Assembly (NCBI RefSeq): GCF_027214025.1
Contig: NZ_JAPWHB010000005.1
Location: 196,575 to 260,574, forward strand
Reading direction: 5' to 3'
Origin: Parahoeflea alexandrii
GTDB lineage: Bacteria; Pseudomonadota; Alphaproteobacteria; Rhizobiales; Rhizobiaceae
DNA length: 64,000 nucleotides
This document shows positions 1-64,000 of the stretch, in pieces. A program made the translations under genes and the position numbers. Below the pieces are notes generated by a model that saw nothing but the letters and a program-made list of their open reading frames with translations, ran no database searches and was not told where the DNA came from. How positions within the stretch are numbered: the stretch's first letter is position 1; each line of letters begins with the position of its first letter.

Positions 1-579
1 GCCGGTGACGAAAGTGGCGCGCGACAGCCGGGCCGTGTTGATGCCGACGGCCGCGGCAAGGTCGGGGTTCTGCACCATCGCCTTGATCCGCGCGCCGGTG
101 TTGGAGCGCTGGTACCAGACAAACAGGGCGGCAAACATCACGACGATCACCGCCATCAGCACCAGCCGGTAGGCCGGGTAGTCGATGCCCAGCAGGCTGA
201 CCGTGCCCGGCAGTGATTGGTCGACGCTCTGGTATTCCCGCCCGAAAGTGACCTCGACGCCCTTCCGCATCAGGATCGCGATCCCCCATGTGGCCAGGAA
301 CGTGTCGAACGGCCGCCGGTAGAGGTGGCGGATCACCGACCACTCCATCAGCCAGCCGAGCGCGCCGCAGACAATCAACGCAAGCGGGATCGCCAGCAGG
401 AACGGCAGACCGGCCTGCTGCACCGTGAGCGCGCTGTAGGCGCCGAGCATGACGAACTCGCCATGCGCCATGTTCATGACGCCGAGCAGGCCGAACACCA
501 CCGCAAGCCCCAGGACGATCAGTCCCAGGGTTGCGGTGGAATAGGCGAAATTCAGCCCGTAGGTGACAACGAGATCCAT
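1..579 (-). CDS. Branched-chain/urea/amide-type ABC transporter permease (LivH/UrtB family), 3' part cut by window edge
   Basis: Inner-membrane permease of a Liv-family importer. The start is the ATG at 579 and the frame stays open to base 1, so 193 residues are visible and the C-terminus lies outside the window. The N-terminus carries the family hallmark GLAVVFGLLGVMNMAHGEF around residues 25-45, followed by several hydrophobic segments and LYRRPFDTFLATWGIAILM. It lies 15 nt downstream of the binding-protein gene, so the two are in one operon with the amidase. The substrate is inferred from that context to be an amide or urea-like compound. UrtB, LivH and FmdE-like proteins cannot be told apart here. 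Confidence 0.9.
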   Translation of the reverse strand, partial: MDLVVTYGLNFAYSTATLGLIVLGLAVVFGLLGVMNMAHGEFVMLGAYSALTVQQAGLPFLLAIPLALIVCGALGWLMEWSVIRHLYRRPFDTFLATWGIAILMRKGVEVTFGREYQSVDQSLPGTVSLLGIDYPAYRLVLMAVIVVMFAALFVWYQRSNTGARIKAMVQNPDLAAAVGINTARLSRATFVTG

Positions 580-594
580 CGCCTCTGCCGATCC

Positions 595-1758
595 TCAGCC
601 GCAATTGTTGCCGGGATCGACATTGGCGAAGGTCTGCACCACCTTGAAGGCGGTGCCGTCCGCTTCAGCCAGGTAGATGTCCTTGGCGACATGGCGGTTC
701 GACATCGTCGCCTGACCGCGCGGACCTTCGTAGGTCGTGCCCTCGGCGATGGCATCGATGTCGCTGGCTGACAGCGACTGCGCCTTGCCGGCGAGCGCGC
801 TCAGGAGCAACACGCCCTCGTAGCAGGATTCACCCAGCGAATTGAGCGCTGCGGCGTCGGCGCCGAACTTCGCGGCATAGGCTTCGGCGAAGGCCGTGGC
901 GGCCGGCGTGTCGATGGAGGCGAAGTAGCCTGCCGAGGAGTAGAGCCCCTTGGAGTTTTCCGCGCCGATGCCGGCCAGGGTGTTTTCCTCGATCAGCGTG
1001 CCGAGCCGGATGGCGCTGTCGGCAAGCCCGAAGCTGGCAAAGGCCCGGTTGAAGCCGACCGATGCGCCGCCGACCAGCGTGATCAGAACCGCATTGGCGC
1101 CGGTATCCTTGATCTTGGCGAGATTGGAATCGAAATTGTCGGCCGTGAACGGCAGGTATTCCTCGCCTACCACTTCACCACCCGACGCCTCGATGTAGCC
1201 TTTTGCGGCAGCGTTGGTGTCGCGCGGCCAGTTGTAGTCATTGCCGATCAGGTACCACTTGGTGGCGCCCTTTTCCTTGGCCAGCCACGGAATGACCGGT
1301 GCCAGCTGCTGTTCCGGCGTTTCGCCGATGACATAGGTGCCGGCCGCGCATTCTCCGCCTTCATAGACGGGGGTGTAGATGTAAGGCACCTGGCCCTTGA
1401 ACAGATTGGTCAGCGCGCCGCGCACGGCGCTGTCATGCATGCCGATGAAGGCTTCGGCCTTCTCGCCCTTCCACAGTTTCAGCGCGGCCTGCGTGGCGTC
1501 GGCGGGCGGTCCGCCGACATCAACGTACACCGGTTCGATCTGGCGGCCGAGAATGCCGCCGGAGGCGTTGATCTCGTCCACGGCCATCTGCGCGCAGTTC
1601 TGCGAGGACGGGCCGAACAGTCCGGCCGGGCCCGACAGCGGGATCAGGATGCCGACCTTGATCGGACCCGCGGCAAAGGCCGAGGTGATGGCATTGCCTG
1701 AAAGTGCGCCGACGAGGGCGGCACCCAGAGATGATTTGATGAAGTCACGTCTTTTCAT
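595..1758 (-). CDS. Amide/urea-type ABC transporter substrate-binding protein with Tat-like signal
   Basis: Periplasmic binding protein of the Liv/AmiC/UrtA type (Peripla_BP_5/6), 387 aa. The N-terminus MKRRDFIKSSLGAALVGAL is a twin-arginine signal with a probable cut after SAFAA. The mature protein opens with IKVGILIPLSGPAGLFG, the usual first beta strand of the family. ATG 1758 was chosen because GGGGA precedes it by 5 nt; an in-frame TTG at 1785 has no such site. It follows the amidase by 23 nt and precedes the permease, so it probably delivers the amide that the amidase hydrolyses. The ligand is not determinable from sequence. Confidence 0.9.
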   Translation of the reverse strand: MKRRDFIKSSLGAALVGALSGNAITSAFAAGPIKVGILIPLSGPAGLFGPSSQNCAQMAVDEINASGGILGRQIEPVYVDVGGPPADATQAALKLWKGEKAEAFIGMHDSAVRGALTNLFKGQVPYIYTPVYEGGECAAGTYVIGETPEQQLAPVIPWLAKEKGATKWYLIGNDYNWPRDTNAAAKGYIEASGGEVVGEEYLPFTADNFDSNLAKIKDTGANAVLITLVGGASVGFNRAFASFGLADSAIRLGTLIEENTLAGIGAENSKGLYSSAGYFASIDTPAATAFAEAYAAKFGADAAALNSLGESCYEGVLLLSALAGKAQSLSASDIDAIAEGTTYEGPRGQATMSNRHVAKDIYLAEADGTAFKVVQTFANVDPGNNCG

Positions 1759-1781
1759 GTTTGTTCCCCGGTTGTTAGGTT

Positions 1782-3200
1782 TCAACGGACTGGCGGTTTC
1801 GCATCGAAGGCGAAGACGGTTTCTATGGCGGCGGCAATGGCGAGCAGCCGGTCGTCGGACAACGCGGGGCCGTCGAGCTCCATGCCCAGCGGCAATCCGT
1901 CCGGACTGAGGCCGGAGGGCAGGCTGATGCCGGGAATCGCGGCATTGCTGCCCGGATCGGTGTTGCGGATGAAGGTCGGGAAGGTCGGAACCCGTTCGCC
2001 GTTCAGCTCCACGGTCTCGTCATCGCCGATCGGGCGGGCCGGAAGCGGCGTCGTCGGGAAGATGATTGCCTCAACGTCATGCGACCTGAAATAGTCGGCA
2101 TAGGCCGCCAGCAGCTTCGGCCGGTCCTCGTCGAGTGCCTTCCGGTAGACAGCCTCCGGCAGGGCGTCCGGGCCAAGCTGGGAGGCAACCAGTCCCTTGA
2201 CGTCCGGGCTGCCGATGCCGTCGAGAATGTCCTGCATGGTCAGGTCCAGTCCCTGGTCGCGCAGATAGGCCGGAAGATCCTGCATGAATTCGTAAAGCAC
2301 CACCGGGAAGCTCACCGCCGCGTCGAGCGCGCCGATATCGGGAATGTCCGCCTCGATCAGCACCACTCCGGCGTTGCGCAGGGCTTCGAGCGCGGCTTCC
2401 GCATTGGCGGCCACGACCGGATCCAGCGTCTCGTAGAAATAGCCGCGCGGCACGCCGAGCCGCAGCCCCTTGAGGTCTGCCGCAGATGTCGCGGGCGCGC
2501 CGCCCGCCATCACCCGGTCGAGCAGTTGCGCGTCGGCGACCGAGCGGGTGATCGGGCCCGCGGTGTCGCGGGTGTGGGATATCGGAACGATGCCATCGCC
2601 TGGATAGCGCCCGACGGTGGGGCGGAAGCCGACCAGACCGCAAAGCGAGGCCGGAAGCCGGACCGATGCGCCCGTATCGGTACCGATGCCGCCGGGCATC
2701 ATCCGCGCTGCGACCGCTGCGGCGACCCCGCCGCTCGATCCGCCCGGGATCATCGCCGGGTTCCAGGGATTGCGCACCGCGCCGGTGACGCCGTTGTTGG
2801 AGCTGATGCCGAAGGCCAGTTCGTGCATGTTGCCGCTGGCGCCGAGAAGCGCCCCGGCATCGAACAGGGCCTTTGCCACCGGCGCCGGCGCCCTGGCGAC
2901 ATGGCTCGACAGTGCCCCCGTTGCGGCACCCGTCGGCAGGATGCCCGTGTTGATGTTGTCCTTCAGGCACAGCGGGATGCCGCCGAGCTTCTGCCCGGCC
3001 TTGCCGGATGCATCGACCTTGTCGGCGGCCTCCAGCAGTCTGTCCCAGTCGTGCGACACCAGCGCGTTGAGCGATTTCTTATCTTCCGAGCGCGCGATCA
3101 GCGACTGGGCGTATTCGCGGGCGGAGAATCGCCGCGCCGCCAGCCCTTCCAGCGCCTGCGTGATCGTGAGGTCGAAAAGGTCGAGATCTTGATGTGGCAT
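1782..3200 (-). CDS. Amidase, amidase-signature family
   Basis: Cytoplasmic amide hydrolase of the amidase signature family (GatA, indoleacetamide and mandelamide hydrolases), 472 aa, full length. The Ser-cisSer-Lys triad is visible: Lys80 in CLKDNINT, Ser155 in the Gly/Ser loop PGGSSGG, and nucleophile Ser179 in TDTGASVRLPA. The segment PISHTRDTAGPITRSVADA is typical of the aryl-amide branch, so release of ammonia from an imported amide is likely. It is the first gene after a 20-bp dyad and starts at ATG 3200 behind GGAGGG. It forms an operon with the binding protein and permease. It is not a GatCAB subunit: no GatB or GatC is adjacent. Confidence 0.92.
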   Translation of the reverse strand: MPHQDLDLFDLTITQALEGLAARRFSAREYAQSLIARSEDKKSLNALVSHDWDRLLEAADKVDASGKAGQKLGGIPLCLKDNINTGILPTGAATGALSSHVARAPAPVAKALFDAGALLGASGNMHELAFGISSNNGVTGAVRNPWNPAMIPGGSSGGVAAAVAARMMPGGIGTDTGASVRLPASLCGLVGFRPTVGRYPGDGIVPISHTRDTAGPITRSVADAQLLDRVMAGGAPATSAADLKGLRLGVPRGYFYETLDPVVAANAEAALEALRNAGVVLIEADIPDIGALDAAVSFPVVLYEFMQDLPAYLRDQGLDLTMQDILDGIGSPDVKGLVASQLGPDALPEAVYRKALDEDRPKLLAAYADYFRSHDVEAIIFPTTPLPARPIGDDETVELNGERVPTFPTFIRNTDPGSNAAIPGISLPSGLSPDGLPLGMELDGPALSDDRLLAIAAAIETVFAFDAKPPVR

Positions 3201-3261
3201 TTTCCCTCCGCCGGTGGTGTCGGACCGAGGGACATGATGCGTAGGACGGAGGCGGGATTCC

Positions 3262-3281
3262 TATCCTCAGTAATGAGGATA
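3262..3281. promoter_or_regulatory. 20-bp dyad upstream of amidase, lux-box-like operator candidate
   Basis: TATCCTCAGTAATGAGGATA is a perfect dyad with 8-bp arms and a 4-nt centre. It lies in the 88-bp gap between the LuxR-type gene and the amidase start, 61 bp upstream of the amidase ATG. Twenty-base dyads are the usual target length of LuxR-type proteins, so this is the natural binding site candidate for the neighbouring regulator. The bases do not match the classical lux box, so the assignment rests on position and symmetry. Confidence 0.5.
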
Positions 3282-3288
3282 TTTCAGA

Positions 3289-4077
3289 TCAATGGGTGAT
3301 CACCCGGGAGAGAAGCTGGGTGCGCCCGCTGATCCCGAGTTTGCCGTAAACATGTTTGAGATGGGACCGGACCGTGGTGAAGGAGATCCCGTATTTTGCG
3401 GCAATTTGCTGATCCGACAGGCCGGCGAGCACGGCCGCGCAGATTTCCTTCTCACGCGCGGTCAGCATCGCGCCGGCAGCCGTCTGCTCGAGCGCGGTGA
3501 CCAGGTCGACCTTGCCCTGCGCGGTTGTCTCCCGCGCCAAGGCGCCGCGCATCGCATTGGTGAAGGCCGGGCCGATGGCATCGAGGATCTCGAGCTCGCG
3601 CTGGCTGAAATCCTCCTTGGTCTTGCCGCGCCAGATCCTGAGGTCGCCGATATTGGTGCCGCCGGAATAGGCGTAGTAGTTGACCCCGTAGTGAAGGCCG
3701 TCATTGGCGAGGAAATCGTTGAAGAACTCGGTTCGCACGAACCGGCTGCGCGGCATGATCTCGCTTACGCCGGTCGCCTTGCGCCGCCGTTGCAGCACCG
3801 GCGTTATCGGGTCGCAATACTGGAAGTACTGCTCATAAGCGCCCAGATTGTCGTCGCTCATGTTGATCGACACGCGGTCGCAGAACGTGTTCTTGGCATC
3901 GTTCCAGACATAGGAGGCGAAATATTGCGCGCCGAGCAGGTCCAGCAGCTTGAGCCCGACCCTGCGGCGCAACTCGTTCGAGCCGTACCCGTACGACAGA
4001 TCAGCCATGATGCTGAAGACGAGATCGGTTTCCTTTGTCGTCAGGTTCAAGGACGGGCCCGCCGGTTGGGTGCGCAA
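3289..4077 (-). CDS. LuxR-type transcriptional regulator (solo), probable regulator of the amidase operon
   Basis: Two-part regulator of about 262 aa. Residues 20-180 resemble the autoinducer-binding fold, with Y..YF..CDPITP matching the W..Y..DP region of AHL receptors, though several AHL-contact aromatics are replaced. Residues 200-256 form a clear LuxR helix-turn-helix: LTAREKEICAAVLAGLSDQQIAAKYGIS, then TVRSHLKHVYGKL. No LuxI synthase is nearby, so it may sense a non-AHL ligand such as an amide. The start is uncertain: TTG 4077 directly follows a stop codon, while the first ATG is at 4008; neither has a strong ribosome binding site. Confidence 0.85.
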   Translation of the reverse strand: MRTQPAGPSLNLTTKETDLVFSIMADLSYGYGSNELRRRVGLKLLDLLGAQYFASYVWNDAKNTFCDRVSINMSDDNLGAYEQYFQYCDPITPVLQRRRKATGVSEIMPRSRFVRTEFFNDFLANDGLHYGVNYYAYSGGTNIGDLRIWRGKTKEDFSQRELEILDAIGPAFTNAMRGALARETTAQGKVDLVTALEQTAAGAMLTAREKEICAAVLAGLSDQQIAAKYGISFTTVRSHLKHVYGKLGISGRTQLLSRVITH

Positions 4078-4300
4078 TCAGACCGTCACGATACACACAA
4101 GGCCAGTTTCTTTCAATCCGGATCGATGGCGGCTAAGAAACTGAGCCTTTACGGCGATGTTCCGACAGTTCCTGTCGCCGGCACAATCTTCGGGATCGGA
4201 CCGTCCCGATCATGCCGGCGAGAGACTGCCCGGCGGTTCCGGCCTGCGCCATCCGGAAACGGAGATTGAAGTTCGCCGGAAGAAGGGCTAGTCGGAAACC

Positions 4301-4996
4301 ATGTTGAATTCCGTGCTCATCGTCGCGGCCGGCCGCGGCCATCGCCTGGGCGGCGAGATCCCAAAGCAGTTCCTGCCTGTCGGCGGCATCTGTTCGCTCC
4401 GCCGCGTGGTGGACGCGTTTCTGGCGCTGGATACGATCGACCTGCTGCGCGTGGTCATTCATCCCGACGACGAGGCCCTGTGCGAGGGGGCCCTGGCCGG
4501 GATCGATGACAGGCGGCTGCTTGCCCCGGTGCATGGCGGCGCGACGCGGGCCCAGTCGGTGCGCCTGGGTCTCGAATCCTTCTGCGACACCGGTACCGGA
4601 AAGATCCTCATCCATGATGCGGCGCGCCCGTTCATCCCGGCACGTGTGATCGAGGACGTACTCTCCGCGCTTGATCAGGCGGAAGGCGCGTTCGCGGCCC
4701 TGCCGGTCGTCGATGCGCTTTGGCGGGCTGAGGGCGACCATGCCCTGGCGCCGGTTTCCCGCGACGGGCTGTGGCGGGCGCAGACCCCGCAGGGGTTTGA
4801 CTTCAACGCGATTCTCGCCGCCCATCGCGGATATGATGGCGAGGCCCATGACGATGTCGCCGTTGCCCGTGCGGCCGGCATGGATGTCAGGATCGTCCAA
4901 GGCGCGGAGGCCAATTTCAAGATCACCACCGCGACCGATCTGGAACGGGCGGAAGGTGAACTGTTGCGTCTTGAAAATGAACGCCAACCGGACTGA
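4301..4996 (+). CDS. ispD: 2-C-methyl-D-erythritol 4-phosphate cytidylyltransferase (IspD), stand-alone
   Basis: Transfers CMP from CTP to methylerythritol 4-phosphate in the MEP isoprenoid pathway; 231 aa. The CTP-binding motif AAGRGHRLGGEIPKQF (residues 9-24, with Lys22), ATRAQSVRLGL, HDAARPF, TPQGFDF and the C-terminal Lys in EANFKITT are all present, so the enzyme looks intact. In most alphaproteobacteria IspD is the N-terminal half of a fused IspDF; here the frame stops right after the IspD domain and no IspF follows. It is isolated on the plus strand between minus-strand catabolic genes. A related nucleotidyltransferase role (TarI-like) is possible but the motifs favour IspD. Confidence 0.85.
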   Translation: MLNSVLIVAAGRGHRLGGEIPKQFLPVGGICSLRRVVDAFLALDTIDLLRVVIHPDDEALCEGALAGIDDRRLLAPVHGGATRAQSVRLGLESFCDTGTGKILIHDAARPFIPARVIEDVLSALDQAEGAFAALPVVDALWRAEGDHALAPVSRDGLWRAQTPQGFDFNAILAAHRGYDGEAHDDVAVARAAGMDVRIVQGAEANFKITTATDLERAEGELLRLENERQPD

Positions 4997-5062
4997 CCAG
5001 ACCCGGCGCGCCTCGAAAGCGGTTTGCGCAAGCCGGCCCGCTTCTCCCGGCCGACCAACCTT

Positions 5063-5743
5063 TCACATGTTGACCGCGCGCCGCCGTGCAATCTCGATAT
5101 GCCGGCGCATGGCTTCAGCCGCGGCGTCCGGATCGCGCGCCTCCAGCGCTTCGATGATGCGCAGGTGGTCGCCGATCACCGAGGGGATCATCGGCACGTA
5201 AAGCCGTGTCTCGGCCAGCCGGATCAGCTTGATCTTGATCCAGTTGACCCGGTAGGCCTGGGCGACGATGTCATTGCCGAGCCCGTCGATGATGGCCTCG
5301 TGCAGCTCGAGGTCGACGGCTTCCGCGTCCTGCATAAGCCCGTCTTCCTCGCCGCGCTCGAACCGTTCGAGAATCTCCTCATGGTGGGCGCGCAGCCTGG
5401 CGATCAGTCCGGCATCGGCATGTGTGGCAAACAGCCTGACGGCAGCCACCTCGATGAATTCGCGGAACTGGTAGGCGTTGCGCACCAGGTTGAGATCGAC
5501 CTGCGGAACCTGCATTCCGCGCTGCGGCACGGTGCGGATCAGCCCCTCGGCCTCCAGCCGCGGTACCAGTTCCCGGATCGCGCCGAGCGGATATCCGGTG
5601 ATTTCCACCAGCTGTCGCTGCGTGATGAACTGGCCCGGCCGGATTTCCTGCGACAGCAGGCTGCGCGTGTATTCCTCATAGGCCTGCTCGCGCAGCTTCA
5701 GCGGTTCACCATCCTTGTTGGTCTGTGTTGGTGACAGGATCAT
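5063..5743 (-). CDS. GntR-family regulator, FCD (FadR-type) domain
   Basis: Transcription factor of 226 aa. The winged HTH at residues 20-80 reads EYTRSLLSQEIRPGQFITQRQLVEITGYPLGAIRELVPRLEAEGLI, followed by an all-helical FCD ligand domain with metal-type residues in ELHEAII and GDHLRIIEAL. It lies 9 nt after the DapA-family gene and is co-transcribed with it. It therefore probably senses a sugar-acid intermediate and acts at the dyad upstream of that gene. The start is ATG 5743. It is the second GntR of this catabolic unit. Confidence 0.9.
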   Translation of the reverse strand: MILSPTQTNKDGEPLKLREQAYEEYTRSLLSQEIRPGQFITQRQLVEITGYPLGAIRELVPRLEAEGLIRTVPQRGMQVPQVDLNLVRNAYQFREFIEVAAVRLFATHADAGLIARLRAHHEEILERFERGEEDGLMQDAEAVDLELHEAIIDGLGNDIVAQAYRVNWIKIKLIRLAETRLYVPMIPSVIGDHLRIIEALEARDPDAAAEAMRRHIEIARRRAVNM

Positions 5744-5752
5744 CCGCTCTCC

Positions 5753-6634
5753 TCAGGCAACCGCCATGATGGCGTCAAAGGCTTTGACGAGGTTTGATTT
5801 TTGCTCAGGGCTCAGTTCGGTAAGCGGTGCGCGCACGGCATCGAAGCCGGCATCGCGTGCCAGGTGCCCGACCAGAACCTTGACTGCCGGCATCACCGGA
5901 TGGGAGACGATCAGGTCGACGAGTTCGCTGACCACCCGTCCGTCACTGCCGGAATGGATCACCGACGCCAGCAGCTCCGGTGCGACGTTGGCCACGCCGC
6001 AGATCGATCCCTCGGCGCCCCTGGCCATGGCGCGCGGCAGCAGCCGTTCGTCGCCGACCAGCACCGAGATGTCGCCGTGGCTTTCGAGATAGCGCTCGGC
6101 GGTCGCCCAGTCGCCCGAGGAATCCTTGATGCCGGTGATCACGCCGGGCCAGGCCTTGCGCAGCCGCGCGATCAGTTCCGGCGACAGCGCCACCGCCGTC
6201 TGTCCCGGGATATGATACATGATGACGCCGCGAAGGCTCGATCCGATGCGTTCGAACACCTGGTTGAACCAGCTGTAGAGCCCCTCGTCATCCACACCCT
6301 TGAGATAGAAGGGCGGCGCCATCAGCAGCCCGGCCGCACCTGCGTCGAGGGCCGCTTTCGACTGGGCGACGGCATCGTCAATGGCCGAGGCCATGATGCC
6401 GACCTGGATGCGTGTGTCCGCTGGCAGAGCGTCCGCCAGGGCCCGATACATGGCCTTGCGCTCCTCCAGCGACAGGCCGTAGCCCTCGCCGGTGGTGCCG
6501 CACAGCGTGACGCTGTCGCAGCCGCGCGCGAGCATCGCTCCGGCATGTCTTGCAAGCTTGGGAAGGTCGACCGCGCCCGACGCGGTGTAGGGAGTCACCA
6601 GGGCGGCCGAAAGGCCGAAGATCGGTTTTGACAT
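5753..6634 (-). CDS. DapA-family (DHDPS/KDG) aldolase or dehydratase
   Basis: TIM-barrel class I lyase of 293 aa. It shows the pyruvate-binding TTGEG at about residue 47, the catalytic Tyr in MYHIPGQT near 140, and the Schiff-base Lys in ITGIKDSSGD near 167. DapA itself is unlikely, because the gene sits beside a XylD-type dehydratase, a lactonase and a sugar importer. The product is therefore probably a 2-keto-3-deoxy-sugar-acid aldolase or dehydratase, yielding pyruvate plus an aldehyde, or a 2-oxoglutarate semialdehyde. The exact substrate (keto-deoxy-pentonate or -hexonate) cannot be read from the sequence. Confidence 0.88.
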   Translation of the reverse strand: MSKPIFGLSAALVTPYTASGAVDLPKLARHAGAMLARGCDSVTLCGTTGEGYGLSLEERKAMYRALADALPADTRIQVGIMASAIDDAVAQSKAALDAGAAGLLMAPPFYLKGVDDEGLYSWFNQVFERIGSSLRGVIMYHIPGQTAVALSPELIARLRKAWPGVITGIKDSSGDWATAERYLESHGDISVLVGDERLLPRAMARGAEGSICGVANVAPELLASVIHSGSDGRVVSELVDLIVSHPVMPAVKVLVGHLARDAGFDAVRAPLTELSPEQKSNLVKAFDAIMAVA

Positions 6635-6658
6635 CGGGGATAAGCCAGTCTATTGGAG

Positions 6659-6670
6659 CTAACATGTTAG
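6659..6670. promoter_or_regulatory. 12-bp palindrome upstream of the DapA-family gene, GntR operator candidate
   Basis: CTAACATGTTAG is a perfect palindrome 24 bp upstream of the DapA-family ATG. It lies in the 105-bp gap after the dehydratase. The gene pair downstream ends with a GntR/FCD regulator, whose family binds short dyads of this kind, so autoregulation of the dapA-gntR pair is a reasonable inference. Confidence 0.4.
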
Positions 6671-6739
6671 TGCGATGTCACTACAGCGTTTGCCCCGGGC
6701 GGTAAAGCCCGGTGCAGACAAATCAACAGCCGTCAGGCG

Positions 6740-8539
6740 TCAATGATTGTCGCGGGGAATCGACTTCTGTGCGACGCGCTGGAACTCGTCCGATCCACGC
6801 AACACCATGCCCTCGGCAAAGGGCTCGGCCAGCTCGCGGAAGTATTTCTGCCAGGGAGTCTGGCTTGGCGGGATCGGGTAGCCGCCCGACGCGGCCAGGT
6901 CCCGGGCGCGCTGCTCCCATTCCTCCTGCGGCACCAGGGCATCGACGCGGCTCTTGCCGAGGTCGATCCGAATCCTGTCGCCGTTGCGCAGCAGCGCAAG
7001 ACCGCCGCCGGCCGCGGCTTCCGGCGAGGCGTTGAGGATCGAGGGCGAACCCGACGTTCCCGACTGGCGGCCGTCGCCGATGCAGGGCAGGGCGGTGATG
7101 CCCTTTTTCAAAAGGTAGCTCGGCGGGCGCATGTTGACCACTTCCGCGCCGCCAGGATAGCACAGCGGGCCTGCGCCACGCATCACCAGGATCGAGTTCT
7201 CGTCGATGGCGAGGCTCGGATCGTCGATCATCTTGTTGTAGTGTTCGGGACCATCGAAGACCACCGCGACGCCCTCGAAAGCGTCCCTGTCGTCCGGATT
7301 GGACAGGTATCTCTCCCTGAACTCCTTCGAGATCACCGAGGTTTTCATGATGGCGCTGTCGAACAGCGACCCCTTGAGATTGAGGAAGCCCGCCTCCTGC
7401 ATCAGCGCATTTGAAACCGGCCGGATCACGTCCGCGTTCTCGCTTTCGCGGTTGGAGCAGTTTTCCCCGATGCTGCGGCCATTGACGGTTAGCGCATCCG
7501 GGTGCGGCAGCAGATTGGCCCGCATCAGTTCGGCCACGACGGCGGGAACGCCGCCGGCCCTGTGAAAGTCCTCGCCCAGATAGGCGCCTGCGGGCTGCAA
7601 ATTGGTCAGAAGCGGCACGTGGTGTCCCAGCGTCTGCCAGTCGTCATTGGTAAGCTCGACGCCGATGTGCTTGGCGACCGCCACCACGTGGATCGGCGCA
7701 TTGGTCGACCCGCCGAGTGCCGAGTTGGTGACGATGACATTTTCGAATGCCTGCCGTGTCATGATGTCGGACGGTTTGAGGTCCTCGCGCACCATGTCGA
7801 CGATCCGCTTGCCGGTGGCATAGGCCATCTGCCCGCGCTCGCGGTAGGGGGCGGGGATCGCGGCCGATCCCGGCAGTTGCATCCCAAGCGCTTCGGCGAG
7901 CGAGTTCATGGTCGAGGCCGTACCCATGGTATTGCAGTAGCCGACCGAGGGCGCCGACGAGGTGACGAGTTCTGCGAACTGCTCGTCATCGATCTTGCCT
8001 TCGGCATGCAGCTCGCGCGCCTTCCACACGATCGTTCCCGATCCGGTGCGTTCGCCGCGGAAATAGCCGTTGAGCATCGGTCCGACCGAAAAGGCGATCG
8101 CCGGAATGTTGACCGTCGCCGCCGCCATCAACAGCGCAGGCGTGGTCTTGTCGCAGCCAATCGTCAGCACCACCCCGTCGAGCGGGTAGCCGAACAGAGA
8201 TTCCACCAGGCTCAGATAGGCGAGGTTGCGGTCGAGCATCGCGGTCGGCCGCTTGCCGGTTTCCTGGATCGGGTGAACGGGTACCTCGAGCGGCACCCCG
8301 CCATTGGCAATGATGCCGTCGCGAATGCGCTTGGCGAGTTCGATGTGATGCCGGTTGCACGGAGAGAGGTCCGATCCGGTCTGCGCGATGGCGATGATCG
8401 GCTTGCCCGACTGAAGCTCTTCGCGCGTCAGTCCGTAGTTGACGTAGCGCTCGATATAAAGCGCTGTCATCTCCCGGTTTTCGGGATTGTCGAACCAGAG
8501 CTGTGAACGCAGCGGGGGCTTCTTGTCTTCATTTGACAT
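6740..8539 (-). CDS. xylD: XylD-type sugar-acid dehydratase (IlvD/Edd family)
   Basis: [Fe-S] dehydratase that removes water from an aldonic acid to give the 2-keto-3-deoxy acid; 599 aa, the family's normal length. The cluster cysteines are visible: Cys61 in SPCNRHH, Cys129 in IGCDKTTP and Cys202 in [10 protein letters not shown]. The opening [22 protein letters not shown] and [13 protein letters not shown] follow xylonate dehydratase rather than dihydroxy-acid dehydratase or the shorter arabinonate enzymes. The start is ATG 8539 behind GGAGA; an upstream in-frame TTG was rejected. Placed between lactonase and DapA-type lyase, it gives a full lactone-to-keto-deoxy-acid sequence. D-xylonate is likeliest, but other sugar acids remain possible. 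Confidence 0.87.
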
Positions 8540-8637
8540 CTTGGTCTCCAATACCGTTAGGCGGGCATTACATATCGTATGGCGTTCCCGAATGCGGCGA
8601 CTTCACATTGACCGGCATCGCCCGGTGGACGGCAGTG

Positions 8638-9552
8638 TTAGCAGCCTCTCGTCCGGACATAAATCGAATACACCGATGTCGTCGCGCAGATTGCAAGGCG
8701 ATTCCGGTTGGCGCCAAAAAAACACACGTTCGAAACCACTTCCGGAACCAGGATCTTGCCGAGCAGGTCACCGTCTGGCGAGTAGCAGTGCACGCCGTCG
8801 CCGGCCGAAGACCAGATGTTTCCGGAGACATCGACGCGAAACCCGTCGAACAGACCGGAGTCGGACAGGACGAAATTCGTTCCGGCGCCTAGGCTGGCGC
8901 CGCCGGTTGCAACCGGGTAGCGGCGGATTTTCGGGGCGCAGTCGGCAACATGGGTGCGTCCGGTATCCGCGACATAGAGGAATGCCTCGTCCGGCGAGAA
9001 GGCGAGCCCGTTCGGCTGCACCAGGTCGCTGACCACGCCCGATACGGTTCCATCAGGTGCGATGCGGTAGACCTGCGACGCGCCGATCTCCGATGGCGCC
9101 GCATGTCCTTCATAATCGCTGTCGATGCCGTAGGTCGGATCGCTGAACCAGATCGAGCCGTCCGATTTGACCACGACATCATTGGGCGAGTTGAGCTTCC
9201 TGCCGTCAAAGCGGTCGGCAAGAACGGTCCGGCTGCCATCGTGCTCGATCCGGCTCACCGCCCGGCCGCCATGTTCGCAGCTTATGAGCCGGCCTTGCGG
9301 ATCCGTGGTGTGGCCGTTCTGGTGCCGGCAGGGCTGCTCGAACACCGATACCGACCCGTCGGTCTCGTCCCAGCGCATCACCCGGTCATTCGGGATATCG
9401 GACCACAGCAGATACCTGCCGGCGGCGAAATAGACCGGCCCCTCGGTCCAGCGCCCCCCGGTCCATAGGCTTTCCAGCCGCGCGTTGGAATGGATCAGGT
9501 TCGAGAAGCGGTCATCGTTGACCTGGTAGAGTTGTGAAGTCGAGTGTGTCAT
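8638..9552 (-). CDS. SMP-30/gluconolactonase family sugar lactonase
   Basis: Six-bladed beta-propeller lactonase, 304 aa, opening an aldonolactone to the acid. Family residues seen are the metal-binding Glu in GGRWTEGPVYF (about 35), the segment LNSPNDVVV with its Asn/Asp pair near 130, PNGLAFSPDEAFLYVADT, and DGFRVDVSGNIWSS with the second metal Asp. The start is ATG 9552, overlapping the permease stop by 4 nt (ATGA), hence translational coupling. The same frame happens to stay open upstream inside the permease gene, but that part has no lactonase features. No sugar dehydrogenase is encoded in this unit, so the lactone is either imported as such or made elsewhere. Confidence 0.9.
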   Translation of the reverse strand: MTHSTSQLYQVNDDRFSNLIHSNARLESLWTGGRWTEGPVYFAAGRYLLWSDIPNDRVMRWDETDGSVSVFEQPCRHQNGHTTDPQGRLISCEHGGRAVSRIEHDGSRTVLADRFDGRKLNSPNDVVVKSDGSIWFSDPTYGIDSDYEGHAAPSEIGASQVYRIAPDGTVSGVVSDLVQPNGLAFSPDEAFLYVADTGRTHVADCAPKIRRYPVATGGASLGAGTNFVLSDSGLFDGFRVDVSGNIWSSAGDGVHCYSPDGDLLGKILVPEVVSNVCFFGANRNRLAICATTSVYSIYVRTRGC

Positions 9553-10508
9553 GAGTGCACCTTGTTGCCGCGCCCATAGACCAGAAGCATGGAGATGATA
9601 ACCGATCCATAGATGACCTGGCGTCCGGCTTCGGGCATCTGCATGATGGAGAGCACCGAGTTCAGCAGCACGATGAGGATAACGCCGATCAGGGTGCCGA
9701 TGTAGCGGCCCTGACCGCCGAGAATGCGGGTGCCGCCGATCACCACGGCGGCGATCGCAGGCAGCAGGAAGGGATTTCCCATGCCCTGGTAGGCCCTGGC
9801 CGAATAGCCGGCAAGCATGACCCCGGCAAGGGCGGCGCAGATGCCCGAGACCACGAATGACCCGAGGATCACCCGCCGCGTCCTGATGCCGGAGAGATAG
9901 GCCGCGACCTCGCGGTTGCCGGTCACGTAGATCTCGCGGCCGAAGGCGGTGCGCTTGAGCATGACGGCGATGACGACGGAGACCGCCAGCCAGACAAAGA
10001 TGGCGCTCGGAATTCCCAGGAACCGGTCCGACGCAAGCGTCCGCATCAGCGGCGTTGCACTGTCCTGCGGAGCAAAGCCTCCGGTGTGCGCCACCATCAG
10101 GCCGCGCAGCACCGAATCCACCCCGAGCGTGAAGATCATCGAGGGAACCCTGAGATAGGCGACGCCGAAGCCATTGACCAACCCGACGGCGGCACCCACG
10201 GCGATGCCTGTCGGAATCGCCCATTCGCCGCCGACGGTGGTCGCCATCATTGCCGCCGCGGTCATCGTCCAGGCGACGCTGAGATCGATATGCCCGAGCA
10301 GGATGACCACCATCATGCCGGCCGCCACGATCCCCAGGAACGATCCGGTCTGCAATTGCTGCAACAGATAGCCGGGAGACAACAGCGGCGCCGAGCCTTG
10401 CGTGGAAAGCGTGTAGACGGTTCCGATGCTCAGGATTACCAGGATGAAGGCCGAGGCGATCACCATCGGCTTGTCTTCGGCTTTCAGGCTCGGGATATGA
10501 AATGCCAT
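9549..10508 (-). CDS. Ribose-type sugar ABC transporter permease (RbsC family)
   Basis: Inner-membrane permease of 319 aa with about eight to ten hydrophobic segments. Family marks are VVILLGHIDLSVAWTMT (residues 67-83), LRVPSMIFTLGVDSVLRGLM and the C-terminal VIGGTRILGGQGRYIGTLIG. It is the second of two permease genes in the importer and overlaps the lactonase start. It probably forms a heterodimer with the permease encoded just upstream. Confidence 0.93.
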   Translation of the reverse strand: MAFHIPSLKAEDKPMVIASAFILVILSIGTVYTLSTQGSAPLLSPGYLLQQLQTGSFLGIVAAGMMVVILLGHIDLSVAWTMTAAAMMATTVGGEWAIPTGIAVGAAVGLVNGFGVAYLRVPSMIFTLGVDSVLRGLMVAHTGGFAPQDSATPLMRTLASDRFLGIPSAIFVWLAVSVVIAVMLKRTAFGREIYVTGNREVAAYLSGIRTRRVILGSFVVSGICAALAGVMLAGYSARAYQGMGNPFLLPAIAAVVIGGTRILGGQGRYIGTLIGVILIVLLNSVLSIMQMPEAGRQVIYGSVIISMLLVYGRGNKVHS

Positions 10509-10519
10509 GTCCTCGCCTC

Positions 10520-11569
10520 CTATCTGAACAGGTTGAGCTGGTTCTTGACCCGCAACGTTCTGAAAGCGCCGAGACTGACGGCGGCCAGCAGGACAAGCCC
10601 TTCGACCAGCGGCTGGAGCAGCGGATCGATCGAGACGATGCGGAAATAGAACGAAATGACCCGGAGGATCAGCGCGCCGACAAGCGAGCCGATGGCCCCG
10701 CCGACGCCGCCGAGCAGCGAGGTTCCGCCGACCACGACAGCGGCGATGGAATTGAGCGTGTAGGCGCCGGCCTGCGTGATGTCGGCGTTGCCCGACGATG
10801 TCTGGATGGCGAGATACAGCCCGCCGCAGGCGGCAAAGAAGCCCGCCAGCGTAAAGGCTGCGATCTTCGCCCGGTTGATCGGCAGGCCGGACATGTAGGC
10901 AGCGCCTTCAGCCGAACCGATGGCATAGATGGTGCGGCCGGTCACCGTACGCTTGAACGGCAGCCAGACGCCGAATGCGATCGCCACAACGATCAGCAAT
11001 GGCACCGGAATCCAGGAAATCGTCTGGAACCAGCCAGCGTCCGCATCAAACAGCCCGTAGGTGGCGACAAATTCATAGAGATCATTGGTCAGCGCCCAGC
11101 TGATGTCGTCGTCGACATTGCCGCCGGGCACCGGCCGGATGAACAGCGCCAGCCCGACGGCGACGGCGCCGGTTGCCAGCGTCGCGATGATCGGCTGCAG
11201 GCGGCCATAGACGACGATCAGGCCGTTCATCAGACCGAACGCTGTCCCGGTCGCCAGCGTGATGATCATTCCGAGCACGATCTGCAGCGGCGATCCGTTG
11301 ACGACCTCAGAGGCGATACAGTTTGCCAGCGTCATCACGGCGCCGACCGACAGGTCCAGGCCGCCGAGCAGCACCGGAACGGTCTGTGCCATGGCCAGAA
11401 ACACGATTGCCACGGATTCGTTGCTGTTCTGGATCAGGACCGCGGCCGAAAAGCCACGCGGGTGCAGCATGTTGTAGACGAGATAGAGCGCCACGAGCAT
11501 GGCGATGGCGCTGTAGAAAGCAACATTCTGCCTGATGTTGGTGGTGAGCGCGGAGCGTTTGTCAGCCAT
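10520..11569 (-). CDS. Ribose-type sugar ABC transporter permease (RbsC family)
   Basis: Permease of 349 aa. The motifs VPVLLGGLDLSVGAVMTLANC near residue 70, LQPIIATLATGAVAVGLALF, and VVGGTSLLGGVGGAIGSLVGAL near the C-terminus are those of RbsC-like proteins. ATG 11569 was chosen over an upstream in-frame TTG because AGGAG lies 6 nt before it. The start overlaps the end of the ATPase gene by 8 nt, and 11 nt separate it from the next permease. Confidence 0.93.
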   Translation of the reverse strand: MADKRSALTTNIRQNVAFYSAIAMLVALYLVYNMLHPRGFSAAVLIQNSNESVAIVFLAMAQTVPVLLGGLDLSVGAVMTLANCIASEVVNGSPLQIVLGMIITLATGTAFGLMNGLIVVYGRLQPIIATLATGAVAVGLALFIRPVPGGNVDDDISWALTNDLYEFVATYGLFDADAGWFQTISWIPVPLLIVVAIAFGVWLPFKRTVTGRTIYAIGSAEGAAYMSGLPINRAKIAAFTLAGFFAACGGLYLAIQTSSGNADITQAGAYTLNSIAAVVVGGTSLLGGVGGAIGSLVGALILRVISFYFRIVSIDPLLQPLVEGLVLLAAVSLGAFRTLRVKNQLNLFR

Positions 11570-13109
11570 GCCGTGCTCCTGCCGCTTGCAGCGATGACTG
11601 CGTGCCCACATTGAGCGAAGCCGCGACGATGGCTTCCTCGGTGATCGCGTCGCCGCTGAGCTTGGCGACGATTTCTCCGTCGTACATCACCGCCACGCGG
11701 TCACAACAGCCGATCAGTTCGGCATAATCACTTGAATACAGCAGGATCGTTTTCCCCCGGTCGGCCAGCTCGCGAATGAGCTTGTAGATTTCCTGTTTGG
11801 TGCCGACATCGATGCCGCGCGTCGGATCGTTGAGCAGGATCACGTCCGGATCCGTCATCAGCCATTTCGCGATCACCACCTTCTGCTGGTTCCCGCCCGA
11901 CAGTGTGGAAACGATGTCATCGGGGCTGGCGACCTTGATCTGCAGCTTGGCGATGCCCTCGCTCACCGCCGTTCTGGCCTTGTCCTGATTGATGAACGGC
12001 CCGTCGGAGACACGGTCATAGGAAGCGGCGAGCAAATTGTCGGCGATCGACATGGCCAGCATCAGGCCTTCGGTTTTTCTGTCTTCCGGCACCAGCGCGA
12101 TCCGCATGGCGTCGCTCTTGGCTTCGGCCGGGGATCCAGGTCGGCAGGGGTGGTCAAGGATTGCGACCTTGCCCTGCAATCCCCTGAGCACGCCGAACAG
12201 GCCGAGAAGCAGTTCCTTCTGGCCTTGCCCGTCGAGTCCGCCCAGCCCGACGATCTCCCCCTTGCCGATGCTCAGGTCGATGCCCTTGAGCTGGCCTTCC
12301 CAGGCGAGTTTGTCGATTGTCAAGTAGGCGGGCTTCGGCACAGGCTCGGGTTTCGGCGGATAGTGCGCGGTCACCTCGCGGCCGATCATCAGCTTGACGA
12401 TCTCGCCCTCGCTGTGGGCTCCCTTGGCAAAGGTCTCGATATGTTGGCCGTTGCGGAACACTGACAGCATGTCGCAGAGCTTGTCGATCTCGTGCATACG
12501 ATGGGAAATGAACAGGCTCGCGACGCCGGCTGTCCGCAGCTCGGCAAGCAGGCCGTAGACGGTCTCGACATCACGGCTGGTCAGCGCCGATGTCGCCTCG
12601 TCGAGAATGAGAACCTTCGGATCCTTGCCGAGCGCCTTGGCGATCTCGACCATCTGCCGGCGCGACAGTGAAAGCTCGCGCACCAGCGAATTGGGATCGA
12701 CATCCTCACACTTGATCCGTGCCAGGAGTTCCTCGGCGCGGCGGTTCTGCACCCGCTTGTCGATCAGCCCGAACCGGGTGCGCGGCGGTGCCGCGATGGA
12801 GATGTTGTCGGCGACCGACAGGTCCGGGACCAGCGAAAGTTCCTGGAAGATGCAGACGATGCCAGAAGCGACCGCCTGTTCCGGATTCGAGAACCGGACG
12901 GTCTTGCCTGCCACCTCGACAGTGCCGGCATCGGGCTGCAGCACGCCGGAGAGGATCTTGATCAGCGTCGACTTGCCCGCGCCGTTCTCGCCCAGGATCC
13001 CGTGGATCGTGCCCGAACGGCAGCTGAAATCCACGCCTTCCAGGGCACGCGTACCCGAAAAATGTTTCGATACGCCACTGAGCTGGACGATCGGACTGTC
13101 AGTCGGCAT
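11562..13109 (-). CDS. Ribose-type sugar ABC transporter ATP-binding protein (RbsA-like, two NBDs)
   Basis: Tandem ATPase that powers the sugar importer, 515 aa. NBD1 has Walker A GENGAGKST near residue 45 and Walker B LILDEATSAL near 165; its signature ELSLSRRQ is degenerate, as usual in RbsA. NBD2 has VGLGGLDGQGQKELL in place of a canonical Walker A, then STLSGGNQQKVVIAKWL and ILLNDPTRGIDVGTKQE. ATG 13109 is preferred because AGGAG precedes it by 10 nt; ATG codons at 13142 and 13175 are alternatives without a good site. Confidence 0.92.
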   Translation of the reverse strand: MPTDSPIVQLSGVSKHFSGTRALEGVDFSCRSGTIHGILGENGAGKSTLIKILSGVLQPDAGTVEVAGKTVRFSNPEQAVASGIVCIFQELSLVPDLSVADNISIAAPPRTRFGLIDKRVQNRRAEELLARIKCEDVDPNSLVRELSLSRRQMVEIAKALGKDPKVLILDEATSALTSRDVETVYGLLAELRTAGVASLFISHRMHEIDKLCDMLSVFRNGQHIETFAKGAHSEGEIVKLMIGREVTAHYPPKPEPVPKPAYLTIDKLAWEGQLKGIDLSIGKGEIVGLGGLDGQGQKELLLGLFGVLRGLQGKVAILDHPCRPGSPAEAKSDAMRIALVPEDRKTEGLMLAMSIADNLLAASYDRVSDGPFINQDKARTAVSEGIAKLQIKVASPDDIVSTLSGGNQQKVVIAKWLMTDPDVILLNDPTRGIDVGTKQEIYKLIRELADRGKTILLYSSDYAELIGCCDRVAVMYDGEIVAKLSGDAITEEAIVAASLNVGTQSSLQAAGARHG

Positions 13110-13201
13110 CGTGCGCGCACTCCTCGCAGGCAATTCGGTCATGTCTTGGGATGAATGGGGCGCCAGGTCATGCATGGCGCCCCGGGGATCTGCTTCGATG
13201 T

Positions 13202-14338
13202 TTACTTCACGTCAGCTTCGGTTTGCGCCATGATCGACGGGCCGGAGATGTTGACGCCACAGGGCGGGAACTCGTTCACTGTGAAGAAGTTGTCCGGCAG
13301 GTCGCTCCAGTAGTTCTTGCCGTCCTCGAGATCCTTGTAGGTCGCCACCGGCAGCGGCACCGAGATCAGCTGCGGCATCACATTGCCTTCGAGCGCGGAG
13401 ACCGCCGCCTTCATGGCAATGGCGACCAGGCCCGGGGACTGGCCGATCGAGATGCCTTTCAGGCCTTCGGCGGAATGGGCGGCAATCGCCTTGCGGTAGC
13501 CGTTCTCGGATTCGCCCGCGACCGGCACCCAGGGGTGGCCTGCATCCTTGAGCGCCTGGATGACGCCGTTGGAGCCGCCCTGTCCGACGACAGCCTCGAA
13601 CTGGCCGTGAACCGCGATGGCGTCGGCGACGACTTTCTGGGTCGTGCCGTCATCCCAGTTACCGACGACCGAAACCACTTCCCAGTTGCCGCCATCAGCC
13701 TTGATGACTTCATTGATGCCGATGGAGCGGTCGCGGTCGACCGAGTTGCCCGGCAGCCCGCGGACTTCGAGGATCTTGCCCGAAGAGACACCCTTGGCCT
13801 TGAGTTCGTCCAGCGCGAACTGGGCCCACATGCGGCCCATCTTCAGCTGGTCTTCGTTGACCTGCATCACCTTGTCGGTGTCGAGCACGTTGTCGAACGG
13901 CACCAGCACCACGTTGTTCTTGTCGGCAAGGCGGATCACCCGGTCGAAGCCGTCGGGCGACACCGCGATCGTGACGATCGCGTCATAGCCCTGGTTGATG
14001 AAATCCTCGATGGCGCCCAGCTGTGCCGGCGCGTCGGTTCCCGTCGAAACCACCTTGAACTCGGCAATCTTGTCCTTCATCGCCGGATCTTCGGCGAAGG
14101 CCTTGGCTGTCTTGATCATCTGGATGCGCCAGCCATTGCCGACGAAACCGTTGACCACGGCGACCTTGTAAGGGCCTGCCTTGGCCGGCCACTGCATGTA
14201 TTTTGTGTCCGCACTCCACGGTGCGAAGCAGGCCGGGTCGACGCCCGGGCCGGAAACGATCTCGGGACCTGCCATGGACAGGCTTGTCGAGAGCATCAGG
14301 CCCACGGCGGCAGTTGAAATGAGTGTTCCTAGTTTCAT
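13202..14338 (-). CDS. Sugar ABC transporter periplasmic substrate-binding protein
   Basis: Peripla_BP_4-type binding protein, 378 aa. It has a Sec signal (MKLGTLISTAAVGLMLSTS, cut likely after SLSMA) and a core beginning YKVAVVNGFVGNGWRIQMI. The motifs IEDFINQGYDAIVTIAVSPDGF and GNWDDGTTQKVVADAIAV are those of pentose/hexose binders. It starts at ATG 14338 behind AGGAGG. It is the first transporter gene of the unit, 92 nt before the ATPase and downstream of the FadR-type regulator in the same direction. The probable ligand is the sugar or sugar acid used by the downstream lactonase and dehydratase. Confidence 0.91.
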   Translation of the reverse strand: MKLGTLISTAAVGLMLSTSLSMAGPEIVSGPGVDPACFAPWSADTKYMQWPAKAGPYKVAVVNGFVGNGWRIQMIKTAKAFAEDPAMKDKIAEFKVVSTGTDAPAQLGAIEDFINQGYDAIVTIAVSPDGFDRVIRLADKNNVVLVPFDNVLDTDKVMQVNEDQLKMGRMWAQFALDELKAKGVSSGKILEVRGLPGNSVDRDRSIGINEVIKADGGNWEVVSVVGNWDDGTTQKVVADAIAVHGQFEAVVGQGGSNGVIQALKDAGHPWVPVAGESENGYRKAIAAHSAEGLKGISIGQSPGLVAIAMKAAVSALEGNVMPQLISVPLPVATYKDLEDGKNYWSDLPDNFFTVNEFPPCGVNISGPSIMAQTEADVK

Positions 14339-14452
14339 GCTCGTTCCTCCTCCTACGGTGCTTCCTCGCACCCTCTCAGATGCCACGATGTGTGACGATC
14401 ATCTCCTCGGCCGCGTTGTCTTTGTCGCCTCGCGGTCAGATATTGGCTGCCC

Positions 14453-15202
14453 CTAATCCGAAAAATGCCGAAAGCCGGCGTCCAGATGGGTCTTCATCTT
14501 GTATTGATAGGCCGTCCGGTCTCGCTTCTCGATCGTCTCAAGGATTGCGGCATGCTCGGAGTACGTAACGGTCGCGAATGTCTGGACGGTCTTTGCCTTC
14601 ATCATGATTTTCACGATCACCGGCTTCATGATCTTGTAGACGTCTAGAATTGCCTTGTTTCCCATCACCGCCACCAGGCGGGTGTGAAAGCGGAAATCGA
14701 TCTCCGAGGCGTTGACAGCTGTCTCGGCGTTCAGGAGTTCCGTGTTGATCTGGCGCAGCTCGGCGATGTCTTCGGGCGTGACCTTGTCGAAAAGCAATTC
14801 GAAGGACGCCACCTCGAGCAGGCTTCGGAAACCCTGGATGTCGACGAACGTCTCGCGCGATACCTCGAGTGTATTGAACGAAAACAGGTCGAAGGCCCGC
14901 GCCATGCGCTCGTCGATGATGACGGCGCCCACTTTCGGGCGTACCTTGACGACACCGTAGGTCTTGAGAATGCGCATCGCCTCGCGCACGGTGTTGCGGC
15001 CGGTGTTGAAGCGCTCGCAGAGTTCCTTTTCCGTCGGCAGGCTGTCGCCGACCTTCAGTCCACCCTCGGAAATCAGCGTGCGGATATGCTCGACAAGATC
15101 GTCCACCGCCGATGCCCGCGAAGTCCGGCCGCTCGGCTCCCGGGCTTCAGGATCGGTCGCGAGGCTCGTCTCGCGAAGGGATCTGTCGGATGTGTCGGTC
15201 AC
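14453..15202 (-). CDS. GntR-family regulator, FadR subfamily
   Basis: Regulator of 249 aa with GTG start at 15202 behind AGGAA. The winged HTH spans residues 33-100: LVEHIRTLISEGGLKVGDSLP, TEKELCERFNTGRNTVREAMRIL. A helical FCD domain with DFRFHTRLVAVMGN and YSEHAAILETIEKRD carries the usual Asp/His metal set. It lies upstream of, and in the same direction as, the sugar importer. A perfect dyad 11 bp before its start suggests it represses its own promoter, and perhaps the whole unit that runs from here to 5063. Confidence 0.9.
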   Translation of the reverse strand: MTDTSDRSLRETSLATDPEAREPSGRTSRASAVDDLVEHIRTLISEGGLKVGDSLPTEKELCERFNTGRNTVREAMRILKTYGVVKVRPKVGAVIIDERMARAFDLFSFNTLEVSRETFVDIQGFRSLLEVASFELLFDKVTPEDIAELRQINTELLNAETAVNASEIDFRFHTRLVAVMGNKAILDVYKIMKPVIVKIMMKAKTVQTFATVTYSEHAAILETIEKRDRTAYQYKMKTHLDAGFRHFSD

Positions 15203-15213
15203 TGGATATTCCT

Positions 15214-15228
15214 ATTTGTTGGACAAAT
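15214..15228. promoter_or_regulatory. FadR-type operator candidate ATTTGTTGGACAAAT
   Basis: Inverted repeat ATTTGT-TGG-ACAAAT, 15 bp with perfect 6-bp arms, located 11 bp upstream of the GTG start of the FadR-type regulator. The core fits the T.GT...AC.A pattern recognised by FadR-subfamily GntR proteins. This points to autoregulation and, by read-through, control of the sugar-acid operon. Confidence 0.6.
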
Positions 15229-15363
15229 AAGAGATATCCAACTCGAATATTCCAAGTCAAGTACGTATGAGCGCGATTATGGCCAAAATCGACGTTTAAT
15301 CATCCCATAAATAAACGACTCGTGCTGCTCACTGTGTCATCAATTGATTTGCCTTGCTAAAAA

Positions 15364-15377
15364 ACCGTCCAGACGGT
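15364..15377. promoter_or_regulatory. TetR operator candidate ACCGTCCAGACGGT, inside the tetR-smr promoter
   Basis: ACCGTC-CA-GACGGT has perfect 6-bp arms and ends 11 bp before the TetR ATG. A candidate -35 (TTGCTA, 15354-15359) and -10 (TATGTA, 15377-15382) are 17 nt apart and flank it, so bound protein would cover the spacer. Predicted transcription would begin at about the ATG itself, and no ribosome binding site precedes that ATG, which suggests a leaderless message. Confidence 0.6.
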
Positions 15378-15388
15378 ATGTACTGGCC

Positions 15389-15988
15389 ATGAACAGACCT
15401 CAACGCAAGAACAACCCGGATGCCGTGCGTGCAAGGCTCATCGAATGCGCCGCACGGCTGATTGTCGATGATGGGCTTTCCGCTTTGACGCTGGAAAACG
15501 TCGCGCGCGAGGCTGCCGTCAGCAAGGGCGGCTTGCTGCATCATTATCACGGCAAGAACGCGCTGATCGACGGCCTGTTCGAAGAGGTGGTGGATTGGTT
15601 CGACAGCCAGGTGGAGAATGCTCTCGAACCCGAGGAAACCGCACCGGCACGGTTCTCGAAGGCCTATTTGCGGGTCGTGGCAGCCATCGATATGTCCGTG
15701 CCCGAGGAAAGGCGTCTCGCCGTGTTGATGCTGATGCTCAGTTCCGACCCGCATTATTGCGCCCGCTGGAACCAGTGGGTGGAGGCGCGCCTGCAGCGGC
15801 ACGCAAAAACCGATCTGTCGCCGTTCGCCCGTACCCTGCGTCTGGCAGCCGACGGTCTGTGGTTGTCCGACCTTGGCGGTGGACCGGATTCGAGCCCGTC
15901 CGCGCGCCGGGAAATCCTGGCGTTTCTTGAAGACATCGATGCAACAGGGGCGATGTTGGCCAACTCCCCCCACGAAGGAGGGCAGTGA
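15389..15988 (+). CDS. TetR-family transcriptional regulator
   Basis: Repressor of 199 aa. The N-terminal TetR HTH lies at residues 12-58: [54 protein letters not shown]. The C-terminal ligand domain resembles those of QacR/YbiH-like drug sensors. It is directly followed by, and probably co-transcribed with, the SMR efflux gene (1 nt apart). The likely role is drug- or cation-responsive repression of the pump through the palindrome just upstream. Confidence 0.92.
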
Positions 15989-15989
15989 C

Positions 15990-16319
15990 ATGCCATGGCT
16001 GTTTCTCGGCATTGCGATCACCGGTGAAGTCATCGCCACCACGGCGCTGAAAGCCTCCGAAGGCTTCACCAGGTGGGGGTATGGCGGCATTTCCGTTATC
16101 GGTTACGCCATTTCGTTCTACTTTCTGTCGATCGTTCTCAAGACCATTCCGGTCGGCATCGCCTATGCCGTCTGGGCCGGCGCCGGGGTGGCCATGGTCA
16201 CGCTCATCGGCGTCGTGCTGTTTGGCCAGAAGCTGGACCTTTACGCCTATCTCGGCATCGCCCTGATTGTTGTCGGCGTGCTGGTACTCAACCTGTTGTC
16301 GGGAACGACTGCACATTGA
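15990..16319 (+). CDS. Small multidrug resistance (SMR/EmrE family) efflux protein
   Basis: Proton-coupled exporter of lipophilic cations, 109 aa and four transmembrane helices, the exact family size. The membrane-embedded essential acidic residue is Glu13 ([12 protein letters not shown]). Other EmrE-like motifs are [30 protein letters not shown] read in order, and [16 protein letters not shown] 15990 was chosen because AAGGAGG precedes it by 8 nt inside the end of tetR. A terminator follows directly. Confidence 0.95.
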
Positions 16320-16320
16320 A

Positions 16321-16352
16321 ACCGCCCGGAGGCAATCGCGCATCCGGGCGGT
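16321..16352 (+). terminator. Hairpin terminator after the tetR-smr operon
   Basis: Perfect 10-bp stem ACCGCCCGGA/TCCGGGCGGT with a 12-nt loop, starting 1 nt after the smr stop and followed by a short T-rich stretch. It lies between convergent operons and may act in both directions. The weak U-tract makes the efficiency uncertain. Confidence 0.65.
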
Positions 16353-16388
16353 GATTTCTCGGATCAATGGAGGACTGTAACGGTCCGC

Positions 16389-17429
16389 TTACGCGACCTT
16401 GACCAGCGTCTTGCCGAAATTCTTGCCCCCGAGCATCCGGATGAAGGCATCCGGCGCGTTTTCCAGCCCCTCGGTCACATCCTCGCGGTAGACGATCTTG
16501 CCGCTTTTGACGAGCGGCCCGACCTCGGCCAGGAAGTCGCCGAAGCGGTCGAAATGATCCGAAATAATGAACCCGCCCACGGTCAGCCGGTTGACGAGGA
16601 TCGTCCGCCAGGCTTTAGGAAGCCGGTCGGGGCCGTCACTCTGTCCGGCACCAAGCGCGCCGGCATTGTACCAGGCGATCATGCCGCAGAGCGGGATGCG
16701 GCCGCCGACATTCATCATCGGCAACACCGCATCGAGCGTGATCCCGGCGACGTTCTCGAAATAGATGTCGATGCCGTCCGGGCAGACCTCGGAGAGGGCC
16801 TTGCGCAGATCCTTTGCGTCGCTTGCAGCCCGATGATCGATGCAGGCATCGAAGCCGAGTTCCTCGACCGCAAAGGCGCATTTGTCCGCCCCGCCGGCCA
16901 CGCCCACCGCGCGCAGGCCCTTCTGCTTCGCCAGCTGCCCGACCATCGAGCCGACCGGGCCGGTGGCGGCGCCGACAACCAGCGTCTCGCCCGCCTTGGG
17001 CTGGCCAATGACGTTGAAACCGTACCATCCTGTAAAGCCCGGCATGCCGAGCACCCCGAGCGAGGTGGAGATGGGAGCGACATCCGGGTCGATTTTCCTC
17101 AGCTCCTTGGCCGGCACCACGCCATGGCTGCCCCAGCCGAACATGCCCATTGCAAGGTCCCCGGGCTTGAAGCGCGACGACTTGCTCTCAATGACTTCGC
17201 CAACCGCGCCGCCGCCCATCTGCTCGTCGATCTTCACCGGTGTCGAATAGGACTTTGCATCGTCCATCCGCCCGCGCATGTAGGGATCGAGCGACATGTA
17301 GAGGACCTTCATGAGCACTTCGCCTTCGCCGGGCGAAGGCATTGCCACCTTCTCCAGGCGGAAATTCTCCGGTCCCGGCTGGCCTTCGGGGCGCTTGGCC
17401 AGGACGATCCTCTGCATTTGCTCAGACAT
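16389..17429 (-). CDS. NADP-dependent oxidoreductase, CurA/LTB4 dehydrogenase-type MDR
   Basis: Zinc-free medium-chain reductase of 346 aa that reduces the C=C bond of enones. The N-terminus LAKRPEGQPGPENFRLEK and the substrate region SLDPYMRGRM are typical of the CurA/YncB branch. The Rossmann motif AATGPVGSMVGQLAKQKGLRAVGVAGG lies at residues 152-178. There are no zinc-ligand cysteines. It ends the minus-strand acyl-CoA operon, 127 nt after the SDR gene. Its substrate is unknown; reduction of an unsaturated side product is one possibility. Confidence 0.9.
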   Translation of the reverse strand: MSEQMQRIVLAKRPEGQPGPENFRLEKVAMPSPGEGEVLMKVLYMSLDPYMRGRMDDAKSYSTPVKIDEQMGGGAVGEVIESKSSRFKPGDLAMGMFGWGSHGVVPAKELRKIDPDVAPISTSLGVLGMPGFTGWYGFNVIGQPKAGETLVVGAATGPVGSMVGQLAKQKGLRAVGVAGGADKCAFAVEELGFDACIDHRAASDAKDLRKALSEVCPDGIDIYFENVAGITLDAVLPMMNVGGRIPLCGMIAWYNAGALGAGQSDGPDRLPKAWRTILVNRLTVGGFIISDHFDRFGDFLAEVGPLVKSGKIVYREDVTEGLENAPDAFIRMLGGKNFGKTLVKVA

Positions 17430-17556
17430 GATGTTTCTCCATTCTGGTGGCGGGCAAGGCCGAGCCGTGTTCGATCAGGGAGTGATCCGGCGCGGCAGTC
17501 CCGAAAATGATTAAGTCAGGTTTTTGTCGAGTGTAACCAGCCGAACGTGACATGAA

Positions 17557-18327
17557 TCAGGCGATGGTGACGCCGCCATCGGCGACGATCACCTGTCCGG
17601 TGATGAAGCTCGCGGCCGGGGAGGCGAGAAACGCCGCCACCGGACCGATTTCCTCGGGCAGGCCGATCCGCCTGAGCGGCGTCGTTCTGGTGCGTTTCTT
17701 GAGCAGTTCCTCGTCCTCCCACAAGGCACGGGCGAAGTCGGTCTTCACCAGTCCCGGCGCAATGCAATTGACGCGGACATTGTCGCCACCGTGCTCGACG
17801 GCGAGATTTCGCGCCAGCGCGAAGTCGGCCGCCTTGGATATTCCGTAGCCGCCGATCACCGCGTTGCCCTGGATCCCGGCAATCGAAGAGATGATGACGA
17901 TGGCTCCGCCGCCCTTTGCCTTCATCGCCGGGATCACCCGGTTGCAGAGCCACAGGTTGGACTTGACGTTCGAGCCCATGATCTTGTCGAAGGCCTCGTC
18001 GGACAAATCCGCAAGCGGCCCGTAGGCCGGATTGACCGCGGCGTTGCAAACCAGGATGTCCGGCGCGCCGTAGAGCTTCTCCGTCCCGGCGATCAGGCCT
18101 TCGACCTGCTCTTTCCTCGAAATGTTGCAGGCGATCACCGACGCCTCTCCGCCTTCCGCCCGGATCGCTTCGGCAACCGGCTCGCAGGCTTCCGCGGTCC
18201 GGCTGGAGATGACCACCTTCGCGCCGAGCCGCGCCATGGTCTCGGCCGTGGCGCGGCCGATGCCGCGGCTCGATCCGGTGATGACGGCCACCTTGCCGTC
18301 AAGCGAGTAGGGCGTCGAAGGGGTCAT
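17557..18327 (-). CDS. Short-chain dehydrogenase/reductase
   Basis: Classical SDR of 256 aa. It has the cofactor motif TGSSRGIG (residues 18-25), NAA near 95, the catalytic Ser in IIISSIAG, YGISK as the YxxxK motif, and a C-terminal VADGG. It is 23 nt downstream of the small acyl-CoA dehydrogenase gene and so belongs to the pim-like operon. It may oxidise a 3-hydroxyacyl or related alcohol intermediate, but the substrate is not readable from sequence. Confidence 0.9.
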   Translation of the reverse strand: MTPSTPYSLDGKVAVITGSSRGIGRATAETMARLGAKVVISSRTAEACEPVAEAIRAEGGEASVIACNISRKEQVEGLIAGTEKLYGAPDILVCNAAVNPAYGPLADLSDEAFDKIMGSNVKSNLWLCNRVIPAMKAKGGGAIVIISSIAGIQGNAVIGGYGISKAADFALARNLAVEHGGDNVRVNCIAPGLVKTDFARALWEDEELLKKRTRTTPLRRIGLPEEIGPVAAFLASPAASFITGQVIVADGGVTIA

Positions 18328-18350
18328 GGCGCTTTGCTCTCTTGTCGGGT

Positions 18351-19505
18351 TCAGGCGTCTTCGCGTATCAGGCCATCCATCTGTGCCAACCGCTTGAGGT
18401 GATGGTTGGCGTCACCGAACAGGATGTCGATCATCGTGGTGCGCTTGAAATAATGCCCGATCGCATATTCCATCGTCATGCCGACGCCGCCATGCAACTG
18501 GATCGCCTCGCGGCCGATGATCTTTGCGGATTCGCCGATCTGCACCTTGGCCGCCGACACCGCACGGGCGCGCTCAACCGGGTCGTCGCCGGTTGCCAGC
18601 ATGCTGGCATACATGGTCATCGAGCGGGACTGTTCGAGTTCCACGAACATGTCGACCGCGCGGTGCTGTAGCGCCTGGAAAGAGCCGATCGTCGTGCCGA
18701 ACTGGCTGCGGGTCTTGAGATAGTCGAGCGTCAGCTCGTGCATCTTCTCGAAGCATCCCACGGCCTCGGCGCAGAGTGCGGCAACGGCTTCGTCGGAGAC
18801 ACGCGAGATCACCGGCCAGGCGCCGCCCTCGCTGCCGATCAGCGCGTCCGCGCCAACCTTGACCGACTGCAGCGTGATCTCGGCTGCCCGCAACCCGTCC
18901 TGGGTCGGATAGCCATGGCGCGAGACGCCTTCGGCATTCCCGTCGACCAGGAACAGTGAAATCCCGTCCTCGTCGCGCGAGCCGCCGGAGGTGCGGGCCG
19001 AGACGATGAGCTTGCCGGCGCTGTCGCCATGCAGCACCAGCGCCTTCTTGCCGTCGATCACCCAGCCGTCGCCATTCTTTTTCGCAGTTGTTTCGACGTC
19101 GAACAAATCATATCGGCCCTGCGGTTCGGCGCAGGCAAAAGCCATCCTCAGGCTGCCGTCGGCAATGCCCGGGATCAGGGTGGACTTCTGTTCGCTGTTG
19201 CCGGCATGACGAAGCACGCCGCCGGCCAGGATCACGCTGGCAAAATACGGCTCCAGGATCAGCGCCTTGCCGAACGCTTCCATCACGATCATGGTTTCGG
19301 TGGCGCCGCCGCCGATGCCACCGTCCTCTTCGGCGAACGGCAGCGCCAGCAGACCGAGTTCGGCATACTGGTTCCACATCTTCTCGCTGAAACCGGTGTC
19401 GCCGGCGCGGTACTTGCCGCGCGCCTCGAAACCGTACTGGTCCTTGAGCAGGCGTTCCACGCTGTCCTTGAGCATGCCCTGTTCTTCGGAAAGGTCAAAA
19501 TCCAT
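18351..19505 (-). CDS. pimD: Acyl-CoA dehydrogenase, PimD-like small subunit
   Basis: FAD-dependent acyl-CoA dehydrogenase of 384 aa. Standard ACAD order is seen: helical N-domain (DFDLSEEQGMLKDSVERLL), middle beta-domain (MAFACAEPQGRYD, WVIDGKKALVLHGDSA), and C-domain (TRSQFGTTIGSFQALQHRAVDM, IQLHGGVGMTMEYAIGHYFKR). Position directly after the larger ACAD, and the order pimF-A-B-C-D, match the pimeloyl-CoA operon of Rhodopseudomonas, where PimC and PimD act together. It is assigned by gene order and domain; the chain length acted on is inferred. Confidence 0.85.
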   Translation of the reverse strand: MDFDLSEEQGMLKDSVERLLKDQYGFEARGKYRAGDTGFSEKMWNQYAELGLLALPFAEEDGGIGGGATETMIVMEAFGKALILEPYFASVILAGGVLRHAGNSEQKSTLIPGIADGSLRMAFACAEPQGRYDLFDVETTAKKNGDGWVIDGKKALVLHGDSAGKLIVSARTSGGSRDEDGISLFLVDGNAEGVSRHGYPTQDGLRAAEITLQSVKVGADALIGSEGGAWPVISRVSDEAVAALCAEAVGCFEKMHELTLDYLKTRSQFGTTIGSFQALQHRAVDMFVELEQSRSMTMYASMLATGDDPVERARAVSAAKVQIGESAKIIGREAIQLHGGVGMTMEYAIGHYFKRTTMIDILFGDANHHLKRLAQMDGLIREDA

Positions 19506-19585
19506 TGCGTTGTTCTCCCGACAGGCCGGCCGCGCCGGCGCCGAATTGCAGGCCTCGTGTCCGGGCCCCTGAATGCTGGTCCGTG

Positions 19586-20788
19586 CTAAAGCCCGAGAAT
19601 GGCCTTGGCGATGATGTTCTTCTGGATCTCGTTCGATCCGCCATAGATCGACACCTTGCGCGTGTTGAAATAGGCAGGCGCGATCGTCGAGGCCCAGTCC
19701 GGCCCGATCGACGGCTCGTTGCGTCCGTCGATATCGTCTTCCGGAATATAGGGCATGGCGTAGGGACCAACGACATCCATCAACAGTTCGGTCGTCGCCT
19801 GCTGGATTTCCGATCCCTTGATCTTCAGGATCGAGCTCGCGGGATCCTGCGTGCCTTTCTCACGTTTCGCCTCGCCGGCAAGAACCCTGAGCTGGGTCAT
19901 CTCGAGTGCCTTCAGCCGCACTTCGACGGCCGCCACCTTCTCGCGGAATTCCGGCTGGTCGATCATGCGCTCACCGCCGACCCGCTGATGGGCGGCCAGC
20001 TCCTTGATCCGCCGGATGCGCTCCTTGGAAACGCCGACGCGGGCAATGTTGACGCGCTCGTTGCCGAGCAGGAACTTGGCGTAATTCCAGCCCTTGTTCT
20101 CTTCGCCGACGAGGTTTTCGACCGGGACCCGGACATCGTCGAAGAACACCTCGTTGACCTCAACGCCGCCGTCGATGGTCTGGATCGGACGCACGGTGAT
20201 CCCCGGTGTCTTCATGTCGATGAGCAGGAACGAGATGCCGGACTGCTTGCGCGCATCCGGATCTGTGCGCACCAGGCAGAAGATCCAGTCGGCATATTGC
20301 GCCAGCGTCGTCCAGGTCTTCTGGCCGTTGACGACATACTCGTCGCCGTCGCGCACGGCGCGGGTTTTCAGCGAAGCCAGGTCGGACCCCGAGCCCGGCT
20401 CGGAGAAGCCCTGGCACCACCAGTCCTCCAGTGTCGCGATCCTCGGCAGGAAGCGGCTCTTCTGCGCCTCGTTGCCGAAGGTGTAGATCACCGGGCCCAC
20501 CATGTTGACGCCGAAGGCCAGCGGAGCAGGGGCAGGGGTCTGGCTCATTTCCTCAAGATAGATGTACTGCTTGACCGGGCTCCAGCCGGTGCCGCCATGC
20601 TCGACCGGCCAGTGCGGCACCGCCCAGCCCTTGTCGTGCAGGATCCGGGTCCAGGTGACCAGCTCTTCCTTGGTCGTGTGGCGGCCCGCGACGATGTTCT
20701 CCCGAATGCTGGCAGGAAGCGCCTCCCGGAAAAATGTCCGGACCTCGTCGCGGAAGGCCAGCTCGTCTTCTGTGAATCTCAGATCCAT
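19586..20788 (-). CDS. pimC: Acyl-CoA dehydrogenase, PimC-like large subunit
   Basis: FAD-dependent acyl-CoA dehydrogenase of 400 aa. It begins MDLRFTEDELAFRDEVRTFF and carries GWAVPHWPVEHGGTGW, QGFSEPGSGSDLASLKT (the flavin/substrate loop), YVVNGQKTWTTLAQYADW, and a C-terminal YGGSNEIQKNIIAKAILGL. It forms a probable heteromeric pair with the smaller ACAD 80 nt downstream. The likely reaction is the first dehydrogenation of a dicarboxylyl- or fatty acyl-CoA. It starts at ATG 20788, 12 nt after the thiolase gene. Confidence 0.87.
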   Translation of the reverse strand: MDLRFTEDELAFRDEVRTFFREALPASIRENIVAGRHTTKEELVTWTRILHDKGWAVPHWPVEHGGTGWSPVKQYIYLEEMSQTPAPAPLAFGVNMVGPVIYTFGNEAQKSRFLPRIATLEDWWCQGFSEPGSGSDLASLKTRAVRDGDEYVVNGQKTWTTLAQYADWIFCLVRTDPDARKQSGISFLLIDMKTPGITVRPIQTIDGGVEVNEVFFDDVRVPVENLVGEENKGWNYAKFLLGNERVNIARVGVSKERIRRIKELAAHQRVGGERMIDQPEFREKVAAVEVRLKALEMTQLRVLAGEAKREKGTQDPASSILKIKGSEIQQATTELLMDVVGPYAMPYIPEDDIDGRNEPSIGPDWASTIAPAYFNTRKVSIYGGSNEIQKNIIAKAILGL

Positions 20789-20800
20789 GGTTCAACGTCC

Positions 20801-21985
20801 TCAAAAGATTTCGAAAAGGCCGGCCGCACCCATGCCGCCGCCGACGCACATCGTCACCACGCCGTATTTCACGCCGCGGCGCTTGCCCTCGATCAGCACG
20901 TGGCCGGAAAGCCGGGCGCCGGTCATGCCGTAGGGATGCCCGACGGAAATCCCGCCGCCGTTGACGTTGAGCTTTTCCGGGTCGATGCCCAGCCGGTCGC
21001 GGCAATAGATCACCTGGACCGCGAAAGCTTCGTTCAGCTCCCACAGGCCGATGTCGTCAATTGACAGGCCGGCGCGCTCCAGCAGGCGCGGGATGGCGAA
21101 GACCGGGCCGATGCCCATTTCGTCAGGCTCGGTGCCGGCGACAGCAAAGCCGCGAAGCGCGCCCAACGGTTCCAGGCCGCGATTTTCGGCAAGCTTGGCG
21201 TTCATCACCACGCAGGCCGATGCGCCGTCGGAGAGCTGGCTGGCATTGCCGGCGGTAATGAAGGCCCCTTCGCCGCGCACGGGTGTCAGGCCGGCCAGGC
21301 CTTCAAGTGTTGTCTGCCGCCGCGGCCCTTCGTCGGCCGAAATCGTCACTTCCTGATAGGAGACTTCCTTGGTCTCCTTGTTCATCACGCCCATGGTCGC
21401 CGTGATCGGCACGATCTCGGCGTCGAACCTGCCCGCATCCTGCGCGGCTGCGGTCCGCCGCTGGCTTTCCAGCGCGTAGATGTCCTGCGCCTCGCGGCTG
21501 ATGCCGTAGCGCTTGGCGACGGTTTCGGCGGTGTCGATCATCGGCATGTAGATGTCGGGCTTGTGCTGCATTAGCCAGCGGTCCTGGCGATGAAATGCAT
21601 TCATGTGCTCGTTCTGCACCAGGCTGACCGACTCAAGTCCACCGCCGATGGCGATGGGGACGCCGTCAAGCTGGATCGAGCGCGAGGCGACCGCGATGGC
21701 CTGCAGGCCCGAGGAGCACTGCCGGTCGATCGTGGCTCCGGAGACCGTGACGGGAAGACCTGCGCGCACCAGCGCCTGGCGGGCGACGTTGCCGCCGGTC
21801 GCACCCTGCTGCAAGGCGCAGCCCATGATCACGTCTTCGACCTCACCGGGCTCAATGCCCGCGCGCTCGACGGCATGCTTGATGGCGTGGGCCCCGAGTG
21901 TTGCTCCGTCGGTGTCGTTCAGTCCGCCGCGATAGGCCTTGCCGATCGGTGTGCGGGCGGTTGAAACGATGACTGCATCCTGCAT
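20801..21985 (-). CDS. pimB: Acetyl-CoA acyltransferase (thiolase), PimB-like
   Basis: Degradative thiolase, 394 aa, performing the last cleavage of beta-oxidation. The acylated Cys lies in [13 protein letters not shown] near residue 88, with NEAFAVQ near 315, the His in [10 protein letters not shown] near 347, and the second Cys in [14 protein letters not shown] near 380, all intact. The gene lies 18 nt after the ligase and 12 nt before the acyl-CoA dehydrogenase, so co-transcription is near certain. Confidence 0.92.
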
Positions 21986-22003
21986 TGGATTATCCTCTAC
22001 TCT

Positions 22004-23691
22004 TTATGATGTGCTGTGTTCGGTGTGTGTCGGGGCTGCGGATCTGCTTTTCTCCATGTCACGCAATTCCTTGCGCGACAATTTGCCGACCGATGTCTTG
22101 GGAAGCTCATCCCGGAATTCCAGCGCCGCTGGCAGCTCGTGGCGTCCGAGCCGGTCTTCGAGAAACGCGACAAGCGCTTCGAGAGTGAACGATTCGGCCC
22201 CCGGTTTGAGCGTGACGAAGGCCTTCGCCGCCTCGCCGCGATACTCGTCGGGGATGCCGAGAACAATGCATTCTCCCACCGCCGGATGTTCGTAGATCGC
22301 CTGCTCGATCATCTGCGGATAGACATTGAAGCCGCCGGAAATGATCATGTCTTTCTTGCGGTCGACGATGTAGAAATAGCCGTCGGGCGCCATGTAGCCG
22401 ACATCGCCGGTCAGGAAGAACCCGTCGGCGAACGCCGCTGCGTTTTCCCGCGGCTTGTTCCAGTAACCTGCCGTCACGTTCTTGCCGCGGACCCGCAATT
22501 CGCCGACTTCGCCAGCCGGCAGCACCCGGTGCGGATCGTCGAGATCGACCACCTGCAATTCAACGCCGGGCAGGGGCATGCCGATCGATCCGGGCTTGGC
22601 TTCGCCGAATGGCAGCAGGTTGGTGCCGGCCGGCGAGGTTTCGGTCATGCCCCAGCCGCCGGCCAGTCGCTGGCCGGTCAGACCTTCGAAGCGCTGGCCA
22701 ACCTCCACCGGCAGCGGCGCGCCGCCGGAAGAGCAGCGCACAAGCGAGGAGAGGTCGGTCTTCATCAGGTCCGGATGGTTGGCAAGCGCGATCCACATGG
22801 TCGGAACCCCGGGGAACGTGGTGATCCGCTTGGCCTGGATGTCGTGGAGAACCTGGGTCGGATCAAAGCGCATATGCAGCACGATCTGCGCCCGCCGTCT
22901 GATCCCCAGGAGCAGGATCGTGGTCAGCGCGTAGATGTGAAACAGCGGCAGGATGCAAAGGACTTTCTCGCCCTCTTCCGGATCGCCGTAGAGCGCCTCG
23001 AACCAGATGTCGTAGCTCGAGACCGCGGCGGTCAGGTTGGCATGGGTCAGCATCGCCCCCTTGGCCGGGCCGGTGGTGCCGCCGGTATACTGAAGCAGCG
23101 CGATGTCGTCTTCGCCGATCTCCGGCCAGGATCCGGGTGCGGCTCCGCTCGCGCAGAATGCGTCGAACCGGATCACGTCCTCGCGCTCGGGGATCGCTTC
23201 CCGTGCCGGATTGTCACCGCCGAAACGGCTGTCGTCTCCAACGATGACGCGGTCCGCCAGACCCGCCTCCATCAGCTTGATCGCGCCGGCGAGCATGCCG
23301 CCGATGTTGGTCGTCACGATGGTGCGCGCGCCCGAATCGGTGAGCTTGTGCGCCAACTCGCGCGGTGCATCGAGCGGCGAAAGATGCGCCAGCCGGGCGC
23401 CGGATTTCAGTGTGCCGAAAAAGGCCACCGGATGCCAGGGCGTGTTGGGCAGGAACAGCGCGACGGTCTGGCCCCTGGCAAGGCCCGCCGCCAGCAACGC
23501 CGCGGCGAAGGCGTCCGCTTCGTCGCGCAACTGGCTGTAGCTCATCGACCATCCGCGGAACTCGATGAGCGCCCGGTCGGGACACTCGGCGACGGCCTCG
23601 TCGAGCAGGGCCGGAAGGCTGTCTGTCACGATCGGGGCATCCCACGTCATGTTGTCCGGGTAGGACGCTTCCCAGGCATGCCGCCCGGCGG

Positions 23692-23695
<4 letters not shown>
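22004..23695 (-). CDS. pimA: Acyl-CoA ligase (AMP-forming), PimA-like
   Basis: Adenylate-forming CoA ligase of 563 aa that activates an aliphatic mono- or dicarboxylic acid. Motifs in order are the P-loop-like YTGGTTGPAKGAMLTHANL near residue 212, GWGMTETSPAGT near 345, FLTGDVGYMAPDGYFYIVDR with the hinge Asp near 430, and the C-terminal Lys in LPKTSVGKLSRKELRD. The ATG overlaps the stop of the multifunctional enzyme gene (ATGA), so translation is coupled. It is a PimA-type assignment by operon order; generic long-chain acyl-CoA ligase is the alternative. Confidence 0.9.
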
Positions 23696-25794
<2,099 letters not shown>

Positions 25795-25815
25795 TTTTTC
25801 CTCCAAGAAATAAAT

Positions 25816-26745
25816 TCATTTGTCCGCTCGTTGCACAAAAGAGCGGAGGCAATCAGTCAATGCCGCATTGAATGCGTCGGCAGCCTCGTACTGAACCCAG
25901 TGCCCGGCGTCGTCAATCAGTTTGAACGTCGCATCCGGATCGCGTGCGGCGAGCCATGCCCGCCGCTCGTCGAAATAGGGCGCGGCAAGTTGATCGTGCT
26001 CGCCCCAGATCGCCGCCAGCGGGACCCGGCTTGAATCAAGATTTGCGGTCAGCGGCTTGCTGCGCGCTGTCGGGCGGGTGTCGTGACGCGAACGCTCGGC
26101 ATTGGATTGCTGGATCAGGATTGCGGTCTCGTCGATCCGTGCCGGGTCGGCGATCATGATCGCCTGAAGGTTTTGCTTGTGCCGGGCCCGGCGCTGCTCG
26201 GCATCGGAAATGTGACGCCAGCTCGACAGCGCTACATCCTGCCGCCGCGCTTCGAAGCCAACGCCGCCGACGATCACAAATCCTCCGATCCGCGGCGCGA
26301 CGAGGCGCGACACGAAGCTGCCGATGATCCCGCCATAGGAAAACCCGACCAGGTGAAACCGCTCGGTTCCGGTGAGCCGGTCGAGTCCGGCCGCGAGAAT
26401 ACGCGCCATCCGGTGCGGGTCGGCGTCCGGGTTGCAGTCGGCGGAATCGCCAAACCCCGGAAGGTCTGGCACAATCACCCGGTAATCCTGTGCAAGGATA
26501 GGGATTTGACGGAAGTAATGGCTCCACGAACCGGCGCCGCCATGCAGCATTACCAGCGCCGGGCCTGAGCCCCATTCGCGCCAGACCGCAAAGCCTTCGT
26601 CGGTTGCAATTTCGGTCCGCCGTGCCGCGCGGTCGAGATCGGCCACCGGGCTGAAGGCGGCATGGTTCGACCACTCCGGCAAAGCCCGAATCGGGCTTCT
26701 GCCGGTTGTTTCAGGTACGGAAGTGGTCTCCTCCAACGTCCGCAA
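25816..26745 (-). CDS. Alpha/beta hydrolase
   Basis: Alpha/beta-fold hydrolase of about 300 aa. It shows the oxyanion HGGAGSW near residue 68, the nucleophile elbow GFSYGG near 137, the acid Asp in WGEHDQL, and the C-terminal His in DDAGHWVQYE. The order resembles ring-cleavage hydrolases and lactonases. It is the first gene of the acyl-CoA operon, divergent from the IclR regulator, so it may free the acid that the PimA-like ligase activates. The start is uncertain: only TTG (26745, 26736) or GTG codons exist before the conserved region, and GGAGGAG lies over codons 4-6. Confidence 0.85.
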   Translation of the reverse strand: MRTLEETTSVPETTGRSPIRALPEWSNHAAFSPVADLDRAARRTEIATDEGFAVWREWGSGPALVMLHGGAGSWSHYFRQIPILAQDYRVIVPDLPGFGDSADCNPDADPHRMARILAAGLDRLTGTERFHLVGFSYGGIIGSFVSRLVAPRIGGFVIVGGVGFEARRQDVALSSWRHISDAEQRRARHKQNLQAIMIADPARIDETAILIQQSNAERSRHDTRPTARSKPLTANLDSSRVPLAAIWGEHDQLAAPYFDERRAWLAARDPDATFKLIDDAGHWVQYEAADAFNAALTDCLRSFVQRADK

Positions 26746-26758
26746 AAAAAGCCTCCAA

Positions 26759-26777
26759 GTTCCGCAGTGCGAAATTC
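26759..26777. promoter_or_regulatory. Imperfect dyad between hydrolase and iclR, IclR operator candidate
   Basis: GTTCCGCAGTGCGAAATTC is a partial dyad (TTCCGCA/TGCGAAA) in the 100-bp divergent gap. On the other strand it reads TTTCGCACTGCGGAA. IclR-family activators bind dyads of this size upstream of the catabolic genes they flank. The assignment rests on position and partial symmetry only. Confidence 0.35.
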
Positions 26778-26845
26778 AATTTTATTATTTGACCTCACTG
26801 CTAGAATGTGATGGATTGTTTGTCAATAAAGGGAGGAGCGGCTGC

Positions 26846-27757
26846 ATGACAGCCAATGCACGTGGCAACGCTGACGGCGTTGACACTGACAGATCGAGCC
26901 ATGCTCACGACGGCGACCGCAAGTTCGTGACCGCGCTTGCGCGGGGGCTTGAGGTGCTGCGCTGCTTCCATCCGCGTGACGGATTCCTGAGCAATCAGGA
27001 GATCGCCGAACGCACCGGCCTGCCCAAGCCGACGGTCACACGTCTCACTTATACCCTGTGCGAACTCGGTTACCTGATGCAGATCCCGAGGCTCGGCAAG
27101 TACCAGCTCGCCCCGGGTACCATCACGCTGGGCTATGCCGCCCTTGCCAATCTCGGTATTCGCCACATCGCCCGCGACTTCATGGACCAGGCCGCCGAAG
27201 TGCTTGCGGCGCCGGTTGCGCTTGGTGTGCTCGATCGCAGCAAGGCGCTTTATGTCGACATATCCCGCGGATCCGCGACATTCACCGTGCAGCTGGAGAT
27301 CGGCTCGCGCATTCCGCTGGTCGAAACTGCGATGGGGCGCGCGCTGCTCGTCACTTTGCCGGAAGCGGAGCGCGAGGAGCATGTTCTCGCCGCCGTCGCG
27401 AAGCATCCCGAGAGGGGCATGCTGATGCGCAAGACCATGGACAAGGCCATTGCCGATTACGAGCAGTACGGCTTTGTGGTTTCCACCGGCGAATGGCGCC
27501 CCGACATCTACGCCGCAGGCGCGCCGCTGGTCGCCGCCGACGGATCGGGAACCTACGCCTTCAATTGCGGGGCCCCGCCCCATCATTTTCCACCCGAACG
27601 GCTTTACAAGGAAGTCGGCCCGGTGATGGCGTCGCTTGTGCGTGTTGTCGATGACGCCTTGAACGGCAGACGGCCGCTTCGGCCCGAGCAGACCTGGATG
27701 CCCGCGGTTCAAGCGGCGGGCATGCATGAAAACAGACCGGAGCATGGAGGTCCCTGA
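26846..27757 (+). CDS. IclR-family transcriptional regulator
   Basis: Regulator of 303 aa. The winged HTH is at residues 28-95 (VTALARGLEVLRCFHPRDG, LSNQEIAERTGLPKPTVTRLTYTLCELGYL). The IclR effector domain follows, with VALGVLDRSKALYVDISRG and LLVTLPEAEREE. ATG 26846 was chosen because GGGAGGAG precedes it by 7 nt; a longer in-frame GTG start at 26723 reaches into the divergent gene and was rejected. It overlaps the first Liv-type ATPase gene by 1 nt and diverges from the pim-like operon, so it probably controls uptake and degradation together, in the manner of PobR/PcaU-like proteins. Confidence 0.92.
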   Translation: MTANARGNADGVDTDRSSHAHDGDRKFVTALARGLEVLRCFHPRDGFLSNQEIAERTGLPKPTVTRLTYTLCELGYLMQIPRLGKYQLAPGTITLGYAALANLGIRHIARDFMDQAAEVLAAPVALGVLDRSKALYVDISRGSATFTVQLEIGSRIPLVETAMGRALLVTLPEAEREEHVLAAVAKHPERGMLMRKTMDKAIADYEQYGFVVSTGEWRPDIYAAGAPLVAADGSGTYAFNCGAPPHHFPPERLYKEVGPVMASLVRVVDDALNGRRPLRPEQTWMPAVQAAGMHENRPEHGGP

Positions 27758-28548
27758 TGCAAGCTCAACCCGCCAGTTCGCCACCCCAACTTGCCGTTCG
27801 CGACGTTGTCGTGAGATTTGGCGGAATCGTGGCGCTCGATGGCATTGCGTTCGAGTTGCACAAGGGGCAGATTCTTGGTCTCATCGGCCCCAACGGCGCG
27901 GGCAAGACCACGCTGTTCAATTGCCTCAGCCGTCTCTACACCCCGGCATCGGGCGACATCCTCTATGATGGCCAGTCGGTGCTCGCCAGGAAGGCCCACG
28001 AGATGCCTACGGTCGGCATCGGCCGCTCGTTCCAGAATGTGGCGCTTTTCCAGCGCATGTCTGTGCGCGACAATATCCGCGTCGGCGCCCATGCCAACAG
28101 CCGCAGCGATTTTTTCTCCGATGCGCTGCGCCTGCCCTGGGTTCGCCGCCAGGAAGCCGAGGTCGACACCACTGTCAATGAGCTGATCGAGTATCTCGAA
28201 CTCGGAGATGTTGCAGATCTTCCGGTGGATGGTCTGCCCTTCGGCACCCGCAAGCGGGTCGAGATTGCCCGCGCCCTGGCGGCCCGGCCCGGCGTGCTTT
28301 TGCTCGACGAACCCGCCGGCGGCCTCAATCATGACGAGGTTGGCGAACTCGGACGCCTCATCCGCCACATCCGCGATGATCGCGGTGTCACCGTTCTGCT
28401 GGTCGAACATCACATGGGGCTGGTGATGTCGATCTCCGACAAGGTGGTTGTCTTGAGTTTCGGCCGCAAGATTGCCGAGGGCACGCCGGCCGAAGTGCAG
28501 CAGAACCCCGACGTGATTGCCGCATATCTGGGAGGCCAGTCCGAATGA
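27757..28548 (+). CDS. Branched-chain amino acid-type ABC transporter ATP-binding protein (LivG-like)
   Basis: ATPase of 263 aa. Walker A GPNGAGKTTLFNC is near residue 46 and Walker B VLLLDEPAGGLN near 190. The signature region reads LPFGTRKRVEIARALA rather than LSGGQ, as is normal in LivG. The C-terminus ends with the short extension EGTPAEVQQNPDVIAAYLG. It is coupled to iclR upstream (1-nt overlap) and the LivF-like gene downstream (ATGA overlap). The transported acid is presumably the substrate of the neighbouring acyl-CoA operon. Confidence 0.94.
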   Translation: MQAQPASSPPQLAVRDVVVRFGGIVALDGIAFELHKGQILGLIGPNGAGKTTLFNCLSRLYTPASGDILYDGQSVLARKAHEMPTVGIGRSFQNVALFQRMSVRDNIRVGAHANSRSDFFSDALRLPWVRRQEAEVDTTVNELIEYLELGDVADLPVDGLPFGTRKRVEIARALAARPGVLLLDEPAGGLNHDEVGELGRLIRHIRDDRGVTVLLVEHHMGLVMSISDKVVVLSFGRKIAEGTPAEVQQNPDVIAAYLGGQSE

Positions 28549-29258
28549 GCATGCTACTTGAAGTCGAGGGACTGCACGCATCCTACGGCGATTTCCGGGT
28601 CCTGCACGGCCTCGATTTCTCGGTGGAAAAGGGCGGGATCTCGACGCTTCTGGGCGCCAATGGCGCAGGCAAGACCACGACGCTCAGGGCCCTGTGTGGG
28701 ATGATCAAGCGGTCCGGTACCATACGCTTCGACGGCAAAGACATCTCTGGCAAGGCGACCGAGGACATCGTTCGCCTGGGCGTGGCCCATGTTCCCGAGG
28801 GACGGGGAACCTTTACCGGCCTGACCACCGAGGAAAACCTGCAGTGCGGCGCCATGACCCGCAGTTCCCGCGCCGAGATCGCACGGGATCTCGAACAGGC
28901 CTACCACTGGTTTCCCAGGCTGAAGGAGCGCCGCAACCAGCAGGCGGGCACCCTCTCGGGAGGCGAGCAGCAGATGCTGGCCATCGCCCGCGCACTGATG
29001 CTCAGGCCACGCCTGATGCTGCTGGATGAACCGTCCTTTGGTCTTGCTCCACTGATCGTGCAGGAAATGTTCTCGATCCTGCGCAAGGTCAACCAGGAAG
29101 AGCAGGTATCCATGCTGATCGTCGAGCAGAACGCCGGCGTGGTTCTCGAACTTGCAGACACCGCCTTTGTCCTCGAAACCGGAGACATCGTCATGTCTGG
29201 CTCCGCCGCGGAAATCCGCGACAACGAAACCATTCGCGCCGCCTATCTCGGCTACTGA
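28545..29258 (+). CDS. Branched-chain amino acid-type ABC transporter ATP-binding protein (LivF-like)
   Basis: Second ATPase of the importer, 237 aa, the typical LivF size. It has Walker A GANGAGKTTTLRAL near residue 36, the signature LSGGEQQMLAIARALM, and Walker B LMLLDEPSFGLAP. VPEGRGTFTGLTTEENL is the LivF-specific Q-loop region. It ends 10 nt before the permease start. Confidence 0.94.
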   Translation: MSMLLEVEGLHASYGDFRVLHGLDFSVEKGGISTLLGANGAGKTTTLRALCGMIKRSGTIRFDGKDISGKATEDIVRLGVAHVPEGRGTFTGLTTEENLQCGAMTRSSRAEIARDLEQAYHWFPRLKERRNQQAGTLSGGEQQMLAIARALMLRPRLMLLDEPSFGLAPLIVQEMFSILRKVNQEEQVSMLIVEQNAGVVLELADTAFVLETGDIVMSGSAAEIRDNETIRAAYLGY

Positions 29259-29268
29259 GGGAGACACG

Positions 29269-30144
29269 ATGGAGCTTCTCGTACAGCAATTGGTCACCGG
29301 CATCGCAACAGGCGGGATCTATGCCTGCATGGCGCTGGCCGTGGTGATGATCTACCAGGCAATCCATCATCTGAATTTCGCCCAGGGCGAAATGGCGATG
29401 TTTTCCACCTTCATCGCCTGGCAGATGCTTGCCTGGGGCGTTCCCTACTGGCTGGTGATCCCGCTGACCGTGGTCATTTCCTTTGCCGGCGGCGTCGCGA
29501 TCGAGCGCCTCGTCATCCGGCCGCTCGGCGATGCGCCGGTGCTCAGCCACATTGTCGTCTTCATCGGCCTTTTTGCCATCATCAACAGTCTCGCCGGCTT
29601 CATCTGGGATTTCACCATCAAGCCGTTCCCCAGCCCCTTCGGCGAAGGATCGCAGTTCGGCGGCCTGATCAGCAACCATCAGGTTGGAATGATTGCGGTC
29701 ACGATGACCGTGCTGGTGATACTGTTCCTGTTCTTCCAGTACACCCGCGTCGGCCTTGCCATGCGCGCGGCCGCCGAGAACCCCGCATCGGCCCGCCTGG
29801 TCGGGATCCGCGTCGGCTGGATGATCGCGCTCGGCTGGGGCATGGCGGCGGCAATCGGCGCCATCGCCGGAATCCTGATCGCCCCAATTGTCTTTCTTGA
29901 ACCCAACATGATGCTGTCGATCCTGCTCTACGGCTTTGCCGGCGCGGTGCTTGGTGGACTGACCAGCCCGACCGGCGCGGTGTTCGGCGGCTTCATGGTA
30001 GGCATCATCGAAAACCTTGCAGGCACCTACATTCCGGAGATCGGCGGCGAATTGAAATTGCCGATTGCGCTGTTCCTGATCGTCACTGTTCTGGTGTTCA
30101 AGCCCACGGGCCTGTTCGGCCGCACTGTCGTACAGAGGGTCTGA
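29269..30144 (+). CDS. Branched-chain amino acid-type ABC transporter permease (LivH-like)
   Basis: Inner-membrane permease of 291 aa with about eight hydrophobic segments. The N-terminal LVTGIATGGIYACMALAVVMIYQ and HHLNFAQGEMAMF, and the cytoplasmic loop VGLAMRAAAENPASARLVGI, are LivH hallmarks. ATG 29269 follows GAGGGAGA; an earlier in-frame start would overlap livF deeply. The LivM-like gene begins 3 nt after its stop. Confidence 0.93.
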   Translation: MELLVQQLVTGIATGGIYACMALAVVMIYQAIHHLNFAQGEMAMFSTFIAWQMLAWGVPYWLVIPLTVVISFAGGVAIERLVIRPLGDAPVLSHIVVFIGLFAIINSLAGFIWDFTIKPFPSPFGEGSQFGGLISNHQVGMIAVTMTVLVILFLFFQYTRVGLAMRAAAENPASARLVGIRVGWMIALGWGMAAAIGAIAGILIAPIVFLEPNMMLSILLYGFAGAVLGGLTSPTGAVFGGFMVGIIENLAGTYIPEIGGELKLPIALFLIVTVLVFKPTGLFGRTVVQRV

Positions 30145-30147
30145 TTG

Positions 30148-31194
30148 ATGTCCGTAAACACCACGACCACCGCCGACAGCCAGGCTCCGGCCAAGCAGGG
30201 TGTCAGCCTGCCTGCGCCCGCCGCGGCCACCGGCAATGTGAAGATCATGCGGACGGCGGGCGCAATCCTGCTCGCGATCGGCGTGGCTGCGCCCTTCCTG
30301 TCCGGCAATTTCCTGATCTTCCAGCTGACCATGATGATGATCTACGCGATCGCCATCCTCGGGCTCAACATCCTTACCGGTTTCAATGGCCAGTTCTCGC
30401 TGGGCCACGGGGCCTTCTATGCCGTCGGCGCCTACACGGCTGCCATCATGATGGACCAGTTTGGTATTGGCTATCTGTGGACGCTTCCGATCGCCGGCAT
30501 CGTCTGCTTCGTGGTCGGCTTCCTGTTCGGCCTGCCGGCGCTGCGGCTCGACGGGGTCTATCTGGCTCTGGCAACGTTCGCACTTGCCGTTGTCACGCCG
30601 CAGCTGTTCAAGCTCACGCCTTTCGAGCACTGGACCAGCGGAGTCATGGGGATCGTGATCTCCAAGCCTGATGCGCCGTTCGGATTGCCGCTCAACCCGG
30701 ACCAGTGGCTCTACTTCCTGACCTTCGCCATCGGCCTGCTCGCCTATGTCTGCGCCAGAAACCTGGTCGGAAGCCGGACGGGACGCGCCTTGATGGCGAT
30801 CCGCGACAATCCGATCGCCGCCCGCTCAATGGGGGTCAATACAGCACTTTTCAAGTCGCTGGCCTTCGGAGTCAGCGCGCTCTACACCGGAGTTGCGGGA
30901 GCCCTGGGTGCCATCGTGGTTCAGTACATTTCGCCGGATTCTTTCCACTTCGCGCTTTCCGTAGCCCTGGTTGTCGGGCTGGTTGTCGGCGGAGTCGGCT
31001 GGCTGCCGGGCGCATTGTTCGGCGGCGCCTTCATCATGTTCGTGCCGAACATTGCTGAAGAGCTGTCGAAGGGCCTGTCGGGCGCCGTTTACGGCGTCAT
31101 CATGATCCTCATGATGTATGCGATACCGACCGGGCTGGGAGGCCTGTTGAAGGCAGCGTTGGGAGCGCTGTCCAAACGGAGTACGACTAGGTAG
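30148..31194 (+). CDS. Branched-chain amino acid-type ABC transporter permease (LivM-like)
   Basis: Second permease, 348 aa. It has an unusual hydrophilic N-terminal tail of about 30 residues rich in Thr, Ala and Pro before the first membrane helix. The core LNILTGFNGQFSLGHGAFYAVGAYT and the loop GRALMAIRDNPIAARSMGV are LivM signatures. It starts at ATG 30148, 3 nt after the LivH-like stop, and completes the membrane channel of the importer. Confidence 0.93.
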   Translation: MSVNTTTTADSQAPAKQGVSLPAPAAATGNVKIMRTAGAILLAIGVAAPFLSGNFLIFQLTMMMIYAIAILGLNILTGFNGQFSLGHGAFYAVGAYTAAIMMDQFGIGYLWTLPIAGIVCFVVGFLFGLPALRLDGVYLALATFALAVVTPQLFKLTPFEHWTSGVMGIVISKPDAPFGLPLNPDQWLYFLTFAIGLLAYVCARNLVGSRTGRALMAIRDNPIAARSMGVNTALFKSLAFGVSALYTGVAGALGAIVVQYISPDSFHFALSVALVVGLVVGGVGWLPGALFGGAFIMFVPNIAEELSKGLSGAVYGVIMILMMYAIPTGLGGLLKAALGALSKRSTTR

Positions 31195-31217
31195 TGCAAC
31201 CTTAAAGGGAGGAAACC

Positions 31218-32444
31218 ATGCACAACAGACGTAACATGCTTAAATATATGGGTGCGGGGCTCGCATTGAGCGCCAGCCTGGCATTTCCCGCAATCAGCCA
31301 TGCGGCGGACATGCCCGGCGTCACCGACACCGAAATCAAGCTTGGCAACATCTCGCCCTACAGCGGACCGGCATCGGCCTACTCGACGATCGCCAAGACG
31401 ATTGCCGCCTATTTCAACAAGGTCAACGAAGAAGGCGGGATCAACGGACGCAAGATCAACTTCCTGTCCTACGATGACGGCTACTCGCCGCCCAAGGCTG
31501 TCGAGCAGGCTCGCAAACTCGTCGAGAGCGACGAAGTCTTGCTGATCTTCCAGTCGCTCGGGACGCCGTCGAACTCGGCGATCGAGAAATACATGAACAT
31601 GAAGAAAGTGCCGCAGCTTCTCGTTGCCACCGGCGCCACCAAGTTCGGCAATCCGAAAGAGGCCCCGTGGACCATGGGCTGGCAGCCGAACTACCAGAGC
31701 GAAGGCATCATCTACGGCCGCTGGATCAACAGCGAAATGCCCGATGCCAAGATCGCCGTAATGTATCAGAACGACGATTTCGGTAAGGACGTTCTGGCTG
31801 GTCTGAAAACCGGCCTTGGCGACAAGGCAGACATGATCGTTGCCGAAGCCTCCTACGAGGTCGCCGAGCCTGTGGTGGATTCACAGGTGGTCAAGCTGAA
31901 GGCCTCCGGCGCCGATGTTTTCATCAACATCGCAACGCCGAAGTTCGCCGCCCAGGCGATCAAGAAGGCCCATGAGATCGGCTGGGACGCGACCCAGATC
32001 GTTGCCAACGTCTCGACCTCGGTGGCCGCTGTTCTGACCCCCGCCGGGCTTGAAGCTTCCACCGGTGTGATCTCGACGGGTTATCTCAAGGATATGCAGG
32101 ATCCGCAGTGGGCCGACGACCCGGCCAAAAAGGACTGGGAAGCCTTCATGGACAAGTACTTCCCGGACGGCAACAAGGCGTCTAACTTCACCGTTTACGG
32201 ATACTCGGTGGCACAGACCATGGTGCATATCCTCGAACAGGCAGGCGATGACCTGACCCGCGAGAATGTGCTCAAGCAGGCAGCCAGCATGAAGGATGTC
32301 ACTCTGCCGCTGTTCCTGCCCGGCATGTCCATGAACACCTCGGAAACCGACTACTTCCCGATCGAGCAGATGCAGCTGATGAAGTTCGACGGCGAGCGTT
32401 GGGTCAACTTCGGTGACGTCATTTCCGGCGAAGTCGGCGGCTGA
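31218..32444 (+). CDS. Branched-chain amino acid-type ABC transporter substrate-binding protein
   Basis: Periplasmic ligand binder of 408 aa, Peripla_BP_6 type. The signal MHNRRNMLKYMGAGLALSA has a Tat-like twin Arg, with a cut after AISHA likely. The mature start is TDTEIKLGNISPYSGPASAY, and VEQARKLVESDEVLLIFQ and MYQNDDFGKDVLAGLK follow. It is the last gene of the importer operon, followed by a strong terminator. The ligand is inferred to be an aliphatic or aromatic acid fed to the divergent pim-like operon. Confidence 0.93.
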   Translation: MHNRRNMLKYMGAGLALSASLAFPAISHAADMPGVTDTEIKLGNISPYSGPASAYSTIAKTIAAYFNKVNEEGGINGRKINFLSYDDGYSPPKAVEQARKLVESDEVLLIFQSLGTPSNSAIEKYMNMKKVPQLLVATGATKFGNPKEAPWTMGWQPNYQSEGIIYGRWINSEMPDAKIAVMYQNDDFGKDVLAGLKTGLGDKADMIVAEASYEVAEPVVDSQVVKLKASGADVFINIATPKFAAQAIKKAHEIGWDATQIVANVSTSVAAVLTPAGLEASTGVISTGYLKDMQDPQWADDPAKKDWEAFMDKYFPDGNKASNFTVYGYSVAQTMVHILEQAGDDLTRENVLKQAASMKDVTLPLFLPGMSMNTSETDYFPIEQMQLMKFDGERWVNFGDVISGEVGG

Positions 32445-32473
32445 AGCCGGCGCGTCTGAAAACACCAAAGGAG

Positions 32474-32505
32474 ACGCCGGGTGCCAGATTGACACCCGGC
32501 GTTTT
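32474..32505 (+). terminator. Rho-independent terminator after the Liv-type operon
   Basis: Ten-bp perfect stem ACGCCGGGTG/CACCCGGCGT with a 9-nt loop and a following T run, 30 nt after the binding-protein stop. It lies between convergent operons and ends 5 bp before the kinase stop codon, so it may also act on the opposite strand. Confidence 0.8.
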
Positions 32506-32509
32506 GCAT

Positions 32510-33793
32510 TCAGGAGCCGGAAGCGAAGCGGTCGAAAAGATCCGGGCGTCCCATCTGACCGCCCTTGAGCATCAGTTCCATCCGGTCAAGCGCCGGATCT
32601 TTATGATGGCCGAGGCAAAGGCCCACCCCGGGATCGAGGTCCGCGGCGAATTCAAGCGCCGTGAAACCGAGGCGCTGGCAGATTGCGCTCGAGGTATCGC
32701 CGCCGGCCACGCCAAGCCGTCCGCAGGGAACACGCGAAAGAACCGCAGCAACGAACTCGACCAGCCGTGCTGTGAGCATCGGCGCATCCAGCGTGTAGTC
32801 GGCTCCCGGCAATGTGTGCGCCAGAACATTGCGGCCTTCCGCAAGGCTGGCCGAAACGCATTCGGCAACGGCCTCGAGCCGCTCCGGATCATTGAGCATC
32901 GCCGGGAGCAGCGGGAACATGTTAAATTTGGTAGCCGTCGACACCTGGGCCTCGGTTACAGATGAGCGGCTGCCGGCGATCACAAGGCTGGGGCCAGCCC
33001 GGCGTGTCGGCCATGAGGTGAGGGGGGAAGCCGCAGAAAACCCGGTCGATGCGTGGCTCAGGGCTTCTGCCACGCTGCTGGCGCCGACCAGCACAATTGG
33101 CTGGTCGCAGGATATCCGGCTCAGCGCCTGGCCAATGACCTTGATGTCGCCATCCGACCCGGCGTCGAGCAATAATCGTCTGGTGCCTTTGCCGAGGGAC
33201 GTCTCAAGCGTACCAAGCAGCGCCTCCGGACCGGCAGAGAGTTCGGTAAAGGGTATCGAGACGAACCCTTCCAGTCCCTGGGCGGCAAGGTGAATTGTAA
33301 GATCGGCCTCGGTCATCGGCGTGATCGGGTGCCTGCGCATCACCGGGTGGCGGTCGATCCTGTACACCTGACCATCGGCCGCACCGGCAAACAGGTTGCC
33401 GAACAGGCAATAGCGTCCGAGACTTGGCTGGCCGCCGAGAACGAGCGTCAGGACCGGATCAAGCGCACGCTCAAGTTCGATGACGGCGGCCCCGATCGAT
33501 CCAGTGTCTCGCCCGCTGTCGAAGGTGGAGCACACCTTGTAGTGCACATACCGAGGTTTGAGCCTGGCAACTGTGGCGGCGATGCCGGACATCCGGTCCC
33601 GAATGTGGCCGGCGGGCAGCCCCCGCAATTCGGTGGCGATGCCGATGACGTCGAGATCGTCGCCGGCCTTTTCCGCTTCGGCCGGGTCGAGGAACAGCCT
33701 GACGCGAGCCCCTGAGCGTGCCCAGGTGGCCAGCGTATCGGACGCGCCGGTGAAATCGTCACCGATGAAGACCGAGCGTGCGCCCCTCGCCAT
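32510..33793 (-). CDS. Four-carbon/branched sugar-acid kinase, DUF1537 (OtnK/OiaK type)
   Basis: ATP-dependent kinase of the DUF1537 family, 427 aa. The N-terminal substrate domain opens with VFIGDDFTGASDTLATWA (Asp12/Asp13) and includes YKVCSTFDSG. The C-terminal nucleotide domain carries GVAGGDTSSAICQRLG, the family's ATP loop. Known members phosphorylate 3-oxo-tetronates or 3-oxo-isoapionate. It starts at ATG 33793, overlapping the RuBisCO-like gene by 1 codon shifted, so coupled translation is likely. Pairing with an RLP recalls OiaK/OiaX of D-apionate breakdown, but the apionate lactonase and oxidoisomerase are not in the window. Confidence 0.88.
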   Translation of the reverse strand: MARGARSVFIGDDFTGASDTLATWARSGARVRLFLDPAEAEKAGDDLDVIGIATELRGLPAGHIRDRMSGIAATVARLKPRYVHYKVCSTFDSGRDTGSIGAAVIELERALDPVLTLVLGGQPSLGRYCLFGNLFAGAADGQVYRIDRHPVMRRHPITPMTEADLTIHLAAQGLEGFVSIPFTELSAGPEALLGTLETSLGKGTRRLLLDAGSDGDIKVIGQALSRISCDQPIVLVGASSVAEALSHASTGFSAASPLTSWPTRRAGPSLVIAGSRSSVTEAQVSTATKFNMFPLLPAMLNDPERLEAVAECVSASLAEGRNVLAHTLPGADYTLDAPMLTARLVEFVAAVLSRVPCGRLGVAGGDTSSAICQRLGFTALEFAADLDPGVGLCLGHHKDPALDRMELMLKGGQMGRPDLFDRFASGS

Positions 33794-33795
33794 CC

Positions 33796-35070
33796 TCAAC
33801 TCCCGAAGAAGTCGAGCGCGGCGCCGAGTTCAGGAGCCTTTCTGGCCCAGGCATTCAGCGTCTGGCCGGACCCGATCGCGTCCCAGGCCTGGCGCAGGCT
33901 CTGGACGCCGGCCGTCGGCCCCCGGGGATGCGCGAGGATGCCGCCGCCGGCCATGAACAGGAAATCCGGGCTGCCGACCGCCTCGAAGGTCCGCGGCAAG
34001 GTGCCAGCCCACTGGCCTGAGGAGAACGCCGGCATGACCCGGTCGTCCGGATCGGTTCCGTCCGCGGCGAGCGGCACGATGCACCGTCTCGCAGCGGCTT
34101 CGACCTCGTCCGCCGCATCCACAAACTTGCCGCCGATCCCGTGCACATGCATGTGGTCGACGCCCGCCAGCCGGTACATCGCCTGATAGGCGTCAAAGGC
34201 GATGCCGAGCAGCGGATGGCGCGACATTGCGCCAAAGCCGTTGCGGTGGGCGTGAATGGCCAGCGGCGTATGCGCCCTGAGGCTCTCCATGCCTGACAGC
34301 CCGCACCAGTTCAGGCTCGCCATCACGCACGAGCCGCCCTCGGCGGCCACCAGATCGGCGTGGCGGCGCATCGCATCGGTTTCGTCGGTGATGTTGAAGG
34401 CCATCATTACATCGCGCCCGGTCCGGTCGCGGAAAGCCCGGATCCTGGCCATGACAGCCGGAACCCGCTCGGCGATCGGCGCATGATCGGGATTGGCGCA
34501 GACCTCGTCATCCTTGATGAAATCGACGCCGGCCTCGCACAGTGTCTCGACCAGGTCGGCGATCTCGCTCGAGCGCATGCCGACATTGGGCTTGATGATG
34601 GTGCCGAACAGCGGCCGGTCGTAGACATCCAGTTGCGCCCGCGTTCCCGCGATGCCCATGGTGGGCATGGCATACCGTGCCCGGTAGGTCTGCGGAATTG
34701 AAAGCGAGAGCAGTTTGAGCCCGGTCAGTTCTCCGATGTCATAGAGATTGCCGGACACCGTGGCGGCCAGGGTCGGCAGGTTGCGGCCGATATTTGCCAC
34801 CGGGAAGGCAATCCGCACCAGAGCCCGCCTGTAAGGTCCGGCCACCGCCTTGCGCTGCAGGTAGGCGCTCTCGAGACTGGGGACCCCGACCGGATCCAGT
34901 TCACTGACCTCCAGCACTTCGGCGGCGGCGCGGGCCCGCAACTCGTCGGTCTCGCCAGCCACGCGGACGAAAGTGCCGCTCGACTGCTCGCCCGCCATCA
35001 CCGCTGCGATCCGGGCGGGATCCATCGGCGTTTCGATGAGGTAGGTGGCTTCGATGCGATCGGTTTTCAT
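33796..35070 (-). CDS. RuBisCO-like protein (form IV), RLP1
   Basis: Large-subunit-fold enzyme of 424 aa. Many RuBisCO active-site positions are kept: Lys160 (K175), Lys186-Asp-Asp-Glu189 (K201-E204, the carbamylation/Mg site), His275-Arg276 (H294-R295), His308 (H327) and Lys315 (K334). The position of K177 is Asn162, which excludes a normal carboxylase. It probably enolises or decarboxylates the phosphorylated keto-acid made by the adjacent DUF1537 kinase. It lies between the kinase and the VOC gene, with the TRAP importer upstream. OiaX-type 3-oxo-isoapionate-4-phosphate decarboxylase is the best guess; other branched sugar acids such as hamamelonate are possible. Confidence 0.88.
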   Translation of the reverse strand: MKTDRIEATYLIETPMDPARIAAVMAGEQSSGTFVRVAGETDELRARAAAEVLEVSELDPVGVPSLESAYLQRKAVAGPYRRALVRIAFPVANIGRNLPTLAATVSGNLYDIGELTGLKLLSLSIPQTYRARYAMPTMGIAGTRAQLDVYDRPLFGTIIKPNVGMRSSEIADLVETLCEAGVDFIKDDEVCANPDHAPIAERVPAVMARIRAFRDRTGRDVMMAFNITDETDAMRRHADLVAAEGGSCVMASLNWCGLSGMESLRAHTPLAIHAHRNGFGAMSRHPLLGIAFDAYQAMYRLAGVDHMHVHGIGGKFVDAADEVEAAARRCIVPLAADGTDPDDRVMPAFSSGQWAGTLPRTFEAVGSPDFLFMAGGGILAHPRGPTAGVQSLRQAWDAIGSGQTLNAWARKAPELGAALDFFGS

Positions 35071-35077
35071 GCGTGTC

Positions 35078-35617
35078 TCAAATTGCCGAAAGGTCGGGGA
35101 AGGGGCGCAGCGGATCGCTGCCGTCCCAATTCTCAGACGCCGAGCGGATCAGGTCGAACATCCGGCCCTTCGGGCCCATCACTTCCGAAAGCTCGATCAC
35201 GGTTCCCGGGTGCGCTTCCTGGGCGAAATAGGTGAATCGGCCGTTCTTGCCGACACAGCCGCTCATCTTCTCGGTGAAGCCCTCCTCGAGCATCCGCTTG
35301 AGGTCGGCGTCGAAGTCTTCCGTCCAGTAGGCCACATGTTGCAGGCCGCGATGTCCGGCCTGCATGAAGTCGCGATACATTGACGGCGCATCGTTGCGGG
35401 TCTGGATCAGTTCGACCTGGATATAGCCGGAATTGGCCAGTGCCACTGAATTGTGTACGTCGTAGCTCTTGCCGTCATAGCGGTAGTCCTCGATCGGCAC
35501 CCGCGGATTGTAGAACCAGGGGCCGACGCCCATGACCCGCGACCAGTGGTCCATGCCCGCTTCGATGTCGTCGACCACATATCCCAGTTGCCGGATAGGT
35601 CCTAGAAACCTGCTCAT
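35078..35617 (-). CDS. VOC-superfamily (glyoxalase/epimerase-like) protein
   Basis: Metal-dependent beta-alpha-beta-beta-beta fold protein of 179 aa with two half-domains. The first begins IRQLGYVVDDIEAGMDHWSRVMG, and the second contains HRGLQHVAYWTEDFDADLKRMLEEG with VIELSE carrying the metal Glu. The length and motifs fit methylmalonyl-CoA epimerase/glyoxalase I relatives. It lies 7 nt upstream of RLP1 and 7 nt downstream of the TRAP permease, so it works in the same pathway, perhaps as an isomerase/epimerase of a keto-acid. No specific function can be given. Confidence 0.85.
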   Translation of the reverse strand: MSRFLGPIRQLGYVVDDIEAGMDHWSRVMGVGPWFYNPRVPIEDYRYDGKSYDVHNSVALANSGYIQVELIQTRNDAPSMYRDFMQAGHRGLQHVAYWTEDFDADLKRMLEEGFTEKMSGCVGKNGRFTYFAQEAHPGTVIELSEVMGPKGRMFDLIRSASENWDGSDPLRPFPDLSAI

Positions 35618-35624
35618 GTCTGCC

Positions 35625-36902
35625 TCATTTCAAGAGATAATTGGGAAGCCAGGTTGAAATGGCCGGGACGGCCGAAACAACGACCAGCGCTAGAAGCAGC
35701 GGCACCAGGAAGGGCAGCACGCCGCGAATGACGACCGGCACCGGTATTTTGGTGACGATGGAAACCATGAACAGGCTCATGCCGACGGGCGGCGTCAGCA
35801 GGCCGATCATCAGGTTGAGCACGAAGACAATGCCGAGCTGCAGCGGATCGACGCCGGCCATGGTCAGCGCCGGTGCGATGATCGGCGCAATGATCAGGAT
35901 CGCGGCAATGGATTCAAGCACCATGCCGACAACCAGCAGCAGAACATTGACCAGGAGCAGCAGCATGAAGGGATCGTCGGTCAGGCCCAGCAGAAGCTGG
36001 CTGGCGATCAGCGGCACCCGGTCGAGCGTCAGCACCCAGGCAAACAGCGCCGCGGCCGACACGATGAACAGGATATTGGCTGTCGCCTCGACGGTTTCCC
36101 TGAGGCAGGCGATCATCTTGGTCATGGTCAGGCTGCGGTAGATGAAGACGCCGATCAGACAGGCATAGGCAACGGTGACGCCCGCCACTTCGGTCGGGCC
36201 GAAATAGCCGCTCAGCAGCCCGCCGATCAGCAGCACCGGAGCCATCAGGGCAGGGAAGGACACTACGAACTTGGAAACGACAGCCTTCGCCGTCGGCCGT
36301 ACAGTATCGCGCGGCAAGCCCTTGACCCGGGCCATGATCGCGACCTGGATCATCAGCAGGGCCGTCAGCAGCAGCGCCGGGACGATGCCTGCGACCAGCA
36401 GCTTCACCGCCGAGACATTGGCGACGCTGGCATAGATGATGATCGGGATCGAGGGCGGAAAGATCGGGCCGATGGTTGCTGCGGCGACCGTCAGGCCTGC
36501 GGCGAAATCCTCGCGATACCCTTGCGCCTTCATCTGGTTGATCTGCACCGCGCCCAGCGCCCCGATGTCGGCCAGCGCCGCTCCGGAGATGCCGGAAAAG
36601 ATCAGGCTGACCAGCACGCTGACCTGCGCCACCGCGCCGCGGATGCGGCCAAGCAAAAGTCGTACGAGATCGAACAAATGGGTGGTTACACCCATGGCGT
36701 TGAGCAGGTTGGCGGCCAGGATGAACAGCGGCACGGCAAGCAGCGGCGAAGAATCGAGCGCATTGAGCGCGCGCTGCGCCAGCACCGAAACCGGCAGATT
36801 GTTGGCGACAATGACGATGGCCGAGGAAAGTCCCAGCGAGACCGCGACCGGGGCGCCGCACAGGAGCAATGCCAGGAATATGCCGAGAAGAACGAGGCTC
36901 AT
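35625..36902 (-). CDS. TRAP transporter large permease (DctM/SiaM-like)
   Basis: Twelve-helix ion-coupled permease of 425 aa. Typical segments are LFILAANLLNAMGVTTHLFDLV, SGISGAALADIGALGAVQ (the DctM signature), and GLLTPPVGMSLFMVS near the C-terminus. The ATG overlaps the end of the small-subunit gene (ATGA). Together with the DctQ and DctP genes upstream it imports an organic or sugar acid that the kinase, RLP1 and VOC protein then process. Confidence 0.94.
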   Translation of the reverse strand: MSLVLLGIFLALLLCGAPVAVSLGLSSAIVIVANNLPVSVLAQRALNALDSSPLLAVPLFILAANLLNAMGVTTHLFDLVRLLLGRIRGAVAQVSVLVSLIFSGISGAALADIGALGAVQINQMKAQGYREDFAAGLTVAAATIGPIFPPSIPIIIYASVANVSAVKLLVAGIVPALLLTALLMIQVAIMARVKGLPRDTVRPTAKAVVSKFVVSFPALMAPVLLIGGLLSGYFGPTEVAGVTVAYACLIGVFIYRSLTMTKMIACLRETVEATANILFIVSAAALFAWVLTLDRVPLIASQLLLGLTDDPFMLLLLVNVLLLVVGMVLESIAAILIIAPIIAPALTMAGVDPLQLGIVFVLNLMIGLLTPPVGMSLFMVSIVTKIPVPVVIRGVLPFLVPLLLALVVVSAVPAISTWLPNYLLK

Positions 36903-37414
36903 GGGATCATGCCCTTGTCGGCCGTATCCGGGCCGCGGAGAATATCGGAAATCCGGAAGATCGCGGCAAACACGATCAGGACCGTGCCGATCAGCGCCGG
37001 GGCGTAATATCCCCAGTTGGGCATGCCCATCGCCGGCGTCAGGAATTTCCCCGCGCGCGGCAGGAAGGCGGCAAAGCCCCAGAGCGTAAAGCCGGCGAAG
37101 GCCAGCGTCGCCAGTTCGGACGTGACATGCATTGCGCGGCGCAGCAAATCGCCCGACATGTCCGGAACGATGGTCACCGCCACCATCTGATGGCGGATCA
37201 CCAGGCTTGGTATGGAGAGGAACACCAGCCCGATGCTGCAGAAGCGGGCCAGTTCGTCAGCCCAGGGCAGGCCCAGATCGAACAGGTTGCGCGCCACCAC
37301 CTGGACGGCGACCATGATCGCCATCAGGGCAAGCATGCCGATGCTGACCGCAACGCCGGCATCGGCCAGCCGCGCCATCACGGCGCGGCTTCGTGTGGTA
37401 TGTTGACGGGTCAT
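36899..37414 (-). CDS. TRAP transporter small permease (DctQ-like)
   Basis: Four-helix small subunit of 171 aa. VQVVARNLFDLGLPWADELARFCSIGLVFLS matches the DctQ core read in order. ATG 37414 is preferred because GAGAGGG lies 6 nt before it; the in-frame ATG at 37420 abuts that site. It lies between the binding protein (24 nt upstream) and the large permease. Confidence 0.92.
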   Translation of the reverse strand: MTRQHTTRSRAVMARLADAGVAVSIGMLALMAIMVAVQVVARNLFDLGLPWADELARFCSIGLVFLSIPSLVIRHQMVAVTIVPDMSGDLLRRAMHVTSELATLAFAGFTLWGFAAFLPRAGKFLTPAMGMPNWGYYAPALIGTVLIVFAAIFRISDILRGPDTADKGMIP

Positions 37415-37438
37415 GCCCATCCCTCTCGCTGTGAATGA

Positions 37439-38476
37439 TCAGGCTACAGCGGCAATCTTCGCATAAAGGTCGCCATACTTCTCGCCAAAGCGTTCATCCA
37501 CCAGCGCCTTCACCGAAGTCCGGAACTCCTCGAGCTTCAGCCCGTCGTCCTTGCCGATCACGGTCATGCCGAGTTCGCGCAACTGCTGGGTCTCGGCATC
37601 TTCCTTGTCGAGAATGGCGTTGGTGGCCTTGACCCGGGTCTCTTCCGCCGCCGTGGTGACGGCCTGCTTCTGTTCGGCCGAAAGCCCTTGCCAGACATCC
37701 TCGTTCATCACCACCATTTCGGCGTTCGACATGTGGCCGGTGAGCATCAAATGCGACTGGACATCGTAGAGCTTGACTGAAAGCACCACGTTGACCGGAT
37801 TTTCCTGTCCCGAAACAACGCCTGTTGCAAGCGCGGTCGGAACCTCCGACCAGTCGACCGGCACCGCAACGGCGCCCATGCCTTCGACGGCTGTGGTGTA
37901 GATCGGGAAGGGCACGGCGCGGATCTTGACGCCCGCCAGATCGGCCGGCGAATAGACCGCTTTGTTGGCGGTGAGATTGCGGCGGCCGAAATAGTGGGCG
38001 TAGATCACGCGCACATTGGCAGCCGCGATCAGGCCCTCGTTGAGCTCCTGCATCACCGGCGAATTGACATCGGTGACCTTCAGCAGGTGGTCGACGTCAC
38101 GATAGAGATAGGGCGTGTCGAGAGCTGCGAACGGCGCATAGAGCGAGCCGATGCCGCCGGCGGTGTTGTGCGAAAGCGCGATGCTGCCGAGCGAGACCGC
38201 TTCGGCCAGTTCCTGCAGCTTGCCGAGCTGCGAAGCCGGATAGACTTCGACGGCAATGTCGCCGCCGGAAGACTTGCCGAGCGCTTCGGCGAACCAGTCA
38301 GCCTGGGCTCCGGCGACCGATGCCGGCTCGTTGTTGTGGCCGTAGCGCAATGTCAGCGATGGTGCAGCGTGCGCGTAGCCCGGCATCAGCGCCATGGCGC
38401 CTGCGCCAAGCCCCATGCCAAGCGCTGCGCGACGTGTGATTTCGATTGAACGAATGCGTGAATTGCGTTCTGTCAT
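37439..38476 (-). CDS. TRAP transporter substrate-binding protein (DctP-like) with Tat signal
   Basis: Periplasmic binder of 345 aa. The N-terminus has a twin-arginine signal (ITRRAALGMGLGAGAMAL, cut after GYAHA). The mature region LTLRYGHNNEPASVAGAQADWFAE and the conserved Arg in GVKIRAVPFPIYTTAVEGMGA, which binds carboxylates in DctP proteins, are present. It is the first gene of the minus-strand operon and starts 24 bp from the LacI-type operator palindrome. The ligand is therefore an acid, probably a sugar acid. Confidence 0.93.
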   Translation of the reverse strand: MTERNSRIRSIEITRRAALGMGLGAGAMALMPGYAHAAPSLTLRYGHNNEPASVAGAQADWFAEALGKSSGGDIAVEVYPASQLGKLQELAEAVSLGSIALSHNTAGGIGSLYAPFAALDTPYLYRDVDHLLKVTDVNSPVMQELNEGLIAAANVRVIYAHYFGRRNLTANKAVYSPADLAGVKIRAVPFPIYTTAVEGMGAVAVPVDWSEVPTALATGVVSGQENPVNVVLSVKLYDVQSHLMLTGHMSNAEMVVMNEDVWQGLSAEQKQAVTTAAEETRVKATNAILDKEDAETQQLRELGMTVIGKDDGLKLEEFRTSVKALVDERFGEKYGDLYAKIAAVA

Positions 38477-38499
38477 AGTGACCTCCCATGATTTGTTTT

Positions 38500-38516
38500 G
38501 AGGTGTACGACACCTC
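38500..38516. promoter_or_regulatory. 17-bp palindrome, LacI-type operator candidate between dctP and lacI
   Basis: GAGGTGT-ACG-ACACCTC has perfect 7-bp arms around a 3-nt centre. It lies 24 bp upstream of the TRAP binding-protein ATG in the 119-bp divergent gap next to the LacI-type gene. Size, symmetry and position fit a repressor site for the TRAP-kinase-RLP1 operon. Confidence 0.6.
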
Positions 38517-38548
38517 CAGAAGCTTCGGTTCTCCCGGAAACAAGAAGC

Positions 38549-38587
38549 TTGACAGGAGGATAGGAACAGATATTTGGTGCGTCAAAT
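38549..38587 (+). promoter_or_regulatory. Candidate promoter of the LacI-type gene with a second small dyad
   Basis: A perfect -35 TTGACA (38549-38554) is followed after 16 nt by TATTTG (38571-38576). The -10 overlaps the dyad ATTTG-GTGCGT-CAAAT (38572-38587), which could be a second operator for autoregulation. The leader to ATG 38596 would be only about 13 nt. Confidence 0.4.
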
Positions 38588-38595
38588 GCGATTAA

Positions 38596-39687
38596 ATGAT
38601 GGTTTTTGATGTGTCGAAACAGATTTTGCCGGACCGCCGCGCTCCCCAGATGACAGACGTCGCCGCGGCCGCCAGGGTGTCTTTGGCAACCGTGGATCGT
38701 GTCCTTAACCGGCGCAAGGGGGTCAAGCAACGCACGACTGAGCGGGTTCTCAAGGCGGCACTGGAACTCGGGTTCCTGACCGAGGAGGAATCCGAACTGA
38801 TCGCCACGCCGCGGCCGCCCAACATCGTGTTCCTGTTGCCTGCCGGCACCAATCCCTATCTGCGCCTGCTGGGGGAAAAACTGCGCGTGCGGGCCGCGGC
38901 GAAGGGGCGCGACGCGCCATCCATCCGCTGCATCTTCATCGAGAGTTTCAGTGCCCGGGCTCTGGCGGCAGCACTTCGTCACCATGCGGCGTGGGCCGAC
39001 GGCATCGCCTTCATGGCGATCGATCACCCGGAAGTGCGTGAGGCGGTTGAGGCCGTGACTACGGCGGGGATCCGGGTCGTCACCATCGTCTCTGACCTGC
39101 CTCATCCCGCGCGAATGGGTTTCGTCGGGCTCGACAATCATTCCGCCGGCCGGACGGCGGCGATGCTGCTGGCCCGTTTCAGCAAGCGGACAAGCGGCAG
39201 CCTGGCGCTGGTCGCGGGATCGCGCAATTACCGCACCCATTCCGAGCGCGAGGCGGGCTTCCTGGCATTGCTTGAGGAGATGTATCCCGATCTGCGCGTG
39301 GTGGGCGTGCGCGAAGGCCATGACGATGCCGGCGAAAACTACCGCCATGCGATCTCGCTTCTGGAGCAGCATCCCGATCTGATCGGGATCTACAATGTCG
39401 GCGGGTCTTCGAACGGTATCGCCCGGGCGCTGGTCGAGCGGAACCGGGCGGGCGATGTGCTTTTCATCGGGCACGGACTGACCTCCGACACCCGCAGGTT
39501 CCTGATCGACGGGACCATGGACGCCGTCATCGACAGCAATCCCGACACCATCCTTTCAACCGCCATCACCCTGCTTTGCAAGCCGCCTGACCAGCTGCAG
39601 CCCGGCCATGCGGGAACCGCTTTGGGGATGGATATCTTCTTCCGCGAGAATCTGCCGTCCGGGTTCGGCATCACTCCACGGCCCTAG
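38596..39687 (+). CDS. LacI-family transcriptional regulator
   Basis: Repressor of 363 aa. The HTH is at residues 19-40 (MTDVAAAARVSLATVDRVLNRRKGV), with the hinge after it and a periplasmic-binding-protein-like sensor domain (IVFLLPAGTNPYLRLLGEKL, FVGLDNHSAGRTAAMLLARF, GIYNVGGSSNGIARAL). It belongs to the group whose sensor resembles ribose-binding proteins. It diverges from the TRAP operon, which it probably controls. ATG 38596 or 38599 are used here; an internal ATG at 38650 right before the HTH is possible if the predicted promoter lies further downstream. Confidence 0.92.
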   Translation: MMVFDVSKQILPDRRAPQMTDVAAAARVSLATVDRVLNRRKGVKQRTTERVLKAALELGFLTEEESELIATPRPPNIVFLLPAGTNPYLRLLGEKLRVRAAAKGRDAPSIRCIFIESFSARALAAALRHHAAWADGIAFMAIDHPEVREAVEAVTTAGIRVVTIVSDLPHPARMGFVGLDNHSAGRTAAMLLARFSKRTSGSLALVAGSRNYRTHSEREAGFLALLEEMYPDLRVVGVREGHDDAGENYRHAISLLEQHPDLIGIYNVGGSSNGIARALVERNRAGDVLFIGHGLTSDTRRFLIDGTMDAVIDSNPDTILSTAITLLCKPPDQLQPGHAGTALGMDIFFRENLPSGFGITPRP

Positions 39688-39958
39688 TTTGACGGTTCAA
39701 TGGCCGACATGCGTGGCAGGGGCGCCTTGCTTTTCGGCCTTCCCGGTCGGTCGCGCCGGAATGGTCGTGCCCCGCATCGGACGGACTGCAGCGAGATTTT
39801 GTTTTGCGCCATGTCTCGATCCGGATTTCCTCCGCATGCGGCCCGGAATGGTCAAATAAATGCGGGACTTGACTGGCAGGAAGCTGTACAAAAGGAACTT
39901 GGTTTCTTCCTTCCAGAACCGGGCGCACCCTGCGTTCGAGCGAACTCCCGGAGACATG

Positions 39959-40933
39959 ATGAGCGATCCGTTTTTCCATCCCGTATCGGGCTTTGACCTG
40001 CCGCGTTTTGCCGGTGTAGCAACCTTCATGCGGCTGCCGCATGTTTCGCTTGAAGATCCGCGCATCAAGGATGTCGCCATCGGATTGATCGGTGCGCCCT
40101 GGGATGGAGGCACCACCAATCGCCCGGGCCCCCGCCACGGTCCGAGGCAGTTGCGCGATCTCTCGACGATGATCCGCGCCGGAAACGGCGCCACCGGCGT
40201 TCGACCGTTCGAACTGGTCAATTGCGCCGATCTTGGCGATGTCGCCCCCAACCCTGCCGACCTCATGGATTCGCTCAACCGGATGGCCGATTTCTATGGC
40301 CGTGTGAAACAGGCCGGGATCGTCCCGCTGACCGCCGGCGGCGACCATCTGTGTTCGCTGCCGATCCTGCGCGGACTGGCTTCGGATGCACCAGTGGGCA
40401 TGATCCATTTCGACAGCCACACCGACCTGTTCGACAGCTATTTCAACGGCTCCAAATTTACCCACGGCACACCATTCCGACGCGCGGTCGAGGAAGGCCT
40501 GCTGGATCCGAAACGGGTGGTACAGATCGGCATTCGCGGTACATCCTACGACACCGAAGACAAGGATTTCGCCCGCTCGGTCGGCATTCGGCTGATCACA
40601 ATCGAGGAGTTTTTCGCCCGCGGCATTGAAGATGTCATGGCTGAAGCGCGCGAGATCGTGGGCCATGCGCCGACCTATGTGACCTATGACATCGATTTCG
40701 TCGATCCGGCCTTCGCTCCGGGCACGGGAACGCCGGAAGTGGGCGGCCCGAATTCGTTCCAGGCGCTTCAGGTGGTGCGCGAACTGGCAGGCGTGAATGT
40801 CATCGGCGCTGATCTGGTGGAAGTCTCGCCTCCGTTTGACGCTTCCGGCGGCACCGCATGGCTGGGCATTTCAATCATGTTCGAACTGCTGTGCATCATG
40901 GCGACGGCAGTCGATAAACGCCGCGCCGGATAA
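39959..40933 (+). CDS. Ureohydrolase family enzyme (agmatinase/guanidinobutyrase-like)
   Basis: Binuclear-Mn hydrolase of 324 aa that releases urea from a guanidino compound. Metal ligands are complete: His130 in GGDH, Asp152-x-His154-x-Asp156 in FDSHTD, and Asp244/Asp246 in YDIDFVDP. Glu260 of GTPEVGG is also kept. The residue after GGDH is Leu where agmatinases often have Ser, hinting at a different guanidino substrate. ATG 39959 is preferred because GGAG lies 5 nt before it. It stands alone on the plus strand, 271 bp after the LacI-type gene, and faces the Rieske/ABC gene group; a link with the amino-acid importer there is inferred. Confidence 0.9.
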   Translation: MSDPFFHPVSGFDLPRFAGVATFMRLPHVSLEDPRIKDVAIGLIGAPWDGGTTNRPGPRHGPRQLRDLSTMIRAGNGATGVRPFELVNCADLGDVAPNPADLMDSLNRMADFYGRVKQAGIVPLTAGGDHLCSLPILRGLASDAPVGMIHFDSHTDLFDSYFNGSKFTHGTPFRRAVEEGLLDPKRVVQIGIRGTSYDTEDKDFARSVGIRLITIEEFFARGIEDVMAEAREIVGHAPTYVTYDIDFVDPAFAPGTGTPEVGGPNSFQALQVVRELAGVNVIGADLVEVSPPFDASGGTAWLGISIMFELLCIMATAVDKRRAG

Positions 40934-40959
40934 GGCGCTGCCTGATTAGGCGGTGGACC

Positions 40960-41997
40960 TTATTCCGCCGCCTGTTGCATCGGCTTCTCCGCCGCCACCA
41001 TACGCTCGATGTGCTGACGAAACTTGATCGGGCCCTTGTCGATCTTCAGGTTGAGGTTGGGCGACGTCATCGTGTCCATGCCGATCTGCACGGCATTGAG
41101 CACGATGCGGTCTTCTTCGAACGCCGCCTGGACCGCGCTGCCGAACTGCGCCGAGACCTCCTCGTCCCCGGGCGCGAAGTTGCGCATCTGGAACCAGAAA
41201 TAGCGCGTCCGCTTTTCGTCGATCGGCGTCATGAAATTGTAGCTGTCCATGAGGAAGGCGTCCTCGTGCAACGGCTTTCCCGGACCGCCGGTCCCGGCAG
41301 GCACGAAGATGGCCTTGATGATGGCGTGGGAGGGATAGCGGACCTCGTAGTGCTGTTCCCGGTCGGCGTTTCCCTTGAACTTGACGAACGGCGCGTAGAA
41401 CGGCGCGACATCGACATCCATCATCCAGCGCGACACCACAACGCCGTCTTCCTTTTCCAGGGTATTGACCGGTACGTCCTCGCAAGCCGCGTTGCCGAAC
41501 GAGGAGGGGTGCACCCAGGCAACATGGGAGGGGTCAAGCAGATTGTCGGTGATATAGAGATAGTTGCAGTCGACCGTCATCGCATCGCCGCGACTCTTGC
41601 CCCACTCCGGGTTGTCCCATTGATCGATCTTGAAAATCTTGGCGGGGTCTGCAAGCGCCGTGTCGCCTGGCCAGATCCAGAGCATGCCGTAGCGTTCCAC
41701 CAGCGGAAAGGCCCGGACCTTGGCGACATGTGGAATGCGTTCTGCCCCGGGAACCCGCGTGCAGGTGCCGGCACAATCAAACCGCAGGCCGTGATAACCG
41801 CATTCGACCTCATCGCCGAGAAGCCGGCCCATGGAGAGCGGCAGCTTGCGGTGCGGGCAGGCATCTTCCAAGGCAATCGCCACCCCATCCTGACGACGGT
41901 AGAGCAGCACGTTTTCGCCAAGAATACGGACTTGCGTCAGGGTGCGACCAATCTCGTGATCGAGAGCCGCGACATACCAGGCATTTTTGACAAACAT
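40960..41997 (-). CDS. Rieske non-heme iron oxygenase, alpha subunit (VanA-like)
   Basis: Terminal oxygenase of 345 aa for O- or N-demethylation or hydroxylation. The Rieske [2Fe-2S] ligands are CPHRKLPLS and CGYHGLRF (about residues 45-70). The mononuclear iron site is in YLYITDNLLDPSHVAWVHPSSFG, with Asn, Asp and two His as in vanillate demethylase. ATG 41997 is preceded by GGGAGA; an upstream in-frame TTG was rejected. No reductase gene is next to it, so electrons must come from a reductase elsewhere. It lies 115 nt downstream of the amino-acid importer genes. The substrate is unknown; a methylated amino acid or betaine is a reasonable idea. Confidence 0.9.
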   Translation of the reverse strand: MFVKNAWYVAALDHEIGRTLTQVRILGENVLLYRRQDGVAIALEDACPHRKLPLSMGRLLGDEVECGYHGLRFDCAGTCTRVPGAERIPHVAKVRAFPLVERYGMLWIWPGDTALADPAKIFKIDQWDNPEWGKSRGDAMTVDCNYLYITDNLLDPSHVAWVHPSSFGNAACEDVPVNTLEKEDGVVVSRWMMDVDVAPFYAPFVKFKGNADREQHYEVRYPSHAIIKAIFVPAGTGGPGKPLHEDAFLMDSYNFMTPIDEKRTRYFWFQMRNFAPGDEEVSAQFGSAVQAAFEEDRIVLNAVQIGMDTMTSPNLNLKIDKGPIKFRQHIERMVAAEKPMQQAAE

Positions 41998-42033
41998 CAC
42001 TGTTCTCCCAGCTTGCTTTATCTCATTCAAGTG

Positions 42034-42044
42034 TCGCACTGCGA
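42034..42044. promoter_or_regulatory. Dyad TCGCACTGCGA upstream of the Rieske gene
   Basis: An 11-bp odd dyad (TCGCA-C-TGCGA), 36 bp upstream of the Rieske ATG in the 115-bp gap after the ABC ATPase gene. It shares TCGCACTGCG with the reverse strand of the dyad beside the IclR gene near 26.77 kb, so an IclR-family regulator may bind here. This suggests that the oxygenase has its own promoter. Confidence 0.35.
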
Positions 42045-42112
42045 AACGACATTGTCACATCAGAAAATGTTCGAGGCCGCCCTTGCCGTATTACGCTTTG
42101 CCGGCCTGCCTT

Positions 42113-42903
<791 letters not shown>

Positions 42904-42907
<4 letters not shown>

Positions 42908-43572
42908 GATGCGGCAAACCTGTATTTGGAAAGACGGCTTTCGGCGAAGCGTCCCATGGCGCTGCAGGCTTCCACAAGCCCCCAGTAGATCAGTGCGAGA
43001 ACGGCGAAACCCTCGACGAAGGCGTAATGCTTGGTGCCCAGTGCGCTGACGGCGAGCGTCAGTTCGGGCACGGAAATGATCGAAAGAATGGCCGTCTCCT
43101 TCAGCATGAGAATGGTCATGTTGACCATGGATGGCAGCAGCAGCATCGTCATTTCCGGCAGGATGATCCGGCGCAGGGTCTGTGTACGGTTGAAGCCGAC
43201 GCATTGAGCGGCTTCCACATGTCCCTTCGGAATGGCGACAAAGCCGCTGCGCCACAGTTCGGAATAGTAGGCCGCGCCATAGATGGTCAGGCCCAGAAGC
43301 CCTGCGGTGACGCTGTCAAGCGACAGGCCGATGAACGGACCGCCGTAGTAAAGCAGGAAAATCTGCACCAGGAATGGGGTGCCGCGGATCAGCTCGACCG
43401 GTGCGAACAGGGCCAAATCCAGCCAGCGCGGACCGTAGCGCCGTGCCACCGCAATGATGAAGCCGACGACGATCCCGAGCGCCGAACCGGCGATCCACAG
43501 CAGGATGGTGACGCCAAGAGCGCGAACAATGTCGGGCAGGTACTGGATGATGAGATCGGGATCGAAGGTCAT
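42904..43572 (-). CDS. Polar amino acid ABC transporter permease (HisM/GlnP-like)
   Basis: Permease of 222 aa with about five transmembrane helices. The family motif RGTPFLVQIFLLYYGGPFIGL and the EAA loop EAAQCVGFNRTQTLRRIILPEMT are clear. ATG 43572 overlaps the stop of the preceding permease (ATGA); the GTG four codons upstream is a less likely start. It presumably pairs with the other permease as a heterodimer. Confidence 0.93.
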
Positions 43573-44210
43573 GTCCGACCCCACTGCATCTGCTTCTCGA
43601 GCTTCAGGCCAAGGGCCGCCACGACCAGGTTGATGATCAGGTAGATCAGTCCTGCGGCGGCAAACAGCTCCAGCGGCCGGTAGGTGCTGGCGGCGAGATC
43701 CTGTGCCATGCGCGACAGTTCAACCACGCCGACGACAGACACCAGCGACGAGGATTTCAGCATCATGATCGCCTCGCTGATCAGGGCGGGGATCGTCAAC
43801 TGAACGGCGATCGGCAGACGTATGCGGCGGAAGGTGGCGAACTTTGAAAGACCGCACATGTTGGCCGCCTCGATGAGCCCTTTCGGCACGCTGGAGAACC
43901 CGCCGCGCAGGATCTCGGCCTGATAGGCCGCCGTGCACAGCGACATGCCGACGATGGCAGCCACCTCGCTCGGCACGTTCAGGCCGATCTGCGGCAGCAG
44001 GTAATAGATCAGCAGCAACTGCACCAGTAACGGCGTTCCGCGGAAGAAACTGACGAAAAGCTTGCCGCCGATCCGGGCCGCGCGATTGGTCGACATCACG
44101 GCCGCGCAGACAATCGAGGACAGCACAAACCCGATCGAGATCGAGATGATGCTCAGAAGGACGGTCAGCCTTGCGGCTTCAACCAGAAGCCAGAACAGCT
44201 TCCAAGACAT
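43569..44210 (-). CDS. Polar amino acid ABC transporter permease (HisQ/GlnP-like)
   Basis: Permease of 213 aa. FRGTPLLVQLLLIYYLLPQIG and the EAA loop IEAANMCGLSKFATFRRIRLPIA identify the family. It starts at ATG 44210 after AAAGGT and is separated from the binding-protein gene by 155 nt holding a strong hairpin. It has a shortened N-terminus before the first helix, typical of HisQ-type subunits. Confidence 0.93.
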   Translation of the reverse strand: MSWKLFWLLVEAARLTVLLSIISISIGFVLSSIVCAAVMSTNRAARIGGKLFVSFFRGTPLLVQLLLIYYLLPQIGLNVPSEVAAIVGMSLCTAAYQAEILRGGFSSVPKGLIEAANMCGLSKFATFRRIRLPIAVQLTIPALISEAIMMLKSSSLVSVVGVVELSRMAQDLAASTYRPLELFAAAGLIYLIINLVVAALGLKLEKQMQWGRT

Positions 44211-44307
44211 TGGCGGACCTTTCCATCTGCGGCAAGGGAAGTTGGCATGAGAGGTTCACGCTGCATGGTCCCGGCAGGCGGGTGGCGGGCAGGCAACGCA
44301 AAAGGCG

Positions 44308-44357
44308 ATTGCGCAACGGGCTTGCCTGGCGAAGAGGCGGACTGCTCCCGTTGCGCA
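44308..44357 (-). terminator. Intra-operon hairpin between binding-protein and permease genes
   Basis: A perfect 12-bp inverted repeat, TTGCGCAACGGG and CCCGTTGCGCAA, with a 26-nt loop, begins 8 nt after the binding-protein stop. Such hairpins partly terminate transcription or protect the upstream mRNA, so that binding protein is made in excess over the membrane subunits. There is no clear U-tract, so stabilisation is as likely as termination. Confidence 0.6.
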
Positions 44358-44365
44358 ACCGTTGA

Positions 44366-45193
44366 TCAGATATTGGCTTTGTCGAGCTTGCCCGGCGTGT
44401 CGAATTCAACGCCGAACCATTTCTTCTGGATGGTGCTGAGGCGCCCGTCAGCCTTGATTGCGGCCAATGCTGCATCGATGGCATCCATCAGCGTTGCATA
44501 TTCCGGATCGGGACGGCCGGGGAATCCGAAATAGGTCTTCACGCCGAACGGCGGCTCGATGAGTTGGAAGGTTTCCGGACGCTGCTGCGCCACGTAGGCG
44601 ATGTTGGGGAACGAATTGGCGACCGCGACCACGCGTCCGGCGGCAAGATCCGCATAGGCTTCGTTGAAGCTTACATATTCCTTCGCCTCGATCGGGCTCG
44701 ACAGGGTGTTGCCGAATTCGATCACCTGCGCGAGCTGAGCGGTCGCTTTGCCCGAGCCGACGGGCTTGCCGGCGATGTCTTCAGGCTTGGTGATGCTGTC
44801 GTCGCCGGTCTTCTTGAGAAGGGCGACCGTTGCTTCGGCGATCGGGGCGGTGAAGCGGAAGCGTTCCATGCGGGCATTGGTAATGGTTGCGGGCCCGGCC
44901 ACCATGTCGAACTTGCCCGATTCAAGGCCCGGGAATACGCCGTCCCATGGCAGGGTCACCCACTCGATCTTGACGCCCAGTTCCTTGCCGATTTCAGCAA
45001 AAAGATCGACATTGAGGCCGACATGTTCGCCGGCATCGATGAAATCGAAGGGGGCGAAGGCCGTCTCGGTGCCGACTTTCAGCACGCCGGCGGCCTTGAC
45101 CTTGTCGAGAATGTCCTCGGCCTGCGCCGCGCCAAGCATGGCCAGGCCCATCAGGCCGGCCATTGCCGAAGTCATAAGGGTCTTGAATTTCAT
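44366..45193 (-). CDS. Polar amino acid ABC transporter substrate-binding protein
   Basis: Periplasmic binder of the SBP_bac_3 family, 275 aa. The Sec signal MKFKTLMTSAMAGLMGLAML ends at GAAQA. The core VLKVGTETAFAPFDFIDAGEHVGLNVDLFAEIGKEL carries the aromatic box region, and the Asp in KFDMVAGPATITNARMERFRF would contact the amino group of an amino-acid-like ligand. It is the first gene of the importer operon. Linked to the Rieske oxygenase and the ureohydrolase by position, so a guanidino or N-methylated amino acid is a possible ligand. Confidence 0.92.
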   Translation of the reverse strand: MKFKTLMTSAMAGLMGLAMLGAAQAEDILDKVKAAGVLKVGTETAFAPFDFIDAGEHVGLNVDLFAEIGKELGVKIEWVTLPWDGVFPGLESGKFDMVAGPATITNARMERFRFTAPIAEATVALLKKTGDDSITKPEDIAGKPVGSGKATAQLAQVIEFGNTLSSPIEAKEYVSFNEAYADLAAGRVVAVANSFPNIAYVAQQRPETFQLIEPPFGVKTYFGFPGRPDPEYATLMDAIDAALAAIKADGRLSTIQKKWFGVEFDTPGKLDKANI

Positions 45194-45311
45194 CGTCGTT
45201 GCTTCCTTTTGTATTGCCGCCTCACCGGCGCGTGGATCATGCGCTGCAGGGGGTGCTCCCTCTTTTGTCTATACAAAATGAAACGCGGTTCTGGCCTCTT
45301 GTCAATCGGGT

Positions 45312-45369
45312 ATTGCTAAAAAAATGTTCATGCATAAAAATTACGCAAAACATGCATTTTATCAGCAAT
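45312..45369. promoter_or_regulatory. AT-rich long inverted repeat upstream of the amino-acid importer
   Basis: Arms ATTGCTAAAAAAATG (45312-45326) and CATTTTATCAGCAAT (45355-45369) match at 13 of 15 positions. Between them CATGCAT occurs twice. The base composition differs sharply from the flanking GC-rich genes. It lies about 120 bp upstream of the binding-protein ATG and is a candidate regulator site or DNA-bending element. Confidence 0.35.
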
Positions 45370-45554
45370 CCGGAAAAGCGCCGACTGTGCTGCTTTCCGA
45401 TGACCTTGTTTGGCGTGCTTGTCTTGTTGCGTGAGCGGCTCCTGATAAAAGTTACCTCCCCGTGATGTGAAATCTTGGTCGAAATGTCAGGCGAGACAGA
45501 TTTTTCTGGTTCGCTGCCGGAGTGTGGTCAATGGCCGAAGCGACAGAAATTGTA

Positions 45555-45585
45555 CATTTGCCAAATGCGTTGACATTTGTATATT
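45555..45585 (+). promoter_or_regulatory. Promoter and operator of the transketolase-RLP2 operon
   Basis: The perfect 13-bp palindrome CATTTGCCAAATG (45555-45567) overlaps a candidate -35 TTGCCA (45558-45563). A -10 TATATT (45580-45585) follows after 16 nt. It contains two overlapping copies of TTGNCAAATG, the motif also found before mtnK and before the aldolase/SDR gene. Binding of a regulator here would block RNA polymerase, so repression by the SorC-type protein is inferred. Confidence 0.6.
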
Positions 45586-45621
45586 ATCGGGACATTGTCG
45601 GCCGGAATGAGGGAGACAGAA

Positions 45622-46551
45622 GTGCGCAACAAACGTTCGACCGAAGATGTGGCCATGGGTATTCGCAGACGGGTGTTCGAGCACTCGATGCGCAACAATG
45701 GCGGCTATCTGAGCCAGGCCTGTTCGGCGGCCGAGCAATTGGCTTTCCTCTACAATGAAGCCCTGAACCTTGGCGAACCGGTGCTGCCCGCAGTGCCCAG
45801 GCCTTTCGCCGGTGTACCCTCCGCCGACAATCCCGATTATGTGACCGGCGCCGGTTACAACGGCCCGTTCGAGCCGCAATACGACCGTCTGTTCATTGCC
45901 CCCGCACATTACGCGCTGGTTGCCTATGCGACGCTGATCGAGACCGGGCGCATGGATGCCGAAGGTCTCGAGATGTTCAACAAGGACGGCTCTTCGGTCG
46001 AGATGATCGGCGCCGAGCATTCTCCCGGCATGGAAGTTCACAACGGCACGCTCGGCATCGGGCTGTCCACCGGCGCAGGCCTCGCCTTCGGCCGCAAGCG
46101 CCGCGGCGAGAGCGGCCAGGTCTGCGTCTTCATGTCCGACGGCGAGGTCCAGGAAGGCCAGACCTGGGAAGCGGTCCAGGCGGCAAGCCATCACGGCATC
46201 GACAATCTCTGGGCGCTGATGGATGTCAACGACCAGCAGTGCGACGGCGCCATGGATTCGGTCATGGAAGTGCGCGACATCGCCGCCAAGTTCCGCGCCT
46301 TTGGCGCGGTCTGCGTGGAGATCGACGCCCATGACCTGAACGCAATGCGGCAGGCGAAGGCCGAGCCGCATGAAGGTCAGCCGCTGATCATTCTGGCCCG
46401 GTCCTCTCCGACGCAAGGCATGAGCTTCCTGCAGAAAAGGTTCCCGCGGCTGCACTATGTGCGGTTCAAGTCCGAAGACGAGCGCGCCGAGATGAATGTC
46501 TCGATTGCTGCCGAGCTTGGTATCGACCCGATCGAACTGGAGACGCACTGA
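45622..46551 (+). CDS. Transketolase, N-terminal (TPP-binding) subunit
   Basis: First half of a split transketolase, 309 aa. It shows GAEHSPGMEVHNGTLGIGLSTGAG (the PP-module start, split here as read) and the TPP/Mg motif SDGEVQEGQTWEAVQ with VNDQQ about 30 residues later. GTG 45622 is chosen because GGGAG lies 6 nt before it; ATG 45607 and TTG 45577 are alternatives. The stop overlaps the next start by 1 nt. Split transketolases occur in apulose-4-phosphate metabolism (AptAB) and in pentose pathways. Here the partner genes are an RLP, MtnK and MtnA, so the sugar phosphate handled may be unusual. Confidence 0.88.
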   Translation: MRNKRSTEDVAMGIRRRVFEHSMRNNGGYLSQACSAAEQLAFLYNEALNLGEPVLPAVPRPFAGVPSADNPDYVTGAGYNGPFEPQYDRLFIAPAHYALVAYATLIETGRMDAEGLEMFNKDGSSVEMIGAEHSPGMEVHNGTLGIGLSTGAGLAFGRKRRGESGQVCVFMSDGEVQEGQTWEAVQAASHHGIDNLWALMDVNDQQCDGAMDSVMEVRDIAAKFRAFGAVCVEIDAHDLNAMRQAKAEPHEGQPLIILARSSPTQGMSFLQKRFPRLHYVRFKSEDERAEMNVSIAAELGIDPIELETH

Positions 46552-47555
46552 TGGTTGAGATGGTCAATCGCCCCTATGCGTCGGCCTTCGAGGCCTACGC
46601 CGTCAAGCATCCCGACGTGCTGTGCCTGTCAGCCGACCTGACCTCGTCCTGCGAGATCGACGGCTTCCGCGACCGCCACCCGGACCAGTTCCTGTCGCTC
46701 GGCATGGCCGAGCAGAACATGATGAGCTTCGCCGGCGGCCTCGGCCTTGCCGGTTACCGGCCGTTCCTGCATTCCTTCGGCGTCTTCCTCTACCGCAGGC
46801 CCTATGACCAGCTGATGGCATCGGTCGCCTATCCGCGCCGCAAGGTGCGGTTGATGGGCTTCCTGCCCGGCATCACCACGCCCGGCGGCATGACCCACCA
46901 GGCCATCGAGGATGTCGCCGTGATGCGGTCGATCCCCAACATGTCGATCCTCGAGACCGGCGATGCCACCGAGGTCGAGAGCATCTGCGAGGCCGCCGAT
47001 TCCATCGACGGACCGGTCTATTGCCGCGTGCTGCGCGGCTCGGTGCCGCGCCTCTTCGACAGCCCGATCAAGGTCGGCGAAATGCGTGAACTCGCAACCG
47101 GCGCCGATGTTCTGGTGGTCACCTCCGGCATCGCAACCGAGGAAGCGCTCCGCGCCCGCGATGCGCTGTCCAAGGCCGGCGTTTCGATCCGGCATCTGCA
47201 CATTCACACCATCAAGCCGTTCAACGAGCAGGCTCTGCTCGATCATATTGGCTCGGTGAGCAAGGGCGTCGTGGTGCTCGAGAACCATGTGATCACCGGC
47301 GGTGTCGGCTCGCTGGTCGCAGAGATTATGGCCGACAATGGTGTCGGCAAGCCGCTGGTGCGGCTCGGCCTCAACGACACCTATGCCCATGGCGGTTCGC
47401 GCGGCTACCTGATGAAGCATTACGGACTTGATGCCGGTGCGCTGGTGCGCGGCATCGAGCGCATCATCGGCGCCTCGACCGGCATCGACGAGGAAGCGCT
47501 TGCCAGCGCCCGCGTCGAGGCGGTTCACTCCGCCGTCAAGGCCGAGGCTCTGTAA
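46551..47555 (+). CDS. Transketolase, C-terminal (Pyr/transketolase_C) subunit
   Basis: Second half of the split enzyme, 334 aa. The catalytic Glu is in LGMAEQNMMSFAGGLGLAG near residue 62, the substrate-contacting His in GGMTHQAIEDVAVMRSIPNM near 122, and the C-terminal domain runs from about 190 (GADVLVVTSGIATEEAL) to the end. It is coupled to the N-subunit (overlap of 1 nt) and to the RLP2 gene (2 nt apart), so equal amounts are expected. Resemblance to the DXS C-half is general for the superfamily; no DXS-specific motif was recognised. Confidence 0.9.
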   Translation: MVEMVNRPYASAFEAYAVKHPDVLCLSADLTSSCEIDGFRDRHPDQFLSLGMAEQNMMSFAGGLGLAGYRPFLHSFGVFLYRRPYDQLMASVAYPRRKVRLMGFLPGITTPGGMTHQAIEDVAVMRSIPNMSILETGDATEVESICEAADSIDGPVYCRVLRGSVPRLFDSPIKVGEMRELATGADVLVVTSGIATEEALRARDALSKAGVSIRHLHIHTIKPFNEQALLDHIGSVSKGVVVLENHVITGGVGSLVAEIMADNGVGKPLVRLGLNDTYAHGGSRGYLMKHYGLDAGALVRGIERIIGASTGIDEEALASARVEAVHSAVKAEAL

Positions 47556-47557
47556 GC

Positions 47558-48688
47558 ATGGCGGACGACACCCGGTTCCGTGTTCGCTACCGGCTGCGTG
47601 CTGACACGCCGCAGGAGGCAGATCAGCGCGCGCTCGGCATCGCGCTCGAGCAGACGGTCGAGATCCCCGGCGACATCGTGCCTGAAGGACATATCAGCGA
47701 TGAGATCGTCGGCCAGATCGAGGACGTTCGCCCTCTTGGCGGCAATGCCTACGAGGCGGACATCTCCTACAGCCCCGACAGCGCCGGTGACGAGGTCATC
47801 CAGCTCATCAACGTGATCTTCGGCAATTCGTCGATCCAGCAGAACATCCGCGTCGTCGGCTTCGAGCCGGGCCGCGTGATCCGCGAGCGTTTCGGCGGCC
47901 CGCGTTTTGGCATCGAAGGTGTGCGTGCACGTTCTGGCCGCAGCCGTGGTGGCCTTATCTCTCCGGTGATCAAGCCGCAGGGCTCGAGCGTCAGGCAGCT
48001 TGCCGATATCGCCTATCGCTGCACGCTGGGCGGTGCGGACATCATCAAGGACGACCACGGTCTCGCCAACCAATCCTTCGCGCCGTTCTCAGAACGTGTG
48101 AAGGCCGTCAGCGATGCGGTGGGCGAAGCCAACGCCAAGTTGGGTGGTTCCGCGCTCTACTTCGTCAATGTCACCGGTCATACCGGCTCGCCCGTCGCAG
48201 AAGCGTTTCAGGCAAAGGAAGCCGGCGCGGGCGGTGTGCTGCTGATGCCCGGCTTGATGGGCTTCGGTGTTGTCCAGGCGCTTTCGCGTGATCCGTCCTT
48301 CGATCTGCCGATCATGACCCATCCGAGCTTCACCGGGCCCTATGTGCTCACCCCTGAAACCGGCGTCTCACATGCCATCATGTATGGCGTGTTCCAGCGT
48401 CTGGCGGGGTCGGACATCTCGGTGTTTCCCAATGTCGGCGGCCGCTTCGGCTTCAGCGTCGAGGAATGCCTGTCGATTGCAGATGCCTGCCGCGCCTCCG
48501 ACGGCATCGGCCGGGCGATGATGCCGAGCCCCGGCGGCGGCATGAGCTTCGAGCGCGCCGGCGACATGGTCTCGATGTACGGCGAGGACGTGGTCTTCCT
48601 GCTCGGCGGCAGCCTGCTGCGTGCCGGAGACAGGATCGGTGATGCGGTGCGCGCCATGCGCGATGCCGTCGACAGCATCGGGGCCTGA
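47558..48688 (+). CDS. RuBisCO-like protein (form IV), RLP2, divergent active site
   Basis: Large-subunit-fold enzyme of 376 aa. The barrel start SPVIKPQGSS keeps Lys139 (K175), and IIKDDHGLANQ keeps Lys164, Asp165 and Asp166 (K201-D203) but has His167 where RuBisCO has E204. K177 is Gln141; H294 appears as His255 but R295 is Pro256; H327 is lost and K334 seems to be Arg296. Phosphate-loop glycines remain (PGGGM near 327, LLGGS near 351). It cannot be a carboxylase. Position after a transketolase and near MtnK/MtnA suggests an isomerase or related step on a phosphorylated 5-substituted ketopentose, comparable to but not the same as the Rhodospirillum methylthioribulose-1-phosphate isomerase. 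Confidence 0.85.
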   Translation: MADDTRFRVRYRLRADTPQEADQRALGIALEQTVEIPGDIVPEGHISDEIVGQIEDVRPLGGNAYEADISYSPDSAGDEVIQLINVIFGNSSIQQNIRVVGFEPGRVIRERFGGPRFGIEGVRARSGRSRGGLISPVIKPQGSSVRQLADIAYRCTLGGADIIKDDHGLANQSFAPFSERVKAVSDAVGEANAKLGGSALYFVNVTGHTGSPVAEAFQAKEAGAGGVLLMPGLMGFGVVQALSRDPSFDLPIMTHPSFTGPYVLTPETGVSHAIMYGVFQRLAGSDISVFPNVGGRFGFSVEECLSIADACRASDGIGRAMMPSPGGGMSFERAGDMVSMYGEDVVFLLGGSLLRAGDRIGDAVRAMRDAVDSIGA

Positions 48689-48721
48689 CCTGAACAACCG
48701 GGGTCTGTCCTGGTAAACTCA

Positions 48722-48753
48722 GGGGCTGGTCGAAAGACCGGCCCCGCTTTTTT
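48722..48753 (+). terminator. Rho-independent terminator of the transketolase-RLP2 operon
   Basis: A 10-bp stem, GGGGCTGGTC and GACCGGCCCC (one G-T pair), closes a GAAA tetraloop and is followed by a run of seven T. It lies 33 nt after the RLP2 stop. This is a textbook intrinsic terminator. Confidence 0.9.
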
Positions 48754-48825
48754 ATCCTGGCATCGGATCCACGGATTGAAGCCATCCAATTGCCAGACGC
48801 TTCATCCGCTCCTGAATCAGGGCGC

Positions 48826-48854
48826 AAAAAAGCCGCGTCCGGAGACGCGGCTTT
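48826..48854 (-). terminator. Rho-independent terminator of the minus-strand sugar importer
   Basis: An 11-bp perfect stem, AAAGCCGCGTC and GACGCGGCTTT, with a 4-nt loop; on the minus strand it ends in six T. It lies 24 nt beyond the binding-protein stop. The stem symmetry means it may also stop plus-strand read-through. Confidence 0.88.
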
Positions 48855-48878
48855 GTCATCCCGGGAGGGGATGTCGGA

Positions 48879-49934
48879 TCAGCGTGCCGGAAGCGGCATC
48901 CACTCGGTCATGGCGACATCGGCATGGGCGAATTGCGGCATCTTCGCCGACAGCTCTTCCATGTTCTTGATGTCGTTTTCCTTGAGGAAGTCCTGCGTGA
49001 TCAGCGTCGGCGGTACCACGACCTGGGCGCCGGGATCGCCACCGGTCAGCATGATTGCAAGCGTCCGCACGGAGACTTCGCCGACCACGGCCGGGTTGGT
49101 CGCGACGGTCGCAGCCCAGGCGCTGTCAGGCTCGCGCATGGCCGAGATGTCGGCGGTCGAAACGTCGGCGGAGTAGATCTTGATGTCCTGCGACATGCCG
49201 GCTTCGTCCACCGCGATCTTCACGCCCTTGGCGAATTCGTCATAGGGAGCGAAGAACACGGAGATGTCCGGGTTCGCCTGCAGCACCGAGCGGGCCTGGT
49301 TGGCGTTGGAGTTGGCGATCGGGTTGTCGAGCGTGCCGATCTGGGCTGCCTCGACGATGCCCGGATTGGCCTTCTTGACTTCTTCCCAGGCGACATGGCG
49401 GCGGTCGAGCGGCGCGATGCCCGGCACGTAGACATAGCCGGCCTTCCATTCGGTGCCGTTGTCCTTGATCGCCTGTTCCAGCGCCAGCTTGCCGAGCAGG
49501 TAATCCGACTGCTCGACCTGCGGGATCGCGGGGTTCTCGACATTGACGTCGAAGGCCACGACCTTGATGCCGGCGTCTACCGCACGCTGGGCGGCTTCCT
49601 TCATCGATTCGGTCAGGCCGTGCTGGATGATGATCCCGTTGACGCCGAGCGCGATGGCCTGGTCGACCATGTCCGCCTGAAGGGCTGCGTCCTGGCGGCT
49701 GTCAAGCACGCGGAGATCGACGCCAAGCGCTGCAGCCTGCTTTTCCACGCCCGACAGATAGGCCTGGAAGAAGTCGCCGGTGGAAAGATAGCGCACCAGC
49801 GCGATCTTGACGTCGCCTGGCTTGTCGAGCGGCGCCGGCATGTCCGCGGCTTGCGCGAAGCCGGCGGGAAGGGTGACGGCTGCAGCGGCGAGGCCGGCAA
49901 ACAGGGCCAGGGCTTTTCTGCGTATCAGTTTCAT
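48879..49934 (-). CDS. Ribose-type ABC transporter substrate-binding protein (RLP2/mtn locus)
   Basis: Periplasmic binder of 351 aa, Peripla_BP_4. The Sec signal MKLIRRKALALFAGLAAAAV ends at GFAQA; the core is DVKIALVRYLSTGDFFQAYLSGVEKQAAALGVD, with MVDQAIALGVNGIIIQHGL. ATG 49934 follows GGAGG; the frame is open further upstream but only through the permease gene. It lies last in the importer operon, unlike most binding-protein genes, with its own terminator. The ligand is inferred to be the pentose derivative phosphorylated by MtnK, for example 5-methylthioribose or 5-deoxyribose. Confidence 0.92.
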   Translation of the reverse strand: MKLIRRKALALFAGLAAAAVTLPAGFAQAADMPAPLDKPGDVKIALVRYLSTGDFFQAYLSGVEKQAAALGVDLRVLDSRQDAALQADMVDQAIALGVNGIIIQHGLTESMKEAAQRAVDAGIKVVAFDVNVENPAIPQVEQSDYLLGKLALEQAIKDNGTEWKAGYVYVPGIAPLDRRHVAWEEVKKANPGIVEAAQIGTLDNPIANSNANQARSVLQANPDISVFFAPYDEFAKGVKIAVDEAGMSQDIKIYSADVSTADISAMREPDSAWAATVATNPAVVGEVSVRTLAIMLTGGDPGAQVVVPPTLITQDFLKENDIKNMEELSAKMPQFAHADVAMTEWMPLPAR

Positions 49935-49966
49935 GCTGTTTTCCTCCGTTAAATGATTGGTCTTGC

Positions 49967-51034
49967 TTAGTGGCCGCCGGCTTTCCGGGCCGAGAGCGAG
50001 AAGGTGAAGACAAGGGCGATGACCAGCACCAGGCCCTTGATGAAATCCTGCGTGTAGTAGGGTGCGTTCATCATCGTCAGGCCCTGCAGCAGGATACCGA
50101 CGAACAATGCGCCCATGGATGTGCCGAAGGCGTTGGGCTTGGCGGCGCCCAGAACCGCAAAGCCGATCAACGAGGCGGCCACGGCATCGAGCAGCAGATT
50201 GGTGCCCGAGGCGATGTCGCCGCGCCCGAGCCGGGCGGCAAGCAGCATCCCGCCGATCGAGGCCAGCACGCCCGAGATCATGTAGGCGAGAATCTTGTAG
50301 TTGTTGACATTGGTGCCCGTCAGGCTCGCCGCGCGCTCGTTCGAGCCGATCGCGTACATCAGCCGGCCGTGGCGGGTGAGTTCCAGGAAAACCCACACGA
50401 GAATGCCGATGACCACCAGGAAGATCACCGGTGCCGGCAGAAGGTTGTCGAGCATGAAGTCGAAGCGGTGGCGGCCGAGTTGCAGGAACAGCGGCGAGAA
50501 GGTGCCTTCGGCGGTCGAACCGTCGGGCAGGCTCATGCCGGTGGCAATGGAACGTCCTTCGGTCGGAATCCGCTGCAGGCCGACCAGCAGGAACATCATG
50601 CCGAGCGTCGCCAGCAGATCCGGAACCTTGGTCTTGACGATCAGCAACCCGTTGATCAGGCCGATCAGCGCGCCCATCGCCAGGCAGGCAATGATGGCGA
50701 CGAACGCGGGTTGTTCCAGAACCACCATCATGTAGGCCGCCAGCATCATCGACGAGGTGGCGACCGAGCCGATCGACAAATCGAAGCCGCCGACCACCAG
50801 CGTGCAGGTGACGCCCAATGCCAGGATGCCGGTGATCGCCACCGACTGGAAGATGAACACCGCGCTGCGCGGCCCGGCAAAGCCGCTGGCGAAGACCGAG
50901 AAGAAAATCACCAGTCCGACGAGAAGCGCGAGGAACCCGTAACGGATGGAGATGTCGATCAGCCCGTTGGAGCTGGGCTGCGGTTTTTGCGGGCGCGAAC
51001 CCGCGCTCGGGGTTTCGGTCTGGTTCATGCTCAT
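49967..51034 (-). CDS. Ribose-type ABC transporter permease (RLP2/mtn locus)
   Basis: Permease of 355 aa, with about 27 hydrophilic residues before the first helix. VGGFDLSIGSVATSSMM, VKTKVPDLLATLGMMFLLVG and the C-terminal VLGAAKPNAFGTSMGALFVG are RbsC-family features. The ATG overlaps the ATPase stop (ATGA). It is the single permease gene of this system, so a homodimer is expected. Confidence 0.92.
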   Translation of the reverse strand: MSMNQTETPSAGSRPQKPQPSSNGLIDISIRYGFLALLVGLVIFFSVFASGFAGPRSAVFIFQSVAITGILALGVTCTLVVGGFDLSIGSVATSSMMLAAYMMVVLEQPAFVAIIACLAMGALIGLINGLLIVKTKVPDLLATLGMMFLLVGLQRIPTEGRSIATGMSLPDGSTAEGTFSPLFLQLGRHRFDFMLDNLLPAPVIFLVVIGILVWVFLELTRHGRLMYAIGSNERAASLTGTNVNNYKILAYMISGVLASIGGMLLAARLGRGDIASGTNLLLDAVAASLIGFAVLGAAKPNAFGTSMGALFVGILLQGLTMMNAPYYTQDFIKGLVLVIALVFTFSLSARKAGGH

Positions 51035-52563
51035 GCGTGTGCTGTCCTTGCGGCGCTGCCGGCATCTGCCGGCAATGCCCCGGTTACTGCGGTCAGGATC
51101 TCGTTGAGATCCACGTTCTCGTTTCTGAATTCCGCCGCGACCGAATGCTCGGTCATGACGATGATGCGGTCGGCGACTTCCAGCGCCTCGTCGAGTTCCG
51201 AGACGAACACCAGCGTCGCCCGGTTCTTCGCGGTCTCGCGGATCTTGCGGCCAATATCGCGGCGGGCGCGGATGTCGACGCCCTGGAAAGGCTCGTCGAG
51301 CAGCAGCAGCCGACAGTCCTCCGCCAGCCAGCGTGCCAGCATCACCTTCTGCTGGTTGCCGCCCGACAGCGTGCCGATGGAATCTGTCTCGCCCTGGCAT
51401 ACGATCGACAGCGCCTCGATCATTTCCTGGGCGGTCTTCCGCTCGTCCGAACGTCTGATGAAAGACAGGTTCGAGTAACGCGAGAGGAAGGGCAGGGTGA
51501 TGTTGCGGGTGATGTCGAAATCGGCGACCACGGCATTGTTGGCCCGGTCCTTGGCCGACATGAACACGCCGCGTGCGATCGCGGCCTTCGGGGTCGCCGG
51601 CGCATAATCCTCGCCGTCAATCCGGATGCTGCCGGCCGCCGGGCGGCCGAGCCCGAACAGGCTCTGCGCAAACGCGCTCTTGCCGCTGCCGAGCAGGCCG
51701 GTCACGGCCACCACCTCGTTTTCGCACAGGTTGAAGTCGAACGGCTTGCTGCCGGAGAGCAGTTTGAGATCGCGGATCTCAAGTACAGGCTTTCCAGGCG
51801 CGCCGACGCTGATGTCGGCATCCGTCATGCGGTGGCCGAGCATCGCGTTGACCGCGCCTTCATAGTCGAGCTCGTCGCCTTCGAAGACGCCGGAGATCTC
51901 GCCGTCGCGCATCGAGACGATGCGGTCGGCGATGCGGCGGATGTCCGACATCCGGTGCGAGATGTAGAGGACGGCAACGCCCTTGGCCGAAAGACGTTCG
52001 ATCAGCAGGAACAGCCGTTCGGCCTCCGAGGCCGAGAGCGACGATGTCGGCTCGTCCAGAATGAGCAGTTGCGGGTCATGCGCCATGGCCCGGGCAATGG
52101 CGATCAGCTGCCGGTCGGCGACGCCGAGCTCGGCCACCGATTGCCGCACGTTGAGAGTGAGCCCCATCTGGCTCGCGATGCGCTCGGCATCGGCATAGTT
52201 CTGCCGGCGCTTGAGAAAGAAGCCGTAGCCGGGCTCCGCAAGCCTGTCGATCAGCAGGTTGGAAGCGACATCGAGATCGGGGATCACCCCGTCATTGATG
52301 TTCTGGTGCACGGTGACGACGCCGGCGCGAATGGCTTCGGAAGGAGTCGACGGCCGGAAATCCTTGCCCAGCAGGGTGATCGAACCGGCGTCGAGCGCAT
52401 GCACGCCGCTCAGGATCTTGACCAGCGTGGACTTGCCCGCGCCATTGGCGCCCATGAGCACGGTCACCGATCCGGCAGGCAGCGACAGGTTCAGCTGCTT
52501 GAGGACACGGTTGTCCCCGAACGACTTGTCCACACTGCGCAGATCGCAAAGAGTTCCGTTCAT
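51031..52563 (-). CDS. Ribose-type ABC transporter ATP-binding protein, two NBDs (RLP2/mtn locus)
   Basis: Tandem ATPase of 510 aa. NBD1 has Walker A GANGAGKSTLVKI near residue 39 and Walker B LLILDEPTSSLS near 169; its signature is the degenerate AELGVADRQ. NBD2 has TGLLGSGKSAFAQ, the canonical LSGGNQQKVMLARWLA and LLLLDEPFQGVDIRA. It is first in its operon, divergent from mtnK across a 117-bp gap with a perfect 16-bp palindrome. It probably drives uptake of the sugar that MtnK phosphorylates. Confidence 0.93.
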   Translation of the reverse strand: MNGTLCDLRSVDKSFGDNRVLKQLNLSLPAGSVTVLMGANGAGKSTLVKILSGVHALDAGSITLLGKDFRPSTPSEAIRAGVVTVHQNINDGVIPDLDVASNLLIDRLAEPGYGFFLKRRQNYADAERIASQMGLTLNVRQSVAELGVADRQLIAIARAMAHDPQLLILDEPTSSLSASEAERLFLLIERLSAKGVAVLYISHRMSDIRRIADRIVSMRDGEISGVFEGDELDYEGAVNAMLGHRMTDADISVGAPGKPVLEIRDLKLLSGSKPFDFNLCENEVVAVTGLLGSGKSAFAQSLFGLGRPAAGSIRIDGEDYAPATPKAAIARGVFMSAKDRANNAVVADFDITRNITLPFLSRYSNLSFIRRSDERKTAQEMIEALSIVCQGETDSIGTLSGGNQQKVMLARWLAEDCRLLLLDEPFQGVDIRARRDIGRKIRETAKNRATLVFVSELDEALEVADRIIVMTEHSVAAEFRNENVDLNEILTAVTGALPADAGSAARTAHA

Positions 52564-52596
52564 GCTGTCCTCCCGCTATGATGAAAACAGCAGCGC

Positions 52597-52625
52597 TGAC
52601 AAAAGTCAATACGTATTGACAAATG
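52597..52625. promoter_or_regulatory. Operator region between the sugar importer and mtnK
   Basis: The region holds the perfect 16-bp palindrome GTCAATACGTATTGAC (52605-52620), flanked by two direct repeats TGACAAAAG (52597) and TGACAAATG (52617) spaced 20 bp. The second is part of TTGACAAATG, the shared motif of this locus. Its place between divergent operons (importer on the left, mtnKA on the right) suits joint control by the SorC-type regulator. Confidence 0.6.
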
Positions 52626-52680
52626 ATTGATGTGGGCACTAGGCTTGGTCAACAAACAGCCTGGACTGTCATTTGGGAGG

Positions 52681-53949
52681 ATGGTTTTGAGCAACAACTA
52701 CAAACCTTTATCGCCGGAAACCCTGGGCCAGCGGCTGGGCGGACTCGACGTCATGAAGCAGGCCGTGGGCGGCAGTGCCGACGCATGGACGGTGCGGGAG
52801 GTCGGCGACGGCAACCTCAATCTCGTCTTCATCGTGGAAGGTGACGCGGGCAGCGTCATCGTCAAGCAGGCGCTTCCCTATGTGCGCCTGGTCGGCGACA
52901 GCTGGCCGCTGCCGCTCAAGCGTGCATTTTTCGAATATCATGCGCTGATCCGTCAGGAAGCCCGCGACCCGGGCAGTGTCCCCCAGGTGCTGCATTTCGA
53001 TGAAAGCCAGGCGCTCATCGTCATGGAGCGCTTGCAGCCGCATATTATTCTGCGCCAGCAGACCATGGAAGGGCGCAAGGTTGCGGGACTTGGCCGGACC
53101 TTGGGATTGTTTGCTGCGCGCACCGCGTTTCGCGGGTCGGATTTGTCAATGGAGGCTGGCGACAAGAAAGCCGACGCTGCGCTCTTTGCCGGCAATGCTG
53201 AGCTGTGCGACATCACCGAAACGCTGGTTTTCACCGATCCCTACTACGCTGCGGAATTGAACCGGCACACCACGCCGCAGCTCGACGGCATCGTGGCCGA
53301 CCTGCGCCGCGACGAAGCGCTGAAGGTTGAAGTCCAGCACATGAAGCGGGCGTTCACCTCGCGCGGCGAGACCATGTGCCATGGCGATCTGCATGCCGGC
53401 TCGATCATGGTGACAGATGAGCAGTCGCGCATCATCGATCCTGAATTCGCCTTTTATGGCCCGTTCGGTTTCGACATCGGAATGCTGATTGGCAATTACC
53501 TGATGGCCTATCACGCTATGCCGGCCCACATTTCCGATGCGGATGCCTGCCGCGATTTCCAGGACTGGATCCTCTCGGTCATCGAGGAGACCTGGACAGT
53601 GTTCCGCGAGGAATTCCTGCACCTGTGGCGTACGGAACGCACCGGCATTCTCTATCCCAAGGCGCTTTACGAAGATCAGGGACATAATTTCGCTTCCGAG
53701 GCGGCTGCCGAGCAGCTGCTGGGCGAGATCTTCCGCGATCTGGTCGGCTTCGCCGGCATCGAGATGCATCGCCGTATCCTCGGCCTCGCTCATGTTGCCG
53801 AACTCGACACCATCGAGGACGAGGATCTGAAGGCCCGCTGCGAGGCCAAATGCCTGAAGCTGGGTCAGCTCCTGGTCATCAACAGAAATCGGCTGACCGG
53901 CATGGATGCCGTATTGGCAGCGGCGCGGCGCGCTGAAACGGGAGCATAG
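52681..53949 (+). CDS. mtnK: S-methyl-5-thioribose kinase (MtnK)
   Basis: ATP-dependent kinase that makes 5-methylthioribose-1-phosphate (also acting on 5-deoxyribose in some bacteria); about 422 aa, the family's normal size. It belongs to the protein-kinase-like APH fold: [15 protein letters not shown] (Gly loop), [12 protein letters not shown] with the ATP Lys, [13 protein letters not shown], the catalytic [11 protein letters not shown], and [15 protein letters not shown] with metal-binding Asp and Glu. ATG 52681 abuts GGGAGG with no spacing, while TTG 52687 lies 6 nt from it, so the true start may be TTG. It is followed by mtnA after 2 nt. No MTA/5'-deoxyadenosine nucleosidase is adjacent, so the ribose is imported or made elsewhere. 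Confidence 0.92.
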
Positions 53950-53951
53950 GC

Positions 53952-55055
53952 ATGAAGGTTGGCGATACGCATTACCGGTCGATCTGGTTTGACGGCGAAA
54001 CGGCCAGGGTCAAGATCATTGACCAGCGCTGGCTGCCGCACGAGTTTCGTGTGGTTGAACTGGAAACGCTGAGTGAATTCGCCACCGCGATCCGGGACAT
54101 GTGGGTACGCGGCGCACCGCTGATCGGTGCCACCGCCGCCTATGGCGTCGCCATCGAAATGCAGCGCAATGCCTCCGACGAGGCGCTTGACAATGCCTGG
54201 GAGCGGCTGCACGAGACCCGGCCGACGGCGGTGAACCTGCGCTGGGCGCTCGACGAGATGCGCGGCGTCATTGCCGGTCTTCCCGAAAGCGAGCGCGCCG
54301 CCGCCGCCTTCCGCAAGGCCGAGGAGATCTGCGACGCCGACGTCGAGACCAACCGCATGATCGGGGTACATGGCCTCGAGATTGTCCGGAAGATCGCCGC
54401 TACCAAGAAACCCGGCATGCCGGTCAATATCCTGACCCACTGCAATGCCGGCTGGCTGGCAACCGTGGACTGGGGCACGGCCACCTCGCCGATGTATCAC
54501 GCCGCGACTGCCGGCATTCCCATCCATGTCTGGGTCGACGAGACCCGCCCGCGCAACCAGGGCGCCCAGCTGACCAGCTGGGAGATGAACAGTCATGGCA
54601 TCCCGCATCATCTCATCGTCGACAATGCCGGCGGGCACCTGATGCAGCATGGCCAGGTCGACTTGGTCATCGTCGGCACCGACCGCACGACCGCCTCCGG
54701 CGATGTCTGCAACAAGATCGGCACTTATCTCAAGGCGTTGGCCGCCCATGACAACAACGTGCCGTTCTACGTCGCGCTTCCCTCGAGCACCATTGACTGG
54801 ACCGTCGACGATGGTGTGCGGGAAATCCCGATCGAGGAACGCGATGACCGCGAGGTCACCCATGTCTTTGGCCGTCTGGAAGACGGCAGCGTCACCTCGG
54901 TGCAGATTTCCCCGGATGGTACGCCCGGCGGCAACCCGGCCTTCGACGTGACGCCGGCGCGCCTGGTGACCGGCCTGATCACCGAGCGCGGCGTCGCAGA
55001 AGCCAGCCGCGAGGGACTGCTGGGCCTGTTCCCGGAACGCCGCAACGCCGCGTGA
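53952..55055 (+). CDS. mtnA: S-methyl-5-thioribose-1-phosphate isomerase (MtnA)
   Basis: Aldose-ketose isomerase, 367 aa, converting methylthioribose-1-phosphate to methylthioribulose-1-phosphate. The catalytic Cys164 ([18 protein letters not shown]) and Asp244 ([19 protein letters not shown]) are present, as is the N-terminal phosphate region [15 protein letters not shown]. It is two nt downstream of mtnK. The usual methionine-salvage followers (mtnB, mtnC, mtnD, mtnW) are absent, so the ketose phosphate should enter another route: RLP2, the transketolase or the aldolase/SDR fusion at 56 kb. Confidence 0.93.
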
Positions 55056-55082
55056 TTGGGCATCGTCTGAGCGGCAGTCGTC

Positions 55083-56054
55083 TCAGGCGAGTTCCATCAT
55101 AGCTGCGGCGCAGCTCTGGTTGGTCACCACATGGGTGGCATATCCGCCCCTGATCGCGGCCACGGCGGCCGGCACCCGCTCTTCGCCCACGGACACCAGG
55201 ATGCCCATGTCGCGGTGGCGCAACTCCTCGAGTTCGATCCCCATCATCCGGTCGTCCAGCGGACCGGAAACCGGATCGCCCTTGGCGTCGATGAAGCGGC
55301 CGCACAGCACGCCGACCGCGCCGTTGGCGATGTAGTCTTCGAGCTCTTTCTGGGTAGCGACGCCGCTCGAGGCGACATGGCTGTCGGGTTTGCAGGAGCC
55401 CACTGCAAACAGCGTCTTGTTGCAGTCGCTGATCGCATCGAGCTGCTTGGCGATCAGCGATTCCGCCCTGAGGGTGGCGGCGATCTCGGCCGTGCTGAGG
55501 ATTGCCGGCACATGCAGGTTGATGCACTTGGCCGAGAACTTGCGCGCCACGTTGGACGAGCAGACATCGGCGGAAAAGCCGTAGGGCGTGGCCATCGAGC
55601 CGACCAGCTGCAGCACGGTCAGGTCCGCAATCGTCGTCTGTTCCAGGCGTTCGGCGACATCGTAGATGGTCTTGCCCCAGGCAACGCCGAGCCGGTCGCC
55701 CGGCTCCAGCAGGCTCGGCAGCCAGTCCGCAGCGCCGCGGATGATGCGGCTCGCGTGGTCGTCCTGTCCGCCTGTGCCGTCGGGCAGGATATAGGCGGCC
55801 TTGAGCCCGAAGCGGTCGCGCAGTTCCAGCGCGGCGCGATGCGTGTTGAAGGCTTCCGGCGAGAGCTTGGTGTGGATGTAACCGCGCTCGCGGGCTTCCT
55901 GCAGATAGTTGACCACGGTTGCGCGCGACACCAGGAGCCGGTTGGCAATTTCGCTCTGGTTGAGCCCGTCATGATAGTAAAGCCATGCGGTTTCGACGAC
56001 GATGTCCTCGCCGCTGATCTGTTTGGTAGAGCGCCTGGTTGAGTTCTGAGGCAT
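55083..56054 (-). CDS. SorC/DeoR-type sugar-binding transcriptional regulator
   Basis: Regulator of 323 aa. The N-terminal HTH lies at residues 22-60 (TAWLYYHDGLNQSEIANRLLVSRATVVNYLQEARERGYI). The C-terminal sugar-phosphate-sensing domain of the SorC/CggR family has GDRLGVAWGKTIYDVAERL, TVLQLVGSM and GVGSCKP-like VGSCKPDSHVA. It sits between mtnKA and the divergent aldolase/SDR gene and reads away from a perfect inverted repeat. It probably senses a phosphorylated intermediate such as methylthioribulose-1-phosphate and controls the four transcription units from 45.6 to 58.2 kb. Confidence 0.9.
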   Translation of the reverse strand: MPQNSTRRSTKQISGEDIVVETAWLYYHDGLNQSEIANRLLVSRATVVNYLQEARERGYIHTKLSPEAFNTHRAALELRDRFGLKAAYILPDGTGGQDDHASRIIRGAADWLPSLLEPGDRLGVAWGKTIYDVAERLEQTTIADLTVLQLVGSMATPYGFSADVCSSNVARKFSAKCINLHVPAILSTAEIAATLRAESLIAKQLDAISDCNKTLFAVGSCKPDSHVASSGVATQKELEDYIANGAVGVLCGRFIDAKGDPVSGPLDDRMMGIELEELRHRDMGILVSVGEERVPAAVAAIRGGYATHVVTNQSCAAAMMELA

Positions 56055-56076
56055 TTCGATCCATCACCAAAATATA

Positions 56077-56109
56077 CATTTGACAATAGTGAATGACTTT
56101 TGTCAAATG
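56077..56109. promoter_or_regulatory. Inverted repeat CATTTGACAA/TTGTCAAATG between sorC and the aldolase gene
   Basis: Two perfect 10-bp arms (56077-56086 and 56100-56109) are separated by 13 nt, 30 bp before the aldolase ATG and 23 bp before the regulator ATG. Each arm is the TTGNCAAATG motif that also occurs upstream of the transketolase operon and of mtnK. This is the strongest of the three sites and the likely autoregulatory operator. Confidence 0.7.
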
Positions 56110-56138
56110 CGACAAGTTCACATGGGCAGGAGACGGTA

Positions 56139-58211
56139 ATGCGGCAAAACAGGTGGAATGACAAGGAAGCCCAGGCGCGGGTCGATGCGGCGGGCGCCGA
56201 TCCGGCTGACCGCACGCTGGCGCTCAGGGTCTATTCATCCCGCATCATAGGCGCCGATCCCGATCTTGTCATGCATGGCGGCGGCAACACATCCGTCAAG
56301 ACCGAGCGACGGGACCTGTTCGGAGCGATGCAAAAAGTCCTGCACGTCAAGGGCAGCGGCTGGGATCTCGACACGCTCGAGGCGCCCGGCCTGCCTGGCG
56401 TCCGGCTCGAGCCGCTGCTTGAGATGCGCAAGCTCGATGCGCTGTCCGATGAGGACATGGTCAACATGCAGCGTTCCAACCTGCTCGATTCCTCCGCCCC
56501 CAACCCGTCGGTCGAGACCCTGTTGCATGCTTTCCTGCCGCACACTTTCGTCGACCACACCCATGCGACGGCCTTTCTGGCACTGGCAAACCTGCCGGAC
56601 GCCGAAGCCGCGATCCGCGAGATCTTCGGCGACCGGCTGGCGGTGGTGCCCTACATCATGCCCGGCTTTGCGTTGGCCAAAAAGGCCGCCGAAGTCTTCG
56701 ACGCCCATCCTGATTGCGAGGGGTTGATCCTGCTCAAGCACGGTCATTTCACCTTTGGCGCTTCTGCGAAGGAGAGCTACGACAAGGTCATCGAGCACAC
56801 CAACTTGGTCGAGGAGTGGCTTGCTGCGAAAAACCAGGGCCGCAGGTTCGATTGTACCGTCAAGCGGACCCGCCAGCTTGCGGACCCGGATTCAGCGGCT
56901 TCCGTCCTGCCGGTTCTGCGCGGCGCCATCGCAAGCTTGCGCGGTGATCACCACAATGCAGCGCCCCGGCCTGTGCTGATGGACATTCGGGGCGGTCAGG
57001 CAATCAACGCCTTTCTTGGCCGCAACGATCTCGACGATCTGGCGCAACGCGGTGTCGCCTCGCCCGATCACGTCATCCGCACCAAGGGCCGCATGCTGGT
57101 TCTGAGCCAGGATGATCTCGCCAGCGGACGCGACGCGATCGAGGCGAAGGTGGCGGACTACGCTGCCGCCTACCGCGCCATGTTCGACGCGCAATTCAAG
57201 AGGGTTGGCGGCGGCAAGGTGATGCTCGAGCCACACCCTTGCGTGGCCTGGATCGAAGGCATCGGCATAGCCGGCATCGGCAAGGATGCAGCCGCCGCCT
57301 CGGCCGCCGCCGATATCGCCGAGCAGACCGTCGAGGTGATGAGCCAGGGCGAGGCAGCCGGCGGCTTCCGCCCCATCGGCCCGGACGATCTCTTCGACAT
57401 GGAATACTGGTCGCTCGAACAGGCCAAGCTGTCAAAGGCGGCCGCCAAGCCCTTCGCCGGGCAGATCGTCGCCGTCACCGGCGGCGCCGGCGCCATCGGG
57501 CTCGCCACCGCCAAGACCTTCGCCCGCGAGGGGGCTGCAATTGCCCTGATCGATTTCAACCCGGAAGCCTGCAAGGCCGCAGCTGCTTCGATCGGATCCA
57601 ACTGTCTCGCTGTCGTCGCCGATCTCACTGCAAAGGGCTCAGCCGAGCAGGCCGTCGCCGAAATCGTCCGGCGCTTTGGCGGTCTCGACGTGCTCGTCTC
57701 CAATGCGGGGGCCGCGATCCAGGGCATGCTGCTCGATCTTGACGACGCCACCCTGCGCTCGAGTTTCGAACTCAACTTCTTCTCGCACCTGGCCATGGCA
57801 AGGGCCGCGGCTCGGGTGTTCGCATCACAGAACCATGGCGGGCAGATGCTGTTCAACGTCTCCAAGCAGGCGGTCAATCCGGGCAAGGGTTTTGGCGCCT
57901 ACGGGCTTCCCAAGGCAGCCACCTTCTTTCTGGTCCGACAACTGGCGCTGGAACTTGGCGGGGCCGGTGTCCGGGTCAATGGCGTCAATGCCGACCGGAT
58001 CCGCTCCGGCCTGCTGACCGATGATTTCATCAAGTCCCGCGCCGAGGCGAGGGGAGTCTCCGCCTTGGACTACATGGCCGGCAACCTGCTGAAGGCCGAA
58101 GTCGAAGCCCATCATGTCGCCGACGCATTCGTGGCGCTCGCCAAGTCCGAGAGGACCACGGCGCACGTGATCACCGTGGACGGCGGCAATATCGAGGCTG
58201 CCTTGAGGTAA
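56139..58211 (+). CDS. Fused class II aldolase and short-chain dehydrogenase (RhaD/SDR type)
   Basis: Bifunctional protein of 690 aa. Residues 30-430 form a class II aldolase-like domain: DLVMHGGGNTSVK (phosphate loop), zinc His pair in FVDHTHATAFLAL, and a further His in LLKHGHFTFG. Residues 445-690 are an SDR: AVTGGAGAIGLATAKTFA, SNAGAAIQG, NVSKQ (Ser) and AYGLPKAA (YxxxK), then ITVDGGNIEAA. Similar fusions cleave rhamnulose-1-phosphate and process lactaldehyde. Here, near MtnK/MtnA and under the same operator motif, it could cleave 5-deoxy- or methylthioribulose-1-phosphate to DHAP plus an aldehyde. The start is ATG 56139 behind AGGAG. Confidence 0.9.
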   Translation: MRQNRWNDKEAQARVDAAGADPADRTLALRVYSSRIIGADPDLVMHGGGNTSVKTERRDLFGAMQKVLHVKGSGWDLDTLEAPGLPGVRLEPLLEMRKLDALSDEDMVNMQRSNLLDSSAPNPSVETLLHAFLPHTFVDHTHATAFLALANLPDAEAAIREIFGDRLAVVPYIMPGFALAKKAAEVFDAHPDCEGLILLKHGHFTFGASAKESYDKVIEHTNLVEEWLAAKNQGRRFDCTVKRTRQLADPDSAASVLPVLRGAIASLRGDHHNAAPRPVLMDIRGGQAINAFLGRNDLDDLAQRGVASPDHVIRTKGRMLVLSQDDLASGRDAIEAKVADYAAAYRAMFDAQFKRVGGGKVMLEPHPCVAWIEGIGIAGIGKDAAAASAAADIAEQTVEVMSQGEAAGGFRPIGPDDLFDMEYWSLEQAKLSKAAAKPFAGQIVAVTGGAGAIGLATAKTFAREGAAIALIDFNPEACKAAAASIGSNCLAVVADLTAKGSAEQAVAEIVRRFGGLDVLVSNAGAAIQGMLLDLDDATLRSSFELNFFSHLAMARAAARVFASQNHGGQMLFNVSKQAVNPGKGFGAYGLPKAATFFLVRQLALELGGAGVRVNGVNADRIRSGLLTDDFIKSRAEARGVSALDYMAGNLLKAEVEAHHVADAFVALAKSERTTAHVITVDGGNIEAALR

Positions 58212-58235
58212 GAATTGATAGGGACCGCCGGGCGC

Positions 58236-58264
58236 CCGCGCGACTTGGCGTTTCACTCGCGCGG
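58236..58264. terminator. Hairpin between convergent aldolase/SDR and mtlK genes
   Basis: An 8-bp GC-only inverted repeat (CCGCGCGA/TCGCGCGG, with a 13-nt loop) in the 74-bp convergent gap. No T run follows on either strand, so it is a weak or Rho-aided terminator at best. Confidence 0.35.
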
Positions 58265-58285
58265 TCCTGCAATTCCGAACCGAGA

Positions 58286-59812
58286 TCAGTCGGCAGCCCT
58301 GGAAGCGGTTCCGGTGTAAGCCTCGATGGCAGCCCCGGTTCCGTCCTGCCAGATCCGCTCCAGCCAGAAGCTGAAGCGCTGTGAGAACCGCGTTTCGCCG
58401 GCGACATCGCCGTAGATTTCGCGCTGGCCAAGCCAAGCGTGCGGATCCTCACGCGCCGCCAGGGCCGCCTTGTTGAGCGCGTCCCACAGCGGATCGTTCG
58501 GCTCGATCGCCGATCCGTCTTCGCGGGTGCCGGCGCACATCCGGGCCCAAAGCGCTTCAACGAGGCTCAGCCCTTCGATCGATCCCCCTGCATCCAGTGC
58601 ATCGCGCAGGATCGGAAGAACGAAACCGCTATGGCGCGACGAACCGTCAAAGGCGACCCGCCGGGTCGTGTCGTGGATTTCCGGATTGGAGAAGCGCCGC
58701 TCGATCAGGTCGACATAATCCGCCGGGATCATGCCTGGAACCGGCCTGACATAGGTCGCGATTTCCTCCATCTGAACCTTGTTGAAGAGCGCGTTGATCG
58801 CCGGATGCGCCATGCATCCGGCAATCGTCTTGATGGATAGAAGTTCGCCGGCATTGGCGAGAACCTGGTGACCGGCATTGAGGATCCGGATCTTCATCGT
58901 CTCGAAGTCATGCACGTCATCCGTGAAAACCGCGCCGACCCGGTCCCAGTCCGGCCGTCCGGAGCAGAAATCGTCCTCGATCACCCATTGACGGAAATTC
59001 TCATGGGTGACCGGCGCGGCGTCGGCGATGCCCAGCTGACGCGCAAGGCCGATCTCCTTCGGACCCGTGGCGGGCACGATGCAGTCGACCATGGAATTCG
59101 GAAACGAGCAGTTGCCTTCGATCCATTCGGCAAGACCTGGTTCGGAAAGCCTGGCAAGGCCCAGAACCGTTTGCCTGGTGATGGCGCCGTTGCCCTGAAG
59201 GTTGTCACAGCTCTGCACCGTGAACGGGCCGTGCCCGCAGTCACGCCGCAGTTTCAGCGCAGCGACGATCGCGCCGAAGACGGTGCGCGGTCTGGTGGGG
59301 TGTTCCGCATCATGCCGGATATCGGGGTGCGATGCATTGAAAGCCCCTGTGCCCGGATCGGAGAAGTACCCGCCTTCGGTAATCGTCAGCGCAACGATGC
59401 GAATCCGCGGGTCGGTCATGGCGCCGATCAACGGGCCGTTTCCGTCCTCGATCGGCAGATAGTCGATCATCGAGCCGATCACTTCGGCCGAGGTGCCGGC
59501 GGGGTCGAGTTCGATCAGCGTGGTCAGGCAGTCCTGTGCAACAAGCCGCTCCCGCATCGCGGCATCATAGGTGCGCACGCCCGCGCCAATGATCGCCCAG
59601 TCGAGCGCCAGCCCGTCCTGCATCAGCCGGTGCAGGTACCAGGCCTGGTGAGCGCGGTGGAAATTGCCCAAGCCCACATGCACGATACCGGGTGTGAGGG
59701 CCGAACGGTCATAACGCGGGCGCTGAACGCCATCGGGAAGGTCGGCCAGTGTCGCGTTGGCGAGACTTACGGGCGAGGGGCCCGTCATGTGGGTGTCCAT
59801 CAGCTCAGCCAT
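58286..59812 (-). CDS. mtlK: Mannitol 2-dehydrogenase (polyol dehydrogenase, long-chain MDH family)
   Basis: NAD-dependent oxidation of D-mannitol to fructose (also arabinitol in relatives); 508 aa. N-terminal Rossmann GIVHVGLGNFHRAHQAWYLH is near residue 42, and VALTITEGGYF and the signature NSMVDCIVPAT follow. The catalytic Lys lies in MKIRILNAGHQVLANAGEL with the His in the next helix. ATG 59812 overlaps smoS by 13 nt. Order smoE-F-G-K-S-mtlK is that of the Rhodobacter polyol operon, so it oxidises the mannitol brought in by that importer. Confidence 0.93.
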   Translation of the reverse strand: MAELMDTHMTGPSPVSLANATLADLPDGVQRPRYDRSALTPGIVHVGLGNFHRAHQAWYLHRLMQDGLALDWAIIGAGVRTYDAAMRERLVAQDCLTTLIELDPAGTSAEVIGSMIDYLPIEDGNGPLIGAMTDPRIRIVALTITEGGYFSDPGTGAFNASHPDIRHDAEHPTRPRTVFGAIVAALKLRRDCGHGPFTVQSCDNLQGNGAITRQTVLGLARLSEPGLAEWIEGNCSFPNSMVDCIVPATGPKEIGLARQLGIADAAPVTHENFRQWVIEDDFCSGRPDWDRVGAVFTDDVHDFETMKIRILNAGHQVLANAGELLSIKTIAGCMAHPAINALFNKVQMEEIATYVRPVPGMIPADYVDLIERRFSNPEIHDTTRRVAFDGSSRHSGFVLPILRDALDAGGSIEGLSLVEALWARMCAGTREDGSAIEPNDPLWDALNKAALAAREDPHAWLGQREIYGDVAGETRFSQRFSFWLERIWQDGTGAAIEAYTGTASRAAD

Positions 59813-60573
59813 TGTCCGCCATCAACATTGTAGGTCTGTCCGACGACATAGTCGGCATCACTGCTCGCCAGGAAAACCGCCATGCCGCAAAGGTCCTCGG
59901 CCGTGCCCATCCGTCCGAACGGAACCGCCTCGCCGACTTCCCTCTTTTTCTGGCCCGGAGCCTTGTTCTCATACTTCGCGAAAAAGGCGTCGACGCCGTC
60001 CCAGTGCTCGCCATCGACGACGCCGGGGGAAATCGCGTTCACGTTGATGCCGTGGGCGATGAGGTTCAGGCCCGCCGACTGGGTCAGGCTGATGATCGCG
60101 GCCTTGCTCGCGCAATAGACGGCGACAAGTGCTTCGCCCCGGCGGCCGGCCTGGCTGGCCATGTTGATGATCTTGCCGCCCTTGCCGGAGGCGATCATCT
60201 GGCGCGCCACCGCCTGCAGCATGAACAGCGTGCCGGCGACATTGATGTTGAAGACGCGATCGAAATCGATCCGCTCGATCTCGACGATCGGTGCGGCGGT
60301 GAAGATCGCCGCGTTGTTGACGAGGATGTCGATGCCGCCAAAGGCCGCGAGCGTTTCGCTCACGGCGCGGTCGATGCTTTGCTGTTGCGAAACGTCCATA
60401 TGAACCGCAATGGCGGCGTCGCCCAGTTCCTTGGCCGCCGCCCGTGCCTTGGCGAGGTCTATGTCGGCGATCGCCACGCGGGCGCCCTCGCGGACATAGG
60501 CCTCCGCAAAGGCGCGTCCGATACCGCGAGCCGCACCGGTAATCAGCGCTGATTTGCCTGTCAGTCGCGTCAT
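59800..60573 (-). CDS. smoS: Sorbitol dehydrogenase, short-chain type (SmoS)
   Basis: SDR of 257 aa oxidising sorbitol (glucitol) to fructose and galactitol to tagatose in relatives. It has [21 protein letters not shown] (cofactor), VNNAAIF, the catalytic Ser in [17 protein letters not shown] and YCASK, and the family-specific [12 protein letters not shown] and C-terminal TYNVDGGQW. The ATG overlaps the stop of smoK (ATGA). The frame is open further upstream inside smoK, without SDR features. Confidence 0.94.
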
Positions 60574-61574
60574 TGGATCCGCAACCCGTCTGCTGCGAAG
60601 CGGTGGATTTTCTCGGCGACCGGTGTCAGATAGACAATATCGCCGTGACGGGCGCTGAACTCGCCGTCGACGCGAACCGTGATTGTCTCTCCGCCGCTTT
60701 CGGGATGCACATGCAGGAAAGTGTCGGAGCCAAGATGTTCGGCCACGCCCACCGTGCCCTTCCACTCGCCTTCGGTGAGAGAGATCCCGAGATGTTCGGG
60801 GCGGAAGCCGATGGCATGGGCTCCGTGTTTCGCCGCCTCGGCCCCCTCGAGAAAATTCATTTTGGGCGAGCCGATGAACCCGGCGACGAAGCGGTTGCGG
60901 GGCCGGTTGTAGAGTTCGAGCGGGCTGCCCACCTGTTCGATATTGCCTGCCCGCAGCACTACGATCTTGTCGGCCATCGTCATTGCTTCGACCTGATCAT
61001 GGGTCACATAGATCATTGTGGTCTTGAGCCGCTTGTGCAGCTCGGAGATCTCGAGCCGCATGCCCACCCGCAAGGCCGCATCAAGGTTGGAGAGCGGTTC
61101 ATCAAACAGGAAGGCGGAAGGTTCGCGCACGATGGCGCGGCCGATCGCGACCCGCTGGCGCTGGCCGCCCGAGAGCTGGCCGGGGCGGCGATCAAGGTAG
61201 TCGTTGAGATTGAGCACCTGCGCCGCATTCGACACACGGCGGTCAATCTCTGCCTGATCCAGCTTGGCCATGCGCAGCGGAAAGGCGATGTTCTTGCGCA
61301 CCGACATATGCGGGTAGAGCGCATAGGACTGGAACACCATCGCCAGTCCCCGCTTGGCCGGCGGAACCGTGGAGACGTCGGCGCCATCGATTTCGATGTG
61401 GCCCGAACTGAGATCCTCAAGCCCTGCGATCAGACGCAGCAGCGTCGACTTTCCACAGCCGGACGGGCCAACAAAAACCGTGAACTCGCCGTCTTCGATG
61501 GTCAGGTCCAGCGGCGGTATCACCTCGACCGAGCCGAAGCGCTTGGTCACCTTGTCGAGTACAATGCGTCCCAT
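60570..61574 (-). CDS. smoK: Sorbitol/mannitol ABC transporter ATP-binding protein (SmoK/MalK-like)
   Basis: ATPase of 334 aa with a C-terminal TOBE/OB regulatory domain. It carries Walker [15 protein letters not shown] near residue 35, the signature [16 protein letters not shown] near 134, Walker [16 protein letters not shown], and [16 protein letters not shown]. The C-terminal part ([11 protein letters not shown] onward) is the regulatory fold of the MalK/UgpC group. It is 11 nt after smoG and coupled to smoS. Confidence 0.94.
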
Positions 61575-61585
61575 GGATTTGTTCC

Positions 61586-62416
61586 CTATTTCACTGCGCC
61601 GAAGGTCAGGCCCCGGACAAGTTGCTTCTGGCTGAACCAGCCAAGAATGAGGATCGGTGCAATGGCCATTGTCGATGCCGCGCTGAGCTTGGCGTAGAAG
61701 AGACCTTCCGGGCTCGAATAGCTGGCAATGAAGGCGGTCAGCGGCGCCGCTTGAGCTGCCGTCAGATTGAGCGTCCAGAACGCTTCATTCCAGGCCAGGA
61801 TGAAGTTCAGAAGAATGGTGGAAGCGATGCCCGGCACAGCCATCGGTGTGAGCACATAGATGATTTCCTCGCGCAGTGACGCGCCATCCATTCGGGCCGC
61901 TTCGAGGATTTCTCCCGGGATTTCCTTGAAGTAGGTGTAGAGCATCCACACGATGATCGGCAGGTTGATCAGCATGATCACCACCACCAGGCCGGTGCGG
62001 GTGTCGAGCAGTCCGAGCTCGATGAAGATCAGGTAGATCGGGTAGAGCACGCCGACCGCCGGGAGCATCTTGGTCGAGAGCATCCACAGCAGGATGTCCT
62101 TGGTCCGCTTGGAAGGCACGAAGGCCATCGACCATGCTGCGGGTATGGCGATGATCACACCGATGAGCGTTGACCCGCCTGCTATGATGACCGAATTCCA
62201 CAGGAAGCGCATGTAATCCGATCGCTCCTGAACCACAGCGTAGTTCTCGAGCGTCCAGTCGAAGAACAGAAACAGCGGTGGGTCGTTGATGGCCTGCGCC
62301 TCGGTCTTGAAGCTGGTCAGGATGGTCCAGAGGATGGGGAAGAAGATCAGGATGCCAATGCCCCAGGCGAGCACTGTGTTGATCGTCTTGCGGCGGGTGG
62401 TAACGGCTCGGGACAT
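61586..62416 (-). CDS. smoG: Sorbitol/mannitol ABC transporter permease (SmoG/MalG-like)
   Basis: Carbohydrate-uptake-1 permease of 276 aa with six predicted helices. It begins with a cytoplasmic basic stretch and the helix [25 protein letters not shown] read in order. The EAA loop [31 protein letters not shown] is characteristic. It starts at ATG 62416, 12 nt after smoF. Confidence 0.94.
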
Positions 62417-62428
62417 GGCGCTATCTCC

Positions 62429-63298
62429 TCACGCGTCCAGGTTCTTGCCGACAATGCGCATCAGGAAGACGGCAACGATGTTGGCGAGAATGATTGCGTA
62501 GACACCACCTGCACTGCCGAGCCCGACATTCTGGCTTTCCAGCACCCGCTGGAAGATCAGATAGGTCAGCGTCCGCGTGCCGAAGGCTCCCCCGGTGGTC
62601 ACGAAGATCTCGGCAAAGACCGACAGGAGGAAGATGGTCTGGATCAGGATGACGATCGTGATCGCGCGGCTCAGATGCGGCAGAATGATGTAGAAGAAAC
62701 GGGAGAGCGGTGGCGCACCATCCATCTCGGAGGCCTCCAGCTGCTCGCTGTCGAGCGACTGAATTGCAGTCAGCAGGATCAGTGTCGCGAAGGGAAGCCA
62801 TTGCCACGATACGATCAGGATAATCGAAAAAATCGGAGCGTCGCTTAGCCAGACAACCGGTTCGGCGCCGAAAGCGCGCCAAAGGTGGGCAAACAAGCCA
62901 TTGACCGGGTCCATGAAGATGTTCTTCCAGACCAGGGCGGAAACAGTCGGCATGACGAAGAACGGTGCGATCACCAGGATACGGACGACGCCTTGGCCCC
63001 ACATCGGCTGGTCAAGAAGCAGTGCCAGCAACACACCGAGAACGATAGTGATCAGCAGCGCGCCGCCAACGATGATCAGTGTGGTCTGAACACTCGGCCA
63101 GAAGGCGCTGGACGTGACAAACCGCACGTAATTGTCGAAACCAACCCAGCCAGGCACGATGTCGGGACGGTTCGGCAGAAAGCGGCGGAAGGAAAACCAA
63201 AGTGTCATCACCAGCGGGATGAGCATCCAGCCAAGAAGCAGAATGACCGCCGGTGCCATCATCAGCCGGGCTGCAGATCTGGAGTGTTGGGTCGCCAT
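62429..63298 (-). CDS. smoF: Sorbitol/mannitol ABC transporter permease (SmoF/MalF-like)
   Basis: Permease of 289 aa with six helices. The first is LMMAPAVILLLGWMLIPLVMTLW; the EAA loop reads QLEASEMDGAPPLSRFFYIILPHLSRA. It starts at ATG 63298. A 122-nt gap with a hairpin separates it from the binding-protein gene, which would set a higher level for the binder. Confidence 0.94.
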   Translation of the reverse strand: MATQHSRSAARLMMAPAVILLLGWMLIPLVMTLWFSFRRFLPNRPDIVPGWVGFDNYVRFVTSSAFWPSVQTTLIIVGGALLITIVLGVLLALLLDQPMWGQGVVRILVIAPFFVMPTVSALVWKNIFMDPVNGLFAHLWRAFGAEPVVWLSDAPIFSIILIVSWQWLPFATLILLTAIQSLDSEQLEASEMDGAPPLSRFFYIILPHLSRAITIVILIQTIFLLSVFAEIFVTTGGAFGTRTLTYLIFQRVLESQNVGLGSAGGVYAIILANIVAVFLMRIVGKNLDA

Positions 63299-63372
63299 GA
63301 CGCAAATCCTCTGTGGCCGGGCACACTGGCCCGTTTATCGCCGAATTTTCAGGAATCGTGCGATTGCAAGTG

Positions 63373-63407
63373 AACCGGAAGGCGGCGGCATGCGCCACCC
63401 TCCGGTT
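63373..63407 (-). terminator. Hairpin between smoE and smoF
   Basis: Outer arms AACCGGA (63373-63379) and TCCGGTT (63401-63407) pair perfectly, with a GC-rich inner part that pairs imperfectly. It starts 14 nt after the smoE stop on the minus strand. There is no T tract, so mRNA stabilisation or partial termination in the operon is more likely than a full stop. Confidence 0.5.
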
Positions 63408-63420
63408 TCGGGAGGAAGAC

Positions 63421-64000
63421 TTAGCGGTAACCCGCCGCTTCCATGGCGTCGTTGGTGATCGCCTGCGCCTTTGCGAGCGCCTCCTCGACCGTCTGCTGAC
63501 CTGCATAGACTGCCGAGAACTCCTGGCTGACCTCGGTCGCGATGCCGGCAAACTCCGGGATGGCCGCGAACTGGACCCCGACATAGGGTACCGGCTCGAC
63601 CGTGGGCTTGTTCGGATCCGCCGTCAAAATCGACTCGAGCGTCATCTTGGCGAACGGAACAGCCTGGTAATTCGGGTTCTCGTAGAGCGAGGTCCGTGCA
63701 CCGGGCGGCACGTTGGCCCAGCCTTCCTTTTCGGCAACCAGTTCGATGTAGTCCTTCGAGGTAGCCCATTCGATGAACTGCTTGGCAGCAGCTTCCTTGG
63801 CTGTGCCTGCCGGAATGGCGAGTGCCCAGGCCCACAGCCAGTTGGAACGCTTACCCAGGCCATTGTCCGGCGCGAGCGCGAAGCCAACGCTGTCAGCCAC
63901 AGTCGAATCTTTCGGGTTGGTCACGAAGGATGCCGCCACCGTGGCGTCAATCCACATGCCGCACTTGCCTTGCTGGAACAGCGACAGGTTTTCGTTGAAG
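63421..64000 (-). CDS. smoE: Sorbitol/mannitol ABC transporter substrate-binding protein (SmoE-like), 5' part cut by window edge
   Basis: C-terminal 192 residues of an SBP_bac_1 binder; the frame is open to base 64000, so the signal peptide and the N-lobe lie outside. Seen are FNENLSLFQQGKCGMWIDATVAA, then WLWAWALAIPAGTAKEAAAKQFIEWATSKDY and the C-terminal hinge FAAIPEFAGIATEVSQEFSAVYAG read in order. It heads the polyol operon and supplies ligand to smoF/G/K. Confidence 0.9.
   Translation of the reverse strand, partial: FNENLSLFQQGKCGMWIDATVAASFVTNPKDSTVADSVGFALAPDNGLGKRSNWLWAWALAIPAGTAKEAAAKQFIEWATSKDYIELVAEKEGWANVPPGARTSLYENPNYQAVPFAKMTLESILTADPNKPTVEPVPYVGVQFAAIPEFAGIATEVSQEFSAVYAGQQTVEEALAKAQAITNDAMEAAGYR

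Follow-up and report, generated by a model that had tools for sequence, protein, structure and literature searches.

Why should a RuBisCO-like protein (RLP) and a transketolase split into two subunits be encoded beside MtnK and the 5-methylthioribose-1-phosphate isomerase MtnA? The question is raised by a locus of Parahoeflea alexandrii that lies in a stretch of 64,000 nucleotides, called the window here. An earlier note on this DNA had read the locus as a candidate new pentose-phosphate pathway. The genes that it listed are all present, i.e. those for the transketolase subunits TKN and TKC, RLP, a three-part ribose-type ABC importer, MtnK, MtnA, a SorC-type regulator and an aldolase/SDR fusion, the last ending at 58211 (Table 1), and their arrangement is far from chance. 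However, the DeepYkr sister group of this RLP has a published reaction on 5-(methylthio)ribulose-1-phosphate (PMC5893883), and most of the chemistry therefore draws on MTA-salvage steps that are already known; the locus is a variant of the known MTA and DHAP shunts, and not a new pentose-phosphate pathway. We consider it, with a probability of roughly 0.6, to be a catabolic regulon with two outlets for ribose that carries a group X at C5, X being methylthio and/or H (5-methylthioribose, 5-deoxyribose).

Table 1. Coordinates in the window of the genes and sites of the locus, with the matches on which each assignment is based (E-values unless given in bits)
Feature	Position	Strand	Evidence or remark
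Operator site 1	45553..45581	.	5' of the transketolase-RLP operon; GACAWWWGTCA-N6-TTGWCAWWTG, 2 mismatches on each strand
TKN, transketolase N-terminal (ThDP-binding) subunit	45622..46551	+	Transketolase_N 5.2e-17; 6yak 9.5e-33
TKC, transketolase C-terminal (pyrimidine-binding + C) subunit	46551..47555	+	Transket_pyr 2.2e-24, Transketolase_C 1.4e-18; 6yaj 1.4e-54
RLP, sister clade of DeepYkr	47558..48688	+	3qfw 3.5e-72, tree, motifs, model, Foldseek
Putative hairpin + T run, intrinsic-terminator-like	48722..48753	+	3' of RLP; read by eye
Periplasmic sugar-binding protein, ribose type	48879..49934	-	Peripla_BP_4 2.6e-34 (scanned from 49811 down); RbsB model 55.8 bits, below cut-off 337
ABC permease, ribose type	49967..51034	-	BPD_transp_2 1.1e-41; ribose permease model 165 bits, below cut-off 398
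ABC ATPase, sugar type	51031..52563	-	ABC_tran 5.1e-50, 2 stretches; top NCBIfam AraG 376.6, below cut-off 689
Operator site 2	52598..52627	.	between divergent importer and mtnK-mtnA; N7 form, 0 mismatches on +, 3 on -
MtnK	52687..53949	+	TIGR01767 484.6 bits, above cut-off 275
MtnA, 5-methylthioribose-1-phosphate isomerase	53952..55055	+	TIGR00512 431.1 bits, above cut-off 279
SorC-type sugar-binding regulator	55083..56054	-	Sugar-bind PF04198 3.8e-57; DeoR model 204 bits, below cut-off 420
Operator site 3	56077..56109	.	between regulator and aldolase/SDR gene; 0 mismatches on -, 1 on +
Class II aldolase fused to short-chain dehydrogenase (SDR)	56139..58211	+	NF006192 888 bits, above cut-off 639; RhaD-ADH TIGR02632 466, below cut-off 567.75

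The open reading frame of TKN begins with TTG at 45577, the likelier start being the GTG that is preceded by GAGGGAG (TKN residues are numbered here from the ATG at 45607); those of MtnK and of the aldolase/SDR fusion begin at 52627 and 56100, and their likelier starts are a TTG and an ATG, respectively, at the positions in Table 1.

The genes of the locus look like one jointly switched unit. Within the 5.54-Mb genome an operator pattern is confined, at the mismatches allowed, to the three promoter regions of the locus. Two spacings are needed to describe it, the N6 form finding one promoter region (site 1) and the N7 form the other two. The N6 pattern had no match in 100 shuffles, and with up to two mismatches allowed it matches the genome at site 1 only; the N7 pattern, searched genome-wide at up to three mismatches, returned sites 2 and 3 alone. 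Ten relatives were inspected by eye, and most of them have a counterpart of site 1 ahead of TKN. The SorC-type regulator, which is presumed to pair with this predicted operator, would thereby switch all three transcription units.

The RLP had been called RLP2 in the earlier note, a name that proved wrong. By E-value it is much nearer to the Rhodopseudomonas palustris structure 3qfw than to that of R. palustris RLP2, also called Photo RLP (2qyg, 2.3e-24), with which it has the RuBisCO-like fold in common, and a Foldseek search with its predicted model (pLDDT 88.2) ranked 3qfw first and 2qyg sixteenth by E-value. In the tree, its clade is sister to, not inside, the DeepYkr clade that holds 3qfw, and a joint branch with support of 99/98 sets both apart from MtnW; the branch with this RLP clade itself has only 89/78 and includes a long-branch RLP (L064) with no transketolase nearby, long branches being flagged by the tree tool. 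The two clades have the motifs KPQG, K[DE]DHGL and GGRF in common. Among the 101 RLP loci read (93 distinct sequences), the DeepYkr active-site motifs KPQG, KDDHGL and PN-GGRF are kept, with K139 in 100 and K164, D166, H167, H255 and R296 in all 101; position 165 is D or E, and the Q of KPQG varies in loci L051 and L053. According to PMC5893883, RLP1 of R. palustris, a DeepYkr RLP, acts on 5-(methylthio)ribulose-1-phosphate and yields 1-(methylthio)xylulose-5-phosphate, and for R. palustris RLP2 that account gives no detectable activity on the same compound. Members of the clade occur in many Rhizobiales and Rhodobacterales, some of them marine strains by their record titles. The rlp gene of Rhizobium etli, which PMC8914248 places beside ribose genes as data not shown, could not be tied to the family: a search of plasmids alone at E 1e-60 returned 21 records, none named R. 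etli.

Could the RLP instead be the MtnW-type enolase of universal methionine salvage? MtnW-type proteins are its next-best profile and structure matches, and the query-normalised TM-score of MtnW-type 2oem (0.89) is even slightly above that of 3qfw (0.85). However, the MtnW model gives it 146 bits against a cut-off of 513.6, the tree places it with DeepYkr, and the metal-ligand position that is E in RuBisCO and MtnW is H in every locus read, as in DeepYkr-type sequences. The matches for its partner enzymes also count against it. The earlier note had held that MtnB, MtnC, MtnD and MtnW are all missing; none is among the matches listed for the ten locus proteins, apart from the below-cut-off MtnW match just given, and for MtnD (ARD, PF03079) the absence extends to the whole host genome, while 5 of 14 control genomes were positive. 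Already disfavoured, the MtnW assignment is extremely improbable.

No better is the case for D-apiose/apionate catabolism, also disfavoured already, in which the RLP would be OiaX and the split transketolase an apulose-4-phosphate transketolase. A split transketolase does occur in apiose/apionate catabolism, and an OiaX/OiaK-like pair is encoded some 12 kb from the locus within the window; an RLP role in this catabolism is also described (PMC6302742). Yet our RLP scores 59.6 bits with the OiaX model NF042437, whose cut-off is 700, and its partners are MtnK and MtnA, with a nucleoside phosphorylase in variant loci.

In the pathway that we propose, the importer would bring in free 5-X-ribose, which MtnK would convert to 5-X-ribose-1-phosphate and MtnA in turn to 5-X-ribulose-1-phosphate. 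One outlet would be the DHAP shunt: the class II aldolase domain of the fusion (PF00596, 6.1e-20) would cut 5-X-ribulose-1-phosphate to give DHAP and X-acetaldehyde, the latter to be reduced or oxidised by the fused SDR. In the other, the RLP, a proposed 5-X-ribulose-1-phosphate 1,3-isomerase, would shift the carbonyl to give 1-X-xylulose-5-phosphate, and the split transketolase would cleave the latter between C2 and C3, leaving glyceraldehyde-3-phosphate and a ThDP-bound X-C2 unit. The substrate of the regulon and the transketolase step with its substrate are what we infer; no description of an RLP-transketolase pathway was found in the open-licence literature searched.

To see how far the gene set travels together, we surveyed the neighbourhoods of 80 named loci, 63 of them long, and 397 genomes of the order. 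TKC adjoins the RLP, which lies directly 3' of it, in 76 of the 80 loci, and in all 76 the two have the same orientation, the distance between their aligned edges being -1 to 33 nt; MtnA is found in 69 loci, and MtnK and the complete importer in 62 each. This co-conservation, together with the shared operator pattern, bears out the view of the genes as one unit. The earlier note would have given up its single-pathway reading had related genomes failed to keep the set together, and by this check the reading was not refuted. Across the order, the RLP type occurs in 23 of the 397 genomes, and the transketolase in all 23, versus none of the 12 genomes that have only more distant RLPs.

It is nevertheless conceivable, if rather unlikely, that one regulator controls two pathways, a DHAP shunt of importer, MtnK, MtnA and aldolase, and an unrelated RLP-transketolase pathway that merely adjoins it. 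Consistent with this, neither MtnK nor MtnA is near the RLP-transketolase unit (in one case the RLP alone) in 11 of the 80 loci and 5 of the 63 long ones, 10 of the 11 having TKC; in three genomes that carry the transketolase no RLP reached the threshold used, the neighbours of the transketolase there being an alcohol dehydrogenase and a further sugar importer; and one variant locus has XylB- and AraD-like genes. Some variant loci carry XylB-like or PfkB (IolC/ribokinase-like) kinases, none of which reaches its curated cut-off, and these kinases and the loci lacking MtnK and MtnA indicate that other entry substrates exist. Against two separate pathways, the gene immediately 5' of TKN is a co-oriented mtnA in 20 of the 80 loci. 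In the L128 and Ponticoccus loci, moreover, in which no MtnK, importer for it or aldolase was seen, mtnA stays in one gene run with TKN, TKC and RLP. The DeepYkr sister RLP is also reported to use the product of MtnA (PMC5893883).

The loci that lack MtnK bear on how a single pathway is entered. A purine-nucleoside phosphorylase is present in 6/6 long loci with MtnA but no MtnK versus 2/52 long loci with MtnK (Fisher's exact test, 7e-7, kinship ignored), so that the entry compound is very probably a 5-modified ribose-1-phosphate; the phosphorylase in place of MtnK is expected to give the same kind of product, which again speaks against two unrelated pathways. The order of steps suggested in the earlier note, i.e. 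import, C1 phosphorylation, isomerisation, and then either aldol cleavage or the RLP with the transketolase, agrees with both this replacement and the MtnA-TKN-TKC-RLP runs. In Ponticoccus the run reads phosphorylase, amidohydrolase, mtnA, S/N-oxide reductase, TKN, TKC and RLP, and adjoins a divergent BMP-type importer. Judged from their titles, the papers that a literature search on MTA sulfoxide returned do not deal with bacterial catabolism.

Another candidate substrate is an unmodified pentose (X = OH), with ribose passing through ribose-1-phosphate to ribulose-1-phosphate, and the RLP delivering xylulose-5-phosphate for an ordinary transketolase reaction. The ribose-type importer agrees with this, as do the PfkB and XylB-like kinases of the variant loci and a FucU/RbsD-like mutarotase in 11 of the 80 loci (family match below cut-off). 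Since MtnK and MtnA pass the methylthioribose cut-offs, an S/N-oxide reductase sits within the Ponticoccus run, and the separate housekeeping transketolase of the host would make a dedicated, remodelled one unnecessary, we regard it as very unlikely.

Both transketolase subunits have as their best PDB match the split-chain transketolase of Carboxydothermus hydrogenoformans (6yak for TKN, 6yaj for TKC), and in readable loci the ThDP motif and the catalytic residues are kept: D178 and N208 in 99/99, E54 (the E411 equivalent) in 100/100 and H116 (the H473 equivalent) in 101/101. By alignment to the host transketolase and DXS, on the other hand, canonical donor/acceptor contacts (E. coli numbering) are changed, H26 to Y34, H461 to F104/L105 and D469 to G112, while H100 has no counterpart. 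The departed positions Y34, F104/L105 and G112 are invariant in the loci read; F104/L105, G112 and a conserved C-terminal tail set TKC and its kin apart from the C. hydrogenoformans enzyme, which has T-H in place of F104/L105 and D in place of G112. A plain 1-X-xylulose-5-phosphate donor would be expected to rely on the D469 and H461 contacts all the same, which counts against the transketolase step that we propose. One could suppose that the enzyme does not act after the RLP and takes a free modified sugar as acceptor. Its acceptor-side residues are indeed unlike those of canonical transketolases, and the housekeeping transketolase of Synechococcus elongatus is reported to convert 5-deoxyribose to 7-deoxysedoheptulose in this way (PMC8102628). 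However, in the loci the transketolase is coupled with the RLP rather than with MtnK, R7, S33 and R162, the counterparts of the phosphate-arm residues, are retained, and the RLP product would be left unused, all of which renders this highly improbable.

If the transketolase does follow the RLP, it would replace the cupin of the MTA-isoprenoid shunt. With a Cupin_2 protein as query, no cupin was found beside the RLP in the 80 named loci and none in the host genome, whereas among 13 more distant RLPs the query matched a neighbour of 11, each time with an E-value of at most 1e-54 (11 of the 12 genomes with only such RLPs). Cupin and transketolase are thus mutually exclusive as RLP partners, the former going with DeepYkr-side RLPs and the latter with this clade. 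The cupin step of that shunt is reductive. Taken further, the split transketolase may be a new C-S lyase, an unlikely reading in which 1-(methylthio)xylulose-5-phosphate would yield glyceraldehyde-3-phosphate, and the methylthio-C2 enamine on ThDP would expel methanethiol to form acetyl-ThDP, released as acetyl phosphate by phosphate or as acetate by water; the model is a phosphoketolase-like mechanism, with thiol instead of water as the leaving group. Neighbour clustering gave ten clusters present in at least 5 loci, three of which are relevant to the pathway, namely those of the mutarotase, the phosphorylase and the amidohydrolase. Inspection by eye revealed no gene for handling acetyl phosphate or methanethiol in any of the ten, so they lend the C-S lyase no support.

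Compared with the MTA-isoprenoid shunt of Rhodospirillum rubrum and R. palustris (MtnP, MtnA, DeepYkr RLP1 and a cupin methylsulfurylase), the locus has MtnA, a sister-clade RLP with DeepYkr motifs and the branch point 5-X-ribulose-1-phosphate in common, and differs in having a dedicated split transketolase and no cupin. Entry also differs: instead of MtnP, an MTA phosphorylase whose best host match reaches 93.4 bits against a cut-off of 274.85, it would go through the importer and MtnK, or through a BMP-type importer, amidohydrolase and phosphorylase. As in the DHAP shunt, described as mtnK-mtnA-ald2 in some E. coli (PMC10986504), MtnK, MtnA and a class II aldolase are in one regulon, but the aldolase here is fused to an SDR in the manner of PRK08324, and the ABC importer, the SorC-type regulator and the RLP-transketolase branch are additional. 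R. palustris is described as running both shunts from genes that lie apart by locus number, RPA2169-2170, RPA4820-4821 and RPA4655 (PMC5893883); aldolase and RLP outlets from 5-(methylthio)ribulose-1-phosphate thus coexist there as is proposed here, whereas the genes of our locus have a common operator pattern, and the partner of the RLP is another one.

These results give a testable role to an RLP clade whose public annotation, where present, is mostly 'RuBisCO large subunit C-terminal-like domain-containing protein', and the narrow regulon makes that role easy to test. If the transketolase branch is confirmed, it would be a further outlet for 5-(methylthio)ribulose-1-phosphate, and perhaps a new way of converting MTA or methylthioribose to methanethiol or C2/C3 carbon. 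Were the C-S lyase reading true, the sulfur of methionine would be recovered from MTA or methylthioribose with neither oxygen nor the reduction that the cupin route involves.

The locus, at ~45.5-58.2 kb of the window, encodes the N- and C-terminal subunits of a split transketolase (TKN and TKC), a RuBisCO-like protein (RLP), a ribose-type ABC importer, MtnK, MtnA, a SorC-type regulator and a class II aldolase/SDR fusion. Curated family cut-offs are exceeded by MtnK, MtnA and the fusion; TKN, TKC and the RLP reach none of the NCBIfam cut-offs listed for each, and are therefore divergent members of their superfamilies. The RLP was wrongly labelled RLP2 in the earlier note: both its sequence and the Foldseek E-value place it nearest to 3qfw, the other R. 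palustris RLP, although the query-normalised TM-score is slightly higher for the MtnW-type 2oem (0.89) than for 3qfw (0.85); the pLDDT of its AlphaFold model is 88.2. We take 3qfw to be RLP1, since the tree groups it with three cupin-neighboured RLPs (L055, L057 and L065); RPA2169/2170 is an RLP with a cupin neighbour in R. palustris, according to PMC5893883. In the tree, the window RLP clade is joined against MtnW (support 99/98) with DeepYkr, the sister clade in which this cupin, the methylsulfurylase of the MTA-isoprenoid shunt, is the usual neighbour. The branch holding the window clade has a support of 89/78, the tree tool having warned of long branches, and includes the long-branch RLP of L064, which adjoins neither transketolase nor cupin. 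K139, K164, D166, H167 and R296 are common to both clades, whereas a six-residue loop with H272, present in MtnW and retained in the window clade (99 of 101 loci; the 101 comprise 93 distinct RLP sequences, some genomes having been entered twice), is absent from the DeepYkr-type sequences aligned. RLP1 converts 5-(methylthio)ribulose-1-phosphate to 1-(methylthio)xylulose-5-phosphate and 1-(methylthio)ribulose-5-phosphate at 3:1 (PMC5893883), and we infer, with a probability of roughly 0.7, that the window clade catalyses the same isomerisation.

The RLP and the transketolase form a conserved unit. When 397 genomes of the order were surveyed at an RLP threshold of E 1e-40, 35 had an RLP, which was of the window type (at least 47% identity to the window RLP) in 23, one match of 58% ending at a contig end, and a distant one (best match 35-43%) in the other 12. 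One internal stop was counted in each of the matches of G256 and G119, and their extracted frames of 371 and 376 residues are stop-free. A TKC profile search (E 1e-120) matched 26 genomes, namely all 23 with a window-type RLP, none of the 12 with a distant RLP, and three (G273, G330 and G367) in which no RLP passes E 1e-40; the co-occurrence of TKC and window-type RLP has a Fisher P of 2e-34, kinship ignored. All of the 12 distant-RLP genomes but G203, 11 in total, have a Cupin_2 cupin adjoining the RLP, so that cupin and transketolase are mutually exclusive. Among the best 80 of at least 547 RLP relatives, TKC is found in 76 loci, MtnA in 69, MtnK and the complete importer in 62 each, a SorC relative in 49, the aldolase/SDR in 46 and the cupin in none, several of these counts being lower bounds because 17 loci are shorter than 17 kb. 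Judged by their record titles, these 80 are mostly from Alphaproteobacteria, with one from a Myxococcales bin and one from Enemella, an actinobacterium. In all 76 loci with TKC, it lies on the same strand as the RLP, the gap between their aligned edges being -1 to 33 nt. To our reading of the portions of the open-licence PMC literature searched, no description of the unit was found.

Eight genomes whose locus lacks TKC or TKN were searched in full: four (L071, L072, L073 and L048) carry a window-type transketolase elsewhere (E <=6e-207, or 1.2e-206), three (L039, L100 and L126) have one interrupted by contig ends, and the bin of L118 gave distant matches only (2e-25). Neither MtnK nor MtnA is nearby in 11 of the 80 loci, six of which are shorter than 17 kb, and some variant loci encode a different sugar importer together with an AraD-like protein and kinases of PfkB or XylB-like type, none of them reaching a curated cut-off, which suggests other entry sugars. 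Furthermore, three genomes (L171-L173) have the transketolase without the RLP, and may offer a view of its stand-alone role: BisC-like genes, an alcohol dehydrogenase and a variant-type importer adjoin it in L171 and L172, and such an importer, an FGGY-like kinase and dehydrogenases are near it in L173, where no BisC match was found at the locus. By eye, DmsABC-like genes also adjoin the L171 and L172 pairs. Given these variant and RLP-free loci, the unit is not obligatory in every genome.

With X denoting the C5 group of the modified ribose, we lean towards X being methylthio, 5-deoxyribose (X being hydrogen) also being possible. Among the best 80 of at least 547 relatives, seven loci have MtnA without MtnK, and a purine-nucleoside phosphorylase is present in all six of these that reach 17 kb, versus 2 of 52 long MtnK loci (Fisher 7e-7, kinship ignored). 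In L128 and a Ponticoccus alexandrii plasmid, phosphorylase, amidohydrolase, mtnA, TKN, TKC and RLP genes form a one-strand run adjoined by a divergent BMP-type binding protein. The amidohydrolase of such loci resembles 5'-deoxyadenosine and MTA/SAH deaminases, and passes no cut-off among the families listed. In the Ponticoccus run, the genes overlap and mtnA is separated from TKN by the gene of an S/N-oxide reductase of the BisC family (901 bits against a cut-off of 1017.55); BisC relatives occur in five of the best 80 loci, all without MtnK. Since a sulfoxide reductase suits a thioether sugar and not 5-deoxyribose, a methylthio group is favoured. A FucU/RbsD-like mutarotase (74 bits, cut-off 141) in 11 of the 80 loci agrees with a free-sugar substrate. 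The 336-aa protein encoded directly 3' of the RLP in the Ponticoccus run (locus L186) matched no NCBIfam family at the threshold applied.

A repeated element is visible upstream of the relatives' loci, and the three promoter regions of the window locus share the pattern GACAWWWGTCA-N6/7-TTGWCAWWTG, which the SorC-type protein presumably binds. The match of the three sites is circular, as the pattern was derived from them; its absence elsewhere in the 5,543,836-base genome at up to two (N6) or three (N7) mismatches is not, and the pattern read backward gave no match in the genome.

Coordinates of the features discussed (window positions unless a locus is named)
Feature	Positions	Strand	Description
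Operator site 1	45553-45581		before TK-RLP operon
TKN	45607-46551
TKC	46551-47555
Operator site 2	52598-52627		between importer and mtnK-mtnA
Operator site 3	56077-56109		between regulator and aldolase/SDR gene
Second RLP and kinase	32510-35070	-	~12 kb from the locus
L066 RLP region	6583-10348
L177 split transketolase	4052-5934
L186 protein	12157-13167

Other RLP genes were also observed. The second RLP of the window and its kinase resemble an OiaX/OiaK pair, with scores of 401 and 211 bits that are each far short of the curated cut-off of 700, and probably belong to a different sugar-acid pathway. Contig C21 of the host (L154) carries a third gene of the RuBisCO superfamily, in what is, by eye, a Calvin-cycle-operon-like setting of aldolase-, transketolase-, phosphoribulokinase- and fructose-bisphosphatase-like genes and a LysR-like regulator. 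In L066, a more distant RLP adjoins neither cupin nor transketolase and is preceded by a dehydrogenase-like gene and an MtnK relative of 38% identity; its neighbours are maybe yet another RLP partner.

The transketolase keeps the catalytic core (E54, H116, D178 and N208). In alignment with the host TKT and DXS, H26 is replaced by Y34, H461 by F104/L105 and D469 by G112, and H100 has no counterpart, the positions and roles being those of E. coli TktA. Among 94 distinct TKC and 91 distinct TKN sequences, Y34, F104/L105 and G112 are invariant in the 97-101 loci readable at each position, and the counterparts of R358, S385 and R520 are kept as R7 (95 R, 4 K), S33 and R162. Two further features were noted: the last ~15 residues of TKC form a tail, VHSxxKAE(A/G)L, past the usual domain, nearly invariant in 14 aligned sequences; and TKN residues ~57-88, before the first ThDP-domain motif, hold a conserved insertion, GVPSxxN...GAGYxG, absent from the host TKT and DXS. 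A donor that lacks the C1 hydroxyl, a 1-X-ketose for instance, would be in keeping with the missing H100 contact. Such a donor leaves the missing D469 and H461 contacts unexplained, and these count against a simple 1-X-xylulose-5-phosphate donor, the proposed RLP product. Some of the same changes (Tyr/Leu-Pro-Gly/Gly) are found in a distant split transketolase (L177, 35% in TKC), neighboured, by eye, by an SDR-like gene, a 2-hydroxyacid dehydrogenase-like gene and a tricarboxylate-type transporter; the changes may thus mark a wider transketolase subfamily. If the RLP product is a 1-X-ketose, this would explain why a dedicated transketolase is co-produced with the RLP.
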